From Mediterraneibacter glycyrrhizinilyticus (lineage in GTDB: Bacteria; Bacillota; Clostridia; Lachnospirales; Lachnospiraceae), in the NCBI RefSeq assembly GCF_015560805.1, contig NZ_JADMSO010000001.1, positions 310,001 to 374,000 of the forward strand: a DNA stretch of 64,000 nucleotides, written 5' to 3'. The notes beneath the pieces are model-generated. The model had not been told where the DNA came from, did not search any database, and saw only the letters and a program-made list of their open reading frames with translations. The stretch's first letter is position 1. Each line of letters starts with the position of its first letter. Position numbers and translations under genes: made by a program. Shown piece by piece: positions 1 through 64,000 of this stretch.

Positions 1-540
1 CATGACGGAGTGCGTTCGGCGACGAAAAAAGCTGTGCAGGCGGCAAAAAGATCCGGCGCGTTGATCTCGTTTGATCCGAATCTGCGCCCGCCGCTCTGGA
101 GCAGTATGGAGCTGGCAAAGGCGCAGATGGAATATGGGTGCAGTCAGTGTGATATTCTGAAGATTTCGGATAATGAGATCCAGTTCCTGTCCGGAAAAGA
201 AGATTATGATGAGGGAATCCGTTATCTGCAGGAAACGTATCAGATCCCGTTGATCCTTTTGACAATGGGGAAAGACGGAAGCCGCGCATATTATAAGGAA
301 ATGCGTGTGGAGCGCGGAGGCATTCTGTGCAAGACGATCGAGACGACCGGAGCGGGAGATACCTTTTGCGGAAGCGTGCTGAATTATGTGCTGGAACATG
401 GTCTTGATAATCTGACGGAAGAACAGCTTGGAGAAATGCTGTCCTTTGCCAACGCGGCGGCAGCGATCGTCACGACAAGAAAAGGTGCGATCCGGGCAAT
501 GCCGGAAAAAGTGGAAGTTTTACGTCTGCTCGGACAGTAA
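1..540 (+). CDS. PfkB-family carbohydrate kinase (fructokinase-like), 5' end outside window
   Basis: The reading frame is open from base 1, so the N-terminus lies to the left of the window; about 179 C-terminal residues are visible. The stretch ISFDPNLRPPLW is typical of bacterial fructokinases in the ribokinase/PfkB superfamily. Near the C-terminus ETTGAGDTFCG is the PfkB signature, with the Asp of GAGD as catalytic base and the glycines forming the anion hole for ATP-dependent phosphorylation of a sugar hydroxyl. Substrate (fructose or a related ketose) is inferred. It ends in TAA at 540. The downstream gene has its own promoter. Confidence 0.85.
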   Translation, partial: HDGVRSATKKAVQAAKRSGALISFDPNLRPPLWSSMELAKAQMEYGCSQCDILKISDNEIQFLSGKEDYDEGIRYLQETYQIPLILLTMGKDGSRAYYKEMRVERGGILCKTIETTGAGDTFCGSVLNYVLEHGLDNLTEEQLGEMLSFANAAAAIVTTRKGAIRAMPEKVEVLRLLGQ

Positions 541-843
541 AACCGAAAAAGGAAGATTATGGCTGGGTGAAAGCGGTAAAAAACATACTAAAATGGTCTG
601 AATTAAGGAAATACCATTTTCAGCGAAAGAAATCTGTTGTATAATGACATAAATGTGCAATGGCATGCGTATGCAAAATATCAATGTGTGGGGGCATAAA
701 TTGCGGTGTATAGATGTGTTTTACGGCAGCGGAGGAAAAGCAGACAAGAGAGAGAAAACGAGAATAGAGACAAAAGTGGGAGAACCGGGTTTCTCGATAG
801 TTGGGGGATTCGGTTTTCCTTTTGCTAGAGAATGGGGAATGGT
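541..843. other. 303-bp intergenic region with hairpin and promoter
   Basis: No credible gene is seen; a 64-residue frame at 653-847 has no ribosome site and overlaps the next gene out of frame. An 8-bp inverted repeat (AAAATGGT at 590-597, ACCATTTT at 613-620) could be a weak terminator for the kinase or an operator, because it abuts the -35 region of the promoter at 617-645. About 200 nt of leader follow before the response-regulator start, including a short GAGAA/TTCTC hairpin near 780-796. Confidence 0.5.
617..645 (+). promoter_or_regulatory. Putative sigma-A promoter for LytTR regulator
   Basis: TTTTCA (617-622) and a perfect TATAAT (640-645) are separated by 17 bp. The -35 match is poor, so the call rests on the -10 and the spacing. 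The 590-620 inverted repeat overlaps the -35, which suggests possible repression. Confidence 0.45.
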
Positions 844-1566
844 ATGAAGATAGCGGTAATTGATGACAGAACAGAAGAGATCACATTTCTTACAGAATAT
901 CTGGATCAGTATTTAGGAGAACGATCCACATCCTATCAAATGGTGTGCTTTACGTCAGGGGAAGCTTTTCTGGATCATTTTCGTGAAGGAATGTATGCGG
1001 TGATTTTTCTGGATGCGGTTTTGGATTCGGAAAATATGAACGGAATGGAAACGGCAAAGAAGATCCGGGAAAAAGATCCGGATGTTATGATCATTTTTTC
1101 GACGAATTCACCGGATTTTGCGATCGAGGGGTATACCGTCGGGGCATCGGGATATTTGCTGAAGCCGTATAGTTACGATCAGTTTATGCAGACGATGGAT
1201 CTTGTGTATGATAAGATCCATCCGGTTCGGAAATATATTGAAGTAAAAGAGAAAAAAATGATGGTACGCGTATTATTGGATGATATTATTTATTGCGATT
1301 ATGAGAATCATTATATCCGGATCCATACAGCGCGGCGGATGGTGCGCTCTTACATGCAGTTTCGTGAATTGAGCAAACTTCTTATCGGATATGCACAGTT
1401 TCAATGCTGCTACCGAAATATCATCATCAATATGGATCAGGTTCAGGAGATGGAGCATGCCGATTTTCTGATGTCCAATGGGGAACGGATTCCGATGCGC
1501 AGACAGGAACGGCTGGAGATCCGACAAAAATATGCGGATTATATTTTCGAGAAAACAAATTTATAA
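844..1566 (+). CDS. LytTR-family response regulator
   Basis: A 240-residue transcription factor. The N-terminal CheY-like receiver domain (about residues 1-120) starts MKIAVIDDR with the acidic pocket, has the probable phospho-acceptor Asp57 in VIFLDAVLD and the conserved Lys in YLLKPY. The C-terminal LytTR DNA-binding domain covers about 126-232. I chose ATG 844 over the upstream ATG 832 because GGGGA lies 5 bp before it and the receiver fold begins there. No histidine kinase is adjacent, so the partner is unknown. dapF follows after 28 bp, so the two may be co-transcribed. Confidence 0.85.
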   Translation: MKIAVIDDRTEEITFLTEYLDQYLGERSTSYQMVCFTSGEAFLDHFREGMYAVIFLDAVLDSENMNGMETAKKIREKDPDVMIIFSTNSPDFAIEGYTVGASGYLLKPYSYDQFMQTMDLVYDKIHPVRKYIEVKEKKMMVRVLLDDIIYCDYENHYIRIHTARRMVRSYMQFRELSKLLIGYAQFQCCYRNIIINMDQVQEMEHADFLMSNGERIPMRRQERLEIRQKYADYIFEKTNL

Positions 1567-1594
1567 ATCTTACGAAGAAAGAGGAACAGAGAAG

Positions 1595-2443
1595 ATGAGT
1601 GCTACAAAGCTGCAGTTTACGAAAATGCAGGGACTTGGGAATGACTATGTCTATGTAGATTGTACAAAGAAAAAACTGGAAAATGCGTCAGAGGTCGCAG
1701 TGAAAGTCAGCGACCGGCATTTCGGAATCGGTTCGGACGGGCTGATTTTGATCAACGCGTCGAGCGTAGCGGATTTTGAGATGGAGATGTATAACGCGGA
1801 TGGATCCCGCGGAGAAATGTGCGGAAATGGTATCCGTTGTGTTGCAAAATATGTGTATGATTACGGACTGACAGATCAGACGCACATTTCCGTGGAAACA
1901 CTTGGCGGGATCAAATATCTGGATCTTACGGTGAAAGAGGGACGTGTGCGGCAGGTACGCGTGGATATGGGCAGACCGATGCTGTGTCCGATGGAGATTC
2001 CGGTGATCGCAAACGGCGAGTCGGTGATCGATATGCCGATCGAAGTGGACGGTACAGAATACCGGATGACTGCTGTCGGAATGGGAAATCCACATACGGT
2101 TGTATTTGTGGAAGATGTGGACGGGCTGGAGATCGAGCAGATCGGTCCGAAATTTGAACATCATCCTTGTTTTCCGAATCGTGTGAACACCGAGTTCGTA
2201 AAAGTGCTGGATCGAAATACCGTCAAGATGCGTGTATGGGAAAGAGGATCCGGGGAGACGCTGGCCTGCGGAACCGGAGCATGTGCGGTTGCCGTCGCGT
2301 GTATATTGAATGGTCTGACGGAAAATAAAGTAACAGTTCAGCTTTTGGGCGGAGATCTGCTGATCGAATGGGATCGGGAAGCGGACAAGGTTTACATGAC
2401 CGGACTGGCGGAAGTCGTATTTGATGGAGAGATTGAATTGTGA
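1595..2443 (+). CDS. dapF: Diaminopimelate epimerase
   Basis: A 282-residue cytoplasmic enzyme that interconverts LL- and meso-diaminopimelate for lysine and peptidoglycan synthesis. The two halves of the pseudo-symmetric fold each carry a catalytic cysteine: Cys76 in EMCGNGIRC and Cys225 in ACGTGACA. The N-terminal MQGLGNDY motif is also typical. ATG 1595 follows a GAGGAACAGAGA ribosome site and gives the normal length; upstream in-frame codons overlap the preceding gene. The two tRNA genes lie downstream under their own promoter. Confidence 0.96.
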   Translation: MSATKLQFTKMQGLGNDYVYVDCTKKKLENASEVAVKVSDRHFGIGSDGLILINASSVADFEMEMYNADGSRGEMCGNGIRCVAKYVYDYGLTDQTHISVETLGGIKYLDLTVKEGRVRQVRVDMGRPMLCPMEIPVIANGESVIDMPIEVDGTEYRMTAVGMGNPHTVVFVEDVDGLEIEQIGPKFEHHPCFPNRVNTEFVKVLDRNTVKMRVWERGSGETLACGTGACAVAVACILNGLTENKVTVQLLGGDLLIEWDREADKVYMTGLAEVVFDGEIEL

Positions 2444-2508
2444 GAAAATTCTGAAAATAACAAAAAAAACGGAGAAAAAACTTTCTTAAAATTTTTTGTA
2501 AAAAAGGG

Positions 2509-2536
2509 TTGATTTTTTATATGAGTCTGCTATAAT
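2509..2536 (+). promoter_or_regulatory. Promoter of the tRNA-Gln/tRNA-Pro unit
   Basis: TTGATT at 2509-2514 and TATAAT at 2531-2536 with a 16-bp spacer lie about 50 bp before the first tRNA, in a strongly A/T-rich stretch. Confidence 0.7.
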
Positions 2537-2584
2537 AACCATGTTGCGTGTGACAAGTAAGAAAACACAACAGCAACGAGATGA

Positions 2585-2656
2585 TGCGGAATGGTGTAAT
2601 TGGCAGCACAGCAGACTCTGACTCTGTTAGTAGGGGTTCAAGTCCCTTTTCCGTAG
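2585..2656 (+). tRNA. tRNA-Gln (anticodon CTG)
   Basis: Cloverleaf folded by eye: acceptor TGCGGAA/TTCCGTA, anticodon stem GCAGA/TCTGT enclosing the loop CTCTGAC (anticodon CTG at 34-36, reads CAG), T-arm AGGGG-TTCAAGT-CCCTT. CCA is not encoded. A ten-pair hairpin (2659-2681) separates it from the next tRNA and may guide processing. Confidence 0.93.
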
Positions 2657-2658
2657 CT

Positions 2659-2681
2659 GGGAATCTGAATCTCAGGTTCCC
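2659..2681 (+). other. Intergenic hairpin between tRNAs
   Basis: GGGAATCTGA and TCAGGTTCCC pair over ten positions (one G-U) around a 3-nt loop. The following stretch is only weakly T-rich, so a processing or partial-termination element is more likely than a full terminator. Confidence 0.5.
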
Positions 2682-2689
2682 TATTTTAT

Positions 2690-2763
<74 letters not shown>

Positions 2764-2780
2764 CTTGAAGAAACCCTTAT

Positions 2781-2820
2781 AAATAGCGGGTTGTGAGGAA
2801 TCACAACCCGCTATTTTCTT
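2781..2820 (+). terminator. Intrinsic terminator after tRNA-Pro
   Basis: A perfect 16-bp stem (2781-2796 with 2801-2816) around GGAA is followed by a T-rich tail. It ends the tRNA transcript and separates it from the opposite-strand gene that ends at 2891. Confidence 0.9.
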
Positions 2821-2890
2821 GTCTGAAATTTTCTATCTAAGAATTTTACCTAAGAATTTTTTTGAAAATCATGATACCAGAAGAGCTTAA

Positions 2891-3499
2891 CTATTGATCA
2901 GCAATTAACTGATCTTTCCAGTCTTCAAAATAAGCTGACCAGTCAGCATAAGAAGCTTCCGGATGTGATGTGAAAAAATCTTCTAGGATCGTATTAACAT
3001 ATTTTTGCGAAACGAGTAAGGTCTGATAAACTTCCCGTTCGTATTCCCAATAATCTTCTTCGCTTTTAAAAGTACTGATGATCGCCTCCATTTGTTCTTT
3101 AGATATTTCATCTAAATCAGCACTATGGTATAATTGCTTAATAGATTCGACTTCGGCAGCAACTTCATCATCTGTCACACGAATTCCTGCTTCAATGGCT
3201 TTTTGGTAAATGGCATCTGATTCTTCTACATAATCCGCAGCTAATTTTTGAGCCTCTTTTTTGTTGTATCCCTGTATCTCGTAGAATTTGATGACCTGTT
3301 CCATTTTTTGATCGTCATTCGTTGTGTTTGAGGATTTTACATCTTTTTGATAAAATTGTGAACTAAGATATTCGCCCCATTCGGTGGCGATCTTTTTAAC
3401 CCCTTTATTATTTTTATCAGTAGCAAAGGTATTATATGCAAGAATTGACACAAATAAAAGAACAAATACGAAAATGACAACTCCGATTCTTTTCTTCAT
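2891..3499 (-). CDS. Membrane-anchored SurA/PrsA-N-like protein without rotamase domain
   Basis: 202 residues. The N-terminus MKKRIGVVIFVFVLLFVS is a signal or signal-anchor helix, so the rest should lie outside the membrane. The body is helical and acidic, with segments such as GYNKKEAQKLAADYV and ITDDEVAAEVE-like spacing that recall SurA_N chaperone domains, but no parvulin domain follows. ATG 3499 is preceded by AAGGAG; the longer frame upstream has no ribosome site. Function as an extracytoplasmic chaperone is inference; it stands alone. Confidence 0.65.
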   Translation of the reverse strand: MKKRIGVVIFVFVLLFVSILAYNTFATDKNNKGVKKIATEWGEYLSSQFYQKDVKSSNTTNDDQKMEQVIKFYEIQGYNKKEAQKLAADYVEESDAIYQKAIEAGIRVTDDEVAAEVESIKQLYHSADLDEISKEQMEAIISTFKSEEDYWEYEREVYQTLLVSQKYVNTILEDFFTSHPEASYADWSAYFEDWKDQLIADQ

Positions 3500-3801
3500 A
3501 GTTGGTCTCCTTTTGGGATTTTTTAATAGTTTCAAGATACCATGTATTCTTATGCAAGAAAATAAAATTTCCATAACCGGTAAATTCTTACGGTTTCAGC
3601 TGAAGTGTCAGAAAAAGGAAAGACTTCACCCGGGTATAAAAGCAATCCGCATCTTATACACGAGGAATGCGCAAATAAAAAAACTGCCGTGACAGATGAC
3701 TATAAATCTTTGGTTTCCCCAAAATTTGTAGTCAACTGTTACGGCAGTTGGTAGACACGCTCATCCAATCACGAACTTATACAAGTCAATTTCAGAGACT
3801 T
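3500..3801. other. 302-bp intergenic region, long hairpin only
   Basis: Between two minus-strand genes. The only structure seen is the long hairpin at 3682-3749, described separately as a terminator. Short plus-strand frames crossing here are shadows with no start signal. A promoter for the gene ending at 2891 should lie here, but I could not place one convincingly. Confidence 0.5.
3675..3749 (-). terminator. Very long hairpin terminator of the TlpA-CXXC-NapH operon
   Basis: Arms 3682-3707 and 3724-3749 (starting AACTGCCGT, ending ACGGCAGTT) pair at 25 of 26 positions counting two G-U pairs, and the spacer itself adds TTTGG/CCAAA. Read on the minus strand the hairpin is followed by a run of seven T, as expected for a terminator of the operon that ends at 3802. 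The stem is far longer than usual. Confidence 0.75.
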
Positions 3802-4707
3802 TTATACGGCAGATTTATTTTTTGCGGAATGTCGGCAATTTCTTTGAAGCGCGCCGGTCGGGCAGGCTTTCAGACAATCGCCGCAGCGGATACATTCCGG
3901 ATTGTTAGGTGTTTCCCAGACGCGAATGTCCATGCCGCAGGCTTTTTGACATTTGCCGCATTTTGTACAGCTGCTTTCCTGCACCCGGTACCGATAAAGT
4001 GCGATCGGGTTGAAAAGACTGTACACTGCGCCCAACGGACAGAGGTATTTGCAGAATGGGCGGTATACCAATACCGATAAAATTAGAAGAAACATCAGGA
4101 TTGCGAATTTCCACTGGAAGAGAAAGCCTGCAGCCTGACGCAGCGGCTCGTTGGTCAACAAAAGCGGGATCCCGGCGCCAAGCGTACCGCTGGGGCAAAT
4201 ATATTTGCAGAACCACGGAGAACCCTGACCGATGATGTCTACGGCAATGAGCGGAAGTATGATCACAAAACCGGCAAGGATCAGATATTTTGTCCAAACA
4301 AGGATTTTGTGACCGGGAAGATTCTTCCGTTTGGAAATCCATTTTTTTAAAGGTGCGGGAATCGGGATCCGAAAAAGCAGATCCTGCACCAGACCGAACG
4401 GACAGAGCCATCCGCAGACGAAGCGTCCGAAGATCGATCCGAACAGCATCAGGAATCCGACGACATAAAAGGAAAAACGATAATTCCGATCGGCGAGGAC
4501 TGCCTGCAGGGAGCCGATCGGACAGGAGCCGAGGGCGCCGGGACAGGAATAACAGTTCAGTCCGGGAACACAAAGCGTTTTGGCGGGACCGGTGTAGATC
4601 CGCCCGGTGGCGAAGCCGTACAGGTATCCGTTCATGACCGCGGAAAAGAGCAGCTGGACAAGCAGCCGCGGACGTTTTATCAGTTTCTGAAAAAAGTTTG
4701 TTTTCAT
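3802..4707 (-). CDS. NapH-like membrane 4Fe-4S protein
   Basis: About 301 residues with several transmembrane helices. Cysteine motifs occur in order: NCYSCPGALGSCPIG, CGWLCPFG, CKYICPSG, CKYLCPLG, then a C-terminal pair of ferredoxin-type clusters CTKCGKCQKAC and CIRCGDCLKACP. This is the NapH/RdxA/YccM type of membrane polyferredoxin that passes electrons across the membrane. ATG 4707 is preferred because the hydrophobic region follows it; an ATG at 4752 would add 15 residues. It is the third gene of an operon with a CXXC small protein and a TlpA-like thioredoxin, suggesting delivery of reductant to extracytoplasmic thiols. That role is inference. Confidence 0.85.
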   Translation of the reverse strand: MKTNFFQKLIKRPRLLVQLLFSAVMNGYLYGFATGRIYTGPAKTLCVPGLNCYSCPGALGSCPIGSLQAVLADRNYRFSFYVVGFLMLFGSIFGRFVCGWLCPFGLVQDLLFRIPIPAPLKKWISKRKNLPGHKILVWTKYLILAGFVIILPLIAVDIIGQGSPWFCKYICPSGTLGAGIPLLLTNEPLRQAAGFLFQWKFAILMFLLILSVLVYRPFCKYLCPLGAVYSLFNPIALYRYRVQESSCTKCGKCQKACGMDIRVWETPNNPECIRCGDCLKACPTGALQRNCRHSAKNKSAV

Positions 4708-4791
4708 AGGTATTTGCTTACTTTCTGTTTGGTTAGCGACAGGAAACGGCATCCTGCAGAATGAAAATATTTTACGGGAACATGTTGATGT

Positions 4792-4947
4792 TTAACCGAT
4801 GCCGATACATTCCAGACAGATGTTGATCGATTTGATCAGCACGGTAGCGGTCTCATCTCTCAAAATACCTGCTCCGATAAAAAGTACGGAGAGGATCAGA
4901 AGAAAGACGGCAGGCTTATTCGTTCTGTTTGTTTTAGTTGCTTTCAT
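4792..4947 (-). CDS. CD1871A-family small CXXC-motif membrane protein
   Basis: A 51-residue protein: basic N-terminus, one transmembrane helix (about 14-30, PAVFLLILSVLFIGAGI) and a C-terminal tail ending INICLECIGIG with a CXXC motif. Small size, single helix and terminal ICLECIGIG match the CD1871A-type family of Clostridia. ATG 4947 has AGGAGA upstream and the gene overlaps the end of the TlpA-like gene by 14 bp, so they are translationally coupled. Its position between a thioredoxin-like lipoprotein and a NapH-like protein suggests a thiol relay in the membrane. Confidence 0.8.
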   Translation of the reverse strand: MKATKTNRTNKPAVFLLILSVLFIGAGILRDETATVLIKSINICLECIGIG

Positions 4948-5560
4948 TGTTGTTCTCCTGTGCGGCACGGAGTGTTTCTTCGATGATCTGCGCCCAGGTA
5001 TCCTGGTCTTTCGCACCGAGATACGGATCTCCGATCTGTTTTCCATTGGAATCTACAAAAAATGTCGTCGGAACGGACTGGACATTTTTCAGAAATCCGG
5101 TACGAAGATCGGAAGACGGAATGATGTGCATATAAGTTGTTCCGGTGGCATCGATGATGTCCTGTACCGTGTCGTCGCCGGACTTGGCTACGTCACTGAC
5201 GATACCGACAACCTGAAATCCTTTGTCTTTGTATTCCTCGGAAAGCGCCTGCAGTGCGGGCATTTCATCGAGACAGTAAGTGCAGAACGTCGTCCACACA
5301 TTGATCATTGTGACATCCGCCTGTGCAAAGATGGTCTGATCCACAGGTTCGCCGCTTTGTGTTACGGCTGTAAAATCTCCGAGCAGCGAAGATGTCTTGG
5401 CGTCGGAGTCCGTTGAGGCAGATGCCTGCGTTCCCTGAGAGGATGTGTCCGTTTCGTCCGGGGAGCCGGAGCATCCGGTTACGGAAATGGATAAAAAAAT
5501 ACCGCATGCGGCGAGAAAGGACAGCGCCCGTCTGCGCATGTAAGATTTCGTTGATTTCAT
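4934..5560 (-). CDS. TlpA/ResA-like thioredoxin-fold lipoprotein
   Basis: 208 residues. A lipoprotein signal ends in the lipobox SVTGC (Cys about 29), followed by an acidic Ser/Thr-rich linker and a redoxin domain. The active site is in NVWTTFCTYCLDEMPAL: CTYC is the CXXC redox motif, in the usual place after the first strand. It probably reduces or isomerises exported disulfides. ATG 5560 follows AAGGAGA; the frame upstream lacks a ribosome site. First gene of the redox trio, driven by the promoter at 5615-5644. Confidence 0.9.
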   Translation of the reverse strand: MKSTKSYMRRRALSFLAACGIFLSISVTGCSGSPDETDTSSQGTQASASTDSDAKTSSLLGDFTAVTQSGEPVDQTIFAQADVTMINVWTTFCTYCLDEMPALQALSEEYKDKGFQVVGIVSDVAKSGDDTVQDIIDATGTTYMHIIPSSDLRTGFLKNVQSVPTTFFVDSNGKQIGDPYLGAKDQDTWAQIIEETLRAAQENNNESN

Positions 5561-5614
5561 AAAAATGTGTTCTCCTTTACAAATGAATTTGTCTGTTTTC
5601 GGGGATTTAGAGTA

Positions 5615-5644
5615 ATCATACAGGGGAGTGGGCAGGGATGTCAA
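5615..5644 (-). promoter_or_regulatory. Sigma-A promoter of the TlpA operon
   Basis: On the minus strand TTGACA (5644-5639) and TATGAT (5620-5615) are 18 bp apart, about 55 bp before the start codon. It is the best promoter match in the window and is divergent from the fructokinase promoter at 5724. Confidence 0.8.
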
Positions 5645-5723
5645 GTGGACACTTCGGGAAAAAGGGATTCAAAAGTGTAACAATCAAAAATGATCATAAA
5701 TATATAAAAGTGAAAGAAAAGAA

Positions 5724-5752
5724 TTGGTTTTTAATGATGATGACGATATAAT
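5724..5752 (+). promoter_or_regulatory. Sigma-A promoter of 1-phosphofructokinase
   Basis: TTGGTT at 5724-5729 and TATAAT at 5747-5752 with a 17-bp spacer, 32 bp before the start codon. Confidence 0.75.
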
Positions 5753-5784
5753 ACAGACATAAAAAGAAGACAGGAGGAAGACAG

Positions 5785-6699
5785 ATGGTATATACGGTCA
5801 CGTTTAATCCGTCCATCGACTACATTGTATCCGTCGATGATTTTAAGTTGGGTCTGACGAATCGGGCGAGTTCGGAACTGCTTCTTCCCGGCGGGAAAGG
5901 ATTGAATGTTTCCATGGTGCTGGGAAATCTCGGGATCGGCAATACGGCGCTCGGATTTGCGGCAGGTTTTACGGGAGAAGAGATTATCCGACGGATTGAG
6001 CAGATGGGAGTACAGGCTGACTTTATCAGGATAGAGAACGGAATTTCACGAATCAATTTAAAATTGAAGACGACTGACGGAACAGAGATCAACGGAGTCG
6101 GACCGCAGATCGATCCGGATGCGGTCGGGAAATTGACGAAGAAACTGGAAGCCTTAAAAGACGGCGATACACTTGTACTTGCGGGGAGTATACCGGCATC
6201 GATGCCGGGTGACATTTACAGCCGGATCATGGAACATCTGGCAGGAAGAAAATTGAATATTGTCGTGGATGCAACGAGAGATCTTCTCGTGAATGTGTTA
6301 GGATATCATCCGTTTTTGATCAAACCGAATCATCATGAACTCGGAGAAATCTTTGACGTTGAGTTAAGGAAACGCAGTGAAGTTGTGCTATATGCGAAAG
6401 AATTACAGAAAATGGGTGCAAAAAATGTGTTGGTATCGATGGCGGGAGAGGGTGCTGTTCTTATTGCGGAAGATGGGAACGTATATGAAGCGGCGGCGCC
6501 AAAAGGTACATTGGTAAACGGAGTCGGAGCGGGGGACTCCATGGTAGCCGGATTCATCTGCGGATGGCTGGAACGGCGGGAATATCGATATGCATTTGAA
6601 ATGGGAGTATCGGCAGGAAGCGCAAGCGCCTTTTCGGAGAGGCTGGCAACAAAAGAAGAGATCATCCGCTTATACCGGCGCGAATTTGGAAGACTATAG
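5785..6699 (+). CDS. pfkB: 1-phosphofructokinase family hexose kinase
   Basis: 304 residues, the normal length. TFNPSID at the N-terminus and PGGKGLNVS (about 35-43) are specific to the 1-phosphofructokinase/tagatose-6-phosphate kinase branch of the PfkB family. NGVGAGDSMVAGF holds the catalytic Asp251. It should phosphorylate a ketose phosphate with ATP in the cytoplasm. No fructose PTS genes are adjacent, so fructose-1-phosphate is likely but not proven. AGGAGG precedes ATG 5785. Confidence 0.88.
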   Translation: MVYTVTFNPSIDYIVSVDDFKLGLTNRASSELLLPGGKGLNVSMVLGNLGIGNTALGFAAGFTGEEIIRRIEQMGVQADFIRIENGISRINLKLKTTDGTEINGVGPQIDPDAVGKLTKKLEALKDGDTLVLAGSIPASMPGDIYSRIMEHLAGRKLNIVVDATRDLLVNVLGYHPFLIKPNHHELGEIFDVELRKRSEVVLYAKELQKMGAKNVLVSMAGEGAVLIAEDGNVYEAAAPKGTLVNGVGAGDSMVAGFICGWLERREYRYAFEMGVSAGSASAFSERLATKEEIIRLYRREFGRL

Positions 6700-6813
6700 C
6701 GTTACGGTGACAGAAGAGACAGAAGCGGCGTCCGGGAAAACGGTTGTTATTTCGGAGGGAATATGCTATATTTTCAGAGGAAACAAGCAAGTTTGAGATA
6801 GGAGTAAGAGGAA

Positions 6814-8370
6814 ATGAGTATTCTAAATGTAGAACATCTTTCCCATGGATTTGGAGACCGCGCGATCTTTCAGGACGTTTCGTTTCGGCTGCTTCGCGGC
6901 GAACATATCGGTCTTGTCGGAGCGAATGGAGAGGGAAAGTCCACATTTTTTAATATTGTAACGGGAAAATTAAGACCCGATGAGGGCAGGATCGAGTGGG
7001 CGAAAGATGTGCGCATCGGCTATCTGGATCAGCATACGGTTCTGGAAAAAGGGATGACGATCCGAGATGTGCTGAAATCGGCGTTTTCTTATCTGTTTGA
7101 TCTGGAAGCAAAGATGAATGAGATCTGCGACCGACTGGGAAATGTGGATGAAGACGAGATGAACCGGCTGATGGAGGAACTCGGAACGATCCAGGATACG
7201 CTGACACTTCATGATTTTTATGTGATCGATGCGAAAGTGGAGGAAGTGGCGCGGGCACTTGGGCTTCTGGATTTGGGGCTGGAACGTGATGTAACGGATC
7301 TGAGCGGTGGACAGAGAACGAGGATCCTCCTCGGAAAATTATTGCTGGAAAAACCGGACATCCTGCTGTTGGATGAGCCGACGAACTATTTGGACGAGGA
7401 ACACATTAACTGGCTGAAGCGCTATCTGACCGAATATGAAAACGCGTTTATTCTGATCTCACATGACATTCCGTTTCTTGATGAGGTCGTGAACATCATT
7501 TACCATATGGAAAATCAATGTCTCGACCGGTATGTTGGAAATTATGAGGATTTCCGGCGTGTTTATGAGGTGAAAAAGGCGCAGCTTGAGGCGGCTTATA
7601 AGAAACAGCAGCAGGAGATCAGTCAGCTGAAAGATTTTGTGGCACGGAACAAAGCGCGTGTGGCGACGCGAAACATGGCGATGTCGCGGCAGAAAAAGCT
7701 GGATAAAATGGATCTGATCGAACTGGCAGCGGAGCGCCCAAAGCCGGAATTCCATTTCCGGATCGGACGGACGCCGGGGAAATATATATTCGAGACAAAA
7801 AATTTTGTGATCGGATATGAGGATCCGCTTTCAAAACCGCTGAATCTGACATTGGAGCGCGGACAGAAGATCGCCCTGACCGGAGCGAACGGAATCGGAA
7901 AAACGACGTTGATCCGCAGCATCCTCGGAATAGTGAAGCCGTTGAAAGGAAGCTGCGAACTGGGAGAAAATCTGCAAATCGGATATTTTGAACAGGAAAC
8001 GACAGGAGAAAACCGCTCTACCTGTATCGAGGAGATCTGGAATGAATTTCCGTCCTTTACACAGTATGAGGTGCGTTCCGCACTGGCAAAATGCGGACTT
8101 ACGACGAAGCATATCGAGAGTCAGGTCCGTGTACTCAGCGGAGGAGAACAGGCAAAGGTAAGGTTGTGCAAACTGATCAACAGGGAGACGAACGTATTGA
8201 TGCTGGACGAGCCGACTAATCATCTGGATGTGGATGCAAAGGAAGAATTGAAACGGGCTTTGAACGAGTACCGCGGAACATTGCTCTTGATCTGTCATGA
8301 ACCGGAATTTTATCAGGATATCGTACAGGATGTCTGGGATTGTTCAAAATGGACGACCAGAATTGTGTAA
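6814..8370 (+). CDS. ABC-F family ATPase
   Basis: 518 residues with two ATP-binding cassettes and no membrane domain. First cassette: Walker A GANGEGKST (about 37-45), signature LSGGQ (163-167), Walker B LLLDEPTNYLD (184-194). Second: GANGIGKTT, LSGGEQ, LDEPTNHLD. The charged linker between them (KKAQLEAAYKKQQQEISQL) is the ABC-F arm that enters the ribosomal E site. ABC-F proteins rescue or regulate ribosomes and some give antibiotic resistance; which applies here cannot be read from the sequence. An AGAGGAAA ribosome site precedes ATG 6814. Genes for a parvulin and a Cys-rich protein follow closely. Confidence 0.92.
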   Translation: MSILNVEHLSHGFGDRAIFQDVSFRLLRGEHIGLVGANGEGKSTFFNIVTGKLRPDEGRIEWAKDVRIGYLDQHTVLEKGMTIRDVLKSAFSYLFDLEAKMNEICDRLGNVDEDEMNRLMEELGTIQDTLTLHDFYVIDAKVEEVARALGLLDLGLERDVTDLSGGQRTRILLGKLLLEKPDILLLDEPTNYLDEEHINWLKRYLTEYENAFILISHDIPFLDEVVNIIYHMENQCLDRYVGNYEDFRRVYEVKKAQLEAAYKKQQQEISQLKDFVARNKARVATRNMAMSRQKKLDKMDLIELAAERPKPEFHFRIGRTPGKYIFETKNFVIGYEDPLSKPLNLTLERGQKIALTGANGIGKTTLIRSILGIVKPLKGSCELGENLQIGYFEQETTGENRSTCIEEIWNEFPSFTQYEVRSALAKCGLTTKHIESQVRVLSGGEQAKVRLCKLINRETNVLMLDEPTNHLDVDAKEELKRALNEYRGTLLLICHEPEFYQDIVQDVWDCSKWTTRIV

Positions 8371-8403
8371 ATAGAGAAAGAAAAGAGAAAAAGGAGAACA
8401 AAG

Positions 8404-9162
8404 ATGTCACAGGAAACAAATAAGAAAGAAGTGGTAGCAGTAGTAGCAGGGGAAGAGATCACGCAGGAGGAGTTCAACTTCTTTTTACAGGCGGTGCCGA
8501 GAGAGCAGCAGGCATATCTGGCAAATCCGCAGTTCCGTCAGCAGTGTCTGGATCAGTTCATCGCGCTGCGGCTGTATGCGAAGTTAGGAGAAGAGTTAAA
8601 ATTAGAAGAGACAGAAGAATTTCAGACGATGATCGCCAATGCAAAGCGCGATATCCTGGCTCAGATCGCAATGCGCGAGACGTTAAAAGCCGCTTCGGTA
8701 AGCGAGGAGGAAGCCGCTGCATATTATGAGGAAAATAAAGAGCAGTACAAAAAAGGAGAGACAGTCCGCGCGAAGCATATTTTGACGGAAACAGAAGAAA
8801 AATGCGCAGAGATTCTTGCTGCGATCGAGAAAAATGAGAAATCATTCGAGGACGCTGCGAAAGAATTTTCCACTTGCCCATCCGGTGCTAAGGGCGGAGA
8901 TCTTGGCGCATTTGGAAGAGGACAGATGGTAAAAGAATTTGAAGACGCTGCATTTTCAGCGGAAATCGGAGCGGTTGTGGGACCTGTGAAAACGCAGTTC
9001 GGTTATCATCTGATCAAGGTGGAAGAGAAGAACGAAGCGCAGATCGCATCATTTGACGAGGCGGCAGCCAGCATCCGCAGAATCCTTTTGCAGAAAAAGC
9101 AGAAAGAAGTTTATGACGCTAAAGTAGCAGAACTGCGCGGAAAATATATGGAAGAGAAATAA
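8404..9162 (+). CDS. Parvulin-type peptidyl-prolyl isomerase, probably cytoplasmic
   Basis: 252 residues. The N-terminal part (EEITQEEFNFFLQ...) is a SurA-N-like helical region and a rotamase domain covers about 118-210, with AKHIL, the DLGAFGRGQMVKEFE core and GYHLIKV. It catalyses cis-trans isomerisation of prolyl bonds. Unlike PrsA it has no signal peptide or lipobox, so it should act in the cytoplasm. AAGGAG precedes ATG 8404 and the next gene starts 4 bp after its stop. Confidence 0.9.
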   Translation: MSQETNKKEVVAVVAGEEITQEEFNFFLQAVPREQQAYLANPQFRQQCLDQFIALRLYAKLGEELKLEETEEFQTMIANAKRDILAQIAMRETLKAASVSEEEAAAYYEENKEQYKKGETVRAKHILTETEEKCAEILAAIEKNEKSFEDAAKEFSTCPSGAKGGDLGAFGRGQMVKEFEDAAFSAEIGAVVGPVKTQFGYHLIKVEEKNEAQIASFDEAAASIRRILLQKKQKEVYDAKVAELRGKYMEEK

Positions 9163-9165
9163 TAT

Positions 9166-9477
9166 ATGAAAAAAGAAGAACAGAGAAAAAAGGGGATTGA
9201 TCCGAAGAAAAAGTATTCCTTTTTCAGTCATAAGGAATGCGAATATTTTCCGTGTCATAAAACAGAAGATCCGGAGAATTTTAACTGTCTGTTCTGTTAT
9301 TGTCCGCTGTATGCGCTCGGAGAGCGCTGCGGCGGCAATTTCCGTTATACGGAGAACGGGATCAAAGACTGTACCGGATGTATGCTGCCGCACAAGCGGG
9401 AAAATTACCCGTATGTTATAGGAAAATACGGGGAGATCATGGAGCTGGCGAAGAAACAGGAGCGGAAAAAGGATTGA
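9166..9477 (+). CDS. Cysteine-rich small domain protein
   Basis: 103 residues with nine cysteines in the order HKECEYFPCHK, FNCLFCYCPLYALGERCGG and KDCTGCMLPHKRENY, a pattern of the cysteine-rich small domain family that probably binds metal or an Fe-S cluster. The function of the family is not established; some members lie near corrinoid genes, but none are seen here. It starts 4 bp after the parvulin stop. Confidence 0.75.
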   Translation: MKKEEQRKKGIDPKKKYSFFSHKECEYFPCHKTEDPENFNCLFCYCPLYALGERCGGNFRYTENGIKDCTGCMLPHKRENYPYVIGKYGEIMELAKKQERKKD

Positions 9478-9506
9478 AATATCTGTTGGAGCGTGGAAGC
9501 GGAGGA

Positions 9507-10100
9507 TCAAGAGAGTGCCACTGCTTTTACCGCTTCGATATCTCCGGTAAATACGATTCCGTTCATTCCGGCTTTTTTCGCCGCTTCGATATTTTCCGGT
9601 TTATCGTCCAGAAAGAAACAATCTTGTGGATCGAGATCCCATTTATCAAAGAGAAGCCGGTAAATTTCCGGCTGCGGTTTTGCGAGCAGGACCGGTGCGG
9701 AGAAAAGGATCCCGTCAAATTCCTTTAAGATCTCATAGACTTCCGATGCGTGATCCGCAAAATAGACAGGCGCGTTGGAGAGCAGATAAATGGAATGCCC
9801 GGACGCCTTGAGTTCACGGATAAAATCCCATGTCTGAGTCAGCGGCGTAAGATACCGGTGCCAGTCTTTGAAAAAGGCACGCACATTTTCATGGAGATGC
9901 TCGGGAGTTTGTAAAAGCGCCTGATCGATATAGTCTTGATAGCGAATTGTTCCCTCATCTAATGCCTGCCAGTTCTCAAAAATGATTTTTTTTAGGAGCG
10001 CCCGATCTTTTTTGTCTTCGCAAAAATGTGTGAGCAATTCCTCGCCGTCAAAGGAAGCGAGTACATTTCCGAAATCAAATACAAAATTTTTATAATTCAT
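9507..10100 (-). CDS. HAD-superfamily hydrolase (YihX-like)
   Basis: 197 residues. Motif I is FVFDFGNVLASFD, motif II is LLSNAP, motif III includes AKPQPEIY and motif IV is FFLDDKPENIEAAK. This order defines a haloacid-dehalogenase type phosphatase with a helical cap between motifs I and II. It probably dephosphorylates a small sugar phosphate or nucleotide; the substrate is unknown. ATG 10100 is preceded by GGAGG. Confidence 0.87.
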   Translation of the reverse strand: MNYKNFVFDFGNVLASFDGEELLTHFCEDKKDRALLKKIIFENWQALDEGTIRYQDYIDQALLQTPEHLHENVRAFFKDWHRYLTPLTQTWDFIRELKASGHSIYLLSNAPVYFADHASEVYEILKEFDGILFSAPVLLAKPQPEIYRLLFDKWDLDPQDCFFLDDKPENIEAAKKAGMNGIVFTGDIEAVKAVALS

Positions 10101-10295
10101 TGTGAAAAACCTCCGTTTTAATTTTGATCCATGTGAAAAAACAGCCAGTCCGACTGTTTTGAGTTTAGCAGTTACAGAAGAGAAAGTCAAAAAAATATGA
10201 AAAATATGAAATTTTTATGTGGATGTTACCGGAAGTGTTTTTTGTGATAAAATAAAACAAAGATGTGCGAAAATTCCAAGACGGGAGGAATGGAT

Positions 10296-12860
10296 ATGAG
10301 ATTAAAAGTACACACAAAAGCAACACTTTCCGATGCGATGACGGCATTGGAAAAAGCGAACAGGGAAGTGGCGTATCAGGCGGCATTAGAGGGGATCGTC
10401 CTGCTGGAAAACGACGGCTGTCTTCCGGTCAAGCCGGGAAAGATCGCTTTGTTTGGAGCAGGCGCAGGTATGACGATCAAAGGCGGAACCGGATCGGGCG
10501 AAGTGAACGAGCGGCATGCGGTGTCCATTCGGGAGGGGCTGGAGATGAGCGGGTTCACGGTCACGACAGGAGAATGGATCGACGAATACGCCCGGTTATA
10601 TGAGGCTGGAGAAAAAGCATACGCAGAGGCATTTCGCAAGAAACTGATGACATTAAACATGACGAATGTGATCAACCTGATGAGCGAGCCGTATCAGTAT
10701 CCGTTTGGTCAGCCGGTGACAAAGGCAGATCTGGAAGACTCGGGAACGGATACCTGTATTTATGTGATCGCAAGGCAGGCGGGAGAGGGCGCTGACCGCA
10801 AGCTGAAAAATAAGGAATATACACTCTCCGAAGTGGAACGGCAGAATATCAGCCTTTGCGCTGCATATTATGAGAAAATGATCGTGGCAGTCAACGTAGG
10901 CGCAGCATTTGACATGAATTTCCTGGATGAAATTTCGGGGATCAACGCGGTAGTCTTTTTTGCACAGCAGGGAACGATGGGAGGAAAAGCATTTGCGGAT
11001 CTTGTGAGCGGTGAGGCGACGCCATCGGGAAAACTGGCAGATACATGGGCGCAGCATTACGAAGACATTCCGTTTGCAAAGGAATATAGCTATTTAAACG
11101 GCAATCTGAATGAAGAACATTATAAAGAGGGGATTTATGTAGGATACCGGTATTTTGATTCGTTTCATGTGACGCCGAAATATCCGATCGGTTACGGCTT
11201 ATCTTATACGACGTTTTCATGGGATATGGAAGAAATCGTTGTGGATCAAACAAAGATCACGGTTTCTGTCCGCGTAAAAAATACAGGGGAACAGTACGCG
11301 GGAAAAGAAGTGCTTCAACTTTATGTAAGCTGTCCGGAGGGACGGATTGAGAAAGAATATCAAAAGCTGGCGGCATTTGCAAAAACAGACCGCCTGAAGC
11401 CGGGAGAGAGTCAGATCGTGACGCTGCAGTTTGATTTTGCGGATCTGGCAAGTTACAGTACCGCGGATGCGGGAATGATACTGGAAGCGGGAGAATATCG
11501 GCTCCGTCTCGGAAACAGCAGCCGAAACACGGAAGTTTGCGCAGTCGTGGAATTGGATGAAGAGGTAGTGACAAAACATTTGGCTCATATTTGCGAGCGG
11601 CTCAGTCCGGTGGAGGAACTGCATCAGCCGAAAAGGGAGGCAGCGGAACATACAGGCAGGGAAAACACAGACGGAGAACATACAGGCAGGGAAAATTCGG
11701 ACAAAGAGACAAACGCTCCGGAGAATGTTGCCCATCGGGCGATCTGTGCCTCCGATTTTGAAACAATCGAATATCATTACAAAAATCCGGATGTGTATTC
11801 CTCGGAAAAGCTGGATCCGATCCTGAACAAACTTTCCACAGAGGAACTGGCGGCCTTGACGGCAGGCGCAGGAATACGCGGACAGAAAAAGTTTTTTGAA
11901 GCGCCGGGTTCCGCGGGATTTACGACAGGAAAACTCCTTGGAAAAGGCATTCCGAACGTCGCGCTTGCGGACGGACCGGCAGGGCTGCGGCTGCAAAAAA
12001 GGTCTGCGCTTATGAGAAGCGGCAAACTGAAAGCGGTAGATCCGTTTATTTCGTTGATGAATTATATGCCGGATTTTGTGAAAAAACTGATGCTTGCGGA
12101 TCCGGATAAAAATATCCTGCTTTATCAGTTTACGACAGCGTTTCCGGTGGGGCTGGCACTGGCTCAGAGTTGGAACACCGAATTGGTTGAGAAAGTCGGA
12201 AATGCAGTCGGAGAAGAAATGAAAGCATATGGAGTGACGTATTGGCTGGCGCCGGCGCTGAATATTCATCGGAATCCATTGTGCGGACGTAACTTTGAAT
12301 ATTATTCGGAAGATCCGCTGATCTCCGGGAAAATGGCGGCGGCAATGACGCGCGGCGTGCAGAAAAACAGGGGCTGTTTTGTGACGATCAAGCATTTTTG
12401 CTGTAATAATCAGGAAGATAACCGAAATCGGACGAATGCAAATGTAAGTGAGCGGGCGCTTCGGGAGATTTATCTGCGTGGGTTTGAAATTGTTGTGAAA
12501 GAAGCGTATCCGGGGGCGGTGATGTCCAGTTATAATAAAGTAAACGGCGAATATGTCAATAACAGTTACGATCTTTTGACAAAAGTATTGCGGAATGAAT
12601 GGGGATTTGACGGTTTGGTGATGACCGACTGGTTTGCAACCGGAAAAGGACTCGGGGATCATGCAAAGGCGATCGCGGCAGGAAACGATCTGCTGATGCC
12701 GGGAGGAGACGGCGCAGTCAAAGCAGTAACGAAAGCCGTGCAGGATGGTGTGATCACAGTGACCGATGTGCGAAGATGTGCGGCAAATGTTCTGCATGGA
12801 ATCATGTCCAGCAGGATTTATTATGCATTCTGCAAAAAGAACGGAACACTGCTTCGTTAG
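10296..12860 (+). CDS. GH3 glycoside hydrolase with permuted domain order
   Basis: 854 residues. The usual GH3 C-terminal domain comes first (EGIVLLENDG, then SGEATPSGKLADTWA and YVGYRYFDSF), followed by a fibronectin-III-like domain (about 310-420), a low-complexity Glu/Thr/Asn linker (about 445-480) and then the TIM barrel (LADGPAGLRL, ALNIHRNPLCGRNFEYYSED, TIKHFCCNN, SYNKVNGEY). The probable nucleophile is the Asp of LVMTDWF (about 777). This C-FnIII-N order occurs in some rumen and gut Clostridia beta-glucosidases. No signal peptide, so it acts on imported oligosaccharides. ATG 10296 lies 7 bp after GGGAGG. Confidence 0.9.
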   Translation: MRLKVHTKATLSDAMTALEKANREVAYQAALEGIVLLENDGCLPVKPGKIALFGAGAGMTIKGGTGSGEVNERHAVSIREGLEMSGFTVTTGEWIDEYARLYEAGEKAYAEAFRKKLMTLNMTNVINLMSEPYQYPFGQPVTKADLEDSGTDTCIYVIARQAGEGADRKLKNKEYTLSEVERQNISLCAAYYEKMIVAVNVGAAFDMNFLDEISGINAVVFFAQQGTMGGKAFADLVSGEATPSGKLADTWAQHYEDIPFAKEYSYLNGNLNEEHYKEGIYVGYRYFDSFHVTPKYPIGYGLSYTTFSWDMEEIVVDQTKITVSVRVKNTGEQYAGKEVLQLYVSCPEGRIEKEYQKLAAFAKTDRLKPGESQIVTLQFDFADLASYSTADAGMILEAGEYRLRLGNSSRNTEVCAVVELDEEVVTKHLAHICERLSPVEELHQPKREAAEHTGRENTDGEHTGRENSDKETNAPENVAHRAICASDFETIEYHYKNPDVYSSEKLDPILNKLSTEELAALTAGAGIRGQKKFFEAPGSAGFTTGKLLGKGIPNVALADGPAGLRLQKRSALMRSGKLKAVDPFISLMNYMPDFVKKLMLADPDKNILLYQFTTAFPVGLALAQSWNTELVEKVGNAVGEEMKAYGVTYWLAPALNIHRNPLCGRNFEYYSEDPLISGKMAAAMTRGVQKNRGCFVTIKHFCCNNQEDNRNRTNANVSERALREIYLRGFEIVVKEAYPGAVMSSYNKVNGEYVNNSYDLLTKVLRNEWGFDGLVMTDWFATGKGLGDHAKAIAAGNDLLMPGGDGAVKAVTKAVQDGVITVTDVRRCAANVLHGIMSSRIYYAFCKKNGTLLR

Positions 12861-13056
12861 GCGAAAGCGGAAAGTATTTTGAGAAAACAGAGAGTAAAAA
12901 TCCGCAGTGAGTATTTGATGAAAAAATAAATTTTATAAATAATTAATAAAATAGATTAAAAATCATATGTATTTCTGACCAATCCTCTGTCGCTGGAAGA
13001 ATAGACAGATGTTAGGATAGGACTATCAAATCAAAGGACGACTAGAGGAGGAAGTC

Positions 13057-14436
13057 ATGGAAAATCAAGTAGCAACACAAGAGAAAACCAACAAACTGAC
13101 AGGCTTTTGCTACAGTTTCGGTGAGGTCGGATCCCAGCTTTCCTGGTATATGATCAACACCTATCTGACCGTATTTTATACGGATATTGTAGGCTTAAGC
13201 GCGAGTGCGATTTCATTGATCATGCTGATCGCACGAGTATGGGATGCGATCAATGATCCGATGATGGGAGTAATCGCAGACAGAACAAGAACACGCTGGG
13301 GCAAATTCAGACCATATCTGATGTTTGCTTCTCCGTTCCTTGCAATCTTTAACGTATTGACTTTTACCGTGTTCCCGGTTCAGGGGCTGGCGAAAGTGAT
13401 CCTTTGTCTTGTATGTTACATCGGAGCCGGTATGGCTTATACCGCGATCTGCGTTACATACGGCGGACTGGTAAACCTGATCGCGCGTGATTCCCAGGTT
13501 CGTATGAACTATACAGCATACAGAGCGACAGGAGCATCTGTGATCAAGATGATTCTTTCAGCAGGCGCAATGCCGTTGATCCTGTTCTTCAGCAAGAGCG
13601 ACGCTGCAAACGCACAGGGATATTTCTGGGCGACGATCGTATTTTCAGTGCTGATGTTGCCATGTTTCTGGATTTGTGCTGCAAGATGTAAAGAAACGGT
13701 TGTAGTTGAGGCACCTCAGCAGACAGTAAAGAAGAGATCCGTACTGGAATCCCTGAAACTGATGTGCAAGAACAAAATGCTTTTGATCACCGTATCGAAC
13801 GTATTTCTCGGAGCGCTTGCGATCATGTGCCGTATGTCGATGCTGACATATTATGTAATCTATGTGGTTGGTTCCTTTACAATGATCGCTCCGATTTTTA
13901 CGATCATGACAGTTACCGAATTACTCGGATGTCTGGCACTTCCGTGGGGAACAAAGACATTTGGAAAGAGAAACTGGCTGCTGATCCTCAACGTAATCAT
14001 GGTATTCGGATTTGTGACGATGTTTATCGTACCGGCAAACAACAATGTATTCCTGCTTACGATCAGTGCGATCATTGGATTTGGAAACTCTGCTGCAAAT
14101 GTCAGCACAGGTATGCTTTCCGACTGTATCGAATATGGAGACTGGAAATACGGAATCCGTGAGGAAGGGCTTACCTATTCCTACATGAGCTTTGGTGTAA
14201 AACTTGCGACAGCAGTCGGCGGTTCTGCAACAGTACTGCTTCTTGCGGCAACCGGTTATGTTCCGAATGCAGAACAGACAGAAGCGGTAAAGACAGGTAT
14301 CAACGCAATCGTAAACCTGTTCCCGACAATCTGTATCATCATTTCCATGATTCCTCTGTTCTGGTACAAACTGGATAAGAAGATGATGGATAAGATCCGT
14401 GTGGAATTGGATGAAAGAAATGCGAAAAATGCATAA
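13057..14436 (+). CDS. GPH-family sugar:cation symporter
   Basis: 459 residues, about 12 transmembrane helices, glycoside-pentoside-hexuronide type. GEVGSQLSWYMINTYLTVFYTDIVG and WDAINDPMMGVIADRTRTRWGKFRPY are the family signature between helices 1 and 3. It should import a glycoside with Na+ or H+. Between the permuted GH3 and the AraC-GH39 genes, it probably brings in the oligosaccharide cut by the GH3. AGAGGAGG precedes the ATG. A weak inverted repeat TCTGTC/GACAGA (12986-13009) lies upstream and could bind a regulator. Confidence 0.92.
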   Translation: MENQVATQEKTNKLTGFCYSFGEVGSQLSWYMINTYLTVFYTDIVGLSASAISLIMLIARVWDAINDPMMGVIADRTRTRWGKFRPYLMFASPFLAIFNVLTFTVFPVQGLAKVILCLVCYIGAGMAYTAICVTYGGLVNLIARDSQVRMNYTAYRATGASVIKMILSAGAMPLILFFSKSDAANAQGYFWATIVFSVLMLPCFWICAARCKETVVVEAPQQTVKKRSVLESLKLMCKNKMLLITVSNVFLGALAIMCRMSMLTYYVIYVVGSFTMIAPIFTIMTVTELLGCLALPWGTKTFGKRNWLLILNVIMVFGFVTMFIVPANNNVFLLTISAIIGFGNSAANVSTGMLSDCIEYGDWKYGIREEGLTYSYMSFGVKLATAVGGSATVLLLAATGYVPNAEQTEAVKTGINAIVNLFPTICIIISMIPLFWYKLDKKMMDKIRVELDERNAKNA

Positions 14437-14450
14437 ACAGTATAGCTGAT

Positions 14451-14512
14451 AAAAAGATGTTCCTTTTCGGAAAGAGAAGAATCTCGTGAACGGAAAGGGG
14501 CATCTTTTTTGT
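14451..14512 (+). terminator. Intrinsic terminator after GPH transporter
   Basis: AAAAAGATG...CATCTTTTTT arms with inner TCCTTTTC/GGAAAGGGG pairing and a T run. Confidence 0.85.
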
Positions 14513-14570
14513 TGCCAAATCGGAAAAATCAGATTATCATAGGGGATAGACGTAAGAAGCGGGGAGACCA

Positions 14571-16976
14571 ATGATGAAATATGAGAATATCGTCAAATGT
14601 CAGTTTTCAACAAAAACAGAACGGGAAATGCATTTTCATCAGGATATAGAGATCCTGTATGTGCTGGATGGAAGTCTGGAAGTGGAGTATGAAGACGGAA
14701 CGCATTTTTTAAATACGGATCAGTTCATACTGGTGAATTCCAATGTCCGGCATGCCTACCATACAGAGGGGGAACTGCTGCTCGGAAGCCTGTTCATTGA
14801 CTATACGATGCTGACCGAAATTTTCGGCGGGGAGCATCTGTTTTTCTGGTGCAATTCGGCAGAGGAACGTTCGGAAAGTTATGATAAGATGCGTTATTAT
14901 ATCCGTCAGATTTTTAACTATTATCAGACGACGGAGGGACAGGGAATCGCGCTGAAGAACAGTATTTATTATCAGCTGATCTATTTGATCACGACGGATT
15001 TTATTGTGAAAAAGGGAATGAAGCAGTATGATTCCCTGCGCGGGATCCAGGATGAGCGGATGAATGAGATCATGAGTTATATCATGTCGAATTACCGGGA
15101 ACCGATCACATTAAAGGGGCTGGCGGACCGACTGTATCTGTCGCATACTTATTTGTCCAAATATATCAAACAGAATTTCGGGATGAGTTTTTTGAAATTG
15201 TTAAATAATATCCGTCTGGAGCATGCGGTCAGTGATCTTCTGTACACAGATAAGACGGTGATCAAGATCGCGATGGAAAACGGATTTCCGAATCAGGCGG
15301 GATTCAACAATGCGTTCCGGGAAATTTATCACTGCACGCCGGCAGAGTACCGGATGGAAATGCTCGAAAAACGGGAGAAAAGCGAACAGCCGGAAAACAG
15401 CGAGCAGATCATGGAACGTGTGGAACAATATCTGACGTACAATCTGATCAGTTCACCGGAATCGGGAGATTCGACAGTACGCGAACTGGAGATCGACGTG
15501 ACGAAAAAGGAGCTGACAGAGAGAAACTGGTGCAAACTCATCAATGTGGGGACGGCGTCGGAACTGCTGCGGTTTGATGTGCGCGAACATATCAAATATC
15601 TTGTGGAGATGCTTCATTTTGAATATGTACGTTTTTGGAATCTACTTTCCGATGATGTGATGATCGAGATCAAGGAGCGGAATACCCGGTATAATTTCAA
15701 GATCATCGATCAGATCTTCGATTTTCTGATGGAGATCGGCGTAAAACCGCATGTGGAACTCGGGTTTAAAGGAAGAGAATATGTTGTCGGTCGTGTGGAG
15801 CGCAAGATGCTGTCTCTGGATATCCGGAGTCAGATCTCGCTGATCGGAAAGAACCGGGGATTTTTGGAAGAACTGATCAAACATCTTGTGCGGCGGTATG
15901 GGATCAGCGAAGTGGAAAGCTGGCATTTTGAATTGGAGCAGAATGCGGTGATCCAGGAGAAAGTTGAGATCGAGAGTTATTTTGAGGCGTTTGATGCGGT
16001 GGCGGATATTTTCCGGACATATGCGCCCGGCGTGAAGCTCGGCGGCGCCGGATTCAGCATGAATTATATTGCGGAAGAATTGCCGTCGATCCTCAGAAAG
16101 TGGAAAAAACGCAGGCAGCAGCCGGATTTTATTTCGATTTATTCCTATCCGTATCTTCTGAAAGAACATTTGCTCGACGCGGGAAGAAATCCGTATTCAC
16201 CGGATGAAAGTTATCTTTATCATCAGGTACAGCGGATCAAAGAAATCCTTGTGGAAGAGGACTTCCCGACAAAAGAACTTTACGTCACAGAGTGGAGTTC
16301 GACATTGTCCAACCGGAACTGCCTGAATGACGGCTGTTATAAGAGCGCCTACATCGTGAAAAACCTGATCCAGAATTACGGACAGGCGGATATGATCGGA
16401 TATTGGAGCGCGACAGATATCTTTGCGGAACGGATCGATTCGGAAGCGTTATTGTTTGGCGGATGCGGGCTGATCACACGGGACGGGATCCGGAAACCGG
16501 CATATTTTGCATTTGAACATCTGAACAATCTGGAAAAATACTATTATGGGAAAGGGCAGTATTCTCTTGTGTCGGGAAACGGAAAAGATCTGTTCTATAT
16601 TTGCTGCCATAACTATAAGCATTTTAACTTCCGTTATTATTCGTTGAACGAGGATGAGATCGAGGAAGAGCAGCAGCCTCGTCTGTATGCGGATAACGAG
16701 AGCATTCAGCTTAGTTTTCGTTTGAAAAACGTAAACGACGGTATTTATCAGATCAAAGTATTTTCTGTCAATCAGGAAAACGGAAATGTGCAGAATGAAT
16801 GGAAAAAACTGGACTATTTCAATGATCTGTCGGTAAAAGAGATCGAATATCTGAAAATGACCTGTCAGCCGAAACTGACGATCCGAAAGGCGGAGGCAGT
16901 GGATCATGTGCTTGTCGTGGAGACAAAGCTGACGGCGCAGGAAATCCAGGGGATCGTGATCTCGGAGATGCCGTGA
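14571..16976 (+). CDS. AraC-type regulator fused to a GH39-like domain (copy 1)
   Basis: 801 residues. Residues 1-150 form a cupin-like sensor (HFHQDIEILYVLDG), about 165-265 two AraC helix-turn-helix motifs (LKGLADRLYLSHTYLSKYIK), and about 300-650 a GH39-like TIM barrel followed by a beta-sandwich. In canonical GH39 xylosidases the acid/base lies in FEVWNEP; here the same place reads WHFELEQNAV (from 451), so the Glu is Asn458. The nucleophile motif VTEW (Glu574) is kept. The hydrolase domain may therefore sense sugar rather than cut it. No signal peptide. Paralogue of the next gene; likely controls the neighbouring sugar genes. Confidence 0.85.
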   Translation: MMKYENIVKCQFSTKTEREMHFHQDIEILYVLDGSLEVEYEDGTHFLNTDQFILVNSNVRHAYHTEGELLLGSLFIDYTMLTEIFGGEHLFFWCNSAEERSESYDKMRYYIRQIFNYYQTTEGQGIALKNSIYYQLIYLITTDFIVKKGMKQYDSLRGIQDERMNEIMSYIMSNYREPITLKGLADRLYLSHTYLSKYIKQNFGMSFLKLLNNIRLEHAVSDLLYTDKTVIKIAMENGFPNQAGFNNAFREIYHCTPAEYRMEMLEKREKSEQPENSEQIMERVEQYLTYNLISSPESGDSTVRELEIDVTKKELTERNWCKLINVGTASELLRFDVREHIKYLVEMLHFEYVRFWNLLSDDVMIEIKERNTRYNFKIIDQIFDFLMEIGVKPHVELGFKGREYVVGRVERKMLSLDIRSQISLIGKNRGFLEELIKHLVRRYGISEVESWHFELEQNAVIQEKVEIESYFEAFDAVADIFRTYAPGVKLGGAGFSMNYIAEELPSILRKWKKRRQQPDFISIYSYPYLLKEHLLDAGRNPYSPDESYLYHQVQRIKEILVEEDFPTKELYVTEWSSTLSNRNCLNDGCYKSAYIVKNLIQNYGQADMIGYWSATDIFAERIDSEALLFGGCGLITRDGIRKPAYFAFEHLNNLEKYYYGKGQYSLVSGNGKDLFYICCHNYKHFNFRYYSLNEDEIEEEQQPRLYADNESIQLSFRLKNVNDGIYQIKVFSVNQENGNVQNEWKKLDYFNDLSVKEIEYLKMTCQPKLTIRKAEAVDHVLVVETKLTAQEIQGIVISEMP

Positions 16977-16987
16977 CCGGTCAGGCT

Positions 16988-17051
16988 GGATGATTCTGTG
17001 ACAGGAGGATTTTGCGGCAGAATGATCCTGCGACAGGATGATCCTGCGAAA
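16988..17051. repeat. Four 16-bp imperfect tandem repeats
   Basis: Four consecutive 16-bp units with consensus GGATGATYCTGCGACA start at 16988, 17004, 17020 and 17036. They fill most of the 105-bp gap between the two AraC-GH39 genes. The junction of units 3 and 4 forms the palindrome CAGGAT-G-ATCCTG. Repeated half-sites of this kind could bind the encoded AraC proteins; alternatively they are a simple slippage product. Confidence 0.75.
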
Positions 17052-17081
17052 AAGGCAAGAAAAGGAAAATGAGGAAAGAAC

Positions 17082-19490
17082 ATGGATATCATGCATGAAG
17101 TGATGGATTTTGATTTCGATACTCGTAAGGTGCAGGAAACACATTTCCATCAAAATCTGGAGATACTGTATGTGCTGGACGGCGCGGCGGAGATCCAGAT
17201 CGAAACGGAGAAATATGAGTTAAAGAAAGGCGAGTTTCTGCTTGTCAATGCAAATAAACGGCATTCACTGGCGGAGACGGAGGGGGAACTTCTGATCGCC
17301 GGATTCCGGATCAATTTTACGAAGCTGGCGGAATACCTCGGAACGAACCAGATTTTGTTCTGGTGTAATTCCGGGGCGGATAAAAATGAAGCTTACGAGC
17401 CGTTGAAGCAAGTGCTGAACCGGATCCTGAACCGATTCTACGACCGGGAAAATGAGGGCGCGCTTTATCTCAACAGTATTTACTATGAGGCGCTTTATCT
17501 GCTGACCAGCTATTTTCGGATCAAAGCGGACGACAGCCGGCTGAAAGGAAAGGGAGCGCCGGACAATTCACGCGTATTTGAAATTCAGAATTATGTGCAG
17601 GCGAATTATCAAAAACAGATCAGTCTGAACGATCTCGCGAAGAAATTGTATTTGTCCAATGCATATTTGTCAAAATACATTAAAAAACGGTTTGGATTGA
17701 GTTTTCTGGAATATGTCAACAATATCCGTTTGTTCCATGCGGTGGACGATCTGCTTTATACCGAGAAAAAGATCACAAGGATCGCGCTGGACAATGGATT
17801 CCCGACGACGGCTTCGTTTAACAAAGCATTTCGGGATATTTATAATATGACGCCGTCCGCATACCGGAGCAGTATCCGAAAAGAACAGGCGGAAGAGAAA
17901 AAAGAAGATTCCGGATCGAGAGAGGCAGTGGAGGAAAGGGTCAAACAGTATCTTGCCGGCGGGATCAGCGTGCAGGACGATGTGGCGACGAAAAATCGGG
18001 AGTTGTTCGCGGTGGATGCGAACAAAACAGTCCCGCTTTCAAAAAACTGGAGCCGGATCATCAATATCGGAAAGATCGACGCGCTTCTGGACAGCGACAT
18101 GCAGCAGCAGCTTCTTGTGATGAAAGAGGAGATCGGTTTTTCGTATGTGCGTATCTGGAATATTTTTGTGCAGGATATGTACGATGAGGGCGAGGACGGG
18201 AATTGGCGGTACAATTTCAGCCGTGTGGACAGAGGATTGGATTTTCTTGTGGACAATGGGCTGAAACCGTACATCGAACTGTCGTTCAAACCGATGGACG
18301 TCAGCTATTCGATCAACTCCGCGATGACGAGCAAAGACAATGAGATCATTTTCCATGACAGGGAAAGTTATCAAAAAGTCATGCATGATTTTGCCTCTCA
18401 TCTGATCAACCGGTATGGGATGGATGTGGTGGAAACATGGTATTTTGAATTGTGGAAAGACGACCGGCTGAATATGCAGGATGAGAATGGGTGGTATTTC
18501 GACTGTTTTGAAATCGGATATCATGCATTGAAGCGGATTTCGGAGAAGATCAAGGTCGGCGGGGCGGGGATCGCGCTTGGTTATGACACGCATCAGTATC
18601 ACCGCTTGATACGCAACTGGAAGAAGCGGCAGGTTCATCCGGATTTTCTGACCGTTTATTCCTATTCGTATTTACTGCTTCAACAGGACGGCGTATATTT
18701 TGGAAAACGGTCTCTGGACAGTAATTTTACAAAAAATCAACTGGATATTTTTAAAGAGGTGCTGAAAGAAGAGGAATTTGAACCGGCGGAACTTCATATT
18801 ACAGAGTGGAATTTTACGATCTCCAATCGGAACTGTATCAACGACAGCTGCGCGCAGGGGGCGTATGTGATGAAAACCTGTATCGAATCTGTCGGGAATG
18901 TAGATATGATGGGATTTTGGCACGGTTCGGATCTGCATTCGGAATTTTATGATACGGATGGCGTTTTGTATGGAGAAAGCGGTCTTTTGAGCCGAGACGG
19001 TATAAAAAAACCGTCGTTCTACGCATTTCATTTTCTGCATTTTCTGCAGTCGGATCTGCTCGGAAAGACGGAAAATGCGTTGCTAAGTACGAACGGACGC
19101 GGAAATTATACGATCGTCTGTCATAACTGCAAACAATTGAATTACCGCTATACAATGAAAGAAGAAAAGGATATCGATGTGAAAGACATCGGGGAATTGT
19201 ATGAAGATCTGGACGCGATCCATTTGAAATTTGAGATCCGGAATGTAGAAAACGGTGATTATATCATGCGTAGTTTCTATGTGAACCCGGAAAACGGCAG
19301 TGTGCAGGAGCTTTGGCGGGATATGGAATATCTTCGCGATCTGTCAAAAGGAGAGATCGAATATCTGAGACGTAATGCGACGCCGAAAGTCGAGATGAGA
19401 AAAATCCATGTGGAAGACGGAATCCTCCGTGTGGAGACCAAGCTTTTGGCACATGAGATCCGGGCGTTGGATATTCATTATCAATATTAG
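17082..19490 (+). CDS. AraC-type regulator fused to a GH39-like domain (copy 2)
   Basis: 802 residues with the same layout as the preceding gene: cupin sensor (HFHQNLEILYVLDG), AraC DNA-binding domain (about 167-267, LNDLAKKLYLSNAYLSKYIK), GH39-like barrel and beta-sandwich. The acid/base site reads WYFELWKDD (453-461), so the expected Glu is Asp460 and the following Pro is also lost; ITEW keeps the nucleophile Glu575. The two paralogues are clearly diverged, so the duplication is not recent. A strong terminator follows at once. Confidence 0.85.
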   Translation: MDIMHEVMDFDFDTRKVQETHFHQNLEILYVLDGAAEIQIETEKYELKKGEFLLVNANKRHSLAETEGELLIAGFRINFTKLAEYLGTNQILFWCNSGADKNEAYEPLKQVLNRILNRFYDRENEGALYLNSIYYEALYLLTSYFRIKADDSRLKGKGAPDNSRVFEIQNYVQANYQKQISLNDLAKKLYLSNAYLSKYIKKRFGLSFLEYVNNIRLFHAVDDLLYTEKKITRIALDNGFPTTASFNKAFRDIYNMTPSAYRSSIRKEQAEEKKEDSGSREAVEERVKQYLAGGISVQDDVATKNRELFAVDANKTVPLSKNWSRIINIGKIDALLDSDMQQQLLVMKEEIGFSYVRIWNIFVQDMYDEGEDGNWRYNFSRVDRGLDFLVDNGLKPYIELSFKPMDVSYSINSAMTSKDNEIIFHDRESYQKVMHDFASHLINRYGMDVVETWYFELWKDDRLNMQDENGWYFDCFEIGYHALKRISEKIKVGGAGIALGYDTHQYHRLIRNWKKRQVHPDFLTVYSYSYLLLQQDGVYFGKRSLDSNFTKNQLDIFKEVLKEEEFEPAELHITEWNFTISNRNCINDSCAQGAYVMKTCIESVGNVDMMGFWHGSDLHSEFYDTDGVLYGESGLLSRDGIKKPSFYAFHFLHFLQSDLLGKTENALLSTNGRGNYTIVCHNCKQLNYRYTMKEEKDIDVKDIGELYEDLDAIHLKFEIRNVENGDYIMRSFYVNPENGSVQELWRDMEYLRDLSKGEIEYLRRNATPKVEMRKIHVEDGILRVETKLLAHEIRALDIHYQY

Positions 19491-19496
19491 AAAGAG

Positions 19497-19536
19497 AAGA
19501 GGACAAAAAAAGACATGCTTTTTTTGTCCTCTTTTT
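19497..19536 (+). terminator. Intrinsic terminator after AraC-GH39 copy 2
   Basis: AAGAGGAC plus an A7 tract pairs with a T7 tract plus GTCCTCTT over 16 bp around a 5-nt loop, followed by T residues. It separates the regulator block from the glycoside cluster. Confidence 0.92.
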
Positions 19537-19665
19537 CCGTGGAAGAGAAAAAGAGTCTAAAAGAACTAGTAAATTAGGATAATTTGAGGAAAGTTTTTCT
19601 TTTTTGAACAGGCTATAATGAAGTCAAGTTCAGAGGGAAACTCAAAAAGAAAAGGAGACAGGACA

Positions 19666-20586
19666 ATGAAATTAGGATTTGTGAGTGCAATTCTTGACAC
19701 ATGGACCTACGAGGAAATGATGGATTTTGCAGCAGACCACGGATTTGAGTGTGTGGAAGTTGCATGCTGGCCGCAGGGAAAAGCGGAGAGAAGATATGCC
19801 GGTGTGAGCCACATTGATGTGGATCGTGTGCTGGAAGATGACGCATATGCGAAACACATTCTGGATTACAGCAAAGAGAAAAATGTAGACATTTCTTCTC
19901 TGGCATTCTATCCGAACACAATGGACGGAGATCTGGAAAAGAGAGCGGCAGCAGTTGCACATCTGAAAAATGTGATCCTTGCAAGCGCAAAGCTGGGCGT
20001 CGGCATGGTGACAACATTTATCGGAAGAGACCAGACAAAGACAGTGGAAGAGAATCTGGAACTGGTGAAAGAAGTATGGCCGTCGATCATCAAACTGGCA
20101 GAAGAAAATGATGTAAAAGTTGCGATCGAGAACTGCCCGATGTTGTTCGGACCGGATCAGTGGCCGGGCGGACAGAACCTGATGACAACACCGAAGATCT
20201 GGAGAGAAGTGTTCAAGATTCTGGACAGCGACAATCTCGGAATCAATTATGACCCGTCTCATTTTGTATGGCAGATGATCGATTACATCAAACCGATCTA
20301 TGAGTTTAAAGACAAGATCTTCCATGTACATTATAAAGATATCAAAGTATACAGAGACCGCCTGAATGACTGCGGAATCATGGCTTATCCGCTTGATTTC
20401 ATGTCACCGAAACTTCCGGGACTCGGTGATGTAGACTGGGGTAAATATGTATCCGCGCTGACAGACATCGGATTCGACGGATATACATGTATCGAAGTAG
20501 AAGATAAAGCGTTTGAGGGAAGCAAAGAAAAAGTGGAAGATTCCCTCGTATTAAGCCAGAGATACCTGAAACAGTATGTCATCTAG
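19666..20586 (+). CDS. Sugar phosphate isomerase/epimerase-type TIM barrel
   Basis: 306 residues, xylose-isomerase-like AP-endonuclease-2 fold, cytoplasmic. Candidate metal ligands are Glu155 (VAIENCP), Asp196 (NYDPSHF), His222 (FHVHYKD) and Glu277 (CIEVED), an E-D-H-E set typical of the family. First gene of the C-glycoside-type cluster. It could isomerise or lyse a 3-keto sugar, by analogy with 3-keto-glycoside lyases of this fold; the exact reaction is inference. ATG 19666 follows AAAGGAGACAGG. A TATAAT at 19614-19619 suggests a promoter, though no good -35 is present. Confidence 0.8.
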   Translation: MKLGFVSAILDTWTYEEMMDFAADHGFECVEVACWPQGKAERRYAGVSHIDVDRVLEDDAYAKHILDYSKEKNVDISSLAFYPNTMDGDLEKRAAAVAHLKNVILASAKLGVGMVTTFIGRDQTKTVEENLELVKEVWPSIIKLAEENDVKVAIENCPMLFGPDQWPGGQNLMTTPKIWREVFKILDSDNLGINYDPSHFVWQMIDYIKPIYEFKDKIFHVHYKDIKVYRDRLNDCGIMAYPLDFMSPKLPGLGDVDWGKYVSALTDIGFDGYTCIEVEDKAFEGSKEKVEDSLVLSQRYLKQYVI

Positions 20587-20752
20587 TATGCAAACAAAAG
20601 GAAGCACGAACGAAGTGAGTATTTACTTTTGTGCATACGATGACAGCGAAAGAATCGAGAGCGCGTAAGCGCGGCAGACGCGGATGCGGCTGGATTCTTG
20701 AGCTGATGATGCATAGAAGCGCAAGCAAAGTAAACAACCGCCGTTTAAGGCG
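20586..20752 (+). other. Structured 196-bp spacer before dgpA-like gene
   Basis: Three hairpins in a row: GTATGC/GCATAC with inner CAAAAG/CTTTTG (20586-20638), AAGAATC/GATTCTT enclosing a GCGC-GTAA-GCGC hairpin (20650-20699), and CGCC/GGCG (20739-20752). None ends in a T run, so they do not look like terminators. They may set mRNA stability or translation of the next gene. Confidence 0.55.
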
Positions 20753-20782
20753 TGAGAAATAAGAATCAAAAGGAGAAAAATC

Positions 20783-21895
20783 ATGGAAAAATTAAGAGTT
20801 GCAATTGTTGGATGTGGTGGAATCGCAAATCAGAAGCATATGCCGTCTTTGAAAGCAAACGCTGACAAAGCTGAGATGGTAGCTTTCTGTGATATCATTC
20901 CGGAGCGTGCAGAAAAAGCTGCAAAAGAATACGGAGCAGAGGGCGCGAAAGTTTATACAGATTACAAAGAAATGCTTGCAGACAAGAGCGTTGACATCGA
21001 CGTTGTACATGTATGTACACCGAACGTTGCTCATTGCCCGATCACAGTAGCTGCATTTGAAGCAGGAAAACACGTTATGTGTGAGAAGCCGATGGCTCAC
21101 AACACAGAAGACGCTCAGAAGATGCTGGATGCTTGGAAAGCTTCCGGAAAGAAATTCACGATCGGTTATCAGAACCGTCTGCGTGACGATACACAGACAC
21201 TTCACGCTTCCTGTGAAAACGGAGAACTGGGAGACATCTACTTCGCAAAAGCACACGCTTTGAGAAGAAGAGCTGTTCCGACATGGGGCGTATTCCCGAA
21301 CAAAGCGCTTCAGGGAGGCGGACCGCTGATCGATATCGGAACACACGCATTGGACATCACACTGTGGATGATGAACAACTACGAGCCGGCATCTGTATCC
21401 GGACAGGTATTCTACAAACTGGGACGTCAGGCAGACGGTCCGGAAGGAAACGTATTCGGACCATGGGATCCGGAAACATTTGAAGTAGAAGACTCTGCAT
21501 TCGGTCTGATCAAAATGAAAAACGGTGCGACGATCTACCTTGAGGCATCATGGGCATTGAACGTACTGAAATCCATGGAAGCATCTACAACACTTTGCGG
21601 AACAAAAGCAGGTGCTGAGATCCACCACGGCGGAAGCTATCCGCAGGATGAGCTGATCTACAACACAGTAGAGCACAACCAGCTGATGGAAAAGACAATC
21701 TCTCCGGCAGGCGTTGTTGACTTCTTCGAGGGCGGAGCAGCAGCAGAGGCAGTTCGTGAGCAGACACAGTGGTTGGAAGCAATCCTGAATGACACAGATC
21801 CGCTTGTAAAACCGGAACAGGCATTTGTAGTAACTCAGATTTTGGAAGCAATCTACAAATCAGCAGAAACAGGAAAAGAAGTATTCTTCGACTAA
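20783..21895 (+). CDS. dgpA: DgpA-like Gfo/Idh/MocA oxidoreductase (glycoside C3 oxidation)
   Basis: 370 residues. N-terminal Rossmann fold with VGCGGIANQKH (9-19) for NAD(H); EKP at 101-103 and the DIGTHALD motif (184-191, Asp184/His188) give the catalytic Lys-Asp-His set. The sequence agrees with remembered features of DgpA of puerarin-degrading gut bacteria (RRRAVPTWGV, GGGPLIDIGTHALD), which oxidises the glucose 3-OH of a C-glucoside and can reduce released 3-oxo-glucose. Followed by DgpB- and DgpC-like genes. Codon use is strongly biased (CGT, AAC, GAA, ACA), suggesting high expression. Substrate is inferred. AAGGAG precedes ATG 20783. Confidence 0.82.
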   Translation: MEKLRVAIVGCGGIANQKHMPSLKANADKAEMVAFCDIIPERAEKAAKEYGAEGAKVYTDYKEMLADKSVDIDVVHVCTPNVAHCPITVAAFEAGKHVMCEKPMAHNTEDAQKMLDAWKASGKKFTIGYQNRLRDDTQTLHASCENGELGDIYFAKAHALRRRAVPTWGVFPNKALQGGGPLIDIGTHALDITLWMMNNYEPASVSGQVFYKLGRQADGPEGNVFGPWDPETFEVEDSAFGLIKMKNGATIYLEASWALNVLKSMEASTTLCGTKAGAEIHHGGSYPQDELIYNTVEHNQLMEKTISPAGVVDFFEGGAAAEAVREQTQWLEAILNDTDPLVKPEQAFVVTQILEAIYKSAETGKEVFFD

Positions 21896-21905
21896 TAAAA
21901 TAACT

Positions 21906-22016
21906 ACGGCAGTACCTCCAGGCATCGAACGTGAAATCACTTCCCATTGCTCGATTACATAGACGATGAACCCGGCATATCGGCTGTGATGTGCCGGAGA
22001 CGGTTCTGCCGTTTTT
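21906..22016 (+). terminator. Cloverleaf-like RNA element ending in a terminator tail
   Basis: An outer stem pairs 21906-21916 (ACGGCAGTACC) with 22002-22012 (GGTTCTGCCGT), one mismatch, directly followed by TTTTT. Inside are two arms: ATCGA/TCGAT (21924-21928 with 21951-21955) and CCGGCA/TGCCGG (21972-21977 with 21992-21997). This is a three-way junction plus terminator between dgpA- and dgpB-like genes. It may reduce transcription of the downstream genes or respond to a signal. I could not match it to a riboswitch class. Confidence 0.65.
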
Positions 22017-22076
22017 ATTGATTTATTGAAAATGTGAAAACAGATCTACAATAGATTTAAGGAGGAAATCAAAACA

Positions 22077-22472
22077 ATGGCTGGAAGACAGATTTACAAT
22101 CCGGACGGATTTAAGAATATCGAAGCAGACGGAAAAGTAACTGGTTTTGAATTTCAGTTCAAAGCACAGTATTATCGTGGAATCACACTTTCCATCGTAA
22201 GAGACATCAAAGTAAACGTAGACGGTGTGGACTACCCGAGAGAGGCAGTTCGTCTTACTGTAAACGGAGAGACATTTACTCTCGAAGAAATGCGTACCGT
22301 GATCGATTCCGATTACCGTTGGGAATTCGGCGACTATGCAACCGTATCTGTATTGACGGAGGGCGGACTTTCCAAAGGAAGCCACCACATCAACACACTG
22401 CAGATTATTGACCCGTCCTATATGCCGTTCCAGATCGAGGCGGTATGCGAGACAGATTTCGTGATTGAGTAA
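22077..22472 (+). CDS. dgpB: DgpB-like small (beta) subunit of C-glycoside deglycosidase
   Basis: 131 residues, predicted all-beta, no signal peptide. Features include YYRGITLSIVRDIKVNVDG, REAVRLTVNGETFTLEEM and LSKGSHHINTLQI, as in the C-glycoside deglycosidase beta-subunit (DUF6379-type) family. In characterised systems this subunit forms a hetero-oligomer with a TIM-barrel alpha subunit, and both are needed for C-C bond cleavage of the 3-oxo-glycoside. The alpha-like gene starts 13 bp downstream, consistent with a complex. AAGGAGG precedes ATG 22077. Assigned from remembered family features plus synteny. Confidence 0.8.
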   Translation: MAGRQIYNPDGFKNIEADGKVTGFEFQFKAQYYRGITLSIVRDIKVNVDGVDYPREAVRLTVNGETFTLEEMRTVIDSDYRWEFGDYATVSVLTEGGLSKGSHHINTLQIIDPSYMPFQIEAVCETDFVIE

Positions 22473-22485
22473 GGAGGAACAAAAC

Positions 22486-23544
22486 ATGAGTTACGATATT
22501 AAAAGAAGTGTTTCCCTGTACAGTTATCAGGATGAATATTACAACAAACAGCTTGATCTGGAAGGATGCTTAAGAGAAACCGCAAAAACAGGCGCGACAG
22601 GAGTAGAACTTCTGGCAGAGCAGATGATCCGCAGATTCCCGCTTCCGATCGAGGACGAAGCTTTCCGTGAGCAGTGGTTTGGATGGCTGAAAAAATATAA
22701 TCTGGAGCCGTCCTGCTACGACGCATTTTTGGAAAACCATATTTACGACAACCGTATGCTCTCCATCGGCGAGCAGGTCAATATGATGAAACGCGACATT
22801 CGTCTGGCATCCATGCTCGGATTTAAGAACCTGCGTACACTCGTTTCCACTCCGATGGACGTGATCGAGGGAAGTTTGGAATATGCAGAGAAAATGGACG
22901 TTAAGATCGGTCTGGAAGTGCACGCACCGTTCTCACTGAATTCCGGATGGGCTGACGGATATATGGAGATGATCCACCGCACAGGTACAAAGTATTTCGG
23001 ATTTATCCCGGATATGGGAATCTTCTGCAAGAACATTCCGGACGTTCTGAGAGACAAAGCAAGAAGAATGGGCGCATCCGAAGAATGTATCAAGATCGTA
23101 GACGATGCATATGCACAGAGAATCGAAAAAGGATTCGTGAAGATCAAATATGATCTGGATCTTGGAAAAGCCAACATGGAATACCGTATGGCTAACGGAA
23201 TGAAAGAGATGATGGAAGCCGTAGAAAAAGCAGGCGGCGGTCCGGCAGATATGATGTACGCGGGATCTTCTTTCACATATTCCTGGTCAGATCCGCAGGA
23301 TATCATTGACAACATTGATTACATTTTCCATACACATGCAAAATTCTACAATGTCCATGAAGATTATACAGAGACGGCAGTTGCGATCCCGGAAGTTGTA
23401 GAAGCATTCAAGAAAGCCGGATACAAAGGATACTTAAGTTCAGAGTATGAGGGCGGAGAGCACTTGAGAGCAGATATGGAAGTAGACAGTATCGAACAGG
23501 TAAGACGTCATCAGGAAGCAATGAGAAGAGCGATAGAGGGATAA
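22486..23544 (+). CDS. dgpC: DgpC-like catalytic (alpha) subunit of C-glycoside deglycosidase
   Basis: 352 residues, xylose-isomerase-like TIM barrel. Candidate metal ligands: Glu144 in GLEVHAP, Asp176 in FIPDMG, His282/His284 in FHTHAKF and Glu320 in LSSEYEGG. In the known systems a Mn2+-type centre here promotes deprotonation and elimination of the aglycone from the 3-oxo sugar. ATG 22486 is chosen because AAGGAGG precedes it; an ATG 21 bp upstream sits inside dgpB with no ribosome site. Longer than, and diverged from, the other TIM barrel at 19666. Whether the substrate is a C- or O-glycoside needs assay. Confidence 0.8.
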   Translation: MSYDIKRSVSLYSYQDEYYNKQLDLEGCLRETAKTGATGVELLAEQMIRRFPLPIEDEAFREQWFGWLKKYNLEPSCYDAFLENHIYDNRMLSIGEQVNMMKRDIRLASMLGFKNLRTLVSTPMDVIEGSLEYAEKMDVKIGLEVHAPFSLNSGWADGYMEMIHRTGTKYFGFIPDMGIFCKNIPDVLRDKARRMGASEECIKIVDDAYAQRIEKGFVKIKYDLDLGKANMEYRMANGMKEMMEAVEKAGGGPADMMYAGSSFTYSWSDPQDIIDNIDYIFHTHAKFYNVHEDYTETAVAIPEVVEAFKKAGYKGYLSSEYEGGEHLRADMEVDSIEQVRRHQEAMRRAIEG

Positions 23545-23548
23545 GATT

Positions 23549-24598
23549 ATGGAGAAAATGAAATTAGGAATCGTCGGATTTGGTTTCATGGGACACTGTG
23601 ACGCAGATATGATGGCTACATTTGATGAGATCGATCTTGTGGCAGTTGCAGATACCAATCCGGAACAGTTAAAAGACGCTCCGGAGGGAGTAGAGACATA
23701 CGGAAGCATCGATGAGATGCTGGAAAAAGCGGATATCAACGTTGTGATGGTATCCACTCCGAACCCAAGCCATCCGGAGATGGTAAAGAAAGCGGCTGCA
23801 GCGAAAAAGCATGTCATCTGTGAGAAACCGGCAGCGATGAGTGTTGCTGAGTTTGACGAGATGGTAGCGGCATGTAAAGAGAACGGCGTGATCTTTACCG
23901 TACATCAGCAGAGAAGATGGGATACCGACTACCGCATCATGAAAGAAGTTTATGATAAAAACATGGTCGGCGATATGTATGTGATCAAATCCCAGCTTTA
24001 CGGATTCAACGGAAACATGCATGACTGGCACGTATATCCGGAGATGGGCGGAGGAATGCTCTACGACTGGGGCGTTCATCTGATCGACCAGATGCTGGAT
24101 ATGGTAAAATCTGATATCGTATCTCTGTATGCAGACGTACAGAATGTCATCAATGAAAATGTAGACGACTACTTTAACATCATCATGAAATTTGCAAACG
24201 GCGTGACAGCCGAGATCGAGCTTGGAACATACTATCTGACACCAAAGCGCGGATGGTTCATCGGCGGAAACAAAGGATCTGCAATGATCGACGGATTTGC
24301 AGGCGAGGGAAAGATCGTGCGTACCGCACACTTGCTTGAAAACGTACCGGGCAAGATCACAATGACAGCGGCAGGACCGACAAGAAGCTTCGGACCGGCA
24401 GCTCCGGGACTGCTTCAGGAAGAACCGCTTCCGGAAGTAAACGTATCGCATAGAATGTATTTTGAGCACTTCCTGAAAGCATTTAACGGCGAAGAAGAAG
24501 TGATCATCAAACCGGAACAGGTAAGACGTGTTCTGTGCGTGATGGATGCGGTAAGAGAATCCGCACGTACCGGAAAAGCGATCGAATTTGAAAAATAA
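23549..24598 (+). CDS. Second Gfo/Idh/MocA oxidoreductase of the cluster
   Basis: 349 residues. VGFGFMGH (9-16) is the NAD(P) site, CEKPAAM (91-97) supplies the catalytic Lys, and YDWGVHLID (172-180, Asp173/His177) the remaining catalytic pair. It differs from the DgpA-like gene (MGHCDADMM rather than NQKHMPSL), so it is probably not redundant: it may oxidise a second glycoside class or reduce the 3-keto sugar after cleavage. It starts 4 bp after the dgpC stop, with its ribosome site in the end of that gene, so the two are coupled. Confidence 0.82.
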   Translation: MEKMKLGIVGFGFMGHCDADMMATFDEIDLVAVADTNPEQLKDAPEGVETYGSIDEMLEKADINVVMVSTPNPSHPEMVKKAAAAKKHVICEKPAAMSVAEFDEMVAACKENGVIFTVHQQRRWDTDYRIMKEVYDKNMVGDMYVIKSQLYGFNGNMHDWHVYPEMGGGMLYDWGVHLIDQMLDMVKSDIVSLYADVQNVINENVDDYFNIIMKFANGVTAEIELGTYYLTPKRGWFIGGNKGSAMIDGFAGEGKIVRTAHLLENVPGKITMTAAGPTRSFGPAAPGLLQEEPLPEVNVSHRMYFEHFLKAFNGEEEVIIKPEQVRRVLCVMDAVRESARTGKAIEFEK

Positions 24599-24613
24599 GA
24601 TAAAAACACACAG

Positions 24614-24643
24614 ATTCAGCAGCAGGGAGACTTGTTGCTGAAT
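24614..24643 (+). other. Hairpin after second oxidoreductase
   Basis: ATTCAGCAGCA pairs with TGTTGCTGAAT around a short loop. No strong T run follows, so it may be a weak terminator or an mRNA 3' stabiliser. Confidence 0.45.
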
Positions 24644-24674
24644 TGTGCTTTAAGTAGTAGTAGGAGATATAAAA

Positions 24675-25295
24675 ATGGAAGTATATGAGGCGATCCGAAA
24701 AAGAAAGTCCACAAGAAATTATACAGAGGAAGAAGTGAAGCGAGAGCAGATCGAACAGGTTCTGGAAGCGGGAAGACAGGCTCCGTTTGCCGGGCTGGCG
24801 CAGGCAGGAAAGACTGATTTCCGTCATTTCTTTGTGATAAAAAGAGGAAGCGAAACGGCGGAAAAACTGATGGATCTTGTTCTGGAGGCAAGAAAAGAAG
24901 ATCTGCGTGAAGTAGAAGAAAAACATTTGGAAGAAAAATACCCTGTTTATGCCGGAGCAGTCAAAAATGGTGCGGGAAAGAAACCTGTGGATCTTTTTAT
25001 GGCGCCGCTTCTGATCGTAGCGGCGGAGCGGTCAGGGCGGCCTGCAAGAGAACATGCGGCGCTCGGCTATGTAATGGAGAATATGTGGCTGCGTGCGACC
25101 GAACTGGGGCTGGGGTTCAAACTTTGCTCCGGCGTCAGCGATGTGAAAGATCAGTCGGCGATGAAGCGCCTGTTCGGACTCCCGGAAGAAGAAAATTATG
25201 CATTTGAGGGATGCAGTCTCGGATATGCGGTTTCGGATCTCTACCGGGAAGATACGAGACAATTGCCGGAGTTTGACGTGACATATTTACCGTGA
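24675..25295 (+). CDS. Nitroreductase-family flavoprotein
   Basis: 206 residues. The N-terminal AIRKRKSTRNYTEEEV and RQAPFAGLAQ are the FMN-binding signature of the nitroreductase fold, with GYVMENMWLRATELGLGFK in the second half. Such enzymes bind FMN, usually as homodimers, and reduce quinones, nitro groups or enones with NAD(P)H. Position inside the glycoside cluster suggests action on the aglycone or electron shuttling; the substrate cannot be inferred further. Confidence 0.82.
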   Translation: MEVYEAIRKRKSTRNYTEEEVKREQIEQVLEAGRQAPFAGLAQAGKTDFRHFFVIKRGSETAEKLMDLVLEARKEDLREVEEKHLEEKYPVYAGAVKNGAGKKPVDLFMAPLLIVAAERSGRPAREHAALGYVMENMWLRATELGLGFKLCSGVSDVKDQSAMKRLFGLPEEENYAFEGCSLGYAVSDLYREDTRQLPEFDVTYLP

Positions 25296-25463
25296 CAGCA
25301 AAAATGATATATGTTTTTTTGCTGTTCTTTGAAAAAATCATATATTTTAGGACAAAAAACGGGGCGTTTTTCATCAAAAAACAGATATTTCCGTTTGAAA
25401 AAAGAAAGTACAATAACAGTAAATCAAGGAACTTATTAATAGTAAAAAAGCGAGGGAAAGACA

Positions 25464-26915
25464 ATGGCAGATTATGAAACACAAATCGTAGTAATTGCAG
25501 GCGGTCCGTCCGGATTATCCGCAGCCGTTCAGGCAGCAGAAGACGGAGCTGAAGTCATCGTTGTAGAGAAAGCAGCGGCAGTCGGCGGCGCGGCAAACAT
25601 GGGAATGGGACCGTTAGGAATCGGAACGAAGTACCAGAAACAGAATATGATCGACATCAGCGTGGAAAAAGCATTCAATATGTTCATGGAATACACACAT
25701 TATAATGTAGACGCGAGACTTGTAAAACGTTACTTCGAGCAGTCCGGAGAGACGATCGAGTGGCTGGAAGACATGGGCGTAGAGTTCGAGGGAGCGTTCC
25801 GTTACTTCCCGAAATCAGAAGCAACATGGCATATTGTAAAGACAGATACAGGAATCGGACCGAGAGCGGCGTCCTTTATGAACAAAGCACTTTACGCGAG
25901 AGCACAGGAACTGGGCGTAAAATTCCTGTTGGAAACTCCGGCAAAGAAGATCATCAAGAAAGACGGAAAAGTAGCAGGCGTTCTTGCTACAGATAAAGAC
26001 GGAAAAGAGATCGAGATCGCATGTAAGGCAGCGATCATCTGTACAGGCGGAGCCGGATGCAACAAAGAGTTCATCGAAGAAGAGACAGGATACAAACACG
26101 GCGTAGATATGTTCAACTTCGCGATCCCGGGAATCATGGGAGACGGTCTGAAGATGGCATGGGAAGCAGGCGCAGACAAACTTCCGGTACGTATCGAACA
26201 GGCAGCTGCGATCGAGGGCGTGGACGATCTTCCGGGAAGCGTTGGAAATATCATGAGCCAGCCAAACCTCCTTGTAAACCTTCAGGGAAAACGTGTGATG
26301 AACGAAGACCATATGCAGAACACAACATTCCTTTCCAATGTGGCTTCTCACCAGAAAGGAAAAGTTGTCATCAGCATCATTGATTCTTCCATCGCAAAAT
26401 ACTACATGAAGAACGGCGTTGATAACGTAAGCCTTGTTCGTCCGGATCCGGATGTATCAGATTTCGTTGAGGGCGTAAAGATGGCACAAGCAAACGGAAA
26501 CGAGGGACTGTTCATTGCGGACAGCATTGAAGAACTGGCTGAAATGGTAGGAATCGATGTAGACAATCTGGTAGATACCGTAGATGAATACAATGATTTC
26601 TGCGACAGCACAGACGAAGAATTCTTCAAACCGAAGAAATATATGAGACCTCTGACAAAAGCTCCATACTATGCGGCACGGATCCGTCCGGGCGGATACG
26701 GAACAGTTGGCGGAATCCGTATCAACGAGAACTGCGAAGCATGCGATAAAGATTTCGAGCCGGTTCCGGGACTGTATGCGGCAGGCGCCGACGCATGTAA
26801 CATTTATGATGACAGCTACATGTTCTTACTCCCGGGTAACTCCATGGGATTTGCAGTAAATACCGGACGTATCGCAGGTATGAGCGCAGCAGAGTATGTA
26901 GAGGATGAAGATTAA
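25464..26915 (+). CDS. FAD-dependent oxidoreductase of the fumarate reductase flavoprotein type
   Basis: 483 residues. The dinucleotide motif reads AGGPSGLSAA (so the first Gly of GxGxxG is Ala), followed by VVEKAAAVGGAANMGMG. The C-terminal part has ARIRPGGYGTVGGIRIN and PGLYAAGADACN, as in FAD_binding_2 family reductases such as fumarate/urocanate reductases and ketosteroid dehydrogenases. No heme or flavin-transfer domain and no signal peptide, so it is cytoplasmic and needs an external donor, possibly the Fe-S module at 29.6-33.0 kb. It may reduce a C=C bond of the aglycone. AGCGAGGGAAAGAC precedes ATG 25464. The spacer before it (25296-25463) is very A/T-rich. Confidence 0.83.
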   Translation: MADYETQIVVIAGGPSGLSAAVQAAEDGAEVIVVEKAAAVGGAANMGMGPLGIGTKYQKQNMIDISVEKAFNMFMEYTHYNVDARLVKRYFEQSGETIEWLEDMGVEFEGAFRYFPKSEATWHIVKTDTGIGPRAASFMNKALYARAQELGVKFLLETPAKKIIKKDGKVAGVLATDKDGKEIEIACKAAIICTGGAGCNKEFIEEETGYKHGVDMFNFAIPGIMGDGLKMAWEAGADKLPVRIEQAAAIEGVDDLPGSVGNIMSQPNLLVNLQGKRVMNEDHMQNTTFLSNVASHQKGKVVISIIDSSIAKYYMKNGVDNVSLVRPDPDVSDFVEGVKMAQANGNEGLFIADSIEELAEMVGIDVDNLVDTVDEYNDFCDSTDEEFFKPKKYMRPLTKAPYYAARIRPGGYGTVGGIRINENCEACDKDFEPVPGLYAAGADACNIYDDSYMFLLPGNSMGFAVNTGRIAGMSAAEYVEDED

Positions 26916-26974
26916 AAGCGATCAGAAAGTGATCAGCAATACAGATTCATAGCAGATAGTGTAAAATAAAGCGG

Positions 26975-27020
26975 CAGAGCGGGTATGACTCCTTTTTGGA
27001 AACGGTATCCGCTCTGTTTT
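26975..27020 (+). terminator. Intrinsic terminator after FAD flavoprotein
   Basis: CAGAGCGGGTA (26975-26985) pairs with TATCCGCTCTG (27006-27016), one G-T pair, then TTTT. Confidence 0.8.
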
Positions 27021-27082
27021 AGAAAACAGGCTTATAAGGAAGCCTGAGATCAAACTGGCCCGAAAACGGGCGGAGGTAGAAT

Positions 27083-27427
27083 ATGGAGGAAAAAAATAAA
27101 GAAGTGATCCGCAGATTTTATCAGGAGTTTTTCAACGATCATATCGTGGATTCGGCGGATCGCTACGTGAGGGAAGATTACGTTCAGCATAACCCGGGAG
27201 TAGAACAGGGAAGAGACGGGCTGAAACGGGCTTTTGCGGAGAAATTTCGGGAGCATCCGGAATTTGCCCTTGATATCCAGATGTTGATCGCAGAAAAAGA
27301 TATGGTTGCGGTTTATCTAAAAAACGTTGCGCCGGACGGAACAACAAGATGTCGTGTCGTTGATATATACAGACTGGAAGAAGGGATGCTCGCAGAGCAT
27401 TGGGACGTATTACAACCTTGCGAATAA
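27083..27427 (+). CDS. SnoaL-like (NTF2-fold) protein
   Basis: 114 residues with the pattern of SnoaL/limonene-epoxide-hydrolase type proteins: VIRRFYQEFFND, YVQHNPGVEQGRDGLK, and VVDIYRLEEGMLAEHWDVLQ near the C-terminus. The cone-shaped fold often binds hydrophobic rings and does acid-base chemistry (isomerases, cyclases, dehydratases). Here it may isomerise or dehydrate the aglycone. The MFS transporter gene starts 21 bp later. Confidence 0.8.
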   Translation: MEEKNKEVIRRFYQEFFNDHIVDSADRYVREDYVQHNPGVEQGRDGLKRAFAEKFREHPEFALDIQMLIAEKDMVAVYLKNVAPDGTTRCRVVDIYRLEEGMLAEHWDVLQPCE

Positions 27428-27448
27428 GATCGAAAAGAGGTTGAAAAA

Positions 27449-28642
27449 ATGTCAGAATGTGTGACAAAAACGGAGATCGCACCGTCGGTAAAACGTCGTG
27501 TGGCGGCAAGCGTATTTATCGTAGCGTTTGCATTTGGGCTGAACATTACGGGAATCCTGCCGGTACTCGGTATTTTAAATGAGAAATACCAGCAGTACGG
27601 AACGAGCGCGGTACAGCTTTTGCAGACGATCATGTATCTGCTTCTGATCGTCGGTTCTTTGATGGTCGGATGGATGACGACGAAGATCAGCAAGAAAAAT
27701 ATTACATTACTGGGTCTTTTGATCGTCGGATGCTGCGGTGTGCTTCCGTTTTTTCTGGAAAGTTTCGCGGTACTTTTGATCGCGCGGATCGTGATCGGAT
27801 TCGGATATGGTATTATGGGTCCGATGAATACTGCGATCATCAGTGAATTTTTCCCGCCGGAAGAGCGGGCAGGTTATATGGGACTGCACGTTGTCGGCAT
27901 GGGAATCGGAACGATGGTGGGAAATCTGCTCGGCGGAATGCTGGCAGGGATCGGTTACCGGTATTTTTACCTTGTATATTTGATCGCATTTGCGGCGCTG
28001 CTCGGCGTGAAAGCAGTGCTGATCGAGACGCCGCCCGCACAGGTGGAAAAAGCATCGGATCTGAAACTGAATAAAATGGTGTTTGTGATTTCCTTTGCAT
28101 CCTTTGTACATACGTTGTTTATCAATGCGTATAACACAAACATCAGTATTTATATCACGCAGAATATTACGGAAGATCCGTCGGTGACAGGTGTGGTAAC
28201 CGCGGTCAATGCGGCGTTCGCACTGCTTGTGGGAATGTTTTTCGCAAAGATCTCCGGATTTTTCAAAACGTATACGCTGACGTTTTCGATCTTCGCGGCG
28301 GCGGTGGGATACGGCGTGATCTTGTTTGTACCCGGCATGGCGGGCATATATATTGCAAGTGCGCTCTGCGGCGTGTCATTGAGCTGTTTTATGGCGATCG
28401 GATCTTATCTGATCTCGATCTCCGTGGAGCAGGAAGCGGTGGCGAAAGCAAGCGGAATGTTTTCGATCATCGGCGGGATCGGCGGTTTGATCGCACCGAT
28501 CTTCCTTGGAAACGCGGCAAAATTACTTGGTGAAAATTCGGCAAGAAATCAGTTCGTGATTTCGTTCGCCGGAATGTTGATATTCGGTGTGATCGTGTGG
28601 ATCGCATCGGCAAATAAGGCAAAAAAGGAGAAAAATCAATGA
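27449..28642 (+). CDS. MFS transporter
   Basis: 397 residues, about 12 transmembrane helices. The loop-2/3 motif reads LMVGWMTTKISKKN and the first half ends with FGYGIMGPMNTAIISEFFPPEERAGYMG, typical of the drug/small-molecule MFS group. Its stop overlaps the start of the ROK kinase gene (ATGA), so uptake and sugar phosphorylation are coupled. It is a distant paralogue of the transporter at 39816. Substrate (glycoside uptake or aglycone export) is inferred. Confidence 0.87.
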   Translation: MSECVTKTEIAPSVKRRVAASVFIVAFAFGLNITGILPVLGILNEKYQQYGTSAVQLLQTIMYLLLIVGSLMVGWMTTKISKKNITLLGLLIVGCCGVLPFFLESFAVLLIARIVIGFGYGIMGPMNTAIISEFFPPEERAGYMGLHVVGMGIGTMVGNLLGGMLAGIGYRYFYLVYLIAFAALLGVKAVLIETPPAQVEKASDLKLNKMVFVISFASFVHTLFINAYNTNISIYITQNITEDPSVTGVVTAVNAAFALLVGMFFAKISGFFKTYTLTFSIFAAAVGYGVILFVPGMAGIYIASALCGVSLSCFMAIGSYLISISVEQEAVAKASGMFSIIGGIGGLIAPIFLGNAAKLLGENSARNQFVISFAGMLIFGVIVWIASANKAKKEKNQ

Positions 28643-29574
28643 AACGGTATGGATTTGGAGTAGATATCGGAGGAACGACCTGCAAGATCGGACTGTTTGA
28701 TATGAGCGGTGTGATCGTGGAGAAATGGGAGATCCCGACCAACACTGAAAACAACGGCGCGGCGATCCTCGACGATGTGGCAGCGGCTGTTCTCGGGAAA
28801 ATGGAAGAAAAGCAGATCGCAAAGGACGACGTGCAGGGAATCGGGCTCGGCGTTCCGGGACCGGTTGGAGCGGACGGAACCGTTCACAAATGTGTAAACT
28901 TAGGCTGGGGCGTGATCAACGTTGAGCAGATCCTGTCCGAGAAGACAGGACTTCTCGTAAAAGCCGGAAACGATGCGAATGTTGCCGCATTAGGAGAAAT
29001 GTGGCAGGGCGGCGGAAAAGGTCATGAGGATGTCGTGATGGTCACACTCGGGACCGGAGTCGGCGGCGGGATCATCATCGGCGGTAAAATGATCTCCGGA
29101 TTCCACGGCGCAGGCGGAGAGATCGGACATATCAAGATGCGCGACGATGAGACAGACACTTGCGGATGCGGAAAGAAAGGCTGTCTCGAGCAGTATGCTT
29201 CCGCTACGGGAATTGTCCGCATGGCAAGACAGAAACTGGAAGCGGACGACAGCGAGACGGTATTGAGAAGCTTGGATGATCTGACGGCAAAAGATATTTT
29301 TGACGCGGCGAAAGACGGAGACAAAGTGGCGGGAGAACTGGTTGAAAAATTATGCAGGATCTTGGGAACCGCGCTGGCAAATATCGCTTCGATCGTGGAT
29401 CCGGAAGTCTTCGTGATCGGCGGAGGCGTATCCCGCGCCGGAGCGATCCTGATCGACGGCATCAGGAAATATTTTACAGAGCGGACATTCCATGCCTGTG
29501 AGTCGACGGAGATCACACTGGCAACACTCGGAAACGATGCGGGAATGTACGGATGTGTCCGCCTGCTTTTCTAG
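28639..29574 (+). CDS. ROK-family sugar kinase (glucokinase-like)
   Basis: 311 residues. VDIGGTTCKIGLFD is the phosphate-1 ATP site, GNDANVAALGE the sugar-binding catalytic region, GTGVGGGII phosphate-2, and the ROK zinc motif appears as GEIGHIKM then CGCGKKGCLEQYAS. It phosphorylates a hexose, most likely glucose, with ATP. Placed after the transporter and the 3-oxidation genes it would trap released glucose as glucose-6-phosphate. ATG 28639 overlaps the preceding stop. Confidence 0.92.
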   Translation: MKRYGFGVDIGGTTCKIGLFDMSGVIVEKWEIPTNTENNGAAILDDVAAAVLGKMEEKQIAKDDVQGIGLGVPGPVGADGTVHKCVNLGWGVINVEQILSEKTGLLVKAGNDANVAALGEMWQGGGKGHEDVVMVTLGTGVGGGIIIGGKMISGFHGAGGEIGHIKMRDDETDTCGCGKKGCLEQYASATGIVRMARQKLEADDSETVLRSLDDLTAKDIFDAAKDGDKVAGELVEKLCRILGTALANIASIVDPEVFVIGGGVSRAGAILIDGIRKYFTERTFHACESTEITLATLGNDAGMYGCVRLLF

Positions 29575-29635
29575 GAAAACAGCATTTTCAACAGAGAGAT
29601 AAGAAAGAACGAATCGAGAAAGAGAGGTTGCTGAC

Positions 29636-31750
29636 ATGGCAGTGATTACAATTGACGGAACAAGACTGGAAGTTCCGGAGAATAAAAATGTGCTGGAATG
29701 TGCTCTGGATGCAGGCATCTATATTCCGCACCTGTGCCACCACAAAGACTTAAGCCCGCTTGGGTCCTGTCGGATGTGCGTGGTAGAAGTAGAGGGACAG
29801 GAGGGGGCGACCACATCCTGTACATTGAAAGCAAAAGACGGAATGGTGATCCATACAAAGACGCCGGAACTGGAAAAACTCAGAATGCTGGCGCTGGAGC
29901 TGCTTCTGACCGGACATCCGGAAGACTGTTCCACCTGCCCGAAATACGGAAACTGCGAGCTGCAGACATTGATCCAGTATATCGGACCGAAGACCGGACG
30001 TCTGAAAATGCGCACAAAAGGATTCCGTCCGCAGGAAGACAATCCGCTGATCCTGCACGATATGAACCGTTGTGTTCTCTGCGGAAGATGTGTGCGCGCA
30101 TGTAACGAACTGCGCGGTGTAAAAGTGCTTCAGTACCAGAAAAAAGAGATGGAGACTTATGTCGGAACCTTACATAACAAACTGCTGAAAGACGCGGACT
30201 GCCGTTTCTGCGGAGCGTGCGTGGAAGTATGTCCGACCGGAACGATCCGCGACAAGCTGATGAACAGCGAAGTGAAAAAAGAAGAAGCCGTTGTTCCGTG
30301 CCGTCACGCATGTCCGGCACACACCGACGTACCGCGTTATATCCGTCATGTGAAAAACGGAGAATTTGATGCGGCGGCGGCAGTGATCCGTGAAAAAGTT
30401 CCGTTCCCGAAAGCATTGGGATATATCTGTAACCATGTATGTGAACTGGAATGTAAGAGAAAAGAAGTCAGCGAAGCAATGTCGATCCGCAACATCAAAC
30501 GGTATGCGGCAGACCACGATACCGGATCCTACTGGAAAGGCAAAGGAAAACAGCTTGCCGATACCGGAAAGAAAGTCTGCGTAGTGGGCGCAGGTCCGGC
30601 AGGTCTGACAGCGGCATATTACCTGCGCAAACAGGGACATGACGTGACATTGAAAGAAGCGCTTCCGACCGTGGGCGGTATGATGGCATACGGAATCCCG
30701 TCTTATCGTCTGCCGAGAGAGATCATCGCAGAGGAAGCGAAAGTGATCGAAGAGCAGGGTGTGAAGATCGAAGTCAATACAAAAGTCGAGAAACCGGCAG
30801 AGCTTTTGAAAGAATACGACGCAGTGCTGATGACGATCGGCGGACATAAAGGCGTGCGTCTTCCGATGGAGGGAAGCGAGCTGGACGGCGTGATCTTAAA
30901 CGCAGATTTCCTGCGCAATGCAAGCATGGGAAATGAAACCGGAATCGGAAAACGGATCATCGTACTCGGCGGAGGAAACGTTGCGTTTGACTGTGCAAGA
31001 ACCGCAAAACGTCTCGGAGCGGAAGAAATCCACCTTGCGTGTCTGGAAGCAAGAGATGTGATGACCGCTGACGAGGAAGAGATCACACAGGCACAGGAAG
31101 AGGGAATCTTCGTACATCCGGCGCAGACATTTGAGCGGATCACAGGCGAAGACCATGTGACAGGTGTGGACTTCATGAATGTAAAATCCTTTACATTTGA
31201 TGAGAACCGTCGTGCGATCATCGAGAAAGAAGAGGGAAGCGAACATCATATCGACGCAGACACCGTGATCTTTGCAGTCGGACAGAGACCGGACATCACA
31301 GAAGAAGCCGGACTGGAACTGGGAAGAGGAAACAGTATCGTTGTCAAAGATATGGAAAAAGATAAAACGACTTCCGTGGAGGGAATCTTCGCGGCAGGAG
31401 ACGTGATCTACGGAACAAAATCGGTGATCATGGCGATCGAGTCCGGACGTGAGGCGGCAAGCCAGATCGATAAATATCTGGGCGGAGACGGAGACATTTC
31501 CGAGAAACTGGCTCCGGAACAGAATGCAGATCCGTATATCGGACAGTGCCCGGGATTCGGATACGAAGAACGGAAAGAGCCACAGATCGACGAGGCAGAG
31601 AAACGTCAGGATAATTTTAACTTATTCGACCATGGAATCTGCGATTCCGACATTTGCGCGGAAGCAGGACGCTGTCTGCAGTGCGATCTTCGTCTGCAGA
31701 TCTCCGGACCGAGACTTTGGGGCGATTTTACAGAGAATAAGGAGGCGTAA
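29636..31750 (+). CDS. NuoG-like ferredoxin region fused to a GltD-like FAD/NAD(P) oxidoreductase
   Basis: 704 residues in modular order: a 2Fe-2S ferredoxin domain (Cys34, Cys45, Cys48 and a later Cys), the NuoG-type HPEDCSTCPKYGNC cluster, two 4Fe-4S sites CVLCGRCVRAC and CRFCGACVEVC, then from about 220 a glutamate-synthase small-subunit-like part (CRHACPAHTDVPRYI, VVGAGPAGLTAAYYL for FAD, VLGGGNVAFDCARTAKRLG for NAD(P)) and a C-terminal Cys pair CLQCDL. It should take electrons from NAD(P)H through FAD into an Fe-S chain, or bifurcate them. The NuoF-like partner starts 3 bp later. Confidence 0.88.
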   Translation: MAVITIDGTRLEVPENKNVLECALDAGIYIPHLCHHKDLSPLGSCRMCVVEVEGQEGATTSCTLKAKDGMVIHTKTPELEKLRMLALELLLTGHPEDCSTCPKYGNCELQTLIQYIGPKTGRLKMRTKGFRPQEDNPLILHDMNRCVLCGRCVRACNELRGVKVLQYQKKEMETYVGTLHNKLLKDADCRFCGACVEVCPTGTIRDKLMNSEVKKEEAVVPCRHACPAHTDVPRYIRHVKNGEFDAAAAVIREKVPFPKALGYICNHVCELECKRKEVSEAMSIRNIKRYAADHDTGSYWKGKGKQLADTGKKVCVVGAGPAGLTAAYYLRKQGHDVTLKEALPTVGGMMAYGIPSYRLPREIIAEEAKVIEEQGVKIEVNTKVEKPAELLKEYDAVLMTIGGHKGVRLPMEGSELDGVILNADFLRNASMGNETGIGKRIIVLGGGNVAFDCARTAKRLGAEEIHLACLEARDVMTADEEEITQAQEEGIFVHPAQTFERITGEDHVTGVDFMNVKSFTFDENRRAIIEKEEGSEHHIDADTVIFAVGQRPDITEEAGLELGRGNSIVVKDMEKDKTTSVEGIFAAGDVIYGTKSVIMAIESGREAASQIDKYLGGDGDISEKLAPEQNADPYIGQCPGFGYEERKEPQIDEAEKRQDNFNLFDHGICDSDICAEAGRCLQCDLRLQISGPRLWGDFTENKEA

Positions 31751-31753
31751 GGA

Positions 31754-32953
31754 ATGAGTGCTTTGGAATGTGCAATGAAATTGAGCAGAGAAGAAGTCCT
31801 GGAACAGATCAAAACATCCGGACTTAAAGAATACGGACTGGAAAAAGAACTGCTTTCCGAACGTCTTGTCCGTGCGGTGGAAGAAAGCAAGGAAGAAGAA
31901 AAAGAACTTGGCGTTGTCGCTGCGCTGAATAACGCGGACACGACAGGCGTTCTTCTGGAAGTGCTTCTGGCAGATCCGCAGAAAGTCATGGAGGGGATCG
32001 CGATCGCAGCCTATGCGCTCGGAACAGAGAAAAAGGTGCTTTATCTTCCGGAATATGCGGCAGATAAGGAAGCTGCAGTGAAAGAAGCGGCAGAGCAGGC
32101 TGGCGTGGAAGTGATCGTAGGACTGGTCAATGTGCGCGCATGCAAGGGAAGCGCATTGCTCCATATCGTGACCGCTGCCGATCTGGCGGATACATTTGCC
32201 GGATGCTGTGAAGACGGCGTGTATGTATCGGTCAACGGAGGCGAACTGAAAAAAGTATCTGCAGAGACAAAAGTGTCCGAGCTGACAGAAGATGCGGCAG
32301 GCGCAAAAGGGTTCTGCATCGGATATGAATATTACGGACCGGAAGCGGCAGAGATGACATTGGAAGAAGTACATCCGGACAACGGTGTGATCCGTGTCCT
32401 GAAAGCTTCCGACTGTATCGTAAGCGAGACCGAAAAAGCATTGCTTGCGTCCCGCAAACAGAGCTGCGGAAAATGTGTATTTTGCCGCGAGGGACTTCTG
32501 CAGTTACAGTATATGCAGAAAGAGACGACCGAGGGAAGAGGAAAAGCGGAATTCCTTGATCTGACAAAGGAGATCGGGGAGGCGATGACGTATTCCACAC
32601 CATGTACGATGGGACAGGTTTCTTCGAAGATCGCTTTGAGCGCGGTGGAGAAATTCGAAAGCGAATTTACAGCGCATATCAAGAAGAAAAAATGTCCGGC
32701 AGGCGTATGCTTCTCGGAAGAAGTGATCTACATCGATCCGAAACTCTGTCAGGGATGCGGAGAATGTGCGGATGTATGCCCGAAAGACTGTATCGAGGGA
32801 AAAGCAAAATACATCCATATGATCGATGAATTTGACTGCGACCAGTGTGGAAAATGTATCGAAGCCTGCGATGCGGGGGCGATCATCAAGACATCGGGCA
32901 AAGTACCGAAACTGCCGAACCGTCTGACAAAAGTCGGAAGATTTAAACGGTAA
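31754..32953 (+). CDS. NuoF-like Fe-S subunit with degenerate flavin region and C-terminal ferredoxin
   Basis: 399 residues. The middle part follows NuoF (DPQKVMEGIAIAAYALG, then the SCGKCVFCREGL cluster and TPCTMGQ), and the C-terminus carries two 4Fe-4S motifs CQGCGECADVCPKDC and CDQCGKCIEACDAG. The NuoF FMN/NADH motifs (GRGGAGFPTG and NADEGEPG) are missing or replaced; the second reads NNADTTG. The subunit may therefore only carry electrons, leaving NAD(P)H oxidation to the partner. GGAGG before ATG 31754 lies in the end of the upstream gene. Last gene of the plus-strand run. Confidence 0.82.
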   Translation: MSALECAMKLSREEVLEQIKTSGLKEYGLEKELLSERLVRAVEESKEEEKELGVVAALNNADTTGVLLEVLLADPQKVMEGIAIAAYALGTEKKVLYLPEYAADKEAAVKEAAEQAGVEVIVGLVNVRACKGSALLHIVTAADLADTFAGCCEDGVYVSVNGGELKKVSAETKVSELTEDAAGAKGFCIGYEYYGPEAAEMTLEEVHPDNGVIRVLKASDCIVSETEKALLASRKQSCGKCVFCREGLLQLQYMQKETTEGRGKAEFLDLTKEIGEAMTYSTPCTMGQVSSKIALSAVEKFESEFTAHIKKKKCPAGVCFSEEVIYIDPKLCQGCGECADVCPKDCIEGKAKYIHMIDEFDCDQCGKCIEACDAGAIIKTSGKVPKLPNRLTKVGRFKR

Positions 32954-32956
32954 GAA

Positions 32957-33232
32957 TACCCAAAGCGAACACTTTTAAACCAGTCTCAAAAATCGTGTGC
33001 AGACCTTTTACTGCGTCAGTATCATTTGGCGTACGCCCTGTACGCCTCAATCTACTTCCTTGTAAAATGATACTGCACACGATTTTGAGACCCTGCGGCA
33101 TGAAATCTTTCAGAAAAAGCGATTTTCAAGGCAGACAAGTGAGCTGTACTGGACGTACAGCGATCGCGGATAACGCAGAAAATCGCTTTATATGGAAGAT
33201 TTCATGTGTATTGAAAGTGTTCGCTTTGGGTA
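32957..33232. repeat. 276-bp foldable intergenic element with perfect 19-bp terminal inverted repeats
   Basis: The ends TACCCAAAGCGAACACTTT (32957-32975) and its exact reverse complement (33214-33232) enclose two long arms. Arm 1: GTCTCAAAAATCGTGTGCAG at 32983-33002 with 33073-33091, continuing as CAGTATCATTT/AAATGATACTG and capped by GGCGTAC/GTACGCC. Arm 2: CATGAAATCTT/AAGATTTCATG and GCGATTTTC/GAAAATCGC, capped by GCTGTAC/GTACAGC. It looks like a small non-coding mobile element or a structured RNA. No gene is seen inside. Confidence 0.8.
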
Positions 33233-33257
33233 AAAAGTAAAATATGATTTTTATCCA

Positions 33258-33291
33258 AAGAGACGTCCAAATGAGCGGCGTCTCTTTTTTA
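33258..33291 (+). terminator. Intrinsic terminator
   Basis: AAAGAGACG and CGTCTCTTT flank a 13-nt loop and are followed by T residues; it ends transcription from the NuoF-like gene side. Confidence 0.85.
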
Positions 33292-33399
33292 TACAAAATC
33301 TTAAATGGAATAGAACGGAAATGTACAAGAAACAGAGGCGTAAAGATGGTAGAATACGGACAATGAAGATTCTGTGATGAAATGGAAAAGGAGAAAAAT

Positions 33400-33846
33400 A
33401 TGGGACTGAAATTTGGGAAGGTACTGCATCTTGGGATCGTTGTGAGAGACTTGGAGAAAGCAGTGAAGATCTATGAAGAAGAATTGGGGATCGGACCGTG
33501 GAAGATCGAAAGCGCAAGTCCTTTTTTCGATGACAAACTTGTAAATGACGGTGTGGGACTGAATATCCGCACGGCAATTTTCCGGGGAGAGGGATATGAG
33601 ATCGAGCTTTGCACACCGACCGGACCGGGCGTATTTCAGGAGTGGCTGGATCAGCATGGTCCGTCGCTGCACCATGTGAAACTGGAATCGGATGCGACGT
33701 ATGAAGAGGTAGTAGGAATGGCAGAGCGGACATCGGGAAGAAAACCGTATCTGGATGTACGTTGGCCGGATGGAAAACCTCTGGTTGCGTATGCGGATCT
33801 GCTGGAAGAGACGGGGCTGCTTCTGGAAATCGGCGCGGATCAGTGA
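33400..33846 (+). CDS. VOC (glyoxalase/bleomycin-resistance fold) protein
   Basis: 148 residues. The start FGKVLHLGIVVRDLEKAVKIYEEELGIGPW is the first beta-alpha-beta unit with a metal-type His, and HHVKLES near 94 opens the second, as in methylmalonyl-CoA-epimerase-like or lactoylglutathione-lyase-like VOC enzymes. The final ELLLEIGADQ-like tail supplies a possible Glu ligand. Substrate unknown. ATG 33400 has AAAAGGAG 6 bp upstream; ATG 33382 is less well placed. Its last codons lie inside the 22-bp direct repeat shared with the acpS end. Confidence 0.78.
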   Translation: MGLKFGKVLHLGIVVRDLEKAVKIYEEELGIGPWKIESASPFFDDKLVNDGVGLNIRTAIFRGEGYEIELCTPTGPGVFQEWLDQHGPSLHHVKLESDATYEEVVGMAERTSGRKPYLDVRWPDGKPLVAYADLLEETGLLLEIGADQ

Positions 33847-33848
33847 GG
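33827..33848. repeat. 22-bp direct repeat, left copy
   Basis: Begins AAATCGGCGCGG and ends ATCAGTGAGG, identical at all 22 positions to 35216-35237. Covers the last codons and the stop of the VOC gene. A looser match (TATTTTTCGCCG versus TATTCCGCCG) follows both copies. Confidence 0.92.
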
Positions 33849-33884
33849 TATTTTTCGCCGGCTATTTCTTTTTAAAAGATTAAG

Positions 33885-33976
33885 AATTCCAGTATAAGTA
33901 TAAAAAATGAGATGGTGATAAAAGATTCTAGTATAAGTTGATAGTCTTCTTGAATAGAAAAAAGGATTCTGGTATA
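33885..33976. promoter_or_regulatory. Three evenly spaced GATTCTNGTATA motifs, last on the -10
   Basis: Related sequences AATTCCAGTATAAGT (33885), GATTCTAGTATAAGT (33924) and GATTCTGGTATA (33965) repeat every 39-41 bp, about four helical turns, before the ATPase gene. The third overlaps the -10 element. The even spacing suggests a binding array for a regulator or several start sites. Confidence 0.55.
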
Positions 33977-33978
33977 CT
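33950..33978 (+). promoter_or_regulatory. Promoter of the AAA ATPase gene
   Basis: TTGAAT (33950-33955), 17-bp spacer and TATACT (33973-33978) preceded by TGG, close to an extended -10. It lies 34 bp before the start codon, inside the inserted segment. Confidence 0.7.
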
Positions 33979-34011
33979 CTATAAATAAGAGATTAAAAAG
34001 AGGGTGAGAAA

Positions 34012-35211
34012 ATGATCGAACGAGAGTTGTATATAAGAAAAATCCGACCGTTTATGAACCAGAATATTGTGAAAGTATTAACCGGAATCCGACGATGCGG
34101 AAAATCTGTTATGCTCCAATTGATACAGGAAGATTTAATAAAACAGGGGGCGGAGCAGGAGCAGTTTCTTTTTGTGAATTTTGAATCAAAGTCGAAAACA
34201 TATCTTCAATCGGTTGAAACATGTTATCAGCATATTAAGCAGTTTACGGAGAAGTCTAAAAAAAGAGTATATCTGATGCTGGACGAGATTCAGGAACTTA
34301 CCGGATGGGAGACCATGGTAAATGCCTGTATGATTGATTTTGATGTAGATATTTATATTACGGGATCAAATGCGAAGATGCTGTCGGGGGAATTGGCAAC
34401 TTATCTCGGAGGACGATATGTAGAGTTTAAGGTGTATCCGTTTTCTTATGGGGAAATGCTTTCGGCAGTTGGGGAGGAAGCGTCCCCTCAAAACTTTCAG
34501 CGCTATCTGGTGCAGGGAGGAATGCCGTTTTTATATCAATTTCCTTTTCAGGATGAAAGTGTCAAACAATATTTGAATGATATTTACTCATCGATTATTT
34601 TGAAAGATATTGCGGAACGTTATAAGATTCGTGATCTTGAACAGTTGAAACGGATTTTTCTCTATTTTATAACCGGGATCGGGCATACGTTTTCGGCGGG
34701 AAACATTATAAAATATTTGAAGAATGAGCGCAGAAGTCTTTCAATGGAGACTGTTTATAACTATATTGAATACGGAAAATCGGCTTGTCTGTTCCATTTT
34801 GTCAAACGCGAAGACGTAATTGGCAAACGGGTTCTGCAGTTTCAGGAGAAGATTTATCTGGCGGATCATGGAATGCGCGAAGCTATTTACGGAAATAATC
34901 TGCGGGATATAGACCAGATACTTGAAAATATTATTTATATGGAATTACTGCGCCGGGGTTATGAAGTGTATGTCGGAAAGGCAGATACACAGGAAGTAGA
35001 TTTTGTGGCGAAAAAGGGAAATGAAAAAATATATGTACAGGTGGCGTATCTGCTGGCAGATGAGCGGACCGTAGAGCGGGAATTTTCTGTGCTGGAAAAA
35101 ATACCGGACAACTATCCGAAATATGTTGTGACGATGGATGAAATTTCCCGCAGTCGAAATGGGATTCCGAATAAAAATATCAGAGATTTTTTATTGATGA
35201 ATCAATGGTAG
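34012..35211 (+). CDS. AAA-family ATPase with DUF4143 domain
   Basis: 399 residues. Walker A is GIRRCGKSVMLQ (about 26-37), Walker B YLMLDEIQEL (about 90-99), a sensor segment is YITGSNAKML, and the C-terminal half is the DUF4143 region (LEQLKRIFLYF... EVDFVAKKGNEKIYVQV, nuclease-like in layout). Such ATPases are common, often duplicated and of unclear function. The gene is A/T-rich compared with neighbours, has its own promoter and sits in a segment flanked by 22-bp direct repeats, so it was probably acquired. A possible role in defence or mobile DNA maintenance is speculation. Confidence 0.88.
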   Translation: MIERELYIRKIRPFMNQNIVKVLTGIRRCGKSVMLQLIQEDLIKQGAEQEQFLFVNFESKSKTYLQSVETCYQHIKQFTEKSKKRVYLMLDEIQELTGWETMVNACMIDFDVDIYITGSNAKMLSGELATYLGGRYVEFKVYPFSYGEMLSAVGEEASPQNFQRYLVQGGMPFLYQFPFQDESVKQYLNDIYSSIILKDIAERYKIRDLEQLKRIFLYFITGIGHTFSAGNIIKYLKNERRSLSMETVYNYIEYGKSACLFHFVKREDVIGKRVLQFQEKIYLADHGMREAIYGNNLRDIDQILENIIYMELLRRGYEVYVGKADTQEVDFVAKKGNEKIYVQVAYLLADERTVEREFSVLEKIPDNYPKYVVTMDEISRSRNGIPNKNIRDFLLMNQW

Positions 35212-35215
35212 CAGT

Positions 35216-35237
35216 AAATCGGCGCGGATCAGTGAGG
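35216..35237. repeat. 22-bp direct repeat, right copy
   Basis: Identical to 33827-33848. Its right part contains the acpS stop codon (TCA on the plus strand at 35229-35231). Confidence 0.92.
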
Positions 35238-35612
35238 CGCGTATTCCGCCGCCGCATAAGCAACCGCATAATCGGTATCGTAAGAAAGGGAGATCATGAT
35301 CGTCGTGATCTTCTTTTCTTTTGCCAATTGTTCTGCCTTGCCGTGCAGTGAGACCTGTGGCTGTCCGTTTTCATTTTCCAGAATCTCGATCTCATTCAGC
35401 CGGATCGCATTTCCGTTTAAATTCAAAGCCTTAAAAACGGCTTCTTTCCCGGCAAAACGTGTGGCATAGCTGTACAGCGGAATCGGTCGGCTTTCGATCA
35501 GTTCGATCTCCGCAGGCGTATAGATTTTGCGGACAAACGGATCCAGCCGGTCCGATACCGAAGATTCGATCTGATGGATATTTAAAATATCGGTTCCGAT
35601 TCCATAGAGCAT
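35229..35612 (-). CDS. acpS: Holo-ACP synthase
   Basis: 127 residues, the usual length. YGIGTDILNIHQIE and FAGKEAVFKALNL are the two signature motifs that bind Mg2+ and coenzyme A; the enzyme moves 4'-phosphopantetheine from CoA to the serine of an acyl carrier protein. It lies in a two-gene minus-strand unit with a TetR regulator, divergent from a locus that encodes an unusual ACP (38499), so it may be dedicated to that ACP instead of, or besides, the fatty-acid ACP. AAAGGAGA precedes ATG 35612. Confidence 0.93.
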   Translation of the reverse strand: MLYGIGTDILNIHQIESSVSDRLDPFVRKIYTPAEIELIESRPIPLYSYATRFAGKEAVFKALNLNGNAIRLNEIEILENENGQPQVSLHGKAEQLAKEKKITTIMISLSYDTDYAVAYAAAEYAPH

Positions 35613-35632
35613 GAGAGAAGTCTCCTTTCGTT

Positions 35633-36328
35633 TTATGGTCTTTTGCCGCTGGCATCATATAATCCCTTGATCTTTTGTTCAAATTCCGGTGAAATGTTCC
35701 GCTTGAACGTCAGATATCCGGCGCCGACCCGCATCGTATTCAATAAGTTTACAACTTCCGATACGGATAAAAAGTCGGATTCATCGGATTCCAGCCAGAT
35801 CCGCGCGGCTAGGAAATGCAGTTCCGAAAAGGCTTTGACAAAGTAATTCCGCAGTTCGTCATGGGGCAGCCCGTCGGTATCCATCATATCGTTGATCGTG
35901 TCGATCAGCAGATATTTTAATTTCTTTTCAAAATAAATATCGCCGTTCTGTAAGTCGAGAAGCGCCCGGATCGCCTCCTGATTGTCTTTGCAGAAATCAA
36001 ACCAGACGATCAGATTTTGCGGCGGTTCGTAATCGAATTTTTCCAGAAATTCTTCGATCGGAAATCCGGAACGGGATTCGGCGGTAATCTTTGCAAAACG
36101 TGTCTGAATGTCTTCCAGCAATGTCTCCTGGATCTGCTCCATCAGTTCATAAATATCACTGTAATATTGATAAAAAGTACCGCGTGTGATCTCGGATCGG
36201 GCGCAAAGTTCTTTGACCGTGATCTTATCCCATTTTTTTTCGTCTATCAATGAAAGAAAGGTATGCACGATACGCTTTCTGGTCTGTTCGGATTTTGCGG
36301 TTTTTCCGGCAATAAAATTGTCAGCCAT
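35633..36328 (-). CDS. TetR-family transcriptional regulator
   Basis: 231 residues. The N-terminal helix-turn-helix spans about 14-60 (TRKRIVHTFLSLIDEKKWDKITVKELCARSEITRGTFYQYYSD); the rest is a helical ligand-binding domain without family-specific signals. Upstream of acpS and divergent from the CocE-ACP-Pta-MFS-OYE locus. The nested dyad at 36410-36460 is the likely operator, so it probably represses the divergent promoter and is released by an unknown ligand, perhaps the transported compound or an acyl-CoA. Confidence 0.87.
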   Translation of the reverse strand: MADNFIAGKTAKSEQTRKRIVHTFLSLIDEKKWDKITVKELCARSEITRGTFYQYYSDIYELMEQIQETLLEDIQTRFAKITAESRSGFPIEEFLEKFDYEPPQNLIVWFDFCKDNQEAIRALLDLQNGDIYFEKKLKYLLIDTINDMMDTDGLPHDELRNYFVKAFSELHFLAARIWLESDESDFLSVSEVVNLLNTMRVGAGYLTFKRNISPEFEQKIKGLYDASGKRP

Positions 36329-36407
36329 GCAAAAACTCCTTTCTACTACGTTTTTAAAGTTTAAAATCCGTATTTATTTTACTAAAGCTGAAGAAGAAAA
36401 GCAAGAA

Positions 36408-36435
36408 TTGAACACTTTTTTCAAAACTGTATGAT
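36408..36435 (+). promoter_or_regulatory. Promoter of the CocE-ACP-Pta operon
   Basis: TTGAAC (36408-36413), 16-bp spacer, TATGAT (36430-36435). The -10 sits at the centre of the nested dyad, so a bound repressor would cover the promoter. Confidence 0.6.
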
Positions 36436-36460
36436 TTGAACAGTTTGAGACAATGTGTTC
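36410..36460. promoter_or_regulatory. Nested dyad, probable TetR operator
   Basis: Two inverted repeats share one centre at 36435: outer GAACAC (36410-36415)/GTGTTC (36455-36460) and inner AAACTGT (36424-36430)/ACAGTTT (36440-36446). The 8-bp spacers between outer and inner arms are not complementary, so this is a protein-binding pattern rather than an RNA hairpin. Confidence 0.65.
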
Positions 36461-36569
36461 TGTCGATCTGGCCTGTATTTTTTTAAAATGATAAAAAAGA
36501 AATGATGCTAAGGTCAGGAACTTCTGCCCGGGGCATCTGATGAAAACACTGTCAGGAGGAAAAACACAA

Positions 36570-38312
36570 ATGGGTGAAGTAGAAAAAATCTTAAAAACAG
36601 TGGACATGGATGGAGAACAGGTGGAAATCTGGATGACCAAAATGATGGATCCATGTACCGCGGAAGAATTTGAGGCGATGTCTCTGGAAGAGCGTGAGCA
36701 CGCAAAAATCCAGCCGGCGCTCAACCAGCGTACATACAGCCCGGAAGACGGCATCATCTGTATGCAGGACGTTCCGGTAAAAATGCGCGACGGCGTGACG
36801 ATCTACGCAGATATTTACAAACCGGAAGCAGAGGGAAAATACCCGCTGATCATTTCCTGGAGTTTCTATGGAAAACGTCCGTTTGAGGGACAGGCAGAGT
36901 GGCAGATCATGGGAGTTCCGCCGCACACAGTATCCGATATGTCCAAGTTTGAAAGCCCGGACCCGGGATACTGGTGCCGTCACGGTTACGCGATCGCCAA
37001 TGTGGATCCGAGAGGAATCGGACATTCCGAGGGAGATTTCGTACAGTTCGGAACACAGGACGGAAAAGACGGATATGACTTTATCGAATGGGCAGCCGAG
37101 CAGGATTGGTGTAACGGACGCTGCGGTCTGGCAGGAAACAGCTGTGTAGCCATGACACAGTGGAGAATTGCCGCTCAGCAGCCGCCGCACCTTGCATGTA
37201 TCGCACCGTGGGAGTCTACAACCGATATGTACAGAGAATCTCTGTGCGAGGGCGGAATCCCGGCAAAGACATTCGTTGCATTTGTTATGCGTGAGGCATG
37301 CGGCCCGAACTACATCGACAACACTCCGATGAACCTGGAAAAATATCCGTTCGTAAACTGCACATACTGGAAAGATAAAGAACCGGATTTCTCCAAAGTA
37401 AAGATCCCGGTATATCAGACCGCATGCTGGAATCATTTCCATCTGCGCGGATCGATGAATGCATTCCGCAAATGTAAATCCCGCCGGAAATGGCTGCGCG
37501 CGCACAGAAACTTCGAGTGGCCGGATGCATACAGTAATGAGAATATCGAAGATCTGGAGAAATTCTATGCAAGATATCTGAAACTGGAGCGTAACGGCTG
37601 GGAACTGACGCCGAAAGTACGGATCGAAGTACAGGATGTCGGAGAGTTCAATTACCAGACAAACCGTGCGGAAGATTCTTTCCCGCTGAAACGTACAAAA
37701 TACGAGAAGCTGTATCTGGACGCTTCCGACAATTCGATGAAGACAGAGCCGGTCAAAGATGCCGCACATGTATCTTATGACAGCGCGACCGGAGAAGTAT
37801 GCTTTGATTACAAATTTGAGGAAGATACCGAACTGACCGGATATATGAAACTGCGTCTGTATGTGGCGGCGGAAAGCTACAATGATATGGATATTTTCGT
37901 AAACGTGCAGAAATTAAGCACAACGGGAGAATTCCTGCCGATCACATTGTTCGGCGAAGATCATCCGGGCGTATGGGGCAAACTCCGTGCTTCCAGAAGA
38001 AAATTGGACGAGAAACTTTCCACAGACTACTGTCCGGTACAGGCACATACATGCGATGAGAAGCTGACGCCGGGAGAAATCGTTCCGGTTGACATCGAAC
38101 TTGTTCCGACAAGCCGTTTCTTCCACAAAGGACAGCAGATCCGTGTACAGGTTTCCGGACGCTATATCCGCGGAGACTGGTTTGAACCGCTGACATGGGA
38201 TACCGACAATAAGGGAAATCACCTGATCTATGCCGGAGGAGAATATGAGTCATTCCTGCAGATTCCGGTGATCCCGCCGAAATTCCAGGACGGAGACATC
38301 ATCATCCGATAG
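36570..38312 (+). CDS. CocE/NonD-family alpha/beta hydrolase
   Basis: 580 residues. An N-terminal alpha/beta-hydrolase domain (VPVKMRDGVTIYADIYKP, RGIGHSEGDF) has the nucleophile Ser in GLAGNSCVAMTQW, and a C-terminal jelly-roll domain (DTELTGYMKLRLYVAAESYNDMDI, GQQIRVQVSG) matches X-Pro dipeptidyl-peptidase-type/CocE proteins. The family hydrolyses esters or amides of small molecules. ATG 36570 is chosen because AGGAGG lies about 9 bp upstream. First gene of the operon and probably its hydrolytic entry step. No signal peptide, so the substrate must be inside the cell. Confidence 0.87.
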   Translation: MGEVEKILKTVDMDGEQVEIWMTKMMDPCTAEEFEAMSLEEREHAKIQPALNQRTYSPEDGIICMQDVPVKMRDGVTIYADIYKPEAEGKYPLIISWSFYGKRPFEGQAEWQIMGVPPHTVSDMSKFESPDPGYWCRHGYAIANVDPRGIGHSEGDFVQFGTQDGKDGYDFIEWAAEQDWCNGRCGLAGNSCVAMTQWRIAAQQPPHLACIAPWESTTDMYRESLCEGGIPAKTFVAFVMREACGPNYIDNTPMNLEKYPFVNCTYWKDKEPDFSKVKIPVYQTACWNHFHLRGSMNAFRKCKSRRKWLRAHRNFEWPDAYSNENIEDLEKFYARYLKLERNGWELTPKVRIEVQDVGEFNYQTNRAEDSFPLKRTKYEKLYLDASDNSMKTEPVKDAAHVSYDSATGEVCFDYKFEEDTELTGYMKLRLYVAAESYNDMDIFVNVQKLSTTGEFLPITLFGEDHPGVWGKLRASRRKLDEKLSTDYCPVQAHTCDEKLTPGEIVPVDIELVPTSRFFHKGQQIRVQVSGRYIRGDWFEPLTWDTDNKGNHLIYAGGEYESFLQIPVIPPKFQDGDIIIR

Positions 38313-38337
38313 AAAGAACCGGCAGAAAGCATAAAAA

Positions 38338-38455
38338 GACCGCGCACGCTGTATCACGGCGCGCGCGGATTTCCGGCTAAGACGGAAATCCGATTTAAGC
38401 CGCGCCGCATACAATAAGCACAGCAAGCGCAGCAACCGCGGCGTGCGCAGAAAGT
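38338..38455 (+). other. G/C-rich structured spacer before the ACP gene
   Basis: Outer arms GCGCACG/CGTGCGC, a perfect 10-bp hairpin CGGATTTCCG/CGGAAATCCG (38366-38375 with 38383-38392), and a possible GGCGCG/CGCGCC pairing lie between the hydrolase and ACP genes. No T run, so not an obvious terminator; it may protect or separate the downstream mRNA. Confidence 0.5.
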
Positions 38456-38498
38456 AAAAAGAAAATATAACACAGAAAACAGAAGGAGAATCAAGATC

Positions 38499-38738
38499 AT
38501 GAGAGAAGAAGTATTAGCAAAAATCATTGAAAAAGCAAGCAAAATCTGGAATGCGGACGCTTCCGAGATGAATGAGAACACCGAGTTCGCAGCATTCAAT
38601 CCGAAATCCGCCAACTACTCCCAGATGACAACATTTCTGGAGGATGAATTCGATGCGGAAGTACCGTACCTGAACTTCAAACGCTGCAAAACATTCGGGG
38701 AAGCAGCAGACTATGTAGCAGAGTTACTGGATGAATAA
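38499..38738 (+). CDS. Atypical acyl carrier protein
   Basis: 79 residues, acidic, four-helix size of ACP. Aligning the conserved LEDEFD segment with the LEEEFD of E. coli ACP places Ser37 exactly on the phosphopantetheine serine, but the usual DSL motif is KSA. Most of the helix-II surface after it (NYSQMTTF instead of DTVELVMA) also differs. It should still accept phosphopantetheine, probably from the nearby AcpS, but may not serve the normal fatty-acid enzymes. AAGGAG precedes ATG 38499. Role as tether between hydrolase and Pta is inference. Confidence 0.78.
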   Translation: MREEVLAKIIEKASKIWNADASEMNENTEFAAFNPKSANYSQMTTFLEDEFDAEVPYLNFKRCKTFGEAADYVAELLDE

Positions 38739-38754
38739 TAAGGAAGGTGCCATT

Positions 38755-39762
38755 GTGAATACATTTATCGAGACAATGACAGAGCGGGCAAGACAGTGCC
38801 CGAAAAAAGTAGCGTTTCCGGAGACGGGAAATGCGGACATCCTCCGTACCGCACAGAAAACGAAAGAATCCGGAATCGGATTCCCTGTGCTGATGGGAAA
38901 TCAAGAAGAAATCGAAGCATTTGCCAAAGAAAACGGGATCGCGACAGACGGATTTACTTATTACGATTATACGGTGGAAGAAAACCGTCTTGTTCTGGCA
39001 GAAGAATATACGGCAGAACACGATGATTTCTCAGCAAAAGCTGTGGCAAGAAAATCCAAAGATCCGCTGAGGGCAGCGTTGTTTTTACTGAAACTGCACC
39101 ATGTAGACTGTGTGGCGGCAGGAAAAGAATATTCCACCGGAGATGTGATCTTTGAATCCATTTCGATCGTGGGAATGCAGGAGGGCGTGGAGAGCGTGTC
39201 CAGTCTGGGAATCGCTGATATTCCGGGATTTGACGGACCGCAGGGAGCTATGCTCGGACTTGCAGACTGTGCGATCACAGCGCAGCCGGACGCGAAAGAT
39301 CTGGCAGGGATCGCCATTTCCTCTGCGGACACCGTATCGAAACTGCTCGGATGGGATCCGAGAGTGGCGATGCTTGCATTTTCCACATGCGGAAGTTCCG
39401 AACACGAGAGTCTGGAAGTGATCCGGGAAGCGATCGGTATTGTGAGAGAGAGCCGGCCGGATATCAAGATCGACGGGGAGTTCCAGTTGGATTCCGCGAT
39501 CATCCCGCAGGTGGCAGAACGGAAAGTGAAGTGGGAAAGCGAAGTGGCGGGAAAAGCCAACGTCCTGATCTTCCCAAATCTTCATGCGGGAAATATCGGC
39601 GTGAAGCTGATCCAGATTTTCGGGCATGCCAATGCGTACGGTCCGGTACTTCAGGGATTTGCACAGCCGGTATGCGATTTTTCACGCAGCGCTCCGGTTG
39701 ACGAAATGCTTGGAAACGTAGCGATGCTCGTACTCCGTGCGGCGGCAGAAGATCTTGCATAG
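38755..39762 (+). CDS. pta: Phosphate acetyl/acyltransferase
   Basis: 335 residues from GTG 38755. ANVLIFPNLHAGNIGVKL and QPVCDFSRSAPVDEM are the PTA/PTB-family signatures near the C-terminus, and the N-terminus KKVAFPETGNADILRTA is also typical. Pta converts an acyl-CoA and phosphate to acyl phosphate. An ATG at 38731 overlaps the ACP stop without a ribosome site, while GTG 38755 has AGGAAGG 7 bp upstream, so I prefer GTG. No acetate kinase gene is adjacent, and placement behind an ACP raises the question whether it uses an acyl-ACP or unusual acyl-CoA. Confidence 0.88.
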   Translation: MNTFIETMTERARQCPKKVAFPETGNADILRTAQKTKESGIGFPVLMGNQEEIEAFAKENGIATDGFTYYDYTVEENRLVLAEEYTAEHDDFSAKAVARKSKDPLRAALFLLKLHHVDCVAAGKEYSTGDVIFESISIVGMQEGVESVSSLGIADIPGFDGPQGAMLGLADCAITAQPDAKDLAGIAISSADTVSKLLGWDPRVAMLAFSTCGSSEHESLEVIREAIGIVRESRPDIKIDGEFQLDSAIIPQVAERKVKWESEVAGKANVLIFPNLHAGNIGVKLIQIFGHANAYGPVLQGFAQPVCDFSRSAPVDEMLGNVAMLVLRAAAEDLA

Positions 39763-39815
39763 AATGCGGACGACAATCAGAAGAGTGAAGAGTAAGAGAG
39801 AAAGGACGCATATCT

Positions 39816-40973
39816 GTGAGTAAGGCAAAAAAAACAAAAATTATCATTACGATCATCTGCATCTCGTTTATACAGGGACTGCAGTTTTGTGTATCTCCGG
39901 TGCTGGGGATGATTCAGGAACATTTTCCGGAAGTCGGCGTCAGCTTTGTACAGATGCTCGTCACCGTGCCGACATTTTTGTCCATCGTTGTGGCGATCGT
40001 TTCCGGCTGGCTCGTTGTGAAAGTCAGCAAGAAAAAAATGCTGATCTTTGCGGGTCTGACTGCCGGAATCACCGGATTTCTTCCGTTTCTTGCGGATAAC
40101 TTCTGGCTTTTGTTCGCATCCCGTACGTTGTACGGCGTAGCGCTGGGACTTTGTATCGCATTGAACACTGCGGTTGTCGCGGAATTTTTCGAGGGCGATG
40201 AGCGGGTCAGTGTGATGGGAATCCAGGCAGCCAGTGTCGGAGCGGGCATGGTGCTTGTGACGACACTTGGCGGCGCGCTGGGAGCAATGGATTTTCATTA
40301 TGCTTACTATACAAATGTGATCGGATTTATCGCGATGATCCTGATCGCACTCTGTCTGCCGGAGACCGGAACGGTTGCGGTGAGCGGAGAAAATAAGATC
40401 GAGCTGAACAAGGACGTATATAAGACGGCGCTTCTCGGCGTGATCGAAATGCTGTTTCTGATCACATTTTCCACGAACATTTCCATGCATTTGTCGGGAA
40501 GTCTCTCAGGAAGCACGACCGTTTCGGGAAATCTGACCGGGATCTTTTCCGGCGCACAGATCGTGATCGGCCTGCTGCTCGGAGCGGTGACTAAAATCAC
40601 GAAGAAATATACGCTTCCGGTTGCGATGCTCTCATTCAGCGTGGGAGGACTGTTGTTGATCCTGTTCCCGTCGAACTATGTACTGTTGATGGTGGGAGCC
40701 GTATTCTGCGGATTCTCCCAGGGAATGTTCATCCCGACCGCGATGGTGGAAGTATCCAATGCAGTAAAACCGACATCCACGGCGATGGCGGCGGCATGTA
40801 TGACTTGCGGAAACTGCTTCGGACAACTGATCTCGCCGACACTTCTGAATACGACCGCAGGAGCCGTATTCGGACAGGTTACGACGACCAACGTATATAT
40901 CGTAGCGGTTGTCGGGATGACGATCGCAGCGCTGGTTGTGATCGCGGCAACAGCGAGAAAGAAGAAAGCCTGA
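39816..40973 (+). CDS. MFS transporter
   Basis: 385 residues, about 12 transmembrane helices. SGWLVVKVSKKKMLIFAG is the loop-2/3 motif; FFEGDERVSVMGIQAA resembles the corresponding site in the transporter at 27449, of which it is a distant paralogue. Starts with GTG; AAAGGA lies about 12 bp upstream, so initiation may be weak. In the CocE-ACP-Pta operon it probably imports the compound cut by CocE or exports a product. Confidence 0.85.
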   Translation: MSKAKKTKIIITIICISFIQGLQFCVSPVLGMIQEHFPEVGVSFVQMLVTVPTFLSIVVAIVSGWLVVKVSKKKMLIFAGLTAGITGFLPFLADNFWLLFASRTLYGVALGLCIALNTAVVAEFFEGDERVSVMGIQAASVGAGMVLVTTLGGALGAMDFHYAYYTNVIGFIAMILIALCLPETGTVAVSGENKIELNKDVYKTALLGVIEMLFLITFSTNISMHLSGSLSGSTTVSGNLTGIFSGAQIVIGLLLGAVTKITKKYTLPVAMLSFSVGGLLLILFPSNYVLLMVGAVFCGFSQGMFIPTAMVEVSNAVKPTSTAMAAACMTCGNCFGQLISPTLLNTTAGAVFGQVTTTNVYIVAVVGMTIAALVVIAATARKKKA

Positions 40974-40979
40974 CAGAGG

Positions 40980-41042
40980 CATACCCTCCATATGCGGAGC
41001 GGGAACTTGTTTCCAGACTGTTCCCAGCATATGGAGGGTATG
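40980..41042 (+). other. Perfect 16-bp inverted repeat between MFS and OYE genes
   Basis: CATACCCTCCATATGC (40980-40995) and GCATATGGAGGGTATG (41027-41042) are exact reverse complements; the spacer contains a further GGGAAC/GTTCCC pair. There is no T run. It may act as an RNA processing or stabilising hairpin, or as a protein site. Confidence 0.7.
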
Positions 41043-41107
41043 ATTTAACCATTGAATGATAAAAAAATAACAAAATATATTCCGAAAAACAAAAGGAGGA
41101 AGAAAAG

Positions 41108-43078
41108 ATGGGTGCAAAAAAATGGAAAGGGAAAGAACTGTATCCGCATTTGTTTTCCCCGCTTCGCATTGGGAATATCCGAATGAAAAACCGGATCATC
41201 GCAGCGCCGACCAGTCCGAGCATGATCACGACGGAGGGACATTTTACGCCGGAAATGATCGCTTATCTGGAAGAGAAAGCAAAAGGCGGCGCGGGTGTTG
41301 TCACATATGGAGAGGCGATCGTACATTCTGCGACAGGAAAATCACATAACAAGCAGCTGCAATTGGATTCTTTTGGTGTGAAACAGGGAATGGCACAGGC
41401 GGCGCGCGCGATCCACAACGCAGGAGCATACGCCAACATCCAGCTTTCCCACGGAGGAAAATACGGCGGACTTGCCAGCGTTGGCGGCGATCAGGATCGC
41501 TGTGATATTGCATACGGTCCGAGCCATGAGAGGACTCCGGCAGGAGAAGTACAGGAAATGCCGAAGGAATTGATCTTGGAAATTGTAGAATCTTACAAAA
41601 AAGCAGGAAAGTTGTGTAAAGACTGCGGATTTGATATGGTACAGGTTCATGCGGCTCATGGATGGCTGTTCTCCCAGTTCTTATCTCCTGTGTTCAACCA
41701 GAGAACCGATGAGTTCGGCGGAAGTCTGGAGAACCGGGCACGTTTTCTTATGATGGCGCTGGATGCAGTGCGCGAGGGCGTGGGACCGGAATTCCCGATC
41801 GAGATCCGTCTTTCCGGAGACGATCTGACCGAAAGCGGACTTGGACTTGCGGATTGTGTCGAAGTGGCAAAAATGGTGGATGATAAAGTCGATCTGATCA
41901 ACGTATCCTGTGGAAATCACGAAGATCCGGATATGTTCTGCAGAACCCATCCATCCGCATTTTATCCGCGCGGAGTCAATGTATATCTGGCGGCAGAGAT
42001 CAAAAAGCATGTGAAGACTCCGGTTGCCTGTGTCGGTTCTCTGAACGATCCGGCTCAGATGGAGGAGATCATCGCATCCGGTCAGGCAGACGTTGTGGAA
42101 ATCGGACGTGCGATCCTTGCAGATCCATATCTGCCGGAAAAAGCACTGTGCGGCTGTGCGGATGACATTACGCCGTGTCTGCGCTGCTACGAATGTTTTG
42201 GTGAGACCGGAAAGAGCGAGACAGTCAAATGTTCCGTCAATCCGACAATGGGACAGCAGCTTCCGGAGAAATATGGCAGAGCGGAAGCACCGGTCAAAAA
42301 ACGGGTTCTGATCGTAGGAGGCGGTCCGGCTGGAATGCAGGCGGCGCTTACAGCGGCAGCAAGAGGACATCAGGTGACACTGGCAGAAAAGGCTGATTGC
42401 CTCGGCGGAAATCTGTATGCGGCTTCGGCTCCTTATTTCAAGAAAGACATTGCGGATTTCTGCGAAGTGATGAAAAAACGTGTTGAGAGAGCGGCAGTGG
42501 AAGTACGGCTGAATACGGAAGTGACGCCGGAATTTGTCGAGGCGTTTGATCCGGACGCATTGATCGTGGCGATCGGCTCCAAAGAACTGGTTCCGGGAAT
42601 CAAAGGGATTGACGGGGCAAATGTGGTGATGGCGGCAGATGCAGAACTTCACCCGGAAAAACTCGGAAAACGTGTAGCGATCATGGGCGGAGGTCTTGTC
42701 GGAACAGAAGCGGCGGTATCTTTTGCTCATGAGGGTAAAACGTGCGCCGTGATCGAGATGCGCGATCAGGTTGCGGCAGATGCCAACTCTTTCTATCGTG
42801 GCGGATTGATGCCGGAAGTAGAAAAATCGGCAGAAATCTATACCAATACAACGGTAAAAGAAGTAACAGAAAACGGTGTTCTTTGCGAACGTGACGGAGA
42901 AGAACTTCTGATCGAAGCGGACAGCGTTGTATGTGCGCTTGGTTATCGCTCCGAGTACGATAAGGTAGATGCACTTTGTGAAAAAGTAGACGAATCTTAT
43001 GTGATCGGTGACTGCAGCAAAGTCGGACTGATCTATCATGCGGTAAATCAGGGATATTATACGGCGGTACGGTTGTAA
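41108..43078 (+). CDS. Old Yellow Enzyme-type FMN/4Fe-4S/FAD reductase (2,4-dienoyl-CoA reductase-like)
   Basis: 656 residues. The N-terminal FMN TIM barrel (FSPLRIGNIRMKNR, VQVHAAHGWLFSQFLSP) is followed by the iron-sulfur motif CLRCYECFG with a fourth Cys 12 residues on, an FAD domain (VLIVGGGPAGMQAAL) and an NAD(P) domain (AIMGGGLVGTEAAV). This layout is shared by 2,4-dienoyl-CoA reductase, BaiCD/BaiH and gut flavonoid reductases such as daidzein reductase. It reduces an activated C=C bond with NAD(P)H. Its place in a TetR-controlled operon and near the glycoside locus suggests an enone or aglycone substrate. AAGGAGG precedes ATG 41108. Confidence 0.9.
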   Translation: MGAKKWKGKELYPHLFSPLRIGNIRMKNRIIAAPTSPSMITTEGHFTPEMIAYLEEKAKGGAGVVTYGEAIVHSATGKSHNKQLQLDSFGVKQGMAQAARAIHNAGAYANIQLSHGGKYGGLASVGGDQDRCDIAYGPSHERTPAGEVQEMPKELILEIVESYKKAGKLCKDCGFDMVQVHAAHGWLFSQFLSPVFNQRTDEFGGSLENRARFLMMALDAVREGVGPEFPIEIRLSGDDLTESGLGLADCVEVAKMVDDKVDLINVSCGNHEDPDMFCRTHPSAFYPRGVNVYLAAEIKKHVKTPVACVGSLNDPAQMEEIIASGQADVVEIGRAILADPYLPEKALCGCADDITPCLRCYECFGETGKSETVKCSVNPTMGQQLPEKYGRAEAPVKKRVLIVGGGPAGMQAALTAAARGHQVTLAEKADCLGGNLYAASAPYFKKDIADFCEVMKKRVERAAVEVRLNTEVTPEFVEAFDPDALIVAIGSKELVPGIKGIDGANVVMAADAELHPEKLGKRVAIMGGGLVGTEAAVSFAHEGKTCAVIEMRDQVAADANSFYRGGLMPEVEKSAEIYTNTTVKEVTENGVLCERDGEELLIEADSVVCALGYRSEYDKVDALCEKVDESYVIGDCSKVGLIYHAVNQGYYTAVRL

Positions 43079-43117
43079 GAAAACAGAATAGCACTTCGAG
43101 TGAGATTATAAATGCGG

Positions 43118-43156
43118 AAGCATCAGAAAATCAATAAATTTTCTGATGCTTTTTTC
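43118..43156. terminator. Bidirectional terminator
   Basis: AAGCATCAGAAAAT pairs with ATTTTCTGATGCTT around a short loop, with A and T runs outside. It serves the OYE gene on the plus strand and overlaps the last codons of the convergent AraC gene. Confidence 0.88.
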
Positions 43157-44318
43157 TGTATTGCAAAGGGGTTATCCCATATTGCTTTTTAAACGTATTT
43201 TGAAAATAGGATTGATTAGAAAAACAAAGGTAATTACTGATTTCAGAAAGTGTCTTTTCACTATAAACAAGAAGACTTTTCGCTTCTTCCAATTTGCAGC
43301 GCATAATATATGCATTTATGTGAATTCCTAATTCGGATTTAAAGCGTTTCATAATATAGGAGCTGCTTCGGTTTATTTGGGCAGCGACGTCTTCAATATG
43401 GATCGACTCGTTTGTGTGTGTGCGAATATAATTCATACACAAATAGACCTCGGAAGAGATACCGGCAGGGATTTTTTGTTCACCGGCTCTCTGGCAAAAG
43501 TCGAGAAGCATTGTATATTGCAATCGATTGATTGAGTCGATTGACTGCAGCAATTCGCATTCTTGAACATATTCATCAATAAGCTGATAGGTTTTTTCAA
43601 TATTCACGCCTCCGGGAATGGCGCCGATTAAAGCGACTTTTGAAATTAAACTGATAAATGTATTTTTCGCATGACGCAACGGACTGGAGGAAAGCTTGCC
43701 ACTGTACCAAAGCGACTGGGAAGAAAACAAAAAATTCTTCAATTCTTCGGGGGTTCCATTACGCACAAGTTCACAGAGCTGCAATTCATAAGCGTAGGAA
43801 GTATGAAAATGTTCATTTTCCAGATTTTCGCAATGATGTTTCAATTCTGCCTGTGAGCGAAGCAGCAAATTTTTTTCATCTTCTTCAAATAAATCTTCCG
43901 GAGTGATACAGTGATCGTTTAGGCAAAGGTGAAGCAAAGAAAGATTTTCAAGTAACTGGATATGGCTGATCTTCGGTAAGCTGTACAGAAGATCTGACAG
44001 CGCTTCTTTATATTGCAGAGGAATCATCTGCTCATGCATAAATTGCCGGATTAATTCGTCAGAAATCGACAGGTTAAAAATAGGACCGAGGATAAGATCA
44101 AGATCAGTATTTTCAATTTCGATATGTCCATATTCGAGGTCTGGCGAGAGAATACAGATTTCCGGATTTCTAGAGGGAGGAAATAAAGGAAATTTTTTTT
44201 CTAACGGTATGGATAAGGCTTCCGAAATTGAAGAATAGACAGGGACTGAATTTTCCAGCAGGCTGACAGGAATGTGGGTAACATTAAAATAGCTTCGACA
44301 AAAATGAATGTAGTCCAT
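43131..44318 (-). CDS. AraC-family transcriptional regulator
   Basis: 395 residues. The long N-terminal part has no clear family signature; the C-terminal 100 residues form the double helix-turn-helix (IHIEDVAAQINRSSSYIMKRFKSE and LSEISNYLCFSNQSYFQNTFKKQYGITPLQYRK). ATG 44318 follows AAAGGAG. Divergent from the clan GH-A hydrolase/GPH genes across a 248-bp gap, so it probably controls them. A TTGACG at 44424 may be a -35 element on the plus strand, but no clear -10 follows. It is more A/T-rich than genes to its left. Confidence 0.85.
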   Translation of the reverse strand: MDYIHFCRSYFNVTHIPVSLLENSVPVYSSISEALSIPLEKKFPLFPPSRNPEICILSPDLEYGHIEIENTDLDLILGPIFNLSISDELIRQFMHEQMIPLQYKEALSDLLYSLPKISHIQLLENLSLLHLCLNDHCITPEDLFEEDEKNLLLRSQAELKHHCENLENEHFHTSYAYELQLCELVRNGTPEELKNFLFSSQSLWYSGKLSSSPLRHAKNTFISLISKVALIGAIPGGVNIEKTYQLIDEYVQECELLQSIDSINRLQYTMLLDFCQRAGEQKIPAGISSEVYLCMNYIRTHTNESIHIEDVAAQINRSSSYIMKRFKSELGIHINAYIMRCKLEEAKSLLVYSEKTLSEISNYLCFSNQSYFQNTFKKQYGITPLQYRKKHQKIY

Positions 44319-44566
44319 AAAAACTCCTTTTACTCGATGAAAGTACTCTTTTATAAAAATTATAATGAATAAAAGAATCAATTTCAATACTGTATTTTAT
44401 AATTTTGAGTTATATTTTACAATAATTGACGGCTTAGACATGATAGTCTGTTCTATGTGATAAAAGAGAGGTTTATCATAAAACAACGTTGTTAAATTAT
44501 CTGAAATAAAATGTACCTTGAAAATTACATACGGACGAAGAAAAATGATGAGGAGGAAGAGGGAAT

Positions 44567-46999
44567 ATGAAAAAAAATATTCAAATCCACAAAGCGATAC
44601 CGAATCAAGGCGTTTTAAATTATTCCCATTTATTAGATGCGCCGGCGGGAAAACATGGATTTGTGCAGACGAAACATGGGCATTTGTTTTTTGAAGATGG
44701 AACAAGGGCTAAATTTCTGGGATTTAATGTTGCGGCAAGGGCGAATACACCAACCCATGAAACCGCAGAAAAACTTGCTGAACGTTTTGCAAGCATGGGA
44801 GTAAATATTATAAGACTTCATGCGGCAGATGCACCGATTACGGATGAGGCAAGAAGCTGGTCAAGCTGCAGAGTTGCCCCGCTATTAGACTATGATCGGG
44901 GAAATGGGAGAAATTTCCATCCGGAAGGTTTGGATCGTTTTGATTATTTTATTGCAAAGCTGAAAGAAAAAGGGATTTATTTGCATATAGATTTGATCGT
45001 TGCAAGAGATTTTACACAGGAAGACGGATTAAATTATCCGGGGAACCCCGGTTCATGTTTAAAAAGATACCCGATGTATGATTCTCGAATGATCGAACTT
45101 CAAAAAGAATATGCGAAGCAATTATTATGTCATGTAAATCCATATACGGGACTTGCGTTGATCGATGATCCGGCGGTAGTGACCGTTCAGATCAATAATG
45201 AGGAATCTGCGATCAAAGGAGCGCAGGAGGCAGATGCGAGAGAAGAAATGCAGCCGTATCGGGAAGAAGTTCAACGGCGGTTCAATGACTTTCTGCTTAT
45301 GAAATATTATACAAGAGAACGATTAAAAGAGGCGTGGACTTATGAAGGGAAATGTGCTCTTGGGGAAGAGGAAGATCCAAAGCAAGGGACCGTTCGTGTT
45401 ATAGAGGGCAGTTTTGTCCAGCCGGCAAATGATCCGATGGGAGAATGGGAGGATTTTTCAGGTCCGGCACGATACGCAGATTTTATGGAATTTGGAATCT
45501 GGATGAATCGTAATTTCTATAAAATGATGAAAGATTATCTGCATTCCCTTGGGGTAAAAGTCCCGATTGTTACCAGTAATTTATTAGGCGGAGCGGCGGA
45601 CGTCTACGGGCATATTGACGGCGATATAATGGAAAATAACAGCTATTTTAATCATCCGCTTTTGCCGATCCAAAATAATACCTATTTAGTGCCGGGACCA
45701 ACGGAATACGTATCAGTTCATCCGCTTACGGTACAAAAAGGAATCGGATCGATGGCTACAACGCTTTTGAATATGGCGTCACTTGCAATCGTCGAGGGAA
45801 AACCATTTATGTTGAGCGAGTGGAACGAATATGGAGAACATCCTTTCCATTCAACCGCTTTTGTACATACAATCGCTTACGCTTGTCTAAACGATTGGGA
45901 TGGATTGATCTTGTATAATCATCATACATCGGAAAACTGGGACGATCAGCCTTCCGATGAAATATGGAATGTATTTGACGTGTATAATGATCCGGCGGTG
46001 ATATGCCAATGGGGATTTATGGCTTCGGTTTTTCTGAAAGGGCTGATCGGAAAGGCAAAACACAAAGTTGATATTGTGTATACCCAAAATGATCTCCAAA
46101 CACTTCCAAACTATCATGGAATGCCGAGCACATTCTTCCCGTATATTATGGAAATGCGGAATGTATTTTTAGACGGGGGAGAAAAATATCAAGGTGATGC
46201 GGATCTTGCGGTAAATGCAGGATTTTTGAACGGAGCGGATCTTAGTGAGGCAAAGCATGGCGTGTACTATGCATGGTCTAAATACCGGGATGCGATGCGA
46301 AAATATTACGATGGAGACCGGTTGGAAAAAAGAGCTGTAAAGGGGACGGAAACGGATCCGGGAGTTTTTGTCGGTGAAAAAGAACTGGTATTTACGGAAA
46401 TTGAAAAAATAGCAGGTGAAGGCGATTACCGCCAATTTGCTAAATATGTAGATGACGCAATGAAAAGCTGGAATATTTTGGAGCAGGATGCAGGGTATCT
46501 GGAAGGAAAACTGGTGTCGGATACGAAAGAAATTATATTTGATCCGGAGAAATCAAAATTTCAGATCAAAACTCCGTTTTGCAGTTATTTCAGCGGAAAG
46601 CCGGATGCAGAAATAGAAGTGTCGGATAAGTTGAAAATCCATGCCCAAAACGAGCGGATTTCCATCTCTTGTCTTCCGATGAATACGCCTTGCATGGATA
46701 AGGCGGCAGATTTTATTTTGACTGCATTGGGAACGACGGGGATGGATCAGACAATCTACAAACAAGGACCGGTAATGATGGGGATTCCGTTTACAGAATG
46801 TGTTTTTCAGGGAAAACTTTTCGCAGAAACACTGGAAGGTGTGATTTTGGTAAAGGCAAAAAGAGCGAGATTGAGGATTTTAGATCCGATTGGAAATGTA
46901 TTATCTGAAAAAACAGAAGAAAGTGCAGAGAATAATGTGGAGTTTCATTTAGACGGAACCGCAGCCGGTGTTCAATATCAACTGACCATTGAAGCATAA
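44567..46999 (+). CDS. Clan GH-A glycoside hydrolase
   Basis: 810 residues, cytoplasmic. A TIM barrel carries the probable acid/base in VTVQINNEES (about 215) and the nucleophile in MLSEWNEYGEHPF (about 420), the NE...E pattern of clan A families such as GH5 and relatives. Motifs GHLFFEDGTRAKFLGFNVA and ASMGVNIIRLH are seen in cellulase-fold proteins of unassigned family. A beta-rich C-terminal domain follows. The exact family cannot be fixed by eye. The GPH transporter starts 17 bp later, so the pair forms an uptake-and-cleavage unit. Confidence 0.75.
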   Translation: MKKNIQIHKAIPNQGVLNYSHLLDAPAGKHGFVQTKHGHLFFEDGTRAKFLGFNVAARANTPTHETAEKLAERFASMGVNIIRLHAADAPITDEARSWSSCRVAPLLDYDRGNGRNFHPEGLDRFDYFIAKLKEKGIYLHIDLIVARDFTQEDGLNYPGNPGSCLKRYPMYDSRMIELQKEYAKQLLCHVNPYTGLALIDDPAVVTVQINNEESAIKGAQEADAREEMQPYREEVQRRFNDFLLMKYYTRERLKEAWTYEGKCALGEEEDPKQGTVRVIEGSFVQPANDPMGEWEDFSGPARYADFMEFGIWMNRNFYKMMKDYLHSLGVKVPIVTSNLLGGAADVYGHIDGDIMENNSYFNHPLLPIQNNTYLVPGPTEYVSVHPLTVQKGIGSMATTLLNMASLAIVEGKPFMLSEWNEYGEHPFHSTAFVHTIAYACLNDWDGLILYNHHTSENWDDQPSDEIWNVFDVYNDPAVICQWGFMASVFLKGLIGKAKHKVDIVYTQNDLQTLPNYHGMPSTFFPYIMEMRNVFLDGGEKYQGDADLAVNAGFLNGADLSEAKHGVYYAWSKYRDAMRKYYDGDRLEKRAVKGTETDPGVFVGEKELVFTEIEKIAGEGDYRQFAKYVDDAMKSWNILEQDAGYLEGKLVSDTKEIIFDPEKSKFQIKTPFCSYFSGKPDAEIEVSDKLKIHAQNERISISCLPMNTPCMDKAADFILTALGTTGMDQTIYKQGPVMMGIPFTECVFQGKLFAETLEGVILVKAKRARLRILDPIGNVLSEKTEESAENNVEFHLDGTAAGVQYQLTIEA

Positions 47000-47016
47000 A
47001 AGGAGCGTGAGAAGAA

Positions 47017-48429
47017 ATGGGGAAAACGAAAGAATTAGGATTGGATAAAAACGGAGTCCAAAAGGTGATGAGAAAAAGAGATTATCTGGCAGATGCAGGC
47101 GGACAGATGGGATTAAATCTGGTTGCCAATCTGGTGGGACAGCTCACGTATTTTTATACAGATAAAGTGGGCTTGGCAGTAGGCGGAATCGGAATTATTA
47201 TGATGATCGCGAAAATAATCGACGCGATCACGGATGTATGGTTTGGAAACATTATCGATCATTCAAAAGGCGGAAATAGAAAGTATTATAAATGGGTTGC
47301 ACAAATGATGGTTCCATTTGCAATCGTGATCGTGATGTTGTTCACTGTTCCGATAAAAGCGGGACAGCTGCCTGCGTTGATCTATGCGTGTGTTACGAAT
47401 ATTTTACTTACGGCAGTGTGCATGACGCTGATCGGGACACCGCTTGCGGCAGTGATGGTAATTCGTACAAACAGTCAGAGTGAAAGAGAGACGATGGGAA
47501 TCTTCCGGGCAGTATTTACCTATATGTCAGGTATGATCATAGCGATTGTGACGATACCGGTTACGAATATGCTTGGAGGAAATCAAAATGCATGGATCAA
47601 ATATGGTGTGATCATTGCTTTAGTCGTATTATTACTGTTGTCTGTTTGTTATTTAAACGGACGGAATGCAAAGATGGCAAATGTCCGGCAGGAAGAACAG
47701 GGAGGAGAAGTGGAAGAGGAGGAAAATGTGCCGTTAAAAGAAGCATTATCTTGTCTCTTCCGAAACAAATATTGGGTGATTGTCCTGCTGTTTAATTTGA
47801 TCACACAGGTAACGAACTCCTTAGCGGGAACGGCAGGAACGTATTATTGCAAATGGATCTTCGGAAATGACAATCTGGTTGCGATGATCGGAGGATTGGG
47901 GATGCTTGCGACTGTTCTGGGGTTTGCAATGTCGAAAACGATCATAGCAAAACTAGGTGTACGAAAGACCGTTCTGGTAAGTTTAATGGGCGCGGCACTG
48001 ACGGCAGGGATCAGATGCATTGTTCCGGCCAATTTTACACTTTATGTAGCAACAAGTCTTTTGGGAAGTTTTGTACAGATTCCAATGATGTGTTTATATG
48101 GAGTGCTTCTTGCGATGGCAGTGGATTATAATGAATATAAATACGAGAAAAAAATGGTTGCGGTTTCATCGGGCGCAATCGGAATCGGTACAAAAATCGG
48201 CTCCGGAATCGGATCGATTATTTTATCGATATGTCTTGCTCTAGCAGCGTATGATGCCACTTTAAGTGTAGCGACACCATCTATGCGGTATGGTATTTAT
48301 GCATTTTCTAACTACCTTCCGTTAGTGATCAATTTGATTATGTTTTTTATTTTCAGAAAATTTGATTTGGAAGAGAAACTTCCTAAAATTCAAGAAGAAT
48401 TAAAAAGAAGAAGAGAAAAGAACGCATAG
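47017..48429 (+). CDS. GPH-family sugar symporter (second)
   Basis: 470 residues, about 12 transmembrane helices. KRDYLADAGGQMGLNLVANLVGQLTYFYTDKVG and ITDVWFGNIIDHSKGGNRKYY are the family signatures. The aspartates and the cytoplasmic loop KGGNRKYYKW resemble GPH members for beta-glycosides. Co-transcribed with the clan GH-A gene upstream; a terminator follows. Confidence 0.9.
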   Translation: MGKTKELGLDKNGVQKVMRKRDYLADAGGQMGLNLVANLVGQLTYFYTDKVGLAVGGIGIIMMIAKIIDAITDVWFGNIIDHSKGGNRKYYKWVAQMMVPFAIVIVMLFTVPIKAGQLPALIYACVTNILLTAVCMTLIGTPLAAVMVIRTNSQSERETMGIFRAVFTYMSGMIIAIVTIPVTNMLGGNQNAWIKYGVIIALVVLLLLSVCYLNGRNAKMANVRQEEQGGEVEEEENVPLKEALSCLFRNKYWVIVLLFNLITQVTNSLAGTAGTYYCKWIFGNDNLVAMIGGLGMLATVLGFAMSKTIIAKLGVRKTVLVSLMGAALTAGIRCIVPANFTLYVATSLLGSFVQIPMMCLYGVLLAMAVDYNEYKYEKKMVAVSSGAIGIGTKIGSGIGSIILSICLALAAYDATLSVATPSMRYGIYAFSNYLPLVINLIMFFIFRKFDLEEKLPKIQEELKRRREKNA

Positions 48430-48456
48430 AAAATGGGGGAGAAATCCCCCATTTTT
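48430..48456 (+). terminator. Intrinsic terminator after second GPH gene
   Basis: AAAATGGGGGA (48430-48440) pairs with TCCCCCATTTT around GAAA, then T residues. Confidence 0.92.
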
Positions 48457-48468
48457 CTGAATAAATAA

Positions 48469-48496
48469 TTGCGAAAACAAGAAGAAATGGTACAAT
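48469..48496 (+). promoter_or_regulatory. Promoter of the YesMN two-component operon
   Basis: TTGCGA (48469-48474), 16-bp spacer, TACAAT (48491-48496), just after the preceding terminator. Confidence 0.6.
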
Positions 48497-48545
48497 ATAT
48501 ACTTAGATACTGAGAAATCAAGACAAAATGGAGGCAGCTTATTCG

Positions 48546-50228
48546 ATGAATGGCATACGGATTTCTTTACGAGGTAAAATTATTTTTACAGTAATCGGAA
48601 TTACATTACCGGTGATTTTATTGTTGTTTTTTCTGAATACATATGCAATAAAAAAGAGTGAACAGCAGATTTATCATAATATACAAAGTATATTGGACGT
48701 TCATGTTAAAGAGCTGGAAGCAGAATTGAATAAGGCATCCGGGATTTTGATAAAAGAAAGTATAAAAAAGGGAAGTATTTACGATTTTTCTTCTTTTGAT
48801 CCGGAACGAAAATATCAGGCTATAATGAATTATCAGCAGGAAAACAAAGAGAGGATGCAAGGGTTTCATTCGTTGGAGGGACAGATTGCATATTCTCCGA
48901 AAAATGAAAATTCTATTGTTTTATTTAATGATTATGGCTCGGATTACAAAATGAGAAGAAGTGTGTTTGAATATGTGCGTGATCATATGGGAGAGCTTAC
49001 AGAACTAAACGGACAATGGAGGACGTATCGAATCGGAGATGAATGGATATTATTGAGCGCTGCCGGAAATGAGAATATCATTTTTTGTTTCTGGACCACA
49101 TATGACGTTCTGATGAAACCGGTACAGGGATGGGAGTTACCGGTAGAAAGTAAATTTTGTTTTACAGGGAAGGAAGGACAGATTTATACAAAATTAGAGG
49201 ATGAAGAGTTGGAAAATCTGCCTTATGACGGCGCGTTAAATGATTTTTATTTTGCCGGAAACCGGAATAAGTATTTAATAAGCGGAATCGAATCAGCAAT
49301 CGGAGATTTTCGTTTGATGAATGTGGTGGAGAAAAAAGCATGTATCGGTCTTTTGGGATATATGCAGATCGTAATTACAGTGATTTTATTTCTCGTTTTA
49401 GGAGTTGGGATTCCATTTATTATCCATATACTAAATAAAAGTATATTTGCTCCGGTTGACAAAATTTTAAATGGGATTACGGAAGTTGAGAAAGGAAATT
49501 TAAGTGTCCGGATAGAAAATCAAAATTCAAGTAAAGAAATGGAACATTTAATCGATTCCTTCAATGAAATGGTAGGAGAGATCCACAATCTGAAAATCGA
49601 TTCTTATGAAGAAAGTTTAGAGCGAAAACAGTTGGAACTTGATTATATGAATCTGCAAATGAAACCTCATTTTTATCTGAACGCATTGAATGTGATCAGT
49701 GTGACTGCGCAAGTAGGAGATACGGAGATGGTGAACCGGATCACCAAGCATTTGGCGCAGTATATGCGGTATATTATGGGAAGCAGAAAAAAGTATGTAT
49801 CGGTAAAGGAAGAATTACTTCATGTCAGTCATTACTTGAAAATTATGGAAATAAGAATGGGGGAAGACTGCCATTATGAGGAAAAGGTAGATCCGGAATT
49901 GCTGGATATAAAGATTCCCCCGTTGATGATACAGACTTTATTGGAAAATTCTATGAAATACGCGCTTGATGTATATGGAAAAACGATTATTTCATTAACA
50001 ATAAAAAAAGAGGGCGACAGGGCACTGATCCAAGTGAAAGATAATGGAAACGGATATTCAAAAGAGTATCTTGAACGATATAATAAGCGATTGGAAGCCG
50101 AGGGGAATCATATCGGGATTATGAATTTGCGGAGCAGGCTGGAGATGATGTATGGGGAAGACGCATCGATTCATTTGTATAATTTAGAGCCGAAAGGCGC
50201 ATGTACGGAGATTCGGATTAAACTGTAA
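48546..50228 (+). CDS. YesM-type sensor histidine kinase
   Basis: 560 residues. Two transmembrane helices (about 10-30 and 275-297) flank an extracellular sensor domain, then a HAMP segment (APVDKILNGITEVEKGNLSVR), a His_kinase domain with the phospho-acceptor His in MKPHFYLNALN (about 376), and an ATPase domain with ENSMKYAL and KDNGNGY. ATG 48546 lies 11 bp after GGAGG; an ATG at 48528 overlaps that ribosome site. With the response regulator next door it should sense an extracellular sugar and control the ABC/hydrolase genes that follow. Confidence 0.93.
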   Translation: MNGIRISLRGKIIFTVIGITLPVILLLFFLNTYAIKKSEQQIYHNIQSILDVHVKELEAELNKASGILIKESIKKGSIYDFSSFDPERKYQAIMNYQQENKERMQGFHSLEGQIAYSPKNENSIVLFNDYGSDYKMRRSVFEYVRDHMGELTELNGQWRTYRIGDEWILLSAAGNENIIFCFWTTYDVLMKPVQGWELPVESKFCFTGKEGQIYTKLEDEELENLPYDGALNDFYFAGNRNKYLISGIESAIGDFRLMNVVEKKACIGLLGYMQIVITVILFLVLGVGIPFIIHILNKSIFAPVDKILNGITEVEKGNLSVRIENQNSSKEMEHLIDSFNEMVGEIHNLKIDSYEESLERKQLELDYMNLQMKPHFYLNALNVISVTAQVGDTEMVNRITKHLAQYMRYIMGSRKKYVSVKEELLHVSHYLKIMEIRMGEDCHYEEKVDPELLDIKIPPLMIQTLLENSMKYALDVYGKTIISLTIKKEGDRALIQVKDNGNGYSKEYLERYNKRLEAEGNHIGIMNLRSRLEMMYGEDASIHLYNLEPKGACTEIRIKL

Positions 50229-50247
50229 GGATAAGAGGGGTGGAAAT

Positions 50248-51819
50248 ATGAAGTTATTGATCGTGGATGATGAAATTTATATAGTACGCGCATTGCAAAA
50301 AAATATCGCATGGAATGAGATGGATATTGATCATATATATAGTGCCTTCAATGTGGAAAAAGCAAAAGAGATCCTTCAGAAGGAAGAAATAGATATTATC
50401 ATTACAGATATAGAGATGCCGAGAACGTCCGGTTTAGATTTGCTGGAATGGATCAGAGAAAGCGGATATACATGTAAAGCGGTTTGTTTGACATGTCACG
50501 ATGAATTTAAATATGCTCAAAGAGCGATGCGGTGTCAGGTTGATGATTATATTTTAAAGCCGATTGATTTTCAAAAGCTTAGAGAAATCGTGGAAGGGCT
50601 GGTTCTAAAGATTAAAAAGGAAAGATTGGATAAGAAAGAACAAGAACGAGGCGGACTTTGGAAGCGAAATAAAAGAAAAGTAGAAACTGATTTCTGGAAG
50701 GAATTATTACTGAGTAAAACTACATCGGATTTAGAAAAACTGTCTCAGGAAGCTTCGTATATCGGCATCGAGTGGGATTATAATCAGCAGTTTCAATTGA
50801 TTCTTTTTTCTGTAAAGAAAATATGCAAAAGAAAACAAGAATGGGAAGAGAGTACAGGACTGATGCAATATATTTTGGATAATATTGCGAAAGAAACCTA
50901 TTTAACCGAAAAAACAAAAAATATGAGCGGCTGGATAGACGACTCTCATTTATGGGTAATTGTTCCGGTAGAAAATACGATTGATTTAGAAGAAAAAATG
51001 AAAAAATATTTGGATTCCTGCGAGAGAATTGCCGGAGCTAAAATGGTGGCATATACAGATGAAATCTGTTATGGAGAAGAATTGTATTTGAGCTATATAA
51101 AGCTAATGCAGCTTGACCGGGAAAACGTTTCTTTGGAGAGTGGAATTTTTGAGGAAGGAAGATCCGTAGAAGACAAGGATCAGTGGGAAATGTTTTATCA
51201 TAAAATGAGACGTCTGTTTCATGAAAAAAATTTCCCGGAAATCAAAAATCTTGTAGAGCAGTCGTGGAGTCCTGCTCCGTATATTCAATTAAAAGAACTT
51301 ATATTAAATGTTTGTAAATGCGAATATGAAATTTATAGATTTTTAGAAGAAAACAGTATTTCAGAAGAAATGTTTTGGGACGAGGAGTTATTGGGACTAT
51401 TGGAACAGGCGCTGCATTCTTCAGCAAAATATGTAGAATTTCTGAAAAAATCTGTCTGCAAAATAGAAAGGATCTATCAGTCTAAGAAAGAAGAAAAAGG
51501 TGTGATTTTGGAAATCCAGGAGTATATAAAAAAGCATGTGGAAGAAAGAATCAGCAGAGAGGAAATCGCGAAGGCAGTAAATTTTTCTGTCGATTATATT
51601 TCAAAGATTTATAAAAAAGAGACGGGAGAATCTCTTAGCGAATATATCATGGAACAAAAAATAGAACAGGCAAAGGAGTGGATACAACAAGAGAACGATA
51701 CGATCGGGAATATAGCGACCAAACTTGGTTACAGCAGTTTTTCCTATTTTTCAGAAGTTTTCCGCAGATTCACAGGTGTTTTGCCAAGTGAATATAAACG
51801 TATATGCAGAACAGAATAA
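50248..51819 (+). CDS. YesN-type response regulator with AraC DNA-binding domain
   Basis: 523 residues. The receiver domain starts MKLLIVDDEIYIV and has the phospho-acceptor Asp54 in IIITDIEMP and Lys in YILKPIDF. A long middle part of unknown fold (about 130-410) precedes the C-terminal AraC domain (SREEIAKAVNFSVDYISKIYKKETGESLSEY, IGNIATKLGYSSFSYFSEVFRRFTG). It starts 19 bp after the kinase stop. Likely activator of the ABC importer and downstream hydrolases. Confidence 0.93.
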   Translation: MKLLIVDDEIYIVRALQKNIAWNEMDIDHIYSAFNVEKAKEILQKEEIDIIITDIEMPRTSGLDLLEWIRESGYTCKAVCLTCHDEFKYAQRAMRCQVDDYILKPIDFQKLREIVEGLVLKIKKERLDKKEQERGGLWKRNKRKVETDFWKELLLSKTTSDLEKLSQEASYIGIEWDYNQQFQLILFSVKKICKRKQEWEESTGLMQYILDNIAKETYLTEKTKNMSGWIDDSHLWVIVPVENTIDLEEKMKKYLDSCERIAGAKMVAYTDEICYGEELYLSYIKLMQLDRENVSLESGIFEEGRSVEDKDQWEMFYHKMRRLFHEKNFPEIKNLVEQSWSPAPYIQLKELILNVCKCEYEIYRFLEENSISEEMFWDEELLGLLEQALHSSAKYVEFLKKSVCKIERIYQSKKEEKGVILEIQEYIKKHVEERISREEIAKAVNFSVDYISKIYKKETGESLSEYIMEQKIEQAKEWIQQENDTIGNIATKLGYSSFSYFSEVFRRFTGVLPSEYKRICRTE

Positions 51820-51862
51820 TAGTAAATGTTCTTTTTAGTGATAAAAAGAAAAAATGATCGAT

Positions 51863-51900
51863 AAAAGTCCGGCTGAATAAAGAAAATAAGCCGGACTTTT
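51863..51900 (+). terminator. Intrinsic terminator after response regulator
   Basis: AAAAGTCCGGCT pairs with AGCCGGACTTTT around a 14-nt A/T-rich loop. Confidence 0.88.
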
Positions 51901-52010
51901 CGTCTTATATGTAGTGAGTCTGAACGGAAAAGAGAGAGAAAAAAAGTAAAAATATGGTTACAATGAAGTTACATACAAAGAGTAATAAGGACAAGGGAGG
52001 TCACAGGAAA

Positions 52011-53540
52011 ATGAAAAGAAAAAAATTAATCGCGCTTGGATTATCATTGATGATGGTCATGGGAACTGTTTTAACCGGATGCGGATCCAAAGCAGAAGAG
52101 GGAAAAACAGACAGTGGAAAAGAAGCAGGGGAGACCGAAGAAATTGTATTCGCCTTTCATATGGGAAAGACAGTCGATCTGGAACCGATCGAAGAGAAGC
52201 TGAATGAAATTCTGGTACCGGAAATCAATGTAAAAGTTGATCTGCAAGGATATAGCTGGTCAAATTACGATACCCAGATCAGTTTGATGCAGTCCGGCGG
52301 AGAGCAGATCGATGTATTTGGAATGTGTCCGAATTTTAGTACATATTTAACAAATGGACAGCTTATGCCGATGAGTGATCTGCTGGATGAGTATGGTGCG
52401 GAAACGAAGGAAATAATCGGCGAGGAGTTTTTAAAAAGTACATCAAAAGCAGGCGAAGTTTATGCATTGCCGGAACACGGACCCAAAACAGACGTTTTAG
52501 GACTGGTGATCCGCAAAGATCTTGTTGAGGAATTAAATCTTCCGGTAGATGAAATCGTAGAGGCGGAAAATTTTGAAGAATATACAAAAAATATGGATGT
52601 AATGACCGAGATGTTTTCCAAAATCTATCAGGCACATCCGGAATTATCTCTTGTTCCAAGTTCACAGAATCCGGCTTCTTATAGGGTGACAAGCGTTCCG
52701 TTTGCAGATTCTCTTGGTGACGATCTGGTTTCTTTGATGCCAGGGGATGAGGAAACATTTGTAAATCTGTATGGAACGGAAGAATTTAAACAACTGGCAG
52801 AATATCTGTACGGCTGGAATCAGGAAGGATTTATTTTAGAGGATGCAATGACGACACAGGAATCTGCCGACACTTACCTGAAAAACGGACGGGCGTTTGG
52901 GTATTTTGAACTTGGTTCACAAGAACAGATAATGGAAAGTAAAATAGAGAAAACAACTGGTTATGAAGTAATATACAAAAAGCTGACGGCGCCGTTCATT
53001 ACAACAAATCGAGTGAATAACGCTTCGTTCGGAATTTCTGTGACATCAGAACATCCGGATGCATCCATGAAATTTTTAAATGAGATGTTCACCAATGCAG
53101 ACGTAATGAATCTGTTAGTATATGGAATTGAAGGCGTTCACTGGGAAGAAAAAGAAGATGGACTGATCGGATACCCGGAAGGTGTGAATGCGGATAATTC
53201 CACATATGACTTGGGTATGGACTGGTATTTTGGAAATAGATTTTTAGCAAAGACATGGGAAGGTAACGTTCCGCTGGATGTAAAGACAGAAGAGGAAGCA
53301 AATAAAGAAGCGAAAGTTTCCCCGGCATTGGGATTTGCGTTTGATTCAACTCCTGTTTCTACGGAAATCGCAACGATTGGAAATGTAACAAGCCAATATT
53401 TACCGGGAATTTTGTGCGGATTTCTTGATCCGGAAACAGAAATTCCAAAATTCTTAGATGCACTGGAAGACGCAGGGATGGAAAAACTTGTAGAAGAAAA
53501 GCAGACGCAATATGACACATGGCGGGCAGAAAACAAATGA
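52011..53540 (+). CDS. Extracellular solute-binding lipoprotein of an LplA-type ABC importer
   Basis: 509 residues. Signal peptide with lipobox VLTGCGS (Cys about 24), then a periplasmic-binding-protein type-2 fold (LQGYSWSNYDTQISLMQSGGEQIDVFG, YLKNGRAFGYFELGSQEQ). ATG 52011 follows GGGAGG; longer upstream frames do not begin a signal peptide. It should capture an oligosaccharide outside the cell and deliver it to the two permeases. No ATPase gene is in the cluster, as usual for this importer class, which shares a general MsmK-type ATPase. Confidence 0.9.
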   Translation: MKRKKLIALGLSLMMVMGTVLTGCGSKAEEGKTDSGKEAGETEEIVFAFHMGKTVDLEPIEEKLNEILVPEINVKVDLQGYSWSNYDTQISLMQSGGEQIDVFGMCPNFSTYLTNGQLMPMSDLLDEYGAETKEIIGEEFLKSTSKAGEVYALPEHGPKTDVLGLVIRKDLVEELNLPVDEIVEAENFEEYTKNMDVMTEMFSKIYQAHPELSLVPSSQNPASYRVTSVPFADSLGDDLVSLMPGDEETFVNLYGTEEFKQLAEYLYGWNQEGFILEDAMTTQESADTYLKNGRAFGYFELGSQEQIMESKIEKTTGYEVIYKKLTAPFITTNRVNNASFGISVTSEHPDASMKFLNEMFTNADVMNLLVYGIEGVHWEEKEDGLIGYPEGVNADNSTYDLGMDWYFGNRFLAKTWEGNVPLDVKTEEEANKEAKVSPALGFAFDSTPVSTEIATIGNVTSQYLPGILCGFLDPETEIPKFLDALEDAGMEKLVEEKQTQYDTWRAENK

Positions 53541-53571
53541 TCGCATCAGGTGAAGGGAAGAAGGAGTAACG

Positions 53572-54489
53572 ATGAGCAGAACAAAAAAGAAACCACTGCA
53601 AAAACAATGGCCTTTTTACATCATGATGATCCCCGGTTTAGTGTATTTATTGATCAATAATTACGGACCGATGCTCGGAATGTTCATTGCATTTAAAAAA
53701 GTAGATTATGGATTGGGAATTTTTAAAAGTCCATGGGTAGGATTTGAAAATTTCAAGTATTTGTTTAAAACAGATGCGGCCTTTATCATGACACGAAATA
53801 CCATACTTTATAATCTTGTATTTATCGTGTTGGGAACGGTACTTGGAATTGCAGTGGGCATTATGCTGAGCGAATTGCGGAAGAAAGCAGAGACAAAATT
53901 CTTTCAGACAGTAATTTTATTACCGTATTTACTGTCATGGGTTATATGCGCTTATATCGGCTACGCGTTTTTGAGTAAAGATACGGGACTGATCAATAAT
54001 TTTTTGAACAGTCTCGGACTGGAAGCCGTGGATTGGTATAACGATCCGGGAAAATGGACGGTTATATTGGTGTTAGTAAACATTTGGAAGGGAATCGGTT
54101 ATACATCAATTATTTATATGTCAACGATTATCGGAATTGACAAATCGCTGTATGAGGCGGCGAGAGTTGACGGTGCATCGAAATGGCAGGAAATCAAACT
54201 TATTACACTTCCATGTTTAAAAAGTACGATCATTATGCTGACAATCATGAATATCGGACGAATTTTTTATTCGGATTTTGGACTTTTTTATCAGATACCT
54301 TTGAATTCAGGAACACTTTATCCTACAACACAGACAATTGATACCTATGTGTATCGTGCGTTAATGCAGCAAAATCAGATTGGTATGTCAGCGGCAGCAG
54401 GTTTATATCAATCAATCGTCGGATTTATTATGGTTTTAGCGGCAAATACGATCGTGCGTAAATTAAGTCCGGATGATGCAATGTTTTAG
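53572..54489 (+). CDS. ABC sugar permease, LplB-type
   Basis: 305 residues, six predicted transmembrane helices. MMIPGLVYLLINNYGPMLGMFIAFKKVDYGLGI is the LplB N-terminal signature and EAARVDGASKWQEIKLITLPCL the EAA loop that contacts the ATPase. Partner of the next permease, 9 bp downstream. Probably imports oligosaccharides such as rhamnosyl or related sugars, given the hydrolases that follow. Confidence 0.92.
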   Translation: MSRTKKKPLQKQWPFYIMMIPGLVYLLINNYGPMLGMFIAFKKVDYGLGIFKSPWVGFENFKYLFKTDAAFIMTRNTILYNLVFIVLGTVLGIAVGIMLSELRKKAETKFFQTVILLPYLLSWVICAYIGYAFLSKDTGLINNFLNSLGLEAVDWYNDPGKWTVILVLVNIWKGIGYTSIIYMSTIIGIDKSLYEAARVDGASKWQEIKLITLPCLKSTIIMLTIMNIGRIFYSDFGLFYQIPLNSGTLYPTTQTIDTYVYRALMQQNQIGMSAAAGLYQSIVGFIMVLAANTIVRKLSPDDAMF

Positions 54490-54498
54490 GAGGAAAAA

Positions 54499-55395
54499 AT
54501 GTCGAATATATACGGAAAAGGAGAGAAAGTATTTCAAATTATCATACACGTGATTTTGATTATTTTTGCACTGGCGGCAATATTGCCGTTATTGATTTTG
54601 GTTATGGGATCGATAACAAATGAAAGCGAATTGATTCAGAGCGGATATACTTTTTTTCCTAAAAATATTGATTTTACTTCTTATAAATATTTATTTCAAA
54701 AAGCGCCGGAAATATTGAGAGCATACGGAGTGACATTATTTATTACGGTTTTCGGAACAGCATTGAGCTTGTTTATCACACCATTGCTGGCGTATCCGCT
54801 TTCGCGTAAAGATTTTAAAAACAGACAGATTTTTTCGTTTATTGTATTTTTTACGATGCTGTTTAACGGAGGAATTGTTCCGTCATATATCATGTGGACA
54901 CAGATTTTTCACTTGAAAAATACGATATGGTCTTTGATATTTCCCAATTTATTGATGAATGGATTTAATGTCGTGTTAATGAAAAATTATTTCGCGCAGA
55001 ACATACCGACAGAATTGATCGAAGCAGCGAAGGTTGACGGTGAAAATGAATTCGGGATTTATTTCAAAATCGTGCTGCCACTGGCATTGCCGGTTATGGC
55101 AACGGTTGGACTTTTTGTTGGAATCGGTTATTGGAACGATTGGACCAACGGATTGTACTATGTGAATCAACCTGAATTATACAGCTTGCAAAATTATTTG
55201 AACCGGATTATGCAGGATGTACAATTTATGATGTCAAATGCCCAGATCGGCGGCGGACAGATGGCAGCAAGCTTCCCGTCCACAGGAATACGAATGGCAA
55301 TTTCAGTAATAGGTATTATCCCGATCATGGTGTTATATCCATTTTTCCAAAAGTATTTTGTAAAGGGGATTACGGTCGGAGCTGTGAAAGGCTGA
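54499..55395 (+). CDS. ABC sugar permease, YtcP-type
   Basis: 298 residues, six transmembrane helices. The EAA loop reads ELIEAAKVDGENEFGIYFKIVLPLALP. The long N-terminal helix and the GIGYWNDWTNGLYYV segment are typical of CUT1-family YtcP proteins. Forms a heterodimer with the upstream permease. AGGAGG precedes ATG 54499 and a terminator follows. Confidence 0.92.
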   Translation: MSNIYGKGEKVFQIIIHVILIIFALAAILPLLILVMGSITNESELIQSGYTFFPKNIDFTSYKYLFQKAPEILRAYGVTLFITVFGTALSLFITPLLAYPLSRKDFKNRQIFSFIVFFTMLFNGGIVPSYIMWTQIFHLKNTIWSLIFPNLLMNGFNVVLMKNYFAQNIPTELIEAAKVDGENEFGIYFKIVLPLALPVMATVGLFVGIGYWNDWTNGLYYVNQPELYSLQNYLNRIMQDVQFMMSNAQIGGGQMAASFPSTGIRMAISVIGIIPIMVLYPFFQKYFVKGITVGAVKG

Positions 55396-55430
55396 TGCGG
55401 TAATAGTAAATCATACATAGAAATGATACA

Positions 55431-55466
55431 AAAAACAACGATTTCATATAAAAATCGTTGCTTTTT
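55431..55466 (+). terminator. Intrinsic terminator after ABC permeases
   Basis: CAACGATTT pairs with AAATCGTTG, flanked by an A run and a T run with one C bulge. Because hydrolase genes follow closely, it may only attenuate. Confidence 0.8.
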
Positions 55467-55499
55467 GTATATAAGAAGCAAGGAAAGGAATCGTGAGAA

Positions 55500-57803
55500 A
55501 TGAAGAGTTATGAATTTAAAGACAGCGGAAAAACTTGTGCAATCTATGACTCCAAGCCGCCGAGATATTGGTTTAATTATTTATGGAATGAACAGGGATA
55601 TTGCGCGCAGGTATCGCAGATGGGACATGGGCGCAGTTATTATATTAATGAAAAGGCTGATATGTGCATGATCAATAATAATGATGCCAGATATATCTAC
55701 ATACGGGATGAAGACAGCGGGGAATGCTGGAATATAGGAGAAGGCCCATTAAATAAGAGCGTTGATAAATATTGCTGCGAACATAAAATCGGATCTACGA
55801 AGATCGGATCGGAGTGTGAAGAAATCGAGAGCACATGGGAAATTTTCGTACCGGAACGAGGATTTCATGAGGTATGGGAATTGAAATTGCACAATAAAAG
55901 CGGACGGAAACGCGAACTTAGTATTTTTTCTGCCGTAACTTTTGAATTAGAAGGATTTTCGTATCCGAGATATTATGAAATGTATCGTTGTATAGAAACG
56001 AGATTTGACGAAGAATTAAATGGGATCTATTGTGCGTCGTCACATCCATTTGCGCCTCATAAAAGATATAATGCATTTCTGGCGTCTTCAGAACCGGTTT
56101 TTGCATATGATGGCGAATTGGGAAAATTTTGTGGAGAAAATGGTACAATTACAAAATTAGATGCTTCCGCTTATGCTTTATTTCAGAAACCTAAAATCGT
56201 AGTTGAAGGAATGGATTGCACAAATTCGGAAGGCGCTCTGTTTGTACTAGGCGGAGTTTTACAGAATAAAGTGGCATTAGAAGCGAATGAAGAAAAGAAA
56301 ATTTATTTTATACTGGGAGTATCAGAATCCTTACAAGAGGCCGTAACAGTCAAAGATTACTATAAGGACATACAGGTTGTTGAGACGTGTTTGAAGGAAA
56401 CGGAGCAATATAATACAGAAAAATATGCATCCTTATCAATGAACACCCCGGATGTGAAAATAAACCATATTATGAATTGGTGGTTGAAAAAACAGATTGA
56501 TTGTTGCATTGTCGGGAAAAAAGGAGTACGAGACAATTTACAGATTGCAGTAGCGTTACTAAATTACAGACCGGAAAAGGCGAAAGAAGAAATTCTGGAA
56601 TGCTTGCGGCATCAGTTTAAAGACGGACATGCAGTGCTTACCTGGTATCCTTATGATGATACGCGATATTCGGATCAGCCTTTCTGGATCATTTGGGCAG
56701 TGTGTGAATTAGTGAAAGAGACCGGAGATTACGCAATCTTAAATCAAGAAATCGAATGGCAGGATGGCGGGAGCGCTGCGGTTTTAGAACATATAAAAGC
56801 GGCGGTTGACCGATTGATTTCAGATAAAGGGAAAAATGGATTGATTCGGATTTATTTTGCAGATTGGAATGATGCGTTGAATATTACGACAGATCCGGAG
56901 GCGGAATCTGTGATGCTGTCCCATCAATTTTGTTTGGCCTTGAGGGAATTGAAAAAACTTATGCTTGAAATTGGGGAGACAGAATATGCATTGTTTTTAG
57001 ATGAAGAATTCCATATTTTGCAAAAACAGATTAATGATGCGGCATGGGACGGAGAATGGTATATGCGGGCATTGAGTGAAAAAGAAAATATCGGCTCCCG
57101 ATATAGTGAAGGCAGCAAGATTTACTTAAATGCACAGACATGGGCGGTATTGGGAGATGTTGTGGACGAAGAAAAATTACCGGCTTTATTGAAATCCGTA
57201 GATAGTATGGAACAAGATTTCGGATTTCCGCTAAATATGCCGCCATATGAATCGTATTCTCCGAACGTAGGACGAATGTCAGGAATGCTGCCGGGGCTTT
57301 TTGAAAACGGCGGAATATATTGTCATGCAACAGGTTTTAAGATTTTAATGGACTGCAAATTGGGAAGAGCGAGCAAAGCAATAGAAACTCTAAAAAAAAT
57401 CATGCCGGACAGCGAAAAAAATCCATCGACGCAGTCGGGAGCAGAACCTTATGTTTTTACAAACTGTTATTCTACACATCCGAAGTATTATGGAAAATCA
57501 TATTGGTCATGGACAACAGGTACCTCAGCTTGGGCGATGATGGCGCTGTATGAGGGGATACTTGGTGTTAAACGAGATTATAAAGGGTTACGCATTTGTC
57601 CCGTATTTCCGAAGCAATGGGAATCCGCAGAGATAACAAGAGCGTTTCGAAATGCAGAATATGAGATACATATAAAAAATTCAAAGGAATTTAAAGAAAA
57701 AGAAATATGGGTGGATGGTATGAGAATAGACGGAGATTTACTTCCGGATTATCAAGATCACAAAAAACATATCGTTCAGGTAAATCTTTATTCAGAGCAA
57801 TGA
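55500..57803 (+). CDS. GH94-type glycoside phosphorylase
   Basis: 767 residues. An N-terminal beta-sandwich (GYCAQVSQMGHGRSYYINE) is followed by an (alpha/alpha)6 barrel with the probable catalytic Asp in YFADWNDALN (about 456) and SYWSWTTGTSAWAMMALYEG near the C-terminus, as in cellobiose/chitobiose phosphorylases. The family cleaves a beta-glycoside with phosphate to give a sugar-1-phosphate. Specificity is unknown. Cytoplasmic; GAGAAATG start 104 bp after the permease gene. Helps explain why an importer is needed: cleavage happens inside the cell. Confidence 0.85.
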   Translation: MKSYEFKDSGKTCAIYDSKPPRYWFNYLWNEQGYCAQVSQMGHGRSYYINEKADMCMINNNDARYIYIRDEDSGECWNIGEGPLNKSVDKYCCEHKIGSTKIGSECEEIESTWEIFVPERGFHEVWELKLHNKSGRKRELSIFSAVTFELEGFSYPRYYEMYRCIETRFDEELNGIYCASSHPFAPHKRYNAFLASSEPVFAYDGELGKFCGENGTITKLDASAYALFQKPKIVVEGMDCTNSEGALFVLGGVLQNKVALEANEEKKIYFILGVSESLQEAVTVKDYYKDIQVVETCLKETEQYNTEKYASLSMNTPDVKINHIMNWWLKKQIDCCIVGKKGVRDNLQIAVALLNYRPEKAKEEILECLRHQFKDGHAVLTWYPYDDTRYSDQPFWIIWAVCELVKETGDYAILNQEIEWQDGGSAAVLEHIKAAVDRLISDKGKNGLIRIYFADWNDALNITTDPEAESVMLSHQFCLALRELKKLMLEIGETEYALFLDEEFHILQKQINDAAWDGEWYMRALSEKENIGSRYSEGSKIYLNAQTWAVLGDVVDEEKLPALLKSVDSMEQDFGFPLNMPPYESYSPNVGRMSGMLPGLFENGGIYCHATGFKILMDCKLGRASKAIETLKKIMPDSEKNPSTQSGAEPYVFTNCYSTHPKYYGKSYWSWTTGTSAWAMMALYEGILGVKRDYKGLRICPVFPKQWESAEITRAFRNAEYEIHIKNSKEFKEKEIWVDGMRIDGDLLPDYQDHKKHIVQVNLYSEQ

Positions 57804-57827
57804 AAGAAATAGGAGAGAAGTTGATAT

Positions 57828-60149
57828 ATGGATAAGGAACAAAATACAAATTGGATATGGGGCGCCGATTGGCAGAGGGACCAGGAAAAAGCGCAAGTAG
57901 GATTATTTCGTAAAAAGTTTTTTGTAGAGGATGTTCAACAAGATTTTATTATTCAAATTTCAGCAGAATCCAGATATAAATTATATGTAAACGAGAAGCT
58001 TGTTTCGATTGGTCCTGCAAAGGGGGATCGAGAAGTCTGGTTCTTGGATGAAGTAAATATAAAAGGGATGTTGAAGAAAGGAGAGAATATTCTTGCAGCA
58101 GAAGTGTTGCATTATCCGGTTAATGGGTGGGGGAATCATAGTATTTTTCGAACAATAACTCCGGGATTGTATATTCAAGAAAAGAGTGGACAAATTACCG
58201 CAGATGAAACGTGGAAATGCTTTTTAGTGAGAGATTTTAGAATAGTTTCGGAGTTTCCGTGGTATTCACAACTGCAGATTTTAGAGAAGAAAAGAGGGGA
58301 CGCACAATTAACCGGATGGAAAAAAAGTGTATATGATGATAGTAAGTGGGACAATGCAAGCTGTTATAAAAAAGATCAGATCAGTCAGCTTGTAAGTCCG
58401 GGTAACTTGCAAAAAAGACAGATTCCGCTTATGAATGTCATACCGCGTAAATTTGTGAGCGTTATAAAAAGAACTGAGGAAGACATAAAATTTGATCTTT
58501 GGAATCAGTTGTTGAAAGGGAAAAAAGAAATTTGCATTAAACCACATACGCATCAAGTCATCGAAATTGATGCGGGAGAATTGATGTGTGGTTTTATTTC
58601 CCTCAGAATGAAACAAGGAAAAGGCTGTGAAATCCGTTTGCTGACAAGTGAAGGGTATGTTTCTGAATTGCCGGAAGAAATAGGTGGATTTGCAAAAAAA
58701 GGGGATCGTACAGATTGGGTGCACGGAAAATTGTGTGGATTTACAGATACATATTTTGTGGCGGGAAATGGAAGTGACCAGTTAACAGAGAGTTATGAAC
58801 CATTCTGGTTTCGAACATTTCGTTATATTCAGCTGGATATTTATACAGCGGACGAACCACTTATATTGACCGGACTGGACTATTGTGAGACAGGGTATCC
58901 TCTAGAAGTTATTTCTAAGATAAAAACATCAGACTCATCTTTGGAGGACATATGGGAGATCAGTTTAAGATCGCTGAAACGATGTATGCAAGAAACATAT
59001 ACAGATTGTCCGTTTTATGAACAATTACAATACGCGATGGATGCGAGAAGTCAAATACTATATACATATGCGATTGCCGGAGACGACAGATTGGCAAGGC
59101 AGTGTATGAATGATTTTAAAAGATCTCAAAGAGCAGATGGAACATTGAATTCTTGTTATCCGGATACAGAACCAAACGTAATTCCGACATTTTCTATTTA
59201 TTACATATTGATGATACATGATTTTATGCTCTATTATGGAGATAAAAAATTTATAGCAGAACATCTTGGGTGCATGGACAATATTTTAAATTATTTTGCT
59301 GAGCATTTGGAAGAGCGTGGATTGGTTGGAAAAATAGGCGGTAAGCTGACAGAACGCGGATATTGGTCTTTTATTGACTGGGCTCCACAGTGGGAGGAAA
59401 CAACAGGCATGCCGGATGCGGGTTTGACCGGACCTATAACAATGGAGAGTTTTCTTTATATATATGGATTGATGCATGCGGCGGAGATCATGGAATATAT
59501 GGAGAGGAAAGATACTGCACGGGAATATAAAAACAGGGCGGAAAATGTGCGTGCTGCAATTAATAAGTTTTGCAGAGATCAGAATGGAGTTTATCTGGAT
59601 GGACCGGATCTGAAAAAGTATAGTCAACATTGTCAGGTGTTTGCGCTTCTGACAGAAAGTGTATCGATTGAGAAAGGAAGAAAAATACTTTTACAAACGT
59701 TGAAGGATACAGAGCGATATGCACCATGTTCCGTAGCGATGGCATTTTATCTTTTTCGTGCATTGGAAATGACAAATCTGTATGAAAAGACAGATTTATT
59801 ATGGAATACTTGGCGTAAGATGCTGCAAAAACATCTTACGACATGCGTTGAAAATATGGTGGATGAGCGAAGTGATTGTCATGCGTGGGGAGCGGTGATC
59901 TTGTATGAGATGCCGGCAGTTATATTAGGCGTGCGCCCGTGCGCACCGGCATATCAAAAAGTGCTGATACATCCGATCCCCGGATATTTAAAATGGGCAG
60001 AGGGAGAAGTGGTCACACCGCATGGAAACATAAAGATATTTTGGAAAAAAGAAAAAAATGGGAAAATGGAATTAGAATATGAAATTCCCAAAACGTGTAC
60101 AGCAGAAGTGATTGTGAAAGAAGGAGAGAGTTATGAAGAACGGATATAA
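57828..60149 (+). CDS. GH78-type alpha-L-rhamnosidase-like hydrolase
   Basis: 773 residues. The N-terminal part (IWGADWQRDQE, FRKKFFVEDVQQDFIIQISAESRYKLYVNEKLVS) is a beta-sandwich as in bacterial rhamnosidases, and the (alpha/alpha)6 barrel contains TYTDCPFYEQLQYAMDARSQ, the region of the catalytic acids in GH78, and SFIDWAPQWEE. It lacks the exact DCPtRnER pattern, so the subgroup may have another sugar preference. No signal peptide. Its 3' end overlaps the next gene by 17 bp. Likely removes a terminal rhamnose or similar from an imported glycoside. Confidence 0.78.
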   Translation: MDKEQNTNWIWGADWQRDQEKAQVGLFRKKFFVEDVQQDFIIQISAESRYKLYVNEKLVSIGPAKGDREVWFLDEVNIKGMLKKGENILAAEVLHYPVNGWGNHSIFRTITPGLYIQEKSGQITADETWKCFLVRDFRIVSEFPWYSQLQILEKKRGDAQLTGWKKSVYDDSKWDNASCYKKDQISQLVSPGNLQKRQIPLMNVIPRKFVSVIKRTEEDIKFDLWNQLLKGKKEICIKPHTHQVIEIDAGELMCGFISLRMKQGKGCEIRLLTSEGYVSELPEEIGGFAKKGDRTDWVHGKLCGFTDTYFVAGNGSDQLTESYEPFWFRTFRYIQLDIYTADEPLILTGLDYCETGYPLEVISKIKTSDSSLEDIWEISLRSLKRCMQETYTDCPFYEQLQYAMDARSQILYTYAIAGDDRLARQCMNDFKRSQRADGTLNSCYPDTEPNVIPTFSIYYILMIHDFMLYYGDKKFIAEHLGCMDNILNYFAEHLEERGLVGKIGGKLTERGYWSFIDWAPQWEETTGMPDAGLTGPITMESFLYIYGLMHAAEIMEYMERKDTAREYKNRAENVRAAINKFCRDQNGVYLDGPDLKKYSQHCQVFALLTESVSIEKGRKILLQTLKDTERYAPCSVAMAFYLFRALEMTNLYEKTDLLWNTWRKMLQKHLTTCVENMVDERSDCHAWGAVILYEMPAVILGVRPCAPAYQKVLIHPIPGYLKWAEGEVVTPHGNIKIFWKKEKNGKMELEYEIPKTCTAEVIVKEGESYEERI

Positions 60150-62562
60150 AAATGCAATGCTGCCGCCGGAAAAAAGAGCGGAAATTTTATTAAAAGAAAT
60201 GTCTTTGGATGAAAAAATGGCACAGGTAAATGGTGTGTTTCCATTTGAGGAGCTTTTTTATGATATGAACGCGATCGATGCGATGACACCATTTGGAATC
60301 GGGGAAGTAAGTACGCTTGAAATGCGTCGTTTGGAAAAGTTAGAAGATGTTGCGAAATGGCAAAAAAATGTGCAGGAAATTGTAATGAAAAACAGTCCGC
60401 ATCACATTCCGGCAATTTTTCATATGGAAGGTTTATGCGGGGCCTTTATTCAGGATGCAACAAGTTTTCCGTCCGGAATAGGAAGAGCATCCGGTTGGGA
60501 TCCGGAATTAGAAGAACAGATTGCACAAATTGTGAGTAATCAGGAAGCGGTCTGTGGAATTACACATATTCTGGCGCCTGTTTTAGATATTTCAAGAGAT
60601 TCCAGAATGGGGCGTCAGGGAGAAACCTATGGAGAAGATCCGGTTTTGGCTTCTGCCTTGGGAAGCGCATATACAAAAGGGATTCAAGAAGGTGAAAAAG
60701 CGGGAAGGAAGACAGAGAGTGTAGCAAAACATTTTCTGGCATTTCATAACTCTGTGGCCGGAATCCACGGAACACATAGTGATACACCACCCAGATTGTT
60801 ACAGGAAATCTACGCAAAACCATTCCAGGCAGCAATTTCAGAGGCGGGATTGAAGGGAATTATGCCTTGTTATTGTTCGATCGATGGTGTTCCGGCATCC
60901 GCATCTTATGAAATACTGACTAAATTGTTAAGAGAAGATATGGGATTCGACGGGGTATGCATCAGTGATTATGGCGCTGTCGGAAATGTCCATAATGTGC
61001 ACCATGTTGGTGAAACAGCAGCGGAAGCCGGAGCAATGTGTATGAAAGCAGGAATGGATATAGAGCTTCCGAATACGACCGGCTACAATGCAGAGTTAAA
61101 GAAGAAGTTTGAGAATGGAGAAGAAGATATTGCGATATTAGATGCATTGGTATTGCGGGTATTAACTGCAAAATTTCGAATGGGATTATTCGAGCATCCA
61201 TTTGCTTTGCAGGGAGAAGAACTAAAACAGGCATTTTATAGTAAAGAGGCAAGACAGATTTCTCTTCGTTCGGCAATGGAGTCCCTTGTTTTATTAAAAA
61301 ATGATGGGACATTGCCGCTAAAAAAGACAATGAAAAAGATTGCAGTGATCGGACCACATGCCAATAGTGCAAGAAAATTTTTTGGCGGATATACTCATAT
61401 GTGTATGGTTGAATCGACATATGCAATTGAGAATTCTATTGCAGGTGTCAGTGGGTGTAAAAATCCGGAAAATAAGGAAATTGTAGTTGTTCCGGGAACC
61501 AATATTCAATCAGATGAAACGGAAGAATTTGATCGTATTTTAAAAGTACAGAAACCGGAATGCAGAAGTTTATTAGAGGAGTTACAAATACAATATCCGG
61601 ACACGGAATTTATTTATGCATATGGTTATCCGATCGCCGGAGAAGATGAATCCGGTTTTGAAGAAGCCTTACAGGCAATAGAAGAAGCGGATGCGGCGAT
61701 TTTGACGTTGGGAGGAAAGCATGGAACTTGTTCGATGGCATCGATGGGAGAGGGAATCGATGCAAGCGATATTAATCTTCCGGGATGTCAGGATAAATTT
61801 ATCTTTGCCGCTTCAAAATTAAAGAAGCCGTTGATCGGAGTACACTTTAATGGACGTCCTATATCCAGCGATGCAGCCGATTGTTATCTTCATGCAATTC
61901 TTGAAGCCTGGAATCCTTCTGAGACAGGCGCGGAGGCGATTACAAAGGTTCTGTTCGGAGAGTATAATCCGGGCGGGAAACTGCCGCTGACAGTGGCATA
62001 CCATGCAGGACAGATACCGATTTATTATAATCATGCAAATGGTTCTGCATGGCATCAAAGCGGCAGCATCGGTTTTGCAAATTACGTTGATCTTCCGCAC
62101 AGACCAAGGTACTTTTTCGGGCATGGACTTTCTTATACCACGTTTGAGTATAGTGAGTTGAAATTGAATAAAACGGAAGTTGAACCGGAAGAAACGATTT
62201 GTATAGAAGCAATGATCAAAAACACCGGAAAAGTAGTGGGAGATGAAGTTGTTCAACTATATTTGGTTGATCGGTATGCAAGTATGACACGACCTGTAAA
62301 AGAATTAGCCGGATTTAAAAGAATAACATTACAGCCGGGAGAGGCGAAAAAAGTAATCTTTGAGGTAGAGGCAAGCCAGATGGCATTTTTAGATTTGGAG
62401 ATGAAGTGGAAAGTTGAAAAGGGAATGATCGGCGTGGAAGTAGGAAGTTCTTCGGAAGATATTAGATTGAACGGAGAGTTTGAAATTAAGAACAGCCGTT
62501 GGATTTCAGGAAAAGACAGAGGATTTTATGCGAAAGTAAAAATGGAGAGTGAGACCTTATGA
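60133..62562 (+). CDS. GH3 glycoside hydrolase (canonical order)
   Basis: 809 residues: TIM barrel (LAPVLDISRDSRMGRQGETYGEDP, ESVAKHFLAFHNS), nucleophile Asp in VCISDYGAV (about 279), alpha/beta sandwich domain (SLVLLKNDGTLPL, LEAWNPSETGAEAITKVLFGEYNPGGKLP) and C-terminal fibronectin-III-like domain (LSYTTFEYSEL, DEVVQLYLVD). No signal peptide, so intracellular. It overlaps the rhamnosidase gene by 17 bp and the next GH3 gene by 4 bp, so translation is coupled. Probably a beta-glucosidase or xylosidase. Confidence 0.93.
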   Translation: MKNGYKNAMLPPEKRAEILLKEMSLDEKMAQVNGVFPFEELFYDMNAIDAMTPFGIGEVSTLEMRRLEKLEDVAKWQKNVQEIVMKNSPHHIPAIFHMEGLCGAFIQDATSFPSGIGRASGWDPELEEQIAQIVSNQEAVCGITHILAPVLDISRDSRMGRQGETYGEDPVLASALGSAYTKGIQEGEKAGRKTESVAKHFLAFHNSVAGIHGTHSDTPPRLLQEIYAKPFQAAISEAGLKGIMPCYCSIDGVPASASYEILTKLLREDMGFDGVCISDYGAVGNVHNVHHVGETAAEAGAMCMKAGMDIELPNTTGYNAELKKKFENGEEDIAILDALVLRVLTAKFRMGLFEHPFALQGEELKQAFYSKEARQISLRSAMESLVLLKNDGTLPLKKTMKKIAVIGPHANSARKFFGGYTHMCMVESTYAIENSIAGVSGCKNPENKEIVVVPGTNIQSDETEEFDRILKVQKPECRSLLEELQIQYPDTEFIYAYGYPIAGEDESGFEEALQAIEEADAAILTLGGKHGTCSMASMGEGIDASDINLPGCQDKFIFAASKLKKPLIGVHFNGRPISSDAADCYLHAILEAWNPSETGAEAITKVLFGEYNPGGKLPLTVAYHAGQIPIYYNHANGSAWHQSGSIGFANYVDLPHRPRYFFGHGLSYTTFEYSELKLNKTEVEPEETICIEAMIKNTGKVVGDEVVQLYLVDRYASMTRPVKELAGFKRITLQPGEAKKVIFEVEASQMAFLDLEMKWKVEKGMIGVEVGSSSEDIRLNGEFEIKNSRWISGKDRGFYAKVKMESETL

Positions 62563-64000
62563 ATAAACAGGCAGTTGCAAAAAAAATTGCAGAAGAATCG
62601 ATGGTATTGTTGAAAAATGAAGAAAATGTACTTCCGTTGGATCTGAATACAACAACTGCAGTTTTTGGAAGGGCACAAATAGATATGATTTATTCGGGAA
62701 ACGGTTCCGGAGCTGCTTATGTAGAAGGAAAGAAAAATATATTGGAAGCATTGGAAGAGGCGGGAATCAATACAGTTAAAAGTTTGAAGTCCTTCTATTT
62801 AAAAAGTATTGAAGAAGATAGGAAAGAACCAAAAGACACGATTGACTGGTCGAAGCTGGAGAAGATGTCGAATTGCGGATGGATGTATGAGATTTTCGGG
62901 AAGTATCATGCGCCGGAAAAAGAATTTTCGGTACCGGAAAAATTACTTCAAGATGCCGGCAGACAGACAAAAACAGCAATGATCGTATTAGGACGAAATG
63001 CCGGAGGGGAAGAGTGTGACAGACATTTACAAGAAGATTATTATTTGACGGAGTCGGAACAGCAATTAATCGATCAAGTATGCGAAAATTTTTCTACGGT
63101 TATTTTAATTTTAAATATAAATGGACTTATAGACCTCTCATGGACAGAAAAAAAGCAGATAAAGGGAATACTGTTTATCGGTATTCCTGGAGAAGAGGGG
63201 GCAGGAGCGTTAGCGGATCTTATAGTGGGAAAGGCAAATCCATCCGGAAAACTGCCCTTTACGATTGCAAAGACATATCATGATTATCCGGCATGGAAGG
63301 ATTTTAGTTGGAATAAAGATGATCCGGGACAGTTGCTTACCTATGAAAGTTATGGACTGGATGCGGCTGAAAACGGAAGTGTGAAATATGAAAAAAGTCC
63401 GGTGACGGTTTATCGTGAAAATATATATCTTGGCTATCGATATTTTGATTCTTTTCAGGTAGAACCATTGTTTCCGTTTGGATATGGTTTATCCTATACA
63501 GAGTTTTCGGTTCGGTTGGAAAATATTTACACGTCAAATGAAAATATATCTTTAGAAGTTGCAGTAAAAAATACCGGAACCAGAATGGGGAAGGAGGTCG
63601 TACAAGTTTACGTATCAAAATGTAAATGCGAAAGCGAGCAAGTATATCAGGAATTGAAAGGATTTGAAAAGACAGAAATTATTCAGCCGGAAGAAGAAAC
63701 GAGGATATATATAAAAATTCCTTGGGAGGAAATGGCTACTTATGTAGAAGAAAAAGCATCTTATATAATAGAAAAGGGAACTTACTTTTTAAGAGTCGGA
63801 ACTTCTTCTAAAAAAACAGAACCAATGGTTGAAATTGAATTAAAAGAAGATATTCTGACAGAAAAATGTTCAAATAAGTTAATGCCGCAACCATGTAATC
63901 AGGGGAAAGTACCATTTATTGTGGCAAAACAGAAAGAGCAGACATGTACATGTAAATATAAGATAAACTTAGAAAAGGTTGTCGGAAAAAGCCGGGATAA
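62559..64000 (+). CDS. GH3 glycoside hydrolase, permuted order, 3' end outside window
   Basis: Open from ATG 62559 to the window end (480 residues visible), overlapping the preceding stop as ATGA. It begins with the GH3 alpha/beta sandwich (AEESMVLLKNEENVLPLD, IPGEEGAGALADLIVGKANP) and a fibronectin-III-like region (YLGYRYFDSF, LFPFGYGLSYTEFS), so the TIM barrel should lie beyond the edge, as in the GH3 at 10296. No internal stop is seen. A second GH3 in the same operon may cut a different linkage. Confidence 0.87.
   Translation, partial: MNKQAVAKKIAEESMVLLKNEENVLPLDLNTTTAVFGRAQIDMIYSGNGSGAAYVEGKKNILEALEEAGINTVKSLKSFYLKSIEEDRKEPKDTIDWSKLEKMSNCGWMYEIFGKYHAPEKEFSVPEKLLQDAGRQTKTAMIVLGRNAGGEECDRHLQEDYYLTESEQQLIDQVCENFSTVILILNINGLIDLSWTEKKQIKGILFIGIPGEEGAGALADLIVGKANPSGKLPFTIAKTYHDYPAWKDFSWNKDDPGQLLTYESYGLDAAENGSVKYEKSPVTVYRENIYLGYRYFDSFQVEPLFPFGYGLSYTEFSVRLENIYTSNENISLEVAVKNTGTRMGKEVVQVYVSKCKCESEQVYQELKGFEKTEIIQPEEETRIYIKIPWEEMATYVEEKASYIIEKGTYFLRVGTSSKKTEPMVEIELKEDILTEKCSNKLMPQPCNQGKVPFIVAKQKEQTCTCKYKINLEKVVGKSRD

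Follow-up and report, generated by a model that had tools for sequence, protein, structure and literature searches.

The window, by which we mean the whole 64,000-nucleotide stretch of DNA analysed here, contains seven neighbouring genes arranged as AcpS–TetR on one strand and CocE–ACP–Pta–MFS–OYE on the other (Table 1). All seven were found where a preliminary description of this DNA had placed them, on the same strands, and the Pfam and NCBIfam assignments concur. The set sits downstream of a group of C-glycoside-deglycosylation genes (20783–24598), in which genes of the DgpB and DgpC types occur together with oxidoreductase genes.

Table 1. Genes and candidate regulatory site at the locus, in window coordinates.
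Feature	Position	Strand	Evidence or remark
GFO/IDH/MocA oxidoreductase, DgpA-type candidate	20783..21895	+	
C-glycoside deglycosidase beta subunit (CGDB, PF19906)	22077..22472	+	E 7e-40
Xylose-isomerase-like TIM barrel, DgpC-type candidate	22465..23544	+	
Second GFO/IDH/MocA oxidoreductase	23549..24598	+	
FAD_binding_2 (fumarate-reductase-like) flavoprotein, recurrent partner	25464..26915	+	
NuoG-like Fe-S/flavin electron-transfer subunit, recurrent partner	29636..31750	+	
NuoF-like Fe-S subunit, recurrent partner	31754..32953	+	
AcpS, module type, proposed loader of the window ACP	35229..35612	−	ACPS domain
TetR-type regulator	35633..36328	−	TetR_N; 51% identical in a similar layout at L053
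Inverted repeat GAACAC...GTGTTC, candidate TetR operator	36410..36460	.	between tetR and cocE
Serine hydrolase-fold enzyme of the CocE/NonD type, proposed to transfer acyl groups to ACP	36570..38312	+	
Dedicated ACP (putative), 79 aa, Ser37 (KSA) the expected phosphopantetheine site	38499..38738	+	
Pta, phosphotransacylase, proposed to turn acyl-ACP into acyl phosphate	38755..39762	+	PTA_PTB
MFS transporter	39816..40973	+	MFS_1
Flavin reductase of the Old Yellow Enzyme / BaiCD-like type, peripheral	41108..43078	+	Oxidored_FMN and Pyr_redox_2

The window AcpS matches the ACPS domain with 58.3 bits, over a cut-off of 25, and TIGR00516 with 66.5 bits, over 59.8. The hydrolase combines Peptidase_S15 with PepX_C (CocE_NonD) and belongs to the NCBIfam family TIGR00976 (218.8 bits, over 66.3). 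The Pta matches PTA_PTB with an E value of 3.4e-84 and, at 244.6 bits, lies under the 311.2-bit cut-off of the NCBIfam equivalog pta; the Old Yellow Enzyme similarly scores 453.3 bits, under the 825-bit cut-off of the BaiCD equivalog. The mechanical open reading frame of the Pta, on which its residues are numbered here, begins at ATG 38731, and a GTG start at 38755 is preceded by AAGGAAGG; the 16-bp gap between ACP and Pta reported previously is right provided that translation begins at this GTG.

The carrier protein itself is divergent. Pfam gave no hit for it at E 0.001, and with an NCBIfam ACP model it reached 27.4 of the 66 bits required (E 2.9e-6), below the cut-off. Its AlphaFold2 model (mean pLDDT 95.8) nevertheless finds ACPs as its top PDB matches, with a TM of about 0.8, and in this model Ser37 starts helix II (residues 37–51). 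The window sequence bears out the earlier reading of KSA in place of DSL. Serine occupies this site in 39 out of 39 aligned module ACP rows and the Asp of DSL is replaced by K, A, T, E, Q, R or S in all of them, the rows having been selected and fitted using a profile of such non-Asp ACPs. Module ACPs form a sequence group separate from other ACPs. The second acpS and the normal ACP for which the preliminary description had suggested a search are both present in the host genome, which, besides a canonical Pta, has another AcpS-family gene at C11:43522 and two ACPs bearing DSL.

Sets of this kind are widespread among anaerobes. The neighbours were sought by homology, since gene calls by longest frame lose Pta and AcpS genes lying opposite longer antisense frames. 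Of the best 80 type-A ACP loci found, 64 have CocE nearby, 62 have Pta, 54 have a butyrate-kinase-like gene (Buk) and 40 have AcpS; CocE, Pta and Buk occur jointly in 50 of the 80, and together with AcpS in 36. At 20 control loci of canonical ACPs, drawn from Lachnospiraceae only, CocE, Buk, AcpS and flavone-reductase-like genes were present at none, and Pta at two. The grouping that the preliminary description had made dependent on homologues being neighbours in other genomes is therefore seen across the 80-locus set and not in the control. Its interpretation is borne out in part: the grouping is supported and a dedicated ACP is made more likely. Buk, the upstream C-glycoside deglycosidase genes and the second ACP–Pta set of the genome do not figure in it. 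The Old Yellow Enzyme, which it had included in the set, is present at only 8 of the 80 loci and was rejected as a core member, so that any part it plays would be peripheral. Buk is missing from 26 loci and AcpS from 40, some of the contigs being short. Sixteen loci are without CocE: at 11 of these, two of them with AcpS, ACP and Pta are kept without CocE, Buk or thiolase, so that the pair itself looks like a unit, and at two of the sixteen a URO-D-family gene precedes the ACP. A layout similar to that of the window is seen at L107, in the cultured relative Schaedlerella arabinosiphila DSM 106076. Flavone-reductase-like (25), FAD (16) and NuoG (15) genes are minority partners among the 80 loci.

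Further evidence comes from gene fusions. An ACP is found at the N-terminal end of 14 out of 65 related CocE frames, 11 of these 14 carrying two ACP domains (L173 is an example of an ACP–ACP–CocE fusion), which strengthens the idea, already put forward in the preliminary description, that the window ACP may be a dedicated carrier. Ser201 and His322 (numbered on the mechanical frame from 36540, although a better ribosome site favours the ATG at 36570) are present in 63 out of 63 full CocE rows and align with the Ser and His of the solved structure 3ib3, which we take to be the S. aureus CocE/NonD hydrolase and which is a relative of the window CocE over residues 72–578 (E 2e-98). While the catalytic Ser and His are shared, His299, Arg320, Arg323 and Asp329 are invariant in the module and are other residues in 3ib3, for which we know of no ACP partner.

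In a sister set, thiolase–DUF35–ACP–Pta–Buk, the thiolase and DUF35 replace CocE. Cys100 and His385 are kept in 23 out of 23 of these thiolases, Cys100 aligning with the Cys of the ACASG stretch in 7yvy, and DUF35–ACP fusions occur at L186–L189. The host genome carries both types, namely the window CocE set and a second ACP–Pta set on contig C7. No kinase gene belongs to the window set. Apart from a weak match at the acetate kinase region, the sole Buk match in the genome is the kinase on C7, itself a match to butyrate kinase 2.

The preliminary description had allowed that acpS, often a scattered housekeeping gene, might lie here by chance. The neighbourhood counts, the AcpS tree and AcpS gene numbers disfavour this possibility. 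In the tree, which omitted seven rows of at least 175 residues (three module Sfp-like proteins and four of other genomes or the host's own), module AcpS proteins form groups apart from other AcpS, with a support of 90/89 for the type-A clade, short of the customary 95. The module label changes 2 times on this tree compared with a mean of 9.5 in shuffles, none of 500 being as low, a test that addresses only the clustering of the label. Furthermore, two or more AcpS-domain genes occur in 5 out of 8 module genomes and 27 out of 192 others (p 0.003). Judged from these sequence comparisons, acpS at the locus does not look like a coincidence.

The Pta retains its catalytic pair, Ser318/Arg319, whose position in the window protein is taken from alignment, and Ser/Arg is found in 92 out of 92 module rows; the pair corresponds to MtPta 309/310, with role and numbering following PMC6461089. 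The CoA-site arginine (MtPta Arg133) is present in 10 out of 10 canonical Ptas and in 0 out of 30 module rows. It would be tempting to take this loss as proof that the Pta uses ACP. We dropped this argument because two usable Ptb-like controls also lack the canonical arginines (four loci were tried, of which one yielded no frame and another the frame of a different gene, and 'Ptb-like' denotes lower PTA_PTB scores only).

The genomic surroundings point to polyphenols. Module genomes number at least 20, since ACPs were required to score about 70 bits, a limit that misses the DUF35-fused ACPs of G230, G309 and one in G343. With G230 and G309 counted as without the module, the 397-genome ACP set and the 394-genome CGDB and phloretin hydrolase sets taken to be the same, and matches below the curated threshold excluded (CGDB in one genome, phloretin hydrolase in two), CGDB is found in 14 out of 20 module genomes and 19 out of 374 others (p 1e-12), and phloretin hydrolase in 6 out of 20 and 19 out of 374, respectively (p 7e-4). 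The idea that phloretin hydrolase and the module are mutually exclusive was rejected, as the association is positive. One cluster, L188, holds both; at L185 the hydrolase lies inside the ACP operon, and at L197 beside FAD, NuoG and NuoF genes. The host genome itself has no PF18089 (phloretin hydrolase) match at E 1. On C7, a flavone-reductase-like protein matches the flavone reductase FLR 7D38, and flavone-reductase-like, phloretin hydrolase and C-glycosidase genes recur around both sets.

We therefore lean, by a little, toward a catabolic role for the module, with the ACP as its private carrier, in which acyl cleavage of a polyphenol would yield acyl-ACP, then acyl phosphate and finally ATP. 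AcpS would fit the ACP with phosphopantetheine. CocE would attack a polyphenol-derived acyl compound via Ser201, forming an acyl-enzyme, and the acyl group would be handed to the ACP thiol rather than to water. Pta would then exchange ACP for phosphate, and a butyrate-kinase-like enzyme, in the host genome available only from the C7 sister module, would yield ATP. As substrate of CocE, or of the thiolase, we favour an aryl ketone of dihydrochalcone or acylphloroglucinol type over an aryl ester. The cleavage would be that of phloretin hydrolase, but with the energy kept. In its full form, a proposal to which we give somewhat less than even credence, retro-Claisen C–C cleavage of polyphenol aryl ketones would charge a private ACP, itself served by a private AcpS, and Pta and a butyrate-type kinase would make ATP. 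Either of two cleaving enzymes unrelated to each other, CocE or thiolase/DUF35, sometimes fused to the carrier, would be mounted on one chassis, a widespread and undescribed means of energy conservation in anaerobes.

The same module and ATP logic might instead serve the breakage of a hydroxycinnamoyl, galloyl or other aryl ester. Ester cleavage is what one expects of the CocE family, most of whose PDB relatives, like CocE, are named esterases, and BD-FAE-type esterase genes lie at L043 and L065, with acyl-CoA dehydrogenase, Etf and AMP-ligase genes also at L043. We nonetheless regard an ester as unlikely, though deserving of some weight, given that a thiolase takes the same place in the sister module, that the same operons include phloretin hydrolase, whose family hydrolyses C–C bonds, and that on general thermodynamic grounds the cleavage of alkyl esters would hardly yield enough energy for ATP. 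The flow could also run in reverse, kinase and Pta loading an acid onto ACP and CocE or thiolase/DUF35 acylating a polyphenol or other acceptor, much as PhlACB produces acylphloroglucinols. Pta and kinases are reversible and the sister thiolase is distantly similar to PhlC; the neighbours, in contrast, look degradative (C-glycosidases, flavone-reductase-like enzymes, MFS, phloretin hydrolase), and this direction seems to us quite improbable.

Two further explanations take the module apart. The ACP may serve CocE alone, for instance if CocE frees an acyl group from it, with Pta and kinase using CoA thioesters made elsewhere. The arginine loss, being common to module Ptas and the two Ptb-like controls, does not tell against this, whereas the retention of ACP and Pta at 11 of the 80 loci without CocE, Buk or thiolase speaks against it, and we hold it to be very improbable. 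As for a stray AcpS beside an ordinary acpP–pta neighbourhood that has been copied and has diverged, the canonical Pta and one canonical ACP do lie about 3.4 kb apart on C22, and Pta is near a canonical ACP at 2 of the 20 control loci. This housekeeping coincidence is largely refuted by the 80-locus neighbourhood counts, by the control loci, none of which has CocE, Buk or AcpS, and by the ACP–CocE fusions and the separate sequence groups of ACP and AcpS, leaving it scarcely credible.

The proposed carrier-linked cleavage has partial counterparts among known systems. Phosphorylation by Pta and acetate or butyrate kinase uses the same two enzyme families, with the Pta Ser/Arg pair kept, but the module adds a dedicated ACP, an AcpS in or beside the operon and, in some cases, an acyl-cleaving enzyme fused to ACP. 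PlsX, the acyl-ACP:phosphate transacylase serving phospholipid synthesis, carries out the step proposed for Pta, whereas the window protein belongs to PTA_PTB. The ACPs dedicated to catabolism in citrate lyase and malonate decarboxylase work with lyases of their own and carry a special prosthetic group derived from CoA; the module has AcpS, CocE, Pta and Buk instead. Phloretin hydrolase and DAPG hydrolase (PF18089), a different family from CocE, share some polyphenol loci with the module, once within an ACP–Pta–Buk operon, and the proposed substrate class is alike; phloretin hydrolase, a known end enzyme, hydrolyses to the free acid. PhlACB, of 2,4-diacetylphloroglucinol, resembles only the sister set, in its thiolase, zinc-ribbon partner and acylphloroglucinols, and is a biosynthetic system not known to involve ACP, Pta or kinase. 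Finally, CGDB, DgpC-like and GFO genes of the DgpABC type lie just upstream of the module; DgpABC C-deglycosylation, a reaction described in PMC11170127, strips the sugar only; the aglycone would be left to the ACP module. Among the matches listed in the open-licence PMC literature, as represented by titles and the starts of abstracts, none describes the module.

These considerations touch on how gut anaerobes draw energy from flavonoid breakage. If our proposal is true, linking cleavage to a carrier would account for a gain in growth of roughly one ATP per molecule, would be a rare case of a catabolic ACP, and would give a function to many genes generically named 'CocE/NonD', 'Pta' and 'acpS', as well as a genomic marker for polyphenol degraders without phloretin hydrolase.

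With regard to regulation, the TetR_N match of the regulator is 22.6 bits, slightly under the cut-off of 24. A palindrome similar to the inverted repeat of the window, a candidate operator, lies upstream of cocE at L113; a conserved TetR operator was rejected, as the other six loci examined have no consistent one. A PADLOC scan of the adjoining AAA_14 gene gave a candidate-defence model only.

Gene calls and Pfam/NCBIfam matches placed the seven genes of the window set (AcpS, TetR, CocE, an ACP-like protein, Pta, MFS and OYE) where the preliminary description had put them. The small protein is an ACP, judging by a weak NCBIfam match, a very confident predicted ACP fold and a serine that lies at the start of helix II in the predicted structure, flanked, as had been described, by Lys and Ala (KSA) rather than the Asp-Ser-Leu (DSL) of ordinary ACPs. 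The normal ACP and second acpS for which it had been suggested to look are both present: the source genome (3.0 Mb, 99.8% complete; window at C11:310001–374000) also has two DSL ACPs, on contigs C22 and C23, a canonical Pta on C22 and another AcpS-family gene at C11:43522, so that the window ACP, Pta and AcpS are extra copies.

Across 397 family genomes, a profile built from nine such ACPs left a gap between module ACPs (at least 75 bits) and the next matches (at most 69 bits). Above the gap are 33 matches, spread over 20 genomes; DUF35-fused ACPs fall under it and were recognised separately afterwards. An order-level set of 392 genomes, overlapping the family set, added five genomes. The fetched neighbourhoods show two chief arrangements, CocE–ACP–(AcpS)–Pta–(Buk) (type A, Buk being a butyrate-kinase-like gene) and thiolase–DUF35–ACP–Pta–(AcpS)–(Buk) (type B). 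A third arrangement, in which ACP–thiolase–DUF35 is accompanied by OYE and MFS, is like type B in gene content. The source genome has both chief types, type A in the window and type B on contig C7 (Table).

When named genomes were scanned with 14 ACPs of type A, at least 143 stretches were found to encode a relative. Among the best 80 of these, CocE lay near the ACP in 64, Pta in 62, Buk in 54, a PucR regulator in 41, AcpS in 40, a flavone-reductase-like protein in 25, an FAD flavoprotein in 16 and NuoG in 15, with CocE, Pta and Buk jointly in 50 and these three plus AcpS in 36; the counts use score thresholds that we chose, many loci end at contig ends, several are the same contigs as previously fetched loci, and the neighbour profiles were trained on those loci, so that training and scanned loci are in part the same. 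With identical profiles and thresholds, none of CocE, Buk, AcpS and the flavone-reductase-like gene was found at 20 canonical-ACP loci of Lachnospiraceae, and Pta was found at two. Judging by record titles, the 80 loci belong mainly to Bacillota and Coriobacteria; Anaerolineaceae, Deltaproteobacteria and Spirochaetes are represented by one so named metagenome bin each.

Not all loci fit. CocE was not seen in 16 of the best 80, nine of which, mostly ruminant-gut bins, have ACP and Pta with neither Buk nor thiolase (five were inspected individually). Two others of the 16 have a URO-D-family gene, possibly a methyltransferase, at the usual place of CocE. At two further loci, L045 and L146, the ACP has Buk and a SnoaL-like protein as its immediate neighbours, and neither Pta nor a cleaving enzyme was recognised in these sets.

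Coordinates of features in the window and at related loci
Feature	Location	Remark
Two GFO/IDH/MocA oxidoreductases, C-glycoside deglycosidase beta subunit, DgpC-like protein	window 20783–24598	upstream of set
Glyoxalase_4/VOC protein, small	window 33382-33846	distant likeness to methylmalonyl-CoA epimerase
AAA_14/DUF4143 ATPase	window 34012-35211	between VOC gene and AcpS
810-aa protein	window 44567-46999	no Pfam match; downstream of AraC regulator
Type B set of source genome	G000:C7 (L041:2586-15251)	PucR, thiolase, DUF35, ACP, Pta, Buk, DUF1097-group protein, GH3, flavone-reductase-like gene
ACP-Pta pairs without CocE, Buk, thiolase	L157, L161, L165, L168, L169, L176, L177, L182, L184	AcpS nearby in two
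URO-D-family gene	L111:8722-9864; L112:8749-9864	before ACP-Pta
ACP, Buk, SnoaL-like protein	L045:10094-11923	
DUF35 zinc-ribbon–ACP fusions	L186:9811-10629; L187:10031-11146; L188:13104-13946; L189:9993-11081	
NuoF-like + FAD flavoprotein	L197:5458-8247	single 930-aa frame
Phloretin-hydrolase-family domain	L192:9428-11881	818-aa frame

The preliminary description had cautioned that acpS is often a scattered housekeeping gene; this does not hold for the window AcpS, as copy counts, placement in sets and separate tree groups indicate. At least two AcpS-domain matches occur in 32 of 200 family genomes, namely 5 of 8 module genomes versus 27 of 192 others. In genome G110 the gene for AcpS (52% identity to the window AcpS) stands between those for ACP and Pta. 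AcpS also lies within or near the set at 12 fetched loci, and a second, Sfp-like group is found at three more. Seven type-A AcpS form one group (support 90/89) and four type-B another (95/93), separate from 16 of 17 AcpS-size reference enzymes of other family genomes, presumed to be housekeeping; the seventeenth has thiolase, DUF35 and PucR nearby, with no ACP or Pta recognised at its locus. The branch of one module AcpS (L063) was too long for placement.

Ser201 and His322 of CocE (numbering of the window ORF) are kept in all 63 full module rows and align with a Ser and a His in the structure 3ib3, so that an acyl-enzyme could form. Type-B thiolases keep Cys100 and His385 (23/23 rows), which correspond to a Cys and a His in the acetyltransferase structure 7yvy, and Pta keeps its catalytic Ser/Arg pair (92/92). 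Two Pta positions, one equivalent to Arg133, which PMC6461089 places at the CoA site in the Methanosarcina enzyme, hold arginine in 10 of 10 canonical Ptas and in none of 30 module rows, which is only suggestive because two usable Ptb-like controls also lack these arginines. ACP domains stand in-frame ahead of CocE in 14 of 65 CocE frames at the best 80 of at least 143 loci (two ACPs in 11, one in three), and at four type-B loci one or two are fused behind DUF35; such fusions in both types suggest a direct partnership between the ACP and the enzyme that cleaves. The window set has no kinase gene of its own; the C7 kinase, of the butyrate kinase type, is the only such kinase found in the source genome. 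In relatives with similar layout (L053, L105–L107, L110), Buk directly follows Pta; in L105–L107 TetR is encoded on the opposite strand.

Of the 20 module genomes, 14 carry C-glycoside deglycosidase genes, versus 19 of 374 others. Those of the window, behind which lie flavin and NuoF/NuoG-like electron-transfer genes, resemble the DgpABC set that PMC11170127 describes for Dorea strain PUE, and a C7 flavin reductase matches PDB 7D38 (E 1.8e-35), the flavone reductase FLR according to PMC7862272. A profile search for phloretin hydrolase (PF18089) gave no match in the source genome; it is found in 6 of 20 module genomes versus 19 of 374 others, and thus coexists with the module. Its gene lies between ACP and Pta at L185, shares a cluster with a thiolase set at L188, and at L197, whose 18-kb stretch showed no recognisable core genes of the module, adjoins NuoG/NuoF/FAD partners of a kind also found with the module. 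By these co-occurrences, the module is associated with flavonoid degradation.

CocE or thiolase would therein perform a phloretin-type cleavage, with the acyl group passing onto the ACP; the main alternative is that the bond cleaved is an aryl ester. Flavanone-cleaving reductase reduces the flavonoid C ring, and OYE may do the same, or may instead reduce a sugar enone left by C-deglycosylation. Taken whole, we hold the proposed mechanism to be slightly favoured. The parts of the set are known families, and we know of no described system that the whole matches. Among the matches listed from the open-licence literature, no title or abstract start pointed to the gene set, and a term search within the available text of PMC11170127, PMC7862272 and PMC10470551 gave no mention of 'acyl carrier'.

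Directly before phloretin hydrolase at L197, the NuoF-like and FAD flavoprotein parts share one frame; NuoG, NuoF and FAD flavoprotein may be one reductase complex. The L192 frame has its phloretin-hydrolase-family domain at the end and a weak FAD-domain match at the front. In the window, an MFS_2 sugar transporter and a sensor kinase/response regulator pair come after the 810-aa protein. The AAA_14/DUF4143 gene matches PDC-S01, a PADLOC model for candidate defence systems (E 5e-151), and may have been inserted into the island.
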